Virus record (IMG/VR): IMGVR_UViG_3300027963_000259
Coordinates: 1-28,562 of that record
DNA: 28,562 nt
Source: a virus
Strand: one strand, 5' to 3'
The number at the start of each line of letters is the position of its first letter. Positions within the stretch are counted from its first letter, which is position 1. This document shows, piece after piece, positions 1 through 28,562 of the stretch. The translations under genes and the position numbers were made by a program. Below the pieces are notes generated by a model. That model was not told the DNA's origin, searched no databases, and saw only the letters and a program-made list of their open reading frames with translations.

Positions 1-546
1 TGTTATGTCTTTCTTTGGTATAAACTCTGTGTTACTGTATATAGACACAACCACATCTTCAACATATGTTTTAACTATAACACGATCAACGTCGGTTGAG
101 TCTGTAACAATTTCAGGTTTCATTCCAGTAAACAATCCGGAACTAAATGCCGGTCCAACCAATACCCAGCTCGAGCCATTAAATAGATTCAACTGTTGGT
201 TTTTAGTGTCTACCCAGATGTCGCCCGTTATGCTATTTCCAACTGTCGGAGCACTATTTCCTTTTTTAATAGAACCCGATGATTTCCAAGTGTTACCGTC
301 ATAAACTTTTAGATCTTCAACACCGTTACTCTTATCATACCAAAGCTGCCCTTCGATCGGATTTGTTGGAGGGGTGGTATTTGCAAAATTTTCCAAAAGG
401 TGTAGGAAATTTTCAGATATATCTACACCATAGCCTCTGGCATTCCTTCCTGGAAATACCAAACTGGTTTGTTCATTTGCAGTTCCATCATTTACAATGA
501 TAGAACCTTTACCAACATAATCTGTAAATTTAATTGTGTAAGACAT
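1..546 (-). CDS. Fibre-like phage structural protein, N-terminal 182 residues (open at left edge)
   Basis: The frame is open from an ATG at 546-544 to base 1, so 182 residues are visible and the C-terminus lies outside. The protein starts MSYTIKFTDYVGKGSI. It contains GYGVDISENFLHLLENFAN (about residues 40-58), an N-terminal motif I associate with fibre or structural proteins of marine T4-like phages. Two copies of a G-x-(L/I)-W-(Y/V)-D ... (L/V)-(Y/F)-x-G-x-x-W repeat follow: EGQLWYD to GNTWK, and TGDIWVD to GSSWV. The ATG overlaps the upstream stop as TAATG, so it is probably translationally coupled; no strong ribosome binding site of its own is visible. A virion role outside the baseplate (fibre, pin or collar) is inferred from position and repeat style. 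The exact T4 counterpart (gp9-gp12 region) cannot be assigned. Confidence 0.7.
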   Translation of the reverse strand, partial: MSYTIKFTDYVGKGSIIVNDGTANEQTSLVFPGRNARGYGVDISENFLHLLENFANTTPPTNPIEGQLWYDKSNGVEDLKVYDGNTWKSSGSIKKGNSAPTVGNSITGDIWVDTKNQQLNLFNGSSWVLVGPAFSSGLFTGMKPEIVTDSTDVDRVIVKTYVEDVVVSIYSNTEFIPKKDIT

Positions 547-1208
547 TATCCGTTAAACCCCGACAAGCTCTGTATACGAATCGTATAATCTATCTGTATA
601 AGCCTATTAAGGCTTTTTTGCACAGGATGAAATATAACATGTGTGAGCAATTTACCTGTACCGCTCGAGTCATAACTTAACAACCCAAGCTCGTCAAATG
701 TAAATTGATTGTTAATATCATTTGCATTATCAAACGCTTCTTGCCCAGCTGGTTCACCGTAATCTAACAAACAAGAAACTACTACATCTGTATACACTGT
801 TCCAGTAATATGTCTAGTTTCTAATCTATTTCTTGTTGGATCTAGATTAGTTACACTACGATTATCCACAACCTTTTTATAAGTTTGATAATACAAAGTA
901 CTATTAGTACCTACACTATTTGGTGTCAAATATGTAATAATACCTGTAGGATCGACGTTAGTTCCACCGTTACCAAATGCCATTTCGTAGATAAATCCGC
1001 GTCCTTGATTCGATAAACTTTGTGCTAATGCTACACTCATATTTTCGTAATGGATAGCATTACGCTTATTGATGTAAACATCTCCAGTCTCAGGATCAAA
1101 AATCTTAATGTGTCCTTCAACATGAAAAGGACCGTGTTCGTCTGGTTTGGTGTTCATTTCTTTATCCTGATCATTAATCTCTTGAGTATTAATATTGTCT
1201 TTTTCCAT
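546..1208 (-). CDS. Baseplate/fibre-associated structural protein (candidate in the gp8 position)
   Basis: A 220-residue protein lies directly downstream of the gp7-type giant. I choose the ATG at 1208 over an in-frame GTG at 1220: a GGAAG ribosome binding site lies five bases before the ATG, and the late promoter box at 1223-1230 leaves no leader for the GTG. The first 25 residues are acidic and hydrophilic and probably disordered. The middle contains HYENMSVALAQSLSNQGRGF followed by YEMAFGNGG. The C-terminus reads FDELGLLSYD, then LLTHVIFHPVQKSLNRLIQI and DYTIRIQ, which I associate with structural proteins of large myoviruses. It sits where T4 has gene 8 (wedge), but it is shorter than T4 gp8 (334 residues) and I see no diagnostic gp8 motif, so that equivalence is positional only. 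Its stop overlaps the next start as TAATG. Confidence 0.7.
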   Translation of the reverse strand: MEKDNINTQEINDQDKEMNTKPDEHGPFHVEGHIKIFDPETGDVYINKRNAIHYENMSVALAQSLSNQGRGFIYEMAFGNGGTNVDPTGIITYLTPNSVGTNSTLYYQTYKKVVDNRSVTNLDPTRNRLETRHITGTVYTDVVVSCLLDYGEPAGQEAFDNANDINNQFTFDELGLLSYDSSGTGKLLTHVIFHPVQKSLNRLIQIDYTIRIQSLSGFNG

Positions 1209-1222
1209 ATTCTCTTCCACTT

Positions 1223-1230
1223 TATTTATT
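1223..1230 (-). promoter_or_regulatory. T4-type late promoter box AATAAATA, overlapping the giant gene's stop codon
   Basis: On the minus strand the sequence reads CCTAAATAAATAAAG. The box contains the TAA stop of the giant gene (1228-1226) and ends 14 bases before the ATG at 1208. It matches the T4 late consensus TATAAATA at seven of eight positions and is identical to three other boxes in this window. It would let the structural and fibre genes be transcribed without reading through the 15.4-kb gene. Promoter activity is inferred. Confidence 0.55.
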
Positions 1231-4200
1231 TAGGTAAATCCACCTGTCTTACTTTTAGGAACCTAGCAATGTCAGTATTACTGTCTCTTAATGAAGAATT
1301 TTCGTTGTATTTGAACCAAACTTTTCCAGTCCTACGAACGATTACAACTAGATCACCTGCATTAGGTGCTTCAGTTAACCTCACTACGTCGCTATTTTCG
1401 TTGACACTAAATTCTGCTTCGAGTTGTTTATCTCCCGCTCCCTTGTAACTGTCTTGTCCCAGTGCTTGATCATATATAGTCATTGGTGCTTTTCTTAAAC
1501 GACGCCCTGCAACAAATACTTCGATCTCATCACATTGACCATAGTTGTATGGTATGCTTGGATAAGAAATAAGGTTTGCTACACCCGAGCCGGATCCAGT
1601 TCCGGTGGCAATAAATTTAGTTCCGACTGTGTTGCTGTAAGCACCAATCAATTTAAAATTAGTTGTACCAACTACTGCTATAGTATATTCTGTTCCAACA
1701 ACAAAGCTGCCAGCATTGATCGGAACAGCATTAGTTTCTCTATACCATTCTTTATAAATTGTACTGTCATCGTCGATGGTGCCAACTGTCGGAGTTGGGG
1801 TAAAATCTAAATCAAAAATCTGTGTAGAACCATCTCCATAATGTGTCTTTTTTATTTCTTTATCTGTGTATGGAACAGTTGTTGATTGTCCGATATCAAT
1901 AACCCTAGATCCCGCCGAAACATATTGATTTATCGAAGTACCTAGCGTACCACGACGTAGCTGTCTTAATATATTTCCGTCTTTAACAAAGTATTCGATA
2001 CGCTCACCGGCAATTTCAATAACACAAGGTATACCGAGTCTTGCATTAGTTAATCCTGCAGGATCATCGAGAACTGCCCCGTCTGCAACTTCTATCCTTG
2101 TATCAAAATAATTAAATTCTTTAGCTAAGAATGTTATCTTTTCTTTATCCAAAGTCTTATAATGATTCCTGTTTAACATATCTTTGAATATGTTATATCC
2201 ATAACTTGGACTTATAGTTTTATCGCTTGTTGTTACCACTTCGATGTAATCTTTACCTGTTAAGTTATCCGGTAATGTAACTCTTATCTGTCTACGATTA
2301 TCTAGTACAACGTAATCGAAATTTGGTGAAAGTAACTTTCTATTTAATCCAACAAACACACCGCTAGTATCCGATACAACCCTAGGTAGGTCTATTATTC
2401 CACTAGTATTAATAGCTGAATTTAGAGGATCGTACTTAGTAGTATCGTATCTTAATGAATCGTAACTAGTTTTAAATCTAAAGCCTACGTTTTCTGATTT
2501 AATTTTCAAGATATCGTGATTTGAGAATGTAGTTATCTGTAATATTTCTTTGTTAACGATATTATAAGATTTAGAAATAACTATCTTATCATTCTCGATC
2601 TTATAGTCGCTGTCTAAGAATATTTCAACTGTTATCTCATCACCGTCGATTGCAACACCTGCATTTAGTGTTATCGAAGAAAATGCCGAATCGAATCGGT
2701 ATTCAATCACCGGAGATAGTACAATACCATTTCGATAGACCTGTATGTCGGTTTGTTTTAGAAGATATGGCTCATATCTTAAATCTGGTATAAAATATAC
2801 AGATCCATCATATATAAAGTTTTCACAGTCGGGTGATCTTAAAAATTCCCCATCTACTATAACAAGTGCTGCATGAGATAATGGGCCCAATACCGATGGT
2901 ACTTGTTCTAAATCATATTCATACTGCCCAGCAACCATATTAGTGATCTGTAAATTCACTTTACTGAATTTTCTTATGTTTCCTTCGAGAATCATAACCT
3001 GTATTATTGAATTAAACGGTGGTGCTTGATCAAATTCAACTATTACATTACCTAAAGAAGTGTATGTGTCGTCGCTTTCTTTAAGAGTGTAATCTACCAT
3101 TATACCGTTAACTGTTATATAAGCAGATACATTTCTAGTTGAATCTTGAACTAGGTCATAATGATATCTTGCTGCTGTTAAGAATTCTGTAGTGCTTCCA
3201 TCGCCGATAAAATCTACTTTATCGAGTATATCATATGCTCCAGTATCTATTACAGTAATAGATACTCTAGCTCCGTATGCCGGAGCGTAATACATTTTTA
3301 CAGTTTTTTCATAATAATCTACATCAAAATCTGCAAGATTATTGTCAACTAGCACAATTACACCGTCATTACTTGTAGGTAACTTGTCAATCTTAAAGTC
3401 AGTTGTTACACTATCTCCGGTATAATCTGTATTGTAAACGTTTGGTCCTCCAGCATTTGGAAGAGTATAGATTTTCATATTAAGAGCATCAACTAGTTGC
3501 CCTTGTATTAATTCCTCAGGCCCATGACTAGTATCTGCAGTGACAAACCTATCTCCGTCAATTACTATTTCTTCTGCTAATACACCTTTTGCTGTAGCAT
3601 ATGGTAAATCTCCGCCGATCAAGAATGAGTCTAAAAGATTCCTGTCTGTCGGTAATACTGTACCATCACTAGTACTCTTACGGAATAATACTTCACTTCC
3701 AATGAATTGTAAATTCACTGGTAAAATATCTGGAAATGTGATAACTTTAGAGTGTCCGTCGCCAACAAATGAATCTATAAACACATCATCTGGGGCAGTC
3801 GATAATCCATTTGCTAATACTGTACTTCCGTCGTATTGACTATAGTATGGATCGTCTACACGTTTTCCATCTATATAGACATTTATAACTTCGCCAGCTG
3901 CTGGAGTATATGGTAAAGTAAACGATCTAGTACTTCCATCGATTCCAACTATATAGTCGTCATTACTAGTGACTGTTCCGTCCCATGTTGAAACATCCCA
4001 ATTTAAAACATCCCACCCACTGCTTACATCAAAATCTAAACTTACAATCGACACTCCACCGTAATCGACCCCTGTCATAAGTTGCCCTAGATCTTTACCA
4101 TACTGTCCTGCCGAAGGATCGTAAGCATAGTTGATTCTATCTGCTGCAGAATATAGTCGTATATTTTTATAATAACCTATCTTAATAGTTGACCCTGCTG

Positions 4201-7200
4201 CAGGTGCATCAGTAAACGTAATAGTACCTTCTAATGCATTGTAGGTATCGTGTAAGGCTCGTGATAGAGCTACAGAATATTGTACACCATATATTTCAAT
4301 ATCATCAACTGTGATAGTAATTTTATTTTTGCTAGCTTCGGGAGCATATGACAACTTGAAATCTACTTTTGTTCCAGTTCCTTTAAAAGTATCAACATAT
4401 TCAAAACTATCAACAGTGTATGAAGCAGTTATTCTATCAAACTTTATAATCGTTTTTAGAGTTCTTGCTTTTGTGTTACCGATAACGGCATATGCTTTTG
4501 CTCTCTTAGTTTCAACATCGCCGTTACCGCCACTGATGTAAATCTTTGGCGCCGATATATATCCGTATCCTGGACGATCGATTACGATTCTAGTTAATTT
4601 TCCATTAGATACATATGCTGTGGCTGCTGCAGGTATTTCTACGATGCCTGTTGTGCCGGTTGCAGTTCCTGTTGCTTGATCTACTGCAACAGGTGCTATA
4701 CCACCACCAGTTAGCGCATTGTTAATGCCAGGTTGTGCCGGATTACCGTAATAGGTTGTTCCTAACACATACGGAAACACAGGAATTTCTGTATCATCGA
4801 TTGTTGTAAAATAAGCATAAGTCCCGTTAGGATAATCTGGTGTAATACCAAATCTTCCGTTGTGTATATCTAGATCGCCAAGCCCGGTAAATTCATAATC
4901 CTGCACAAAGATTCCCATTGGAAACTTGCCAGTATCGGCAGCACCAGTAAGACTTCGATATGACGGACTCTTTAAATTAAATCCAGTTTTTAAAGCTGCA
5001 ACTCCGCTCGAAGACGAAGTTGGATCACTATATCCGTACGGTCCATAAACTGGATAACCATCTAGTGCAAAACCTAATATTTTAGAATGTCCATCTGGAT
5101 GTCTTAAACCGCCTTTTAGATAAGGTATCAACGACACTTCGGCTATACCTGTTGAGTTTACCGATCCTGCTGCATGTCCGGTACCATTTAACCATGCATT
5201 AGCAAAACTAAAATCATGATAATGATATTGTCCAGGGGGAGAAGCATGACCGCCTGCTGAATCCTCACCAAAATTATAACCAGCGTCTATGCCTTCTGAT
5301 GCAGCAGCATTATAATTAAATCCTGCCGGAGCAGCTGGCCATCCATTAGGCGAACCATTTGCTGCTGACATGTTAAACATCGAAACGCCATTTAACCAAT
5401 AACCAATTAATCCATAACCAACAGTAGTTTCTGATGCTGCAGGCTGATCTGTTCCTGCACGTAACGAGAATGTGTGATTGAATTCTTGAGGTGTAGGAGT
5501 ACTCATTGGTATCGAACTATCGTTATATTCTATTCCATAACTATGATAAGGTAATCCTGTAGCAGTTATGTTAATAGTACCGCTAGATATCGTCCATGAT
5601 GAAGATACTGATGTCATTCTTCCTAGCTGTGCTGCATCAGCTGCACCACTTATATCTGTACTTGAGGTTCCTGACAATGTAGCAACATCTGTTACTGTGG
5701 AGCTTGCGAATCCACCGGTTATAATAACTTTTGGAACACTTGTATAATCCATACCTTGATCATCGATAACAATAGATGTCAATTGATATGTATGATTTTT
5801 TGACCAACTCTTCCATGGATAATAATCAATTCTCGAAGAATCTTTAGTAGTTCTATCGATTCGATTTAAGAAATAATCATAATAAGGAGGTAAATCAAAG
5901 TCAGTCATTGCCTGACTTGCAGATTCTATGTAATCATACGAATCTACAAATTCTCTTATTTTAGATTTATAAGGTTTGACTTCTTCTATATAAGATTGAT
6001 AACTTGCTAATTCATCACTTTGGAAAGTAGCTCTTTGTTTTAAGGTTCCAACTATATGATTAATTTTTAAGAAGCTGGTCTTAAACAACCAATCTGTATA
6101 TAGCTGTTCACTCAATACATAATGTATGCTATTAAAGAAAGATCTTACATATTCTATCTTGAAGTCATCTACTAATATATCATCGCGTAGTGCGTTCAAT
6201 ATAATTCTTAATTCTTTAGTTGGTCCAGTATCATATAGATTTAAATCGTAACTAAATTTAGTATCGTACCCTAGGTCTTGATTTAGATTGTAAATTTTTG
6301 ATGAGAACTCAATAGTATCTGCTTGTTTACCTACAACTACATAATCGTTAGTAAAATCAGCACTGTATGTTAGATATCTTCTTTCTAACAATAACCACTT
6401 ACCGTAGCCTGCATCTTTAATTTTTACGATATCTCCCTTACGTACAGTAAGACCATTGAGATCAGCAGTTTTGTTGACTAGATGTTTTACATCTGAATCT
6501 AATCCATAACCTGTAGCATACCAATCTTTGTAAGACCAATATCGTGTAACATCATATGCCTGTGTTTTGGTCCTAGTCCATGCGCTTTTTATTGGATTCC
6601 ATATTTGAATGCTCCACCCGTTATTTGCGTCTTCGTCTGTATTAACTAAAACAGAAAATCCTCGTACTTCGAGCTTAGTATCGGAATCATATTCTCTACC
6701 ATTTTTAATTATTTCTGCTTTTATTATCATACCTTCTTTATCAATAACAGTAAGTATTTCTGCTTCTGATCCAGTTCCAATAATTTTTACGTTTGGACCA
6801 TACCAAGTTAATGGAGTTCCTTCTATGTCTTTGGTATAAGGCTTGTTACATACATAACCATATCCGGGTTCATCTATGAATATGTTTAATAATTTTCCAT
6901 CTACAACCTGCACAGATAGTTTAGCAGTTTTTAATTTCTCAGTACCTACGAATCTTAATTCATATAGAACATCAATAACCCTATCTATATCTCCCGAATT
7001 CAAAGTTGGAGACATTTCATTCATCTGTAACTTTTGTAAATTAACATTATCAACTACTTGATTAGTTGACAACACCGAATTTACATATTCGAAGAATTGT
7101 TTTAATGCTTCGAATCTATTAACAAACCAACTCTGTCTAGGACTATTAAGGTTGCCATATCTTTGTTTTTTGCTTAACTTAGTATCTGGAACTTGGCGTC

Positions 7201-10200
7201 CTAGTGAATCCGATCCTACTAAACTATCAAACCACTTTGATTCAATAGTCGATGGTATGATAGCACTAGCATCATTGTCTGCTACTAACGCATACTGTCT
7301 ATGTGTGATAAGATCAGTATTATCAATTTCATAAAATTCAAGATTTAAACTTACATCAGCGTTAATTAAACTATTTTTAACATTGTTTAATGACAAACTA
7401 TTTTTGTTAGTGGCCGCAACGTAACGATAACCCTGCGATTGAGGATCTAATATAAGTTTTGTAATTACTGCTCCGCTGATCTTTCTGTTTAGAACATTTG
7501 GAACAGTGTTTTTATACTTTACCCAATAGTAATAAAGAGTTGTCTTTGATCCACTAATAGGATCATATTTGAACTTACTGCTATATGTAAAGTTATCAGG
7601 ATCTTTTGGTAATCCACTTATACCCTGTGATAGTCCATCGGCTGTATCTGCTATTTCTGCCCAACGACCTGGTAATAGTGTTGTTTCAACCCATTCATAT
7701 ATTTCAATCATAGATCCTGGGAACAGACGTCCCCAATGTATATTCCTATAAGTTGAATCGCCTTGCTCATACCAGGTATACTTTAGAGTAGATAGATTCC
7801 ACCATAACTCTCCAACATGCTCGTCAGTCCAAGGATTAGTATGATCGATCGAAACACCCGTGTTTAATCCATATTCGTAAATCGCAGGATCATAATAAGT
7901 TTGATATTTGATCTCTTGCTCAGCCGGTGCAGGTATCTTACCTTTAGCAGGATCATAAAAATCTAGATTTGATATCAATTCACTCTTGGCCGTGTTATAG
8001 ATAAATGCTTTTTTAAATTTAGACACATCAACTAATGAATCTTGCGATGCTTTTATATTCCAACTTAACGTATCATAATCAAATATAAAGATTGATCCAT
8101 AACTGATGTTCCCTGTATGATTTGCAGGACTTCCAACGATCAAACTGCCGCTCATTAGCGTTAGAGATGCACCAAAATTGTCCAATGCTTCAAGTTCACT
8201 TGCTGCACTTAGTCTATCTCCGTATATAAACGTCTGATCAAACCTATTGTAAACAAATACAGATCCTGTATAAGGAGTTGTGTCATGGAATGTTGTAGTT
8301 TTTCCATCAAATGACGTTCCACGTAATACTGCGCTATTGGTATCTAATTCATAATTAACTGTCGACCCGTCACTAAAACTCAATCTTGCATTGTGCTTAT
8401 CAAAAGTAAGCGTAGTAACATTACTGCCACCCATTGCAGCAACAACTAATAGACGTTCATCGCTGCTTAAATTAATTTTTGATCCAAATCTTTCATTGTC
8501 TAGTACAGTTGGGGGTACGATTAATTGTATTAGTTGATAAACACTATCTGAACTATCTTCTCCTGCTATTTCAAAACAGTAAACCGATCCAACATTGCTT
8601 CCTTCGATGTCATCGTTTGGACAAGAAGCAAACAAGAAATTATTTGTTATCTTGATACTGTATCCAAACATATCAGTTTCACTGAGATAGCTATCACCAC
8701 CGACTTTGTTCGGAACTTTACCTGTTGCTATAGTGTGTCCGTCAATTATTTCTATTAATTCATATTCATGAATAGAATCTATACGATCAAACACATAAAC
8801 TGCGCCCGTAGCCAGGAACGGAGCAGAAACTGCTACACGGCTACCATCGACACTCGAAGAAATATCATATCCATACATGCTTCCTGCTGATGGACTATAG
8901 ATTGAATAGAAGGTACCAGTATTAGATCTAATATTAGTAAAATCTAACATTGGTTGATTGTTAAATCTCCAAGAATATGTTGATTGATTATCGATCGTCT
9001 TCCTAAATATCTGCACACGCCCTGTGGCATTTTGATAGTCCTTACAACCAACAAACAACCAGTGATCGGTACCATCATATGATAATGATACTTTACTTCC
9101 AAACTGTTCATTTGAGACTGGATCATTGGACGCCAATACTATTTCTCTAATGTATCTATTGCTCGAAGGATTATGTGTGTATACAACTACCATACCTTGG
9201 TTCATGTATCCACTACTATAACCTACACGTCTGGCTTCATATACGTAATCTAACTTCCAGTTTCCTGAAGTGCTTATATCTTGAGGGCCGTTTGCATTTT
9301 GTGAAACAAGATTCTCGTAAAAATTACCTTGGAATTTTACTACATCACCTGTTACATAAACGCCAGTTGGGCTATAATTTCCTAAAAAATAACTTTTAAC
9401 ATTACTTGTGCTCGGTGCACCAACAGCTAAAACACTACCATCAAAAGAAACGTCAATGCTAGTTCCAAATTTAATAAAACCTGTATCAGCAAAATTAGAT
9501 GGAGCACGTAAAATTTCGATAAAATTCCATTTACTAACATGATTAGGACGATTGTAAACTAAAACAGCTCCTTGATCATAATAGTTAATGGCACTTACAA
9601 ACATCCATTTTTCGTCACCGCTGAGCTTTATATCATATCCATATTGTTGATTGTTTTGTTTGATGTTTGGAGATAATTCACTTTCAGTAAAAGCATCTAT
9701 ATTCTCTAGTACTAACCATTTTCCTGATTTGTCACTATCTACCCACATCTTTTCGCCACGTATGTCTAAACGATTGTATCGTTTAGTCTGTATCGCTGCA
9801 GGAGTAGCAAATCTTGCAGATTTGATAGTATGCATCAATCCTTGTGTGCTATCTTCTTCTAACTTATAAAGAACTGAATTGAAAGTAAAGATTTCAACCA
9901 TTCTTCCGTAAACGTTCTGTACTTTATACGATCCGTCTAATGCATCAAGGTTAGTTAATGTAACTATGTCGTCCTCAGCAATATCTGGTGCTGCGCTGCA
10001 TTCTAAAGTAACGATATTACCGTCAATTGACCAATTAGTAACCGTGACTCCGGTATTGAAATATTCTAAAACATCCCAATCATTTGTAGCAGTAAATCCT
10101 AACCATATTTTATCTTTTTCTGCAAAGCGAGTAATGTCATAATTTAACAAAGTAGCTTCGTTAAACATGAGATGATTTACATCTTCATCTCTAACATAAC

Positions 10201-13200
10201 CTGCAACTGGATATTTGAATATTCCATAATCATTTTGAGAATGATCCAGCTTAAACATTTTAAACGGATTACCATCATAGCTAACTGGCTTTATTGTCAT
10301 CGATCTCGAAGATACATTGTAGATAGAAAGATCTGAAAAATCTTCGTTGTTTAATGTTAATACGATATCTTGAGGATTATGATGGAATTTAAGTTCATCT
10401 AACGGAAACTCTAGTTCAGTATAGGTATCTGATGCACCGTAGTCTCCTACTTTAAATGCCCATTCCTCTTTAACGTCTATTGTACTAAATCCGCTTGAAC
10501 GCAATGCATCGAATAATTTTGTAATGCTGTTATACGTTCCCTTTTCTTTGATAAATCCTTGATAGAATTTATATTGTGCAACATCGTCGATGATAATGTT
10601 TTCTAAATACTGTCTCTTCTGATATCCAATAAGATGTCTTGCTAGAACTTGTTGATCGGTGTCATAAGCACTAGCATCTAAACTATAAAAATCTCGGAAC
10701 TGTTCTATCCTATAATCAAAGTTTGGTATTAACCCAGAATCTGGAACAGAATTTATCTGCGTCCATAGATCGTAATTAAAATCATTTGCTCCTAAAATCT
10801 TATTAGCGGCTGTGAAATAATGATTTTTATATTTTACGATATCACCTATGTTATAATCAGTACTAGGCATCCATTCGTTTATCTTTACTTCATCATACAT
10901 AAATCCTGGAGTTTCAAACCCGCCCTTCCAGTCAGTAGTTTTGAATCCATACAACTTAACTCGACCTTGTCTGTAACCGGCAACTACATCATATACTACA
11001 TCATTAAAGACGCTAACATTATCAAGTAGTAATATATGTTCACGATATACTAAATTTGTTCTAATATGGAATATACCATCGCTAACTGTTGCTCCTGGTT
11101 TTAATGTAAATCCATTATCTGATCTATAAACATCTGCTGAACTTATGTTTAATGGTGTTCCATCAGCTTTGAGAATACTATAATCATAAAAATCTGAATC
11201 CATTTGATCAACTGATGCGTTTATTTTAGGAACAAACGTCAATGAATTTGCTGCTGGACTCAATGTTATTACTGCACCTTCTGACCAGTTCTGTAAAGTC
11301 CAAAACATAAATTCTTTAGCACTAGTTAACCAGTTCAACGGTGTTTCAAGTGCCTTGCTATAATCAGTAAACTCAAAACCAAGATCTTCTAATCTTTTCT
11401 GATATCCTAAAAAGAAATCTACCATTTCTTGCACGGTTTCATAAACAGTGCCGTATGGTATTCTAACAGATATATCATCAAATGTCGTACGACGATATGC
11501 ACTAACTCCGCCAACCGTGGGTAATTGTGCTAAAGGTGCCCATTTTTCAGCATCTACAGCAAAATCAGGCGACGATGTGTGTGCTATCTTAGCTCTATAA
11601 TACCTGTTATTGTCGGCTATGATTTGACCTTTAATGTAATATTTTGCTGACGTCCAATCAACGTACGATTCCGATATGCCACCGATAGATATGTTTATAT
11701 CTCTCTGGGTTGATCGTATTGGAAATATTTCAAAATAGTTCTTTTCAGTATCATACCCTTTTATTTTAAATCCGTTTCTTGCTAAGGTTTCTCTAATCCA
11801 AATACTATTATTAAAATCAGCGATGAATCTATTGGAAATATTTAAAGATGTATCATTATTACTGGTATGATTAACAGTACAACGATAGATATCATTTTGG
11901 AAAACTACTTTTTGATCTTTTCTATATTTTATACCAGATTGCCAAGCAGGATAATTAGTTCCAAGTTTTTCTACAATCACTCCACTATATGTAACAGTAT
12001 CAACTGGTTCGCTTTTATCATAGAATATCTTATAATTTTCTGTAGGTAAGAAAACTGTACCAGTTGCATTTGGGGTACGGCTATCTAGCAATACTTTTAT
12101 CTTATCTTTACTAGTAAATCCTCCCATTCTATGAGAAAGTTTAGCATTAAGCCCAGTTAATTGGGTTTTGTATTGATCAATGTTTACATACTTCTGCATA
12201 AAGATGTATTCTTCGATTATGTTAGCCAATCCTGAAGTAAAAGTTCTTGGTGAGTTTGGATTATTTTTATCTCCTATCACAACATCTGAAAAAATCAAAT
12301 CTGAAGGTCTAAAATTATCACCCGTTGGAGTATAATATATTTGATTAGCAAGATTTCTTTTTACAGTAAATCTATCCCACATCTTTGTTATAAATTCTGA
12401 TCCTCTAAGCAAACACACCACAACCATAACAGAATATGGATATTCGCTCGATCTGCGCCAGGCTGTTTCAACTGGAGCTTGATCACCGAAATCATAATTT
12501 TGTTTAGAAAGTATGAGAGAGAAATCCTGTGCTAGATTGCTATCCAGAGGACTGATTAGATTTCCGTCACCGTCGACAGGTAAATGCATACTCATCCCTG
12601 GGCGAGCATATCTTAGATCAATCCTTCTATTGTTAGGATCGTTAATCTTACCTGCTTCGATTGAATCCCACATGATTTTATTTTGATTAGTATACGGAGC
12701 TGCACCATATGTGCGCTCCCACCAATAGGGTTTTATACTATAACCTTGCATTTCCCAAGGATGCGTATGTGGGCGATCTGTATCATAGAAGTATTTGTAA
12801 ATGCCTCTCCAGTATCCGTATAAATTTTCTCTAGTTACTGGAGAAATAGAATTATTATAATTGTAAGTAAAACTCTCACCGTCAACCCAATAATCATTGC
12901 TAGCAAAATCCTGATCAGCAATGCTATTCCATCTTAAGAAATCAATCAACGTGATTTCGTTGATTTCTTCTTTGGTATAATCTCTACGACGATAATGTCC
13001 TCCGAGTACATCATGTATATTGAATAATGTATCATCATATGTAACGCGACAGGTATTATATATTCTCTTTTCGAGTTCAAGTAACAGTTGGTCACGAATG
13101 TCGCCATATGTTTTTATTATACTACCGTCATGCCCTTGTATTATTTCTGTAGGTTCACGATATGTATAATCGATCGAAATACCTGGAACAAATGCAGGAT

Positions 13201-16200
13201 AAAGTCCTAGCTTTGTTGGAGTAAACGGAACATAGCAACCATCGGTGCTAGCATAATCTCTGATCTTTATCTTATCTCCAAGTTCTAACGGATGTGTGAT
13301 TTGTACAAACGGCTCTATATCACTAAAGAAATATTCTTGTCCATAAACTAATTGTATATCGTTTAGATATACCAGTATTGATCTTTTATCCTGCGCTTGT
13401 GGATCAAAAATACTGTTTATTATAAAGTATGGCATCCTAGGATCAACTACTGTATAATCTCTATCACTAGATGCACCATAGGGAAACATGTCTGAAGAAT
13501 GGAAAGGAGAAGTATCTATATGTCTAGAATGAGAATATTTGTACATTATCTGATCAAATATCTCTGCTACAGTGCCACCATATGATGTAGTTTTAGCAAG
13601 ACGTAGAAACTCTTTCTTAAATTCTGAATATGATCTTGATGTCCACCTTAATGCTTTAACTATGTTTGCATGTCGGTCAGTTAACACGAAAGCAGAAAGA
13701 GGCATAGATCCTGCATGTTTTAGAAATCTTCTTCCATATGCTGAAACGTTACCTAGGACATTTAAATTACCCAATCCTGGAAAATTACCTCTATATTGAT
13801 CTAGATTTTCAACAATAGTATGAACGTGGTCAGTAACTTCGCCGAACGTAAAGTTTTCGATTACATTGTTAAGAGGATTGTTTTGCCAATGCAAAGGTAT
13901 CTCATAATAACCTTTTAAATTTTTATTCGATACTGATCTTACTTTATAAACAACTTTATCACCTGTTGCTAAAGCAGTTCCAAATTTCATATAAGACACA
14001 CTGTTAACTAATTGATAAGTTACGTCTGATCGCTTAATATTATTAACGTAGACCCGTATTTTTATATCCGAAATAGTGCCGCTGTCGTCGTAAACATCAA
14101 CCGGAACAAGATCAGTCGGTGCGGTAACTATTAGTATCCTCACTACTGCTTGTTCTAAATCTATATTAGTCCTTGTCCACCCGTTTGCAAAAACAAAATT
14201 ACCGTAATCATCATATTTTCTAACGAATCCTGTCTTTGAAGAAACTGTAGTAACTTCAGTATCATTTTTGTAAGTCCATGTTTGAGTTTGTATGTCAAAC
14301 TCAAACTGTATATCGCCTGTGTTGTTAATATTGAGATGAGATATTGGAAATCCTAGTTCTGTATCATTTGTTCCGGTTCCAATTTTATACCCAAATAATC
14401 TGTTTCCTGAAAATTTATTATTCGAATAAGTTGATTCATCTGAGAAACTAACTGTGTTCTCGTCAAAGAGATCAAATAACGGTGCTTGATTTACAGATAT
14501 TTTTTGTTGTGCTTTTTTCCAAGCATTGTTTTGGTAATAATAAGACGAGCCTCTATTCAAAGCACCATCAATAACATAAACTACTTCACCTTCTGCCGGG
14601 TCGGTGTCTGTAACTTCGACTAGATTTATCTGTTTAGTTGTAACTTGGTTTGCTATGTAAGCATCAAATGTACTTCTAAAAGCGATCTGTGCCTTGTTAA
14701 TAGTATATGTTCCAACACCCCCGTTGCCCGGATTTAAACTAACCTTGGCTATAACATTATAGATTCCAGAAGTCGTACTGAGAAAACTGAGTCCAGCCAT
14801 AGCATGTGCATAAGTGTCTGTAATTCTTATATTTGTTAATTTGTCGCCCGAGGATGACATGATGTAATATGTTGTACCAGCAGGATCATATCCAACAATT
14901 GAACCATATATCAGATTACCTTTAATAAAGATGCTCTCGCCCTGAATATAAGTGCCAGACGATACTTCCAATTCTCCGCCAGTTCCAACTATTTTTAATG
15001 AGGATATACTGCTACCGTTTGCTGTAATAATGGTATTCGCAACAGAAACATTTGATGAATTAATAAGGTGTCCAACAAGTATAGTTCCTGTAATCATCGA
15101 AGTTACTGTTAATGTTGTTCCGGATATAGATCCGATAAACTTTGCACTCTGTTCTGTAGATATATTTGTTACTTCAAATATTTTACCATTAACTAGCGGG
15201 TCAGTATCTGCTGTAAACAGAATTCGATGCCCAGGGACGATTGATACACCATCAATACTATATCCTGTGCTTCCTTCTATAACTGAAAAAACATCTGTAG
15301 TAAAAGTATCTACTAGATGAACATCTTTCTTTGCTATCCAGCCGTACTTGTGTAATTTAATATTGGAATCAAATTCAATAATAGGTCTAGAAGCTCTGAG
15401 GTTTTGATCGAGATTTGATACTCGCTTGTTTGCTCGTGCTGCTGTTTCAATTACCGAACGATGAAACCATCTATTATTTCTAGACCAAGTGTTTCTATCT
15501 GTAGAAGAACGATTGATTACGATATAATCTTTAGCTGTTGGATAGTTTAATGCGCTTTCCCATGGAAGAGAATCAAACGGTTGTTCGTCAAAAGGAACGT
15601 CAATATCTGAATTGTTAATAGCAGGAGATCGGATGTCGGCTTCTGAAACTAATTTTATTTTTTCTCCTACACCTTCTACATACCAATTTCCTTCTGCATA
15701 CATAGCAGGTGCAACTTGACCTATGAATTTTACCTTAAGGCCGTTTACAAACTGTATTCCGGTACTGCTTTTAAAATACTTTTTTCCAATTATTTCTTTT
15801 TCAACATCGAGCTTTGTAGCTTCAGATATATCACGTATGTCTATCATACCTACAGTATCGACATTGTTATTATCAATATAGTATAATAGCGCAGGAGTAC
15901 TGTCTGTAATTTCAAACTGTACTGTTCCTCTTTCTACTTTTTGTTGTGTAAGTCCTACGTTGTAAAAAAACGTATCACCAATAACTGGTTTTGTTTTTAT
16001 ACAAAACGGTTTACCGGGTGAATTAATACGGAATGTATATTTTAATCCTCTGTATAATGTTAATCGAGGATTTGATGTTAATCCGTCTGGAGTAAACACA
16101 TAAGAAATATTATCTCCTTGAGAAACTGAAGTTATATTATAAGATGATGTAGTAGATTCTAACTCTCCGTAAATGCTAATAGGATCAGGGCCACTCGGTA

Positions 16201-16657
16201 ACCAGTAATATTCTCTGAAGTTAACAAACTTATCCCAATCAATGTATGGATCCCATGCGTACGATTCAACTTTGTTTAGTTTACTATGATTTCCAACAGG
16301 TGCACCAAAGTATCTTAAAGTATTAATATAATCAATATAGTCAGTATACCATTCTACTTCTTTTGTTACTGGATTTTCATAAACATATGCTGGTTCTAAT
16401 TGATAATATTGTCGAGGAAATGACCCTTCGGTGACATAGTTATCACTATCAGAGTAGTTTGGAACGTCCTTGCGACCTATGTAGTCGTTGATTCGTGTTA
16501 GTTTTCCTGGTTGTATTAGGGGATCTAATGTACCTCCAAGGAATTTTTTATTTTGATCTGTGCGGAAATACCTAGGAAGATGATCTGCTGACGCTCTTTT
16601 GTTTAAAGCTGTTACAGATATAGGTATCCCGTTTTCATTTTGATCATTATTAGCCAT
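1226..16657 (-). CDS. gp7: Giant gp7-type baseplate wedge/fibre protein, 5,143 residues, multi-domain
   Basis: One uninterrupted frame of 15.4 kb follows gp6 by 19 bases, the place of gene 7 in T4 (T4 gp7 is 1,032 residues). The N-terminus has motifs I associate with large structural proteins of marine T4-like phages: WYTDYIDYINTLRYFGAPVG and DWDKFVNFREYYWLPSGP. A later landmark is DWLFKTSFLKINHI with EVKPYKSKIREFV (about 3515-3570). Recognisable inserts or modules by residue: cupredoxin-like 193-273; SGTTLTV-type 500-665; CBM5/12-like modules near 1567-1622, 1662-1711, 1925-1968 and 2425-2470; FG-GAP-type propeller 2335-2863; GYG repeats near 3627 and 4025 flanking a YHYH domain (3700-3975); fibre-like repeats 4085-5122. 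No signal peptide or membrane segment is seen. If it occupies the gp7 position it would join six wedges to the baseplate rim, with the modules exposed for host-surface binding; that role is inferred. The ribosome binding site is weak: GGAG lies 13 bases upstream and GGA seven bases upstream. Confidence 0.8.
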   Translation of the reverse strand: MANNDQNENGIPISVTALNKRASADHLPRYFRTDQNKKFLGGTLDPLIQPGKLTRINDYIGRKDVPNYSDSDNYVTEGSFPRQYYQLEPAYVYENPVTKEVEWYTDYIDYINTLRYFGAPVGNHSKLNKVESYAWDPYIDWDKFVNFREYYWLPSGPDPISIYGELESTTSSYNITSVSQGDNISYVFTPDGLTSNPRLTLYRGLKYTFRINSPGKPFCIKTKPVIGDTFFYNVGLTQQKVERGTVQFEITDSTPALLYYIDNNNVDTVGMIDIRDISEATKLDVEKEIIGKKYFKSSTGIQFVNGLKVKFIGQVAPAMYAEGNWYVEGVGEKIKLVSEADIRSPAINNSDIDVPFDEQPFDSLPWESALNYPTAKDYIVINRSSTDRNTWSRNNRWFHRSVIETAARANKRVSNLDQNLRASRPIIEFDSNIKLHKYGWIAKKDVHLVDTFTTDVFSVIEGSTGYSIDGVSIVPGHRILFTADTDPLVNGKIFEVTNISTEQSAKFIGSISGTTLTVTSMITGTILVGHLINSSNVSVANTIITANGSSISSLKIVGTGGELEVSSGTYIQGESIFIKGNLIYGSIVGYDPAGTTYYIMSSSGDKLTNIRITDTYAHAMAGLSFLSTTSGIYNVIAKVSLNPGNGGVGTYTINKAQIAFRSTFDAYIANQVTTKQINLVEVTDTDPAEGEVVYVIDGALNRGSSYYYQNNAWKKAQQKISVNQAPLFDLFDENTVSFSDESTYSNNKFSGNRLFGYKIGTGTNDTELGFPISHLNINNTGDIQFEFDIQTQTWTYKNDTEVTTVSSKTGFVRKYDDYGNFVFANGWTRTNIDLEQAVVRILIVTAPTDLVPVDVYDDSGTISDIKIRVYVNNIKRSDVTYQLVNSVSYMKFGTALATGDKVVYKVRSVSNKNLKGYYEIPLHWQNNPLNNVIENFTFGEVTDHVHTIVENLDQYRGNFPGLGNLNVLGNVSAYGRRFLKHAGSMPLSAFVLTDRHANIVKALRWTSRSYSEFKKEFLRLAKTTSYGGTVAEIFDQIMYKYSHSRHIDTSPFHSSDMFPYGASSDRDYTVVDPRMPYFIINSIFDPQAQDKRSILVYLNDIQLVYGQEYFFSDIEPFVQITHPLELGDKIKIRDYASTDGCYVPFTPTKLGLYPAFVPGISIDYTYREPTEIIQGHDGSIIKTYGDIRDQLLLELEKRIYNTCRVTYDDTLFNIHDVLGGHYRRRDYTKEEINEITLIDFLRWNSIADQDFASNDYWVDGESFTYNYNNSISPVTRENLYGYWRGIYKYFYDTDRPHTHPWEMQGYSIKPYWWERTYGAAPYTNQNKIMWDSIEAGKINDPNNRRIDLRYARPGMSMHLPVDGDGNLISPLDSNLAQDFSLILSKQNYDFGDQAPVETAWRRSSEYPYSVMVVVCLLRGSEFITKMWDRFTVKRNLANQIYYTPTGDNFRPSDLIFSDVVIGDKNNPNSPRTFTSGLANIIEEYIFMQKYVNIDQYKTQLTGLNAKLSHRMGGFTSKDKIKVLLDSRTPNATGTVFLPTENYKIFYDKSEPVDTVTYSGVIVEKLGTNYPAWQSGIKYRKDQKVVFQNDIYRCTVNHTSNNDTSLNISNRFIADFNNSIWIRETLARNGFKIKGYDTEKNYFEIFPIRSTQRDINISIGGISESYVDWTSAKYYIKGQIIADNNRYYRAKIAHTSSPDFAVDAEKWAPLAQLPTVGGVSAYRRTTFDDISVRIPYGTVYETVQEMVDFFLGYQKRLEDLGFEFTDYSKALETPLNWLTSAKEFMFWTLQNWSEGAVITLSPAANSLTFVPKINASVDQMDSDFYDYSILKADGTPLNISSADVYRSDNGFTLKPGATVSDGIFHIRTNLVYREHILLLDNVSVFNDVVYDVVAGYRQGRVKLYGFKTTDWKGGFETPGFMYDEVKINEWMPSTDYNIGDIVKYKNHYFTAANKILGANDFNYDLWTQINSVPDSGLIPNFDYRIEQFRDFYSLDASAYDTDQQVLARHLIGYQKRQYLENIIIDDVAQYKFYQGFIKEKGTYNSITKLFDALRSSGFSTIDVKEEWAFKVGDYGASDTYTELEFPLDELKFHHNPQDIVLTLNNEDFSDLSIYNVSSRSMTIKPVSYDGNPFKMFKLDHSQNDYGIFKYPVAGYVRDEDVNHLMFNEATLLNYDITRFAEKDKIWLGFTATNDWDVLEYFNTGVTVTNWSIDGNIVTLECSAAPDIAEDDIVTLTNLDALDGSYKVQNVYGRMVEIFTFNSVLYKLEEDSTQGLMHTIKSARFATPAAIQTKRYNRLDIRGEKMWVDSDKSGKWLVLENIDAFTESELSPNIKQNNQQYGYDIKLSGDEKWMFVSAINYYDQGAVLVYNRPNHVSKWNFIEILRAPSNFADTGFIKFGTSIDVSFDGSVLAVGAPSTSNVKSYFLGNYSPTGVYVTGDVVKFQGNFYENLVSQNANGPQDISTSGNWKLDYVYEARRVGYSSGYMNQGMVVVYTHNPSSNRYIREIVLASNDPVSNEQFGSKVSLSYDGTDHWLFVGCKDYQNATGRVQIFRKTIDNQSTYSWRFNNQPMLDFTNIRSNTGTFYSIYSPSAGSMYGYDISSSVDGSRVAVSAPFLATGAVYVFDRIDSIHEYELIEIIDGHTIATGKVPNKVGGDSYLSETDMFGYSIKITNNFLFASCPNDDIEGSNVGSVYCFEIAGEDSSDSVYQLIQLIVPPTVLDNERFGSKINLSSDERLLVVAAMGGSNVTTLTFDKHNARLSFSDGSTVNYELDTNSAVLRGTSFDGKTTTFHDTTPYTGSVFVYNRFDQTFIYGDRLSAASELEALDNFGASLTLMSGSLIVGSPANHTGNISYGSIFIFDYDTLSWNIKASQDSLVDVSKFKKAFIYNTAKSELISNLDFYDPAKGKIPAPAEQEIKYQTYYDPAIYEYGLNTGVSIDHTNPWTDEHVGELWWNLSTLKYTWYEQGDSTYRNIHWGRLFPGSMIEIYEWVETTLLPGRWAEIADTADGLSQGISGLPKDPDNFTYSSKFKYDPISGSKTTLYYYWVKYKNTVPNVLNRKISGAVITKLILDPQSQGYRYVAATNKNSLSLNNVKNSLINADVSLNLEFYEIDNTDLITHRQYALVADNDASAIIPSTIESKWFDSLVGSDSLGRQVPDTKLSKKQRYGNLNSPRQSWFVNRFEALKQFFEYVNSVLSTNQVVDNVNLQKLQMNEMSPTLNSGDIDRVIDVLYELRFVGTEKLKTAKLSVQVVDGKLLNIFIDEPGYGYVCNKPYTKDIEGTPLTWYGPNVKIIGTGSEAEILTVIDKEGMIIKAEIIKNGREYDSDTKLEVRGFSVLVNTDEDANNGWSIQIWNPIKSAWTRTKTQAYDVTRYWSYKDWYATGYGLDSDVKHLVNKTADLNGLTVRKGDIVKIKDAGYGKWLLLERRYLTYSADFTNDYVVVGKQADTIEFSSKIYNLNQDLGYDTKFSYDLNLYDTGPTKELRIILNALRDDILVDDFKIEYVRSFFNSIHYVLSEQLYTDWLFKTSFLKINHIVGTLKQRATFQSDELASYQSYIEEVKPYKSKIREFVDSYDYIESASQAMTDFDLPPYYDYFLNRIDRTTKDSSRIDYYPWKSWSKNHTYQLTSIVIDDQGMDYTSVPKVIITGGFASSTVTDVATLSGTSSTDISGAADAAQLGRMTSVSSSWTISSGTINITATGLPYHSYGIEYNDSSIPMSTPTPQEFNHTFSLRAGTDQPAASETTVGYGLIGYWLNGVSMFNMSAANGSPNGWPAAPAGFNYNAAASEGIDAGYNFGEDSAGGHASPPGQYHYHDFSFANAWLNGTGHAAGSVNSTGIAEVSLIPYLKGGLRHPDGHSKILGFALDGYPVYGPYGYSDPTSSSSGVAALKTGFNLKSPSYRSLTGAADTGKFPMGIFVQDYEFTGLGDLDIHNGRFGITPDYPNGTYAYFTTIDDTEIPVFPYVLGTTYYGNPAQPGINNALTGGGIAPVAVDQATGTATGTTGIVEIPAAATAYVSNGKLTRIVIDRPGYGYISAPKIYISGGNGDVETKRAKAYAVIGNTKARTLKTIIKFDRITASYTVDSFEYVDTFKGTGTKVDFKLSYAPEASKNKITITVDDIEIYGVQYSVALSRALHDTYNALEGTITFTDAPAAGSTIKIGYYKNIRLYSAADRINYAYDPSAGQYGKDLGQLMTGVDYGGVSIVSLDFDVSSGWDVLNWDVSTWDGTVTSNDDYIVGIDGSTRSFTLPYTPAAGEVINVYIDGKRVDDPYYSQYDGSTVLANGLSTAPDDVFIDSFVGDGHSKVITFPDILPVNLQFIGSEVLFRKSTSDGTVLPTDRNLLDSFLIGGDLPYATAKGVLAEEIVIDGDRFVTADTSHGPEELIQGQLVDALNMKIYTLPNAGGPNVYNTDYTGDSVTTDFKIDKLPTSNDGVIVLVDNNLADFDVDYYEKTVKMYYAPAYGARVSITVIDTGAYDILDKVDFIGDGSTTEFLTAARYHYDLVQDSTRNVSAYITVNGIMVDYTLKESDDTYTSLGNVIVEFDQAPPFNSIIQVMILEGNIRKFSKVNLQITNMVAGQYEYDLEQVPSVLGPLSHAALVIVDGEFLRSPDCENFIYDGSVYFIPDLRYEPYLLKQTDIQVYRNGIVLSPVIEYRFDSAFSSITLNAGVAIDGDEITVEIFLDSDYKIENDKIVISKSYNIVNKEILQITTFSNHDILKIKSENVGFRFKTSYDSLRYDTTKYDPLNSAINTSGIIDLPRVVSDTSGVFVGLNRKLLSPNFDYVVLDNRRQIRVTLPDNLTGKDYIEVVTTSDKTISPSYGYNIFKDMLNRNHYKTLDKEKITFLAKEFNYFDTRIEVADGAVLDDPAGLTNARLGIPCVIEIAGERIEYFVKDGNILRQLRRGTLGTSINQYVSAGSRVIDIGQSTTVPYTDKEIKKTHYGDGSTQIFDLDFTPTPTVGTIDDDSTIYKEWYRETNAVPINAGSFVVGTEYTIAVVGTTNFKLIGAYSNTVGTKFIATGTGSGSGVANLISYPSIPYNYGQCDEIEVFVAGRRLRKAPMTIYDQALGQDSYKGAGDKQLEAEFSVNENSDVVRLTEAPNAGDLVVIVRRTGKVWFKYNENSSLRDSNTDIARFLKVRQVDLPK
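1290..4405 (-). repeat. About seven diverged fibre-like beta repeats, C-terminal part of the giant protein
   Basis: At protein level the pattern is F-x-G-(D/T)-G-x-(T/S)-x-x-F-x-L, then V-x-V-(D/N)-G, then I-x-F-x-x-AP-x-x-G-x-x-I-x-V. Copies open at FKGTGTKVDFKL, VGIDGSTRSFTLPY, FVGDGHSKVITF, YTGDSVTTDFKI, FIGDGSTTEFL and YGDGSTQIFDLDF, with another diverged copy near AGQYEYDLEQVP. Many close with phrases such as TDAPAAGSTIKI, YAPAYGARVSITV, DQAPPFNSIIQV or TEAPNAGDLVVIV. They span residues about 4085-5122. Confidence 0.55.
4730..5550 (-). other. YHYH domain in the giant protein
   Basis: Residues about 3700-3975 contain the signature GQYHYHDFS (codons near 5215-5235), followed by LGFALDGYPVYGPYGYSDP, LDIHNGRFGITPDYPNGTYA and YFTTIDDTEIPVFPYVLG. 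This order matches the YHYH family, a domain of unknown function found in marine bacteria and phages. It lies between two GYG-type repeats. Confidence 0.75.
8070..9655 (-). other. Seven-blade FG-GAP-type beta-propeller in the giant protein
   Basis: Residues about 2335-2863 hold seven repeats, each opening with (F/Y)G and a short strand and usually closing with a V-x-(V/I)-(Y/F) strand: QYGYDIKLS, KFGTSIDVSFDGS, QFGSKVSLSYDGT, MYGYDISSSVDGS, MFGYSIKITN, RFGSKINLSSDE and NFGASLTLMSG. Most have a VGAP/VSAP/VGSP-type strand and end in forms such as AVLVYNR, AVYVFDR, SVYCFE, SVFVYNR or SIFIFDY. This fits the FG-GAP_2 type of repeat and the usual blade number of a closed propeller. Blade 2 (about 9220-9390) holds a CBM5/12-like module and blade 6 a shorter insertion. 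Confidence 0.6.
14660..15150 (-). other. SGTTLTV-type module inserted in the giant protein
   Basis: Residues about 500-665 contain IGSISGTTLTVTSMITGTI, VGHLINSSNVSVANTIITA and, later, GNGGVGTYTINKAQ. I know these phrases from small beta-rich modules scattered through phage tail proteins. They interrupt a gp7-like stretch: GHRILFTADTDPLVNGKIFE lies before them and VEVTDTDPAEGEVVYVIDGA after them. Confidence 0.45.
15838..16080 (-). other. Cupredoxin-like domain in the giant protein, copper ligands lost
   Basis: Residues about 193-273 read NPRLTLYRGLKYTF, GKPFCIKT, GTVQFEITDSTPALLYYIDN and VGMIDI. This follows the plan of plastocyanin-like domains found in phage and marine proteins (LTLYRG-x-x-YTF ... 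GHPFxIKT ... LYYxCxxHxxM-GGxIxI). The His of GHPF is Lys here, and the C-terminal Cys-His-Met ligand cluster is replaced by IDNNNVDTV. The fold is probably kept as a structural domain without copper. Confidence 0.5.
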
Positions 16658-16676
16658 TTAAAAATCCAAACTCCGT

Positions 16677-19600
16677 TTAATAACTGATAGAACTCAATAT
16701 GTTAGTTGTATTCACTTCTTGTATCGATGTAGTTACTATGTAACCTGCCGTTTTCATCTTTGCTGCCGTTAGTGCTTCTATTATTTCAATATCACTAACA
16801 GTTGTACCACTGATAAAAATTTCATTCGGCGCTGAGGTAATCTGTTGTAAGCTACCATATACTTGATCATTATTTGAAGGTACGATAATGAATGTAGTAA
16901 TATATGGCATCAACTTGTTCATTACAAATGTTGACAATTCACTAAAATAGAACGTATCACCGAAATCCCAGTTATCTAATGCAAAGAATTGATTTATAGC
17001 CGATACGATTCTCGTCTTGATATCGTTTTCAGTAATAACTTGTTCTTTATTTTTTACAACTTTAAAAGATGCTTGAAGTGTTTTATCAGCTTGTGGTCCA
17101 AAAAGAACTTTGTATTTTACCGGATGATAGATTATCTCATCACTAATACTTTTAATCTTATCTAGATTAACTCCGTATGTTAATCTTAGATCTGTACTAC
17201 TCGGTGGCAATGGTTGTTCAGATATATCACCTCTTAAGAATTTTCTATATTCATTGTCATAGTTCTTTGTTAATAGATAGATATCCATTATGTTAGTTGA
17301 GCTAGGATCTATTCTCATAGTTGATTCGGCATTATGGATATAATGGAAATATAAATCATTACGACCAATGTTAGCATAGTAGTCTTGAGTTACAACTAAC
17401 CGTCCCAAAGACATATCTAATTTCTTAACTATATCATTTTGATAAAAATAGAATAATTGTCCATCTTTATATGATGTTAAATTTGTTACCTGTGTTTCAG
17501 ATTCTAATATTTTAAACATACCAGTATCGTTACTAATGTAACGATAGTCTTCTACATAGTTGTCTGTGATATATTTTTCAAAAAATACAAAACGAGATTG
17601 ATTGCTCGAAGATGGATCAACGATAATATCAAATTCTTCGGGATTATCAACTATTCCGTCGTCATTTGTGTCTGAGAATGTAACTTTTACAGCTTTACTA
17701 CTAGTATATCCGTCACTTTCTGCAGTATTTCCGATTATTTCCCAAGCATAATCTTTAACTAAACTGTTACTACTATTAGGTTTAGTATTAAATTTTAATA
17801 CAGATACTTTATCTTTTTGTACTAACCCGGTTGCTGAATCATATATCTTTCTAGATCCATCGAAGAAGAAACGATTCTCTTTGATAGATTCAAAATAATA
17901 TTCTAAACCTCTATAATCTACTTTATAAGTTTCACCGTCGGTAGTAAAAGAAATTACCCAGCTACTATCAAGTTTCTGCCCGGTGTTGTCTCCAGTTTTG
18001 CCTAAGCTCCAAGCAGACAATAGATTTAAATTTCTATCCTGTACTAAAGACCAAATTCTTAAAGTTGAATCGTATCTTAAACCAAAATTCCTATAATTGA
18101 ATATAGAATCAAGAACTTGAGATGTAACTGTACTTGAAAGATAACTTAAAAACTTAGGAATAATTTGTTTAACTATCGATCCGTCTGGAATAATGTCGTT
18201 AACTAATATTGGGCCTAATCCGGAACTTAGTTTTCCTGATCCATTACCTTTACCGTCACCGGTTACCGAAACTACTTTTACCCACATGCGGTCCGAAGTG
18301 GTCGACGACTCAGTGGTTACTAATGTTCCGTTTTTTGCAAAATAATATCCAGCTGGTGGAACTATCTTTAACAAACATCCTGGTTCAACGTATTTTAAAA
18401 TGCTACCTGTGTATATTCCAACACTAAACGGTAACTCATTATCTTTATCTGCGAGATAAGCAGTAGTTTCGTTGTACCCACTGGTTACCTGTTTAAAAAT
18501 AGGAGATATATCAGTTAATATTAGCTTATCATAATACGCATAATAAAAATCTCTCATCATAGATAGTTTAGTAAGTGGTTCTATCTTATTTTTTATTACA
18601 TTTTCAATATCTGTTAATGAATTAAATGTAAAATCAAAACGATGATGTATATTCTCTCTATAAAGTATACCGTCAGTACAGAACGCATTAGTTGAACTAT
18701 ACTTTCCCGAAGGATCTATTAGATCATAGTTACGACTGATACCACTAGCAGAACGGTTAACTGATTTAACCTTAGCTATACTCTGACTTATCGCAAGAGG
18801 AGCTAGATTATAATCTTCACCAGTAATCATTCTATCCTGTGTATAGTATGTCGCAGGTGCTCTTGTTTTAATATCTTGATTAGATTCAGTACTTGTTGCT
18901 GTGCTAACTGAAGATTTTAATGATACTACGAGTTTTAATTCTTCAGTGCTACCTGAAACTGTTAGATAAGGTACTGTTATCTGCACCCCTCTCAAATCTT
19001 TTGGATTTATAGTAAAGGTTGCACCAGCAGATGTTCGATAATAACATCTAAAAGATCCTCTTGGTAGGTTAGCAAATACACCATCACCGAATACTAAAGA
19101 TATTCCATCATTACTAGTAGTCTGAACACCGTATATGTTCTTTATCGTCTTATCGATACTGTTATAGATAACATTGTTTCCGGTAAGTGTTGGTACCTTC
19201 TTCCAAATAGTCGATTCATTACCTAGATTGTTTAGGCTGTATAACCAAACATCATCATTGTTAATATTAACATCATTGATATTAACTATTTGATTTGTAG
19301 TTGGGTTAGTTAATGAAAAATCTTGCTTTGAAAGTACCCCTTGTCTAAAATGCATAAACCATCCAGTGTTTGGACTTCCATATCCCTGTTGATCATCTCT
19401 ATAGATAATCGCTACACGATTAAAAGGCAATGGGGTATCTTCTTGTATAGCACTGTCCTTAATAACTGTGCTCATTACTTCGAATGAATATGACTTACCA
19501 TCTATAGTTTTATTAAATGGAAATACAGGTAAGTCACCGATCGCACTAGCGAGCCTATACTGTTCTGTATAAACACCACTTACCATATCATATGTTTGTG

Positions 19601-20117
19601 GAACTCCAAATTCTAGCGGAGCAACCATCGCAGAGTTCATTATTTTAATATATTGATCAAACCAGTTACCGTTTGATGGATCGTTCCAAACTACTTCTAT
19701 GTTTTGCAGATTACGTCCAGCACTGTCGATAACTTCTTGTGTAGTTGATATTGATTCTACCTTCAATAGACCGTTGGCACAGATATTACGTTTAGCATTA
19801 TAGCTCAACATCTGAGCTAATCTAAGAACACTTTCTCTTCTTTCTGCTAACTCGAGAAAGTTTTCACGTGCATTAAGATCGATCCTGAAAGCTAAACTCT
19901 GACCAAGGAATGCAATGAGATCGATTAAAGCTAGATATTCGCTAGACTCAATATAGTCATTAAAATTTTCTGGATATTTTTCTCGCAAATACGCGATCAT
20001 CACCCTTCTTATGTTTTCAAAATCATAACTAGTGAAGTCGGCGTTCTTAAAAGTTTGGTAGATTTTCTTCCAATCTTCTGACAGAAATAGATTATTTTGA
20101 CGTCCGGTTGTAGACAT
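16677..20117 (-). CDS. gp6: Baseplate wedge protein gp6 (Baseplate J-like)
   Basis: An 1,146-residue protein. The N-terminal 120 residues are helical and gp6-like (LFLSEDWKKIYQTFKNADF, then YPENFNDYIESSEYLALIDL and LAFRIDLNARENFLELAERR). Baseplate J-type landmarks follow: VFGDGVFANLPRG near residues 338-350, and TRAPATYYTQDRMITGEDYN near 415-435. The C-terminus has NDIKTRIVSAINQFFALDNW and FGDTFYFSELSTFVMN, also typical of the family. T4 gp6 is 660 residues, so this protein is about 1.7 times as long; the extra length lies mostly after residue 500. In T4, gp6 forms the ring linking wedges around the hub. A late promoter box and GGGG ribosome binding site precede the ATG. It is probably co-transcribed with the giant gene, because no promoter box lies in the 19-base gap between them. 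Confidence 0.85.
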   Translation of the reverse strand: MSTTGRQNNLFLSEDWKKIYQTFKNADFTSYDFENIRRVMIAYLREKYPENFNDYIESSEYLALIDLIAFLGQSLAFRIDLNARENFLELAERRESVLRLAQMLSYNAKRNICANGLLKVESISTTQEVIDSAGRNLQNIEVVWNDPSNGNWFDQYIKIMNSAMVAPLEFGVPQTYDMVSGVYTEQYRLASAIGDLPVFPFNKTIDGKSYSFEVMSTVIKDSAIQEDTPLPFNRVAIIYRDDQQGYGSPNTGWFMHFRQGVLSKQDFSLTNPTTNQIVNINDVNINNDDVWLYSLNNLGNESTIWKKVPTLTGNNVIYNSIDKTIKNIYGVQTTSNDGISLVFGDGVFANLPRGSFRCYYRTSAGATFTINPKDLRGVQITVPYLTVSGSTEELKLVVSLKSSVSTATSTESNQDIKTRAPATYYTQDRMITGEDYNLAPLAISQSIAKVKSVNRSASGISRNYDLIDPSGKYSSTNAFCTDGILYRENIHHRFDFTFNSLTDIENVIKNKIEPLTKLSMMRDFYYAYYDKLILTDISPIFKQVTSGYNETTAYLADKDNELPFSVGIYTGSILKYVEPGCLLKIVPPAGYYFAKNGTLVTTESSTTSDRMWVKVVSVTGDGKGNGSGKLSSGLGPILVNDIIPDGSIVKQIIPKFLSYLSSTVTSQVLDSIFNYRNFGLRYDSTLRIWSLVQDRNLNLLSAWSLGKTGDNTGQKLDSSWVISFTTDGETYKVDYRGLEYYFESIKENRFFFDGSRKIYDSATGLVQKDKVSVLKFNTKPNSSNSLVKDYAWEIIGNTAESDGYTSSKAVKVTFSDTNDDGIVDNPEEFDIIVDPSSSNQSRFVFFEKYITDNYVEDYRYISNDTGMFKILESETQVTNLTSYKDGQLFYFYQNDIVKKLDMSLGRLVVTQDYYANIGRNDLYFHYIHNAESTMRIDPSSTNIMDIYLLTKNYDNEYRKFLRGDISEQPLPPSSTDLRLTYGVNLDKIKSISDEIIYHPVKYKVLFGPQADKTLQASFKVVKNKEQVITENDIKTRIVSAINQFFALDNWDFGDTFYFSELSTFVMNKLMPYITTFIIVPSNNDQVYGSLQQITSAPNEIFISGTTVSDIEIIEALTAAKMKTAGYIVTTSIQEVNTTNILSSISY

Positions 20118-20139
20118 TGATCAATTACCCCGTTTAGTT

Positions 20140-20147
20140 TATTTATT
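20140..20147 (-). promoter_or_regulatory. T4-type late promoter box AATAAATA upstream of gp6
   Basis: The minus strand reads AAAATAAATAAAC in the 52-base gap between gp25 and gp6. The box ends 22 bases before the gp6 ATG, and GGGG lies between the two. It would drive gp6 plus the giant gene, about 18.9 kb, as one late transcript. Confidence 0.6.
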
Positions 20148-20169
20148 TTAATAAAAATCTGACGTTTTA

Positions 20170-20610
20170 TTAAAGCAGGCCGTTACGTGAGTCAAAACCA
20201 AATTGTAAAGTTTCCTGTATGTTATAAGGAACATATTTCAACACAACTTCAACTTGTATGGCTTGTTCTTTTTGAGTTACAGTAATGTTAACTGGATTTG
20301 TTCGGGGATCATAGTTTACTATCCTAGTAACATCATTTACTATAAGCTCTTTGGCTTGTTCTGTCATTGGTTCGAACAACATTTCCCAAATAATTGTTCC
20401 AAATTCAGGATTTTCAAGTTTCTCACCTTTACGTATATGAAAATGATTGATAAGATCTTGTTTAATCAATGCCAAATCATAGAGTGTCGAATTAGATGCA
20501 GCAGTACTAACTGTGCTAAACCCACGATAATTCTTAGGAGAGAATCCAACATGCCTCTGATCAGTGTTTATCGGATTGATATTTAAATTGTTATAGCCCT
20601 GTGTTGACAT
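20170..20610 (-). CDS. gp25: Baseplate wedge protein gp25
   Basis: 146 residues, close to the T4 gp25 size (132). The conserved gp25 core is visible: LYDLALIKQDLINHFHIRKG followed by EKLENPEFGTIIWEMLFEP (about residues 43-81), then helix-strand elements ELIVNDVTRIVNYDPR and VEVVLKYVPYN. gp25-family proteins occur in all contractile injection systems, where they belong to the inner wedge core and contact gp6, gp53 and the first sheath ring. The first 30 residues are a polar leader. It has its own late promoter box and a GAGAG ribosome binding site six bases before the ATG. Confidence 0.9.
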   Translation of the reverse strand: MSTQGYNNLNINPINTDQRHVGFSPKNYRGFSTVSTAASNSTLYDLALIKQDLINHFHIRKGEKLENPEFGTIIWEMLFEPMTEQAKELIVNDVTRIVNYDPRTNPVNITVTQKEQAIQVEVVLKYVPYNIQETLQFGFDSRNGLL

Positions 20611-20628
20611 TGTTTCTCTCTTCTCTAA

Positions 20629-20636
20629 TATTTATT
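20629..20636 (-). promoter_or_regulatory. T4-type late promoter box AATAAATA upstream of gp25
   Basis: The minus strand reads TTCAATAAATATTAG, 18 bases before the gp25 ATG, in the 36-base gap after the spike gene. The ten bases CAATAAATAT are identical to the box upstream of the cap gene. This is one of the two best matches in the window. Confidence 0.65.
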
Positions 20637-20646
20637 GAATAAATTA

Positions 20647-23169
20647 TTAAGGTTTATTGTTCCTTCTATCTAACATAAGTCTAACTCTTTCAACACTTTT
20701 TTCTGGAACTGCCATAACACTAGCTACTGTAATTGGTCCGCCTGGGGATTCTCTTAATCCTTTGTTCTGTTCCCAAACTTTTCTCTGAAAAGCACTACGA
20801 GTGTCATAGGGATATGCTATAACTGCACTGGGTTGATCGCGCACCATCGCAGGATAGAATTGTAATAGATACATTCTTCCTAAGGTGAGGTTACCAATCT
20901 TATATACTTGTCTGTTTAAATCAAAGAACTGTTCTACGATGTCTAACTGTTGTACCCTAGATAGACTTACAATATTGTTAATATTCCAATTTGTTTTGTA
21001 TTTTTGATTAATGGCTGTTAGTGCTTGATTACCAAATTGTATCAATCCAACGAATACCTTGTTTGGATTTACTGCTGTAGGACTACAAGATGACTCAATA
21101 AACATAAGGGTCATCATTTCTTCTAATTTCATTCCATACTTTGAAGCCAGTTTACCGGTTTTAGCTATAAATTCTTCATCCTGTAACCAACTCTTTGGCA
21201 TTCTATCTATTGATCCATCATTATAATCTGTTGGATAAACAGTATTAGAATCTGCTCTAGTGTCGTTTTCTTGGTTTGCGGTGGCACCCTTACTAGTTGG
21301 AGATGTTCTGCTAAAGTTGCCAGCACCCATAGTGCCGCTACTATTGCCTTTTTCGTAACCTGCATCACCGCCCTGTGTTGATGATATCCTCTGACTATCT
21401 TCATTTCGTTCAATTCTTGTTCGTTCACCGTCCTTGGTATAAGGCATCTGTGGATCTTCTCTGTTGGTAAGTTCTGAAGTAAAGCCTGGAGGATTCAGAT
21501 TTTCATGATGTTCCCAAGGTTCATGCGACGGGGCTCTCTTAACTATTGTTGATCCAACACCCGGAAGAGGATATAATACTAGTTCTTTTATCGTATGATG
21601 CGAAGATTCGGCGCTAACTGCGGACTGTGCTTGCTTTGCAGTAGTTGGTGCCGGACCATTTATGTCAACTTTAGCACCTTTAATAACAATATTGCCGCCT
21701 GTGCCCATGCCTAAACTAGCAGAAGTTATATTTAGAGCACCACCTGCAAGCAAATCAAACGTACCTTGCGATGATATCGCAGTTTGTGCTCCTAATAAGT
21801 TTAAACTCGCGCCTGACGTTACGTGCATTGCTCCACCAGACATTATTTCTGTCATACCGCCCGAAGTTAAACGTACATCTTGACCTTTGGCGTGTAACCC
21901 TTTGGAACTCGAAATGTATGTTGCACCACCAGCAGTGACTGAAAAATCACTAGCAGCACCAAACAATACGTTACCTCCGGCATTAAAAGCAACATTTTCT
22001 ACAGCTTGTCCCCGTATCCTAGTTCCTGCAAATAGATTTAGAGCTCGACTTGCATGTAAATTAATGTCTCTGTCGGCAACAAAATTAAAATCTTCCTTGC
22101 TGTGTATACTAATACTATCCTCGCAGAAGATATCTATCTTACCATTACTGGTAAATTCGATCCAAGCTGACCCTTTTGAATTGGTTATGTAAATTAAATC
22201 TTCACTGTTGTGTAATAATATCTGATGTCCTGTACGAGTTCTGATACGAAAGCTTTCATCTTGAGGATAATTGTTTAATCCTCCACTTCCTCCTGCTTCT
22301 ATATCAACATATTCAATAGGACCTTCATCTGGTTTAGTTTTTCTTACTTTACGATCGTTACCATCGTCCATAACTATCGAATGCCCGCCCATGCGGCTAG
22401 TAAACTTCGTTATCTTGCTGTCTTTTCTACCGATGCTACCTTTATGTGATCCGTTTCGTTTATCTAGCGGACCGGGGGTACTGATACCGTAAACATTGCT
22501 AGGAGTATCTCTTCTAGCTGAACTAGTATGTGTTCCGCGTGTCGGATCTCCAAGTGTTCCTTGTTTTGATAGGCTATCTGCTATTGGATGAACGGGTTTC
22601 TTCATGTCATCGACTTTAGCATTGGGAGCTAGTTTGCCTTCTTTAACAGAAGCTCTATTAACTTCTGCTACTGGTACAGGGTTATCACCGTATTTGTCTG
22701 TAACTTTTTTCTTTGCTCCGGTCCATTTTTGATCAGTGCTGTCATTTACAGTATCCGATACCGATTTACTTGCTGCAATGCCTGGTATCATGTGATTCAT
22801 ATAAGCATCTTGCACACAACCAACCCAATATCCCTGTCCTGGGTCGCTCTCAACAAAGATAACCATTACCAAACATCCAATGTCTGGAGGAACAAACCAC
22901 ATACCATAACTCTTTTGTGTGTGATTAAAATCTTTATCGTCTGAGCCATTGACGGCGAGATCTGAAACTCCATAGAATGGACTACAGTATCTTACTACAT
23001 ATAACTGTTGATTAGCTGAGTTTTGGTTACCTACATCTCGTAAGAGTTCAACTTCCAATGCACCCTGCCTCATAGGATCTATATTATTAACTATTCTCCC
23101 AATAAAAGGTCCTGGACTTGAGAGTCTATCTCTATATTCATTACTAGAATTTCGTTGTGAATCTGCCAT
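20647..23169 (-). CDS. gp5: Central spike gp5 with C-terminal transglycosylase-like domain
   Basis: An 840-residue spike. Residues about 18-130 form the gp5/VgrG-type OB fold (GPFIGRIVNNIDPMRQG, later WFVPPDIGCLVMVIF and YWVGCVQDAYMNHMIPG). After a polar linker, residues about 303-503 are strand repeats rich in Gly, Ser and Ala, consistent with a trimeric beta-helix needle. A Ser/Gly/Asp-rich linker then leads to a lytic domain (about 656-800) with MFIESSCSPTAVNP and VGLIQFG. This matches the SLT transglycosylase pattern E-S-x(3)-P-x-A, with probable catalytic Glu692 (codon 21096-21094). T4 gp5 instead carries a lysozyme between the OB fold and the needle. The start is supported by AGGAC seven to eight bases upstream, and only three bases separate it from the hub stop. 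Role: pierce the outer membrane and cut peptidoglycan. Confidence 0.85.
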   Translation of the reverse strand: MADSQRNSSNEYRDRLSSPGPFIGRIVNNIDPMRQGALEVELLRDVGNQNSANQQLYVVRYCSPFYGVSDLAVNGSDDKDFNHTQKSYGMWFVPPDIGCLVMVIFVESDPGQGYWVGCVQDAYMNHMIPGIAASKSVSDTVNDSTDQKWTGAKKKVTDKYGDNPVPVAEVNRASVKEGKLAPNAKVDDMKKPVHPIADSLSKQGTLGDPTRGTHTSSARRDTPSNVYGISTPGPLDKRNGSHKGSIGRKDSKITKFTSRMGGHSIVMDDGNDRKVRKTKPDEGPIEYVDIEAGGSGGLNNYPQDESFRIRTRTGHQILLHNSEDLIYITNSKGSAWIEFTSNGKIDIFCEDSISIHSKEDFNFVADRDINLHASRALNLFAGTRIRGQAVENVAFNAGGNVLFGAASDFSVTAGGATYISSSKGLHAKGQDVRLTSGGMTEIMSGGAMHVTSGASLNLLGAQTAISSQGTFDLLAGGALNITSASLGMGTGGNIVIKGAKVDINGPAPTTAKQAQSAVSAESSHHTIKELVLYPLPGVGSTIVKRAPSHEPWEHHENLNPPGFTSELTNREDPQMPYTKDGERTRIERNEDSQRISSTQGGDAGYEKGNSSGTMGAGNFSRTSPTSKGATANQENDTRADSNTVYPTDYNDGSIDRMPKSWLQDEEFIAKTGKLASKYGMKLEEMMTLMFIESSCSPTAVNPNKVFVGLIQFGNQALTAINQKYKTNWNINNIVSLSRVQQLDIVEQFFDLNRQVYKIGNLTLGRMYLLQFYPAMVRDQPSAVIAYPYDTRSAFQRKVWEQNKGLRESPGGPITVASVMAVPEKSVERVRLMLDRRNNKP

Positions 23170-23172
23170 TGT

Positions 23173-25779
23173 TTACTGTCCTAAAAATCCAAAAAATGAT
23201 GAAGCTCTACCGCTGCTAGAAAGTTGGAATTGTAACCTAACAGCATGTATTACTTGTGTAAATTTTCCTCCCATAAATTTAGATTCTACTTTTATTATCT
23301 TATACAACCCACTCAGTTGGTCAACCTGTGTAGAAAATTTATATAATCCAGTTACTGGATTTAAATCGATCGGAGTTCGTAATACTATTCCTATCTGAGG
23401 TTCGCTACCTTGATAGTTCATCGACCCATCTTCTAACATGTTAGCACCAACTGGGTTTTTTTGTTGGTTACCCATACCACTGCTAGAAATATAATAAGGA
23501 TCTCCCATTATAGTTAATGCTATCTTAACCATATCACCTTCGTTAGTTAATAGCTTCTGCATAGTTTCTGCTTGTTTACTAACTGGACTGTCTGATCCGT
23601 GTCCTTTGATGTCTGTTTGATTAGATCCAGATGTAGGATATACACTACCAGGGAGTTCTTTTTTATTTGGAGCGTTACCTGCTTGTATGTTTTTCTTAGG
23701 ATCTTTATCTTCGTTCAACCCGCCCTGATTCGCATTATTTTGTGAAGTTGAAGCAGTACCGTCTGCAGGAAGATCAGTAAAGAACGCCACGTTAAACTGT
23801 AGATCTAGATTTAATACTTCAGTATTCTCTCCAGAATATATGTAACTGTAAACTCTGTTTACTGTTTTCTTTTGATTTTCTAATCCTGGAGGTTGCACAT
23901 TTACTGGCATAAACTTATCAACTGCTACATCGTAAGGTACTACCCTGTAAATCCTAGTTCTATTTTGTCTACCATACTGCGGGTTGTACGCATTGTCTAT
24001 AACATTTGATTCGATCCTAAACCAATGCATCATTCCCAGGGGGTTAGTCATTAAGGTAGGGTTGATTATCTGCTTTACGATATAATCACTTCTAAGTATA
24101 ACTGCTGTAAGTATATCTTCTATTTTCATTTCCTGTGGGAAATGCATATTTTTATCTTTATCGATTTTAACTGTATTATCTTTGTAAATCTGTTTCGCAA
24201 CATCAAATACTTTAGGCATATCAGGAAACGGTACTGTTCCGTTATCTGATAGATTTTTATAAAGGTCGCTGCTAGCAATATCGTTTCCGGTATTTCCTTT
24301 GACAAAGAATTGAGAAGGGAAATGTATGTCAATCTGATCAGTAGATTTTTCTAATCCAGACTTAACGTCCCCTTGGAACATTGACTTAAATGCTTTAACC
24401 AACCCGCCTTCGCCTGATCCTAACAGATCCTTTACACTCTTACCACGCAATGTAACATCGCGCATTACTGCTGTGTTTTCTTTTCTAAAGACCAATTCAT
24501 TATAAGGTATCGCAGTACAATCATAAATTGAACCACTGTGTGTTACTCTCATCTGAGATTTAATCATCTTAATGGGAATGTATCGATTTAAACTAGGATC
24601 TATTCCCGATTTACCATTAACATCGGTCCACCCTGCAAATTCTATCATCATTACATAAGGAGCTTCTCTAAAATTTTCATATCCACAGGCATTAGCACCG
24701 TTCTGCATGGTTAAAAAGAATAAACCCATACTATAGGGTTCTATTACTTTAAAAGTAATCTTAAAAGCATTTGTGTTTCCGGTCTCTTCACTGTTAGTTG
24801 GTATAGTTGATATTACTACATCGTCAATGAAATAATCAAAAGACCCAAACTCTGTCTTTACTCGATTAGCACCATGCCCGCCCCAATCACCTTTAGTCGA
24901 TGCTATGATATTTTTATTTAACATCTGTTTGTTGAAGCTTCCGCTATTCTGCGCTGATTTGCTAATCGCACTTAATGTAAAGAGAGGAATAAACGATGAA
25001 TACTTTCTTAGAGCATTTGTACCAGCGGCGGTCCACCCCGCCGATTGTGCTAATGAATCAGGGTCGCCAAACTGCCCGCCGAACGCTGCTGATCCAAGTA
25101 GTCCTGCATTAAACCCCAGTCCTAAAGATCCTAGTCCGCTATATGCTCCAACACCATTTCCCATACCTGAAAGAACTGCTGCGGCACCCCTTCCAATAGC
25201 TGTTATTCCATTTCCGACACCGTTAACTAAGGTACCTAATAGGCTTCCATCTTGCGAACCGGATTTTGCTCTCTCTCCTGATGTTGAATTGTCACTTGAA
25301 GTTGTTAACTTAGTGCTACCAGGATCTTTACTTCCGCTATTTAGAAAAGTAGGACTACTCATACTATCAGCAGGACTACCATTGTCATTTTTAGTATCAA
25401 TAGTTTGTATCGCGTTCATACTATCGATTTCAGTCTGTCGAAACGACTTACTGTCTGTATAACTTGTATCACCCGAAGCAGCTTCGGATCTAAATCCCGA
25501 AGACGAAATATTTTCACCATTACTGGTTGCACCAAACTCATTGCCGCCACCAACACTGCTCTGTGTGGGATCAGTAGTATAACTTACTGGAGTAGACGAT
25601 CCACCAAGCGAATAAGGATCATCACCCGAGCCAGGCACTACGGTTGAGCTGCTTGGCGAATCCATTGATCCGCCTATTGAATATGGATCTTCACCAGCAC
25701 CCGGAACAACAGTCGACGGACTGCCTGGTTCCATGTTCATATCTGGCCAATCGTTGCCATCTTCTCCCATGATACCCAT
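23173..25779 (-). CDS. gp27: Baseplate central hub protein (gp27-type) with low-complexity N-terminus
   Basis: 868 residues. The conserved part starts near residue 300 (TEFGSFDYFIDDVVIS, PYVMMIEFAGWTD). It ends in a hub-type C-terminus: EPQIGIVLRTP, YKIIKVESKFMGGKFTQ and VIHAVRLQ, resembling the closing strands of T4 gp27 and P2 gpD-type hubs. This and its position directly before gp5 support a hub that seats the spike trimer. Residues 1-175 are rich in Ser, Gly, Pro and Asp and hold a doubled STVVPGxGxDPYSxGGS motif. Residues about 177-237 are a glycine-zipper-like hydrophobic stretch. Both regions are shared with the cap protein upstream. I keep the first ATG because MGIMGEDGNDWP aligns with the cap's MGTFGGEDDNNWP, although no strong ribosome binding site is visible. 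T4 gp27 is 391 residues. Confidence 0.7.
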   Translation of the reverse strand: MGIMGEDGNDWPDMNMEPGSPSTVVPGAGEDPYSIGGSMDSPSSSTVVPGSGDDPYSLGGSSTPVSYTTDPTQSSVGGGNEFGATSNGENISSSGFRSEAASGDTSYTDSKSFRQTEIDSMNAIQTIDTKNDNGSPADSMSSPTFLNSGSKDPGSTKLTTSSDNSTSGERAKSGSQDGSLLGTLVNGVGNGITAIGRGAAAVLSGMGNGVGAYSGLGSLGLGFNAGLLGSAAFGGQFGDPDSLAQSAGWTAAGTNALRKYSSFIPLFTLSAISKSAQNSGSFNKQMLNKNIIASTKGDWGGHGANRVKTEFGSFDYFIDDVVISTIPTNSEETGNTNAFKITFKVIEPYSMGLFFLTMQNGANACGYENFREAPYVMMIEFAGWTDVNGKSGIDPSLNRYIPIKMIKSQMRVTHSGSIYDCTAIPYNELVFRKENTAVMRDVTLRGKSVKDLLGSGEGGLVKAFKSMFQGDVKSGLEKSTDQIDIHFPSQFFVKGNTGNDIASSDLYKNLSDNGTVPFPDMPKVFDVAKQIYKDNTVKIDKDKNMHFPQEMKIEDILTAVILRSDYIVKQIINPTLMTNPLGMMHWFRIESNVIDNAYNPQYGRQNRTRIYRVVPYDVAVDKFMPVNVQPPGLENQKKTVNRVYSYIYSGENTEVLNLDLQFNVAFFTDLPADGTASTSQNNANQGGLNEDKDPKKNIQAGNAPNKKELPGSVYPTSGSNQTDIKGHGSDSPVSKQAETMQKLLTNEGDMVKIALTIMGDPYYISSSGMGNQQKNPVGANMLEDGSMNYQGSEPQIGIVLRTPIDLNPVTGLYKFSTQVDQLSGLYKIIKVESKFMGGKFTQVIHAVRLQFQLSSSGRASSFFGFLGQ

Positions 25780-25783
25780 GTTA

Positions 25784-26086
25784 TTATGTTAATCCTAATT
25801 TTGCTAATAAATTACTTCTCTTTGGAAGTTTGATCGTGATACCTGCACGGAAATCATAGATAGGATCCGATATTATATCTACATTACGCTGTGAAAATAC
25901 CCACCAGAGCCTCGGTGTTCCATATAAGTCATAGGCTAACAGATCTGGTCTATAGTTATACTGTGGTTTAATCGTATATTCAAAGTCATCAGCTGCTGCT
26001 GGTACCGGTCTGGGTATCCATATATCCAGATACAATCTGTTTTGCGAAGTTTCAAACCAGGGGCTTGAAGATGTATATCTAGCCAT
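25784..26086 (-). CDS. gp53: Baseplate wedge protein gp53
   Basis: A 100-residue protein with the compact gp53-type core: DFEYTIKPQYNYRPDLLAYD, then LYGTPRLWWVFSQRN and DPIYDFRAGITIKLP. T4 gp53 is about 196 residues; this shorter form keeps the part that resembles LysM-like gp53 cores. In T4, gp53 clamps neighbouring wedges together around the hub. The ATG overlaps the stop of the cap gene (TAATG), with an AAAGGA ribosome binding site inside the end of that gene, so coupled translation is likely. The hub gene starts four bases after its stop. Confidence 0.8.
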   Translation of the reverse strand: MARYTSSSPWFETSQNRLYLDIWIPRPVPAAADDFEYTIKPQYNYRPDLLAYDLYGTPRLWWVFSQRNVDIISDPIYDFRAGITIKLPKRSNLLAKLGLT

Positions 26087-27486
26087 TAGATGAATCCTTT
26101 TCCGTCAGGTGCTGTTACTAAATTTCCACTAGCAAATGCAGTTAAGTTAAAGCTCTTTAATTTTTCTCTGCTTACTACAGGCGATACTGTTACAGATATA
26201 GTCGACAGTGTTGGAACGTAGCTTATCTGGCTACCTGTTCCGTTCATTGATCCGCCTGCACCCATATTCACTGATATATAATCAACATCGTCTGGTAATT
26301 GTATACTGAATGATTTTATCACTACTGCAACATTTTTATAAACAAAGTCGCCGTAACCGTTAAGTGTACATATTGGTGGCGGGTTTCCTAAATTTGGTCC
26401 TTGACCAAAATACATCTTAGTTGCTGAACGCAAAAAGTGCATCGTAGCTAACCAATACATACCTTCGCCCATATCCTGTACAGTAAACTTTCCAGATATA
26501 ACAATATCTTCGATCTGGCTGTTCTTGTATGCTTGGAATTGATAGTTAGTATGAACTACAGGCATAGTTTCATATACAGCAGTATGATTCATAGTGATAG
26601 TAGGAAGATAAGGAAAAATCATTCCACCCGTTGTTGCTAACGGTGCCATAGCATTACTTCGATATATTATGTTACTTGAAATCTTAACTCGCCAATCTTT
26701 ATGCTCTGCTCCAGTTGAGAATTCAGCCATAGTGTTTCCACTACCATAAGAAACTTCAGCACCATACGGTATACCTTGCATCCTAAACGAACTCATTAAT
26801 CCATTTGGATCAGTGCCACCAAAAGCTCCTAATACAGCCCCAACACCTTGTCCTATTCCATTGAGAACAGAACCAATACCTTTGGTTATACCGTTTCCGA
26901 TATCACCTAATATACTTCCTCCGGTTATATTTTCGTTTACAAAAGTTTGGCTATCGGCTGTACCCGCACCTGCACCTGTAGTGGCATCACCTAAATCTGA
27001 CGGACGCGATGGTGGTTGTGCTACTGAAACTGTATCGCCAGGAACAGCATCAACTCCTTGCCTAAATCCTGTGTTACTAGGAGAAGAACTCGTTACATCT
27101 CCTGGTATAGTATCCGGACCACCTCTAAATCCTGTGTTTGATGCAGTAGCTTCTGGAGTAGAAGGAGCATTATTTCCATATGGTGATGATCCCCAGGATT
27201 GGTTAGCCTTGTCGGGCATCAGAGATTCAACTTCACCGTTATCGTTTATAAAGGTTCCATACCCACTACCTAGGTTTCCTGTATCGCTATCTGCAGCAGC
27301 ATCATAATTATTAATCTGGTCGCCAGGATTGCTATCACCTGTAGCAAGAGGTGTATTGTACGAATCATCGCCGGTCGTACCACCTATATCAGGCGTAGCT
27401 CCCTGTCCGTAATCTCCGGCTCCGGGGTCAGATTGTAAATCTGTCGTTGGCCAATTATTGTCATCCTCACCGCCAAATGTACCCAT
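26086..27486 (-). CDS. gp48: Baseplate tail-tube cap/initiator (gp48/gp54-type) with low-complexity N-terminus
   Basis: 466 residues. The C-terminal half (from about 230) reads SQIEDIVISGKFTVQDMGEG, MYWLATMHFLRSATKMYFGQ, PPPICTLNGYGDFVYKNVAV and IQLPDDVDYISV. I associate this with the tube-like proteins that join hub and tail tube in T4-like phages (gp48 or gp54; I cannot tell which). Residues 1-185 are rich in Gly, Asp, Ser, Thr and Pro, with a doubled NTGFRxGxDxxPGD motif. Residues about 188-226 are glycine-zipper-like (GNGITKGIGSVLNGIGQGVG). The hub protein has a matching N-terminus. It is the first gene of the leftward operon, with a late promoter box and a strong AAGGAGAT ribosome binding site (GGAG six bases from the ATG). 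Confidence 0.65.
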   Translation of the reverse strand: MGTFGGEDDNNWPTTDLQSDPGAGDYGQGATPDIGGTTGDDSYNTPLATGDSNPGDQINNYDAAADSDTGNLGSGYGTFINDNGEVESLMPDKANQSWGSSPYGNNAPSTPEATASNTGFRGGPDTIPGDVTSSSPSNTGFRQGVDAVPGDTVSVAQPPSRPSDLGDATTGAGAGTADSQTFVNENITGGSILGDIGNGITKGIGSVLNGIGQGVGAVLGAFGGTDPNGLMSSFRMQGIPYGAEVSYGSGNTMAEFSTGAEHKDWRVKISSNIIYRSNAMAPLATTGGMIFPYLPTITMNHTAVYETMPVVHTNYQFQAYKNSQIEDIVISGKFTVQDMGEGMYWLATMHFLRSATKMYFGQGPNLGNPPPICTLNGYGDFVYKNVAVVIKSFSIQLPDDVDYISVNMGAGGSMNGTGSQISYVPTLSTISVTVSPVVSREKLKSFNLTAFASGNLVTAPDGKGFI

Positions 27487-27503
27487 ACCAATCTCCTTAA
27501 ATA

Positions 27504-27511
27504 TATTTATT
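27504..27511 (-). promoter_or_regulatory. T4-type late promoter box AATAAATA for the cap-gp53-hub-spike operon
   Basis: The minus strand reads TGCAATAAATATATT, 17 bases before the cap ATG. It shares CAATAAATAT with the gp25 box. It abuts the -35 hexamer of the opposing gp55 promoter, so the two promoters face away from each other in a 70-base gap. Confidence 0.65.
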
Positions 27512-27538
27512 GCATTTAAAATCCAGTGATATTATAAT
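27510..27538 (+). promoter_or_regulatory. Sigma70-like promoter for the gp55 gene
   Basis: TTGCAT at 27510-27515 and a perfect TATAAT at 27533-27538 are separated by exactly 17 bases. The ATG of gp55 lies 18 bases after the -10 box. It would be read by host sigma70-type polymerase before late transcription begins. Confidence 0.6.
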
Positions 27539-27544
27539 GTATTT

Positions 27545-27550
27545 GGAGGA
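27545..27550 (+). promoter_or_regulatory. Ribosome binding site that sets the gp55 start
   Basis: GGAGGA lies six bases before the ATG at 27557. An in-frame TTG at 27554 directly precedes that ATG but would be only three bases from the Shine-Dalgarno sequence, so the ATG is preferred. Confidence 0.75.
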
Positions 27551-27556
27551 CTATTG

Positions 27557-28393
27557 ATGGCTAAAGTAAATTATCTTAATAATAAAGACTTATTAGACGA
27601 GATTCATAAAAGTAAAAGTTCATACAGCAGTTATGTTGATCCGTCATACGGAGAATATGATTTAATATTGCCCACCATAGACAAAATAAATGTTAGAACT
27701 GTAGCAGAAGCTAAGAGAATAAGAGCAAAAAAACTAACTTCAAGAGAATTTGAAAGACGCAAACTCGCAGGAGATAAAAAAAGTAAACTAAGCGATTGCG
27801 AAATTGATTATAGAAAGATAGACAAATCAGATATCGTATTTAGGATCATGACATTTGATCATATTCCACTGGCCCCTGGCCGAAAAAAGAAGGCTAGAAC
27901 TGTAGCAGACTCGCATGATAAAGTAAACTTCCCTCCATTCCAACATTGGAAGTTTGACGAAAACGGAAACCTATTATGCGTGGGTAAAAGCCATTGGATC
28001 GGTGGTATGGAGAATGGACACTTCTCCAAAGATCATGGACAGTTTACCAATAAACTAGCTAGAATGTTTATGAAACTCTGCGAACGATACGGAACTAGAA
28101 GTAACGTCCGAGGTTATACTTACAACGACGAGATGCGTGGTCAAGCTATACTACAACTTACACAGATTGGGCTACAGTTTGATGAAAGTAAATCACAAAA
28201 TCCTTTCGCATACTACACAGCAGCAGTAACAAATAGCTTTACACGAGTTATTAATATCGAGAAACGTAATCAAAACATCCGAGATGATATTTTAGAAATG
28301 AATAACTTTAATCCAAGTTATACTAGACAAAGTAACCATGAATGGCAGTTAGCTACCGATCGTAATAACAGCGGTAGCGGAAGTTCTGATTGA
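27557..28393 (+). CDS. gp55: Late transcription sigma factor gp55
   Basis: 278 residues. The C-terminal half contains a gp55-type sigma region 2 signature: GYTYNDEMRGQAILQLTQIG, then NPFAYYTAAVTNSFTRVINI, EKRNQNIRDD and PSYTRQ. In T4, gp55 replaces sigma70 on host RNA polymerase and directs it to the late box TATAAATA, with gp33 and the sliding clamp as coactivators. T4 gp55 is 185 residues. The extra length here is N-terminal and includes a basic segment (VAEAKRIRAKKLTSREFERR) and SHWIGGMENGHFSKDHGQFT. As far as I recall, related marine phages have a similar long form. It is transcribed away from the baseplate genes, from a sigma70-like promoter, as expected for a gene needed before the late phase. 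Confidence 0.9.
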   Translation: MAKVNYLNNKDLLDEIHKSKSSYSSYVDPSYGEYDLILPTIDKINVRTVAEAKRIRAKKLTSREFERRKLAGDKKSKLSDCEIDYRKIDKSDIVFRIMTFDHIPLAPGRKKKARTVADSHDKVNFPPFQHWKFDENGNLLCVGKSHWIGGMENGHFSKDHGQFTNKLARMFMKLCERYGTRSNVRGYTYNDEMRGQAILQLTQIGLQFDESKSQNPFAYYTAAVTNSFTRVINIEKRNQNIRDDILEMNNFNPSYTRQSNHEWQLATDRNNSGSGSSD

Positions 28394-28418
28394 CCTTAAA
28401 ACACGTTCCTGCTATTAT
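28390..28418 (+). promoter_or_regulatory. Sigma70-like promoter for gp47, overlapping the gp55 stop codon
   Basis: TTGACC at 28390-28395 and TATTAT at 28413-28418 each match five of six consensus bases, with a 17-base spacer. The -35 hexamer contains the TGA stop of gp55. The gp47 ATG lies 17 bases after the -10 box. Confidence 0.55.
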
Positions 28419-28435
28419 AAACATGAGGATAACTT

Positions 28436-28562
28436 ATGGGATTTTTTAAAAAAGCTGCTGTTTTTACCGACCTTCATCTTGGATTGAAATCTAATTCTAA
28501 ATCACACAGCGACGACTGTGTAGAATTTGTTGATTGGTTTATCAAAACAGCCAAGGAGAATG
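28436..28562 (+). CDS. gp47: gp47/SbcD-type recombination nuclease subunit, N-terminal fragment (open at right edge)
   Basis: 42 codons are visible before the window ends. The protein starts MGFFKKAAVFTDLHLGLKSN. The D-x-H at Asp12 and His14, followed by LGLK, is the first metal-binding motif of calcineurin-like phosphoesterases of the Mre11/SbcD/gp47 group. In T4, gp47 pairs with the ATPase gp46 to resect DNA ends for recombination-dependent replication. A GAGG ribosome binding site lies seven bases before the ATG. Neighbouring gp55 and gp47 genes are also a familiar arrangement in T4-like phages. Only the first motif can be checked here, so the assignment rests on it and on context. Confidence 0.75.
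   Translation, partial: MGFFKKAAVFTDLHLGLKSNSKSHSDDCVEFVDWFIKTAKEN

Follow-up and report, generated by a model that had tools for sequence, protein, structure and literature searches.

The stretch of viral DNA analyzed here (the window, 28,562 bases) is dominated by one gene. On its minus strand, positions 1226 to 16657 form a single uninterrupted ORF, ATG to TAA, that encodes a protein of 5143 amino acids (aa) and 576.8 kDa. The ORF takes up 54% of the window, and its product is 4.98 times as long as T4 gp7 (1032 aa), just as an initial, sequence-only reading had estimated (a single open frame about five times T4 gp7, filling over half of the window). With a probability of roughly 0.68, this is a giant baseplate protein of a jumbo myovirus, of the family PHROG 10938, that would occupy the gp7 slot as a scaffold outside the gp6/gp25/gp53 core, offer fiber attachment, and carry peripheral modules. 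The assignment of the whole ORF to the PHROG 10938 family of giant baseplate or virion structural proteins draws on the ORF call, the PHROG match, and the selection seen against another contig, L013. A BLASTP search of the protein against itself, looking for internal duplication, gave no self-hits.

PHROG 10938, annotated "virion structural protein" and 3324 positions long, matches nearly every 600-aa piece from aa 1 to about 3700, with per-segment E values down to 6e-63. By these profile matches, the window protein is a member of a catalogued, widespread family of RaK2-like and other jumbo phages. A tblastn search with the first 1000 aa matched Phosso, Atu_ph07, the PA5oct group, the RaK2 group, Vibrio 2.275.O, and SCTP-2. 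By BLASTP, the chassis of the protein is collinear with 10 phages, including Phosso, Atu_ph07, PA5oct, RaK2, 121Q, GAP32, XaC1, SCTP-2, and Vibrio 2.275.O. The jumbo-phage homologues are 3323 to 4555 aa long, share 22 to 39% identity with the window protein, and adjoin a large upstream gene that is annotated in most as a gp6-like wedge protein. A scan of IMG/VR with the single sequence recovers only the near-identical L013; the alignment-based scan that was needed to reach the relatives finds at least 597 contigs encoding them. Among the matches listed, complete IMG/VR relatives measure 4046 to 5552 aa and full-length members of the family as a whole span 3.3 to 5.55 kaa, so 5143 aa is an ordinary size for PHROG 10938.

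Mass spectrometry has detected homologues in virions, namely phAPEC6 gp245 (381.9 kDa, 17 peptides, 7.6% coverage; PMC7247149) and CBB_236 (21 peptides, 7.72% coverage; PMC5259590), and the database record of PA5oct gp355 carries the note ESI-MS/MS. The homology of the first two is taken from their place beside the wedge gene and, for phAPEC6, also from size. Virion presence is known through these homologues, which mass spectrometry places in the particle rather than in any one part of it, and a coverage of 7 to 8% fits an intact and a processed chain alike.

What surrounds the giant gene? The minus-strand order is a structural gene, gp53, another structural gene, a gp5-like hub gene, gp25, gp6, the giant ORF, and two more genes. 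gp53 (25784 to 26086) was identified by PF11246 and PHROG 7145, the gp5-like hub protein (20647 to 23169) by PHROG 13211 (E 2e-43) and DUF2345, gp25 (20170 to 20610) by PHROGs 261 and 43, and the baseplate wedge protein gp6 (16677 to 20117), directly upstream of the giant gene, by PHROG 10646 (E 2e-297) and PHROG 219 (E 2e-21). Among the matches listed, gp25 and then gp6 precede the giant gene in every one of the 71 loci that include 3 kb or more of upstream sequence, with gp6 immediately adjacent in 71 of 71 and a median gap of 30 bases. The "gp7-position" label of the sequence-only reading is therefore supported. As to the other neighbors, the hub protein, whose body is of the OB/DUF2345 type, has no recognized T4-type lysozyme domain; in its place there is a weak match to an SLT transglycosylase at the C terminus (E 0.0017, under the Pfam cutoff). 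A gp55-type late sigma factor (27554 to 28393, plus strand) is divergent from the baseplate cluster, as it is in RaK2-like phages. The downstream gene, P0009 (546 to 1220), of unknown function, follows the giant gene in 11 of 17 complete relatives; PHROG 11259 is its sole match, with no gp8 by PHROG. PF11649 has no match in the window or in any control genome.

Is the giant protein, then, a form of gp7? The sequence-only reading had seen stretches of a gp7-like scaffold in it, and these could not be recovered. hhalign comparison of 14 segment profiles with six T4-type gp7 proteins gave probabilities of 0.0 to 1.3%, the window protein matched no gp7 model among the PHROGs, hmmsearch stayed at chance level, and the protein showed no resemblance, in sequence or among the folds listed for two partial models, to gp7 or any wedge-core partner. 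The chosen reference, "marine T4-like gp7," is itself unsound, because cyanomyophages and pelagimyophages are reported to lack T4 gp7, with VrlC as the proposed substitute (PMC7029224). Homology to VrlC was considered and rejected (hhalign probability below 1%), as was homology to the 6198-aa giant of S-ShM2, where profile comparison found none beyond small modules. The gp7 model, PHROG 964, matches T4 and V09 and none of the nine jumbo genomes carrying PHROG 10938; PHROG 10938 is found in those nine and is absent from T4, V09, and S-ShM2, a mutual exclusion that is read from sampled genomes, the window being a 28.6-kb fragment. Because all nine genomes with the family are without gp7, the giant protein probably fills the gp7 slot. 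The best reading of these comparisons is that it is gp7 by position and not by sequence, either unrelated or diverged beyond recognition.

A true T4 gp7 orthologue, changed past recognition and enlarged by domain accretion, is unlikely, though it is the strongest of the alternatives. It accounts for the position directly after gp6 and for the mutual exclusion of PHROG 964 and PHROG 10938 in the tested genomes. Moreover, giant growth of a gp7-like protein appears possible elsewhere: the S-ShM2 giant still matches T4 gp7 over a short stretch, residues 729 to 758. Against orthology stand the hhalign values, uniformly negligible across all segments, and the chassis, which is unrelated in sequence to the S-ShM2 giant except for small mobile modules. 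For scale, structural proteins of S-ShM2 and S-WAM1 reach 6198 aa and 6737 aa (L132:11319-29915 and L131:1-11516), with that of S-ShM2 encoded directly after gp6.

Less probable again, and decidedly so, is that the gene encodes a tail fiber, tail-side appendage, or whisker protein that lies beside gp6 by chance. It does carry fiber-type modules (T7-gp17-N-like repeats, CBM5/12, FG-GAP, and YHYH), and the RaK2-like phages CBB and phAPEC6 bear hair-like appendages to which no protein has been assigned. However, in RaK2-like proteins the chassis persists at about 3300 aa with almost no such modules and is still encoded directly after gp6, and the aquatic loci keep that position without exception (71 of 71, among the matches listed).

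The protein of the preferred reading, a giant baseplate scaffold, was described early on as a chassis with inserted modules. When relatives were aligned, the comparison that the sequence-only reading had itself proposed, whole modules were indeed gained and lost at sharp boundaries. Among the matches listed, 90 relatives cover the window protein highly except for a few stretches, and inserts were called from the lengths between anchor columns of the aligned relatives. Chassis segment 1 (aa 1 to 160; 16178 to 16657, this and all following features being on the minus strand) is kept in sequence alignments with relatives, including those in RaK2-like phages. It is followed by a cupredoxin-like block (aa ~161 to 300; 15758 to 16177), present in nearly all aquatic relatives among the matches listed and absent in RaK2-like phages. 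The next module, the SGTTLTV-type insert of about 170 aa (aa ~497 to 674; 14636 to 15169), marks an insertion hot spot: the site holds 179 residues in the window protein, against a median of 9 over 66 relatives, and when empty it forms a short hairpin. In L014 the site is filled by a different insert of ~100 aa; L053, L086, and L089 have in common a third of ~95 aa, and that of PA5oct is ~280 aa. By sequence comparison, one loop holds four unrelated inserts across phages, and insertion sites are reused. The SGTTLTV block itself has no family match and no copy elsewhere in relatives at E 0.01.

Beyond the chassis core (aa 686 to 1568; 11954 to 14602), delimited by alignments A1 and A3 and an AlphaFold2 model, come four CBM5/12-like copies. 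Copy 1 (aa 1572 to 1602; 11852 to 11944) is an extra copy, present in the window protein and L014 in comparison with most relatives, and lies at a site (aa ~1553 to 1629) of 76 residues versus 15 in relatives. Copies 2 (aa 1667 to 1709; 11531 to 11659) and 3 (aa 1928 to 1967; 10757 to 10876) are conserved in nearly all aquatic relatives among the matches listed and absent from RaK2-like proteins, and copy 4 (aa 2428 to 2462; 9272 to 9376) was found by sequence profile. The FG-GAP repeat region (aa ~2300 to 2860; 8078 to 9760) varies in length more than any other stretch of the family, the interval corresponding to aa 2230 to 2860 measuring 451 to 1411 aa in aquatic relatives. A further chassis segment (aa 2866 to 3643; 5729 to 8062), defined by alignment A4 and a relative's model, has at its end a pair of helices and the first of two GY beta-repeats. 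Within the equivalent of aa 2862 to 4270, one relative (L268:6001-10653) has ~500 extra residues, a candidate insert.

How many of these modules are what they were first taken for? Three of the five proposed kinds are recognized by Pfam: CBM_5_12 (PF02839; E 1e-13 and 1e-8, 51.2 and 35.1 bits versus a cutoff of 26.2), FG-GAP_2 (PF14312; E 1e-17, 64.1 bits versus 23), and YHYH (PF14240; E 7e-36, 124.5 bits versus 25). Neither Pfam nor the PDB sequences gave a significant match for the cupredoxin-like block. The block does match a P-SSM2 domain (E 4e-23) with an H...C...H...M ligand pattern, and the copper ligands (His, Cys, His, and Met) are present in the P-SSM2 and DSL-LC01 homologues. They are missing from the window block and from the chassis relatives shown in the alignment, and because of this loss a redox or copper role appears unlikely. 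The CBM5/12-like domains may be sugar binding; in phages, folds of this type may also be purely structural. The word "inserted" likewise applies to only some of the modules. Judged by the alignments with aquatic relatives, three of them are genuine presence/absence inserts, namely the SGTTLTV block, CBM copy 1, and YHYH (~356 aa). The FG-GAP region is shared, in highly variable form, as are CBM copies 2 and 3 and the cupredoxin-like block. As kinds, then, cupredoxin-like, CBM5/12, and FG-GAP modules look largely like features of the clade, and SGTTLTV and YHYH modules like recent inserts.

The YHYH insert (aa ~3645 to 4016; 4610 to 5725) measures 373 aa in the window protein versus a median of 17 (11 to 20) in 51 relatives. 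It splits the tandem pair of GY beta-repeats of the chassis (aa 3626 to 3660 and 4022 to 4052; 4502 to 5782), which are ~40 aa long with the pattern GxGYxxxPxVxIxG; the S-ShM2 giant has many copies of this repeat, which also occurs in S-ShM2 gp8. The YHYH domain is a predicted metal-dependent hydrolase (Iyer et al. 2021, PMC7824862), and in the alignment the window module keeps the YHYH, HPDGHS, and ALDGYPVYGPYG residues, with the conserved histidines and aspartate present. Among the matches listed, the window's YHYH site is empty in 82 of 83 spanning IMG/VR chassis ORFs. The exception, L146, is also the closest relative over the YHYH-flanking chassis (60%, and 64% in the core, among the matches listed); L014, at 62% in the core, ends before the site. 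A second YHYH site, immediately ahead of the chassis segment beyond the FG-GAP region, is occupied in four loci and one near-duplicate (L156, L161/L162, L164, and L169). An early impression from a first set of relatives, that YHYH is unique to the window protein, was overturned by L146 and five other chassis ORFs. The closest YHYH sequence itself is in L145, at 58% versus 53% for L146 (among the matches listed), in an ORF in which no chassis segment was detected. Several hundred cyanophage records likewise contain YHYH, in one case within an S-ShM2 protein annotated as gp7. The distribution over sites, the closer match in L145 than in L146, and the cyanophage occurrences together indicate that the YHYH module has moved between proteins and sites.

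Could so large a frame be spurious? The independent contig L013 is 98.7% identical to the window at the nucleotide level over 15,469 bases, and in it the giant frame is open across all 3718 codons covered. Between the two, pN/pS is 0.048 over the giant ORF and 0.04 within the SGTTLTV insert. The frame is therefore real and under strong purifying selection. That faulty assembly or a chimera produced the ORF or its modules, as might be suspected of a single metagenomic contig with a YHYH domain at a site where nearly all relatives have none, is ruled out for aa 1 to 3718 by L013, with its identical frame, SGTTLTV insert, and beginning of the YHYH insert, and, where the YHYH site is concerned, by L146, which leaves this explanation negligible.

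Structure prediction adds detail. AlphaFold2 modeled aa 990 to 2186, with 57 relatives, at a mean pLDDT of 79.4 and a pTM of 0.69, and a relative's segment equivalent to aa 2862 to 4270 at a pLDDT of 75.8 and a pTM of 0.42. The best viral predicted-structure matches to the chassis core belong to the same family, and two are named "YHYH domain containing protein." The core model is also matched by a 750-aa viral protein, BFVD A0A2Z5HGI1 (TM 0.73 on its own length, 18% identity), which may represent the chassis in minimal form. Foldseek found no PDB match at E 0.001 for either partial model; the fold matches listed in a second look at the PDB with both models include no gp7 chain, which does not exclude a gp7 fold. 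Searched against PDB sequences, the core and further segments gave only CBM5/12 matches and one weak tailspike match. A small beta domain at aa ~1061 to 1137 resembles the T7 gp17-N/TSP4/T4 gp6 domain (VIA-align Z 8.5), as does the relative's equivalent of aa ~4089 to 4165, the first C-terminal repeat (Z 10.2). Fold neighbors of these beta domains are T5/DT57C neck proteins, TSP4, the T7 gp17 N terminus, and T4 gp6 residues 171 to 275, with Z scores of 6.9 to 10.2, those under 8 being weak by the tool's guide. A home-built HMM finds nine T7-gp17-N-like repeats in the window protein, up to seven of them in the C-terminal part (aa 4089 to 5107; 1337 to 4393), where they start at 4089, 4240, 4412, 4483, 4612, 4762, and 5079, the last two being marginal. 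The model of CBM copy 2 resembles the CBM of a chitin oligosaccharide deacetylase (Z 7.0, rmsd 1.3), and that of copy 3 the Milano baseplate receptor-binding complex 8fqc_P1 (Z 8.0, rmsd 1.3).

How might such a protein work? The chassis would be anchored to the gp6 ring and lie outside the wedge core of gp6, gp25, and gp53. The C-terminal repeats may be attachment points for tail fibers, because they resemble domains that hold fibers or wedge parts. The CBM5/12, FG-GAP, and YHYH modules, sugar binding or enzyme-like, would face the cell surface, with YHYH as a putative metal-dependent hydrolase on the baseplate. By gaining and losing whole domains, fixed loops would change the contacts of the baseplate and leave wedge assembly undisturbed. 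At an assumed six copies, one per wedge as the sequence-only reading supposed in putting the total at roughly 3.4 MDa, the protein would contribute 3.46 MDa. A bolder proposal, advanced only tentatively, is that in jumbo phages an unrelated giant scaffold took the place of T4-type gp7, and that its fixed loops take up whole adhesin or hydrolase domains time and again. If true, the body of the baseplate, beside the fibers, is an evolvable host-interaction surface through family-wide domain swapping. The family is already in public databases and detected in virions, and the window protein is one ordinary-sized member. Exclusion of gp7 in the sampled genomes, the place after gp6, and whole-domain variation yield a concrete hypothesis for how the baseplates of RaK2-like and aquatic jumbo phages are built and retuned, and the analysis gives module boundaries usable for tests.

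Finally, how does the window protein compare with known systems? T4 gp7 (PHROG 964) likewise follows gp6, but it is only 1032 aa long, has no detectable similarity, and lacks such inserted modules; its slot directly precedes gp8, whereas P0009 is not gp8 by PHROG. S-ShM2_093 (6198 aa, PHROG 701) is a giant directly after gp6, as in the window, with a chassis that is unrelated by profile; it and VrlC have YHYH and GY repeats in common with the window protein, as small modules. The YHYH module of the window protein matches PF14240, conserved H/D motif included, and differs by its insertion within the chassis beta-repeat of a giant protein. Two UniProt proteins from uncultured Caudovirales phages, A0A6J5T0D1 and A0A6J5L0K2, both annotated YHYH, match the chassis core by predicted structure (E 3e-75 and 4e-70) at 30 to 36% identity. 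The RaK2-like members, RaK2 gp465/ORF070, 121Q gp582, GAP32_230, CBB_236, and phAPEC6 gp245, share the collinear chassis (aligned for RaK2, 121Q, and GAP32), the place after gp6, and virion homologues, but measure 3323 to 3341 aa in the members measured and lack CBM5/12, YHYH, and, at the homologous site, the cupredoxin-like block. The related structural proteins of Atu_ph07 (gp180, 4449 aa), Phosso (4555 aa), and PA5oct (gp355, 3857 aa) differ from the window protein in having ~1.5 kaa at the FG-GAP site (Atu_ph07 and Phosso) or ~280 aa at the SGTTLTV site (PA5oct), and share with it the chassis, one CBM5/12 at a matching site, and the place after gp6.
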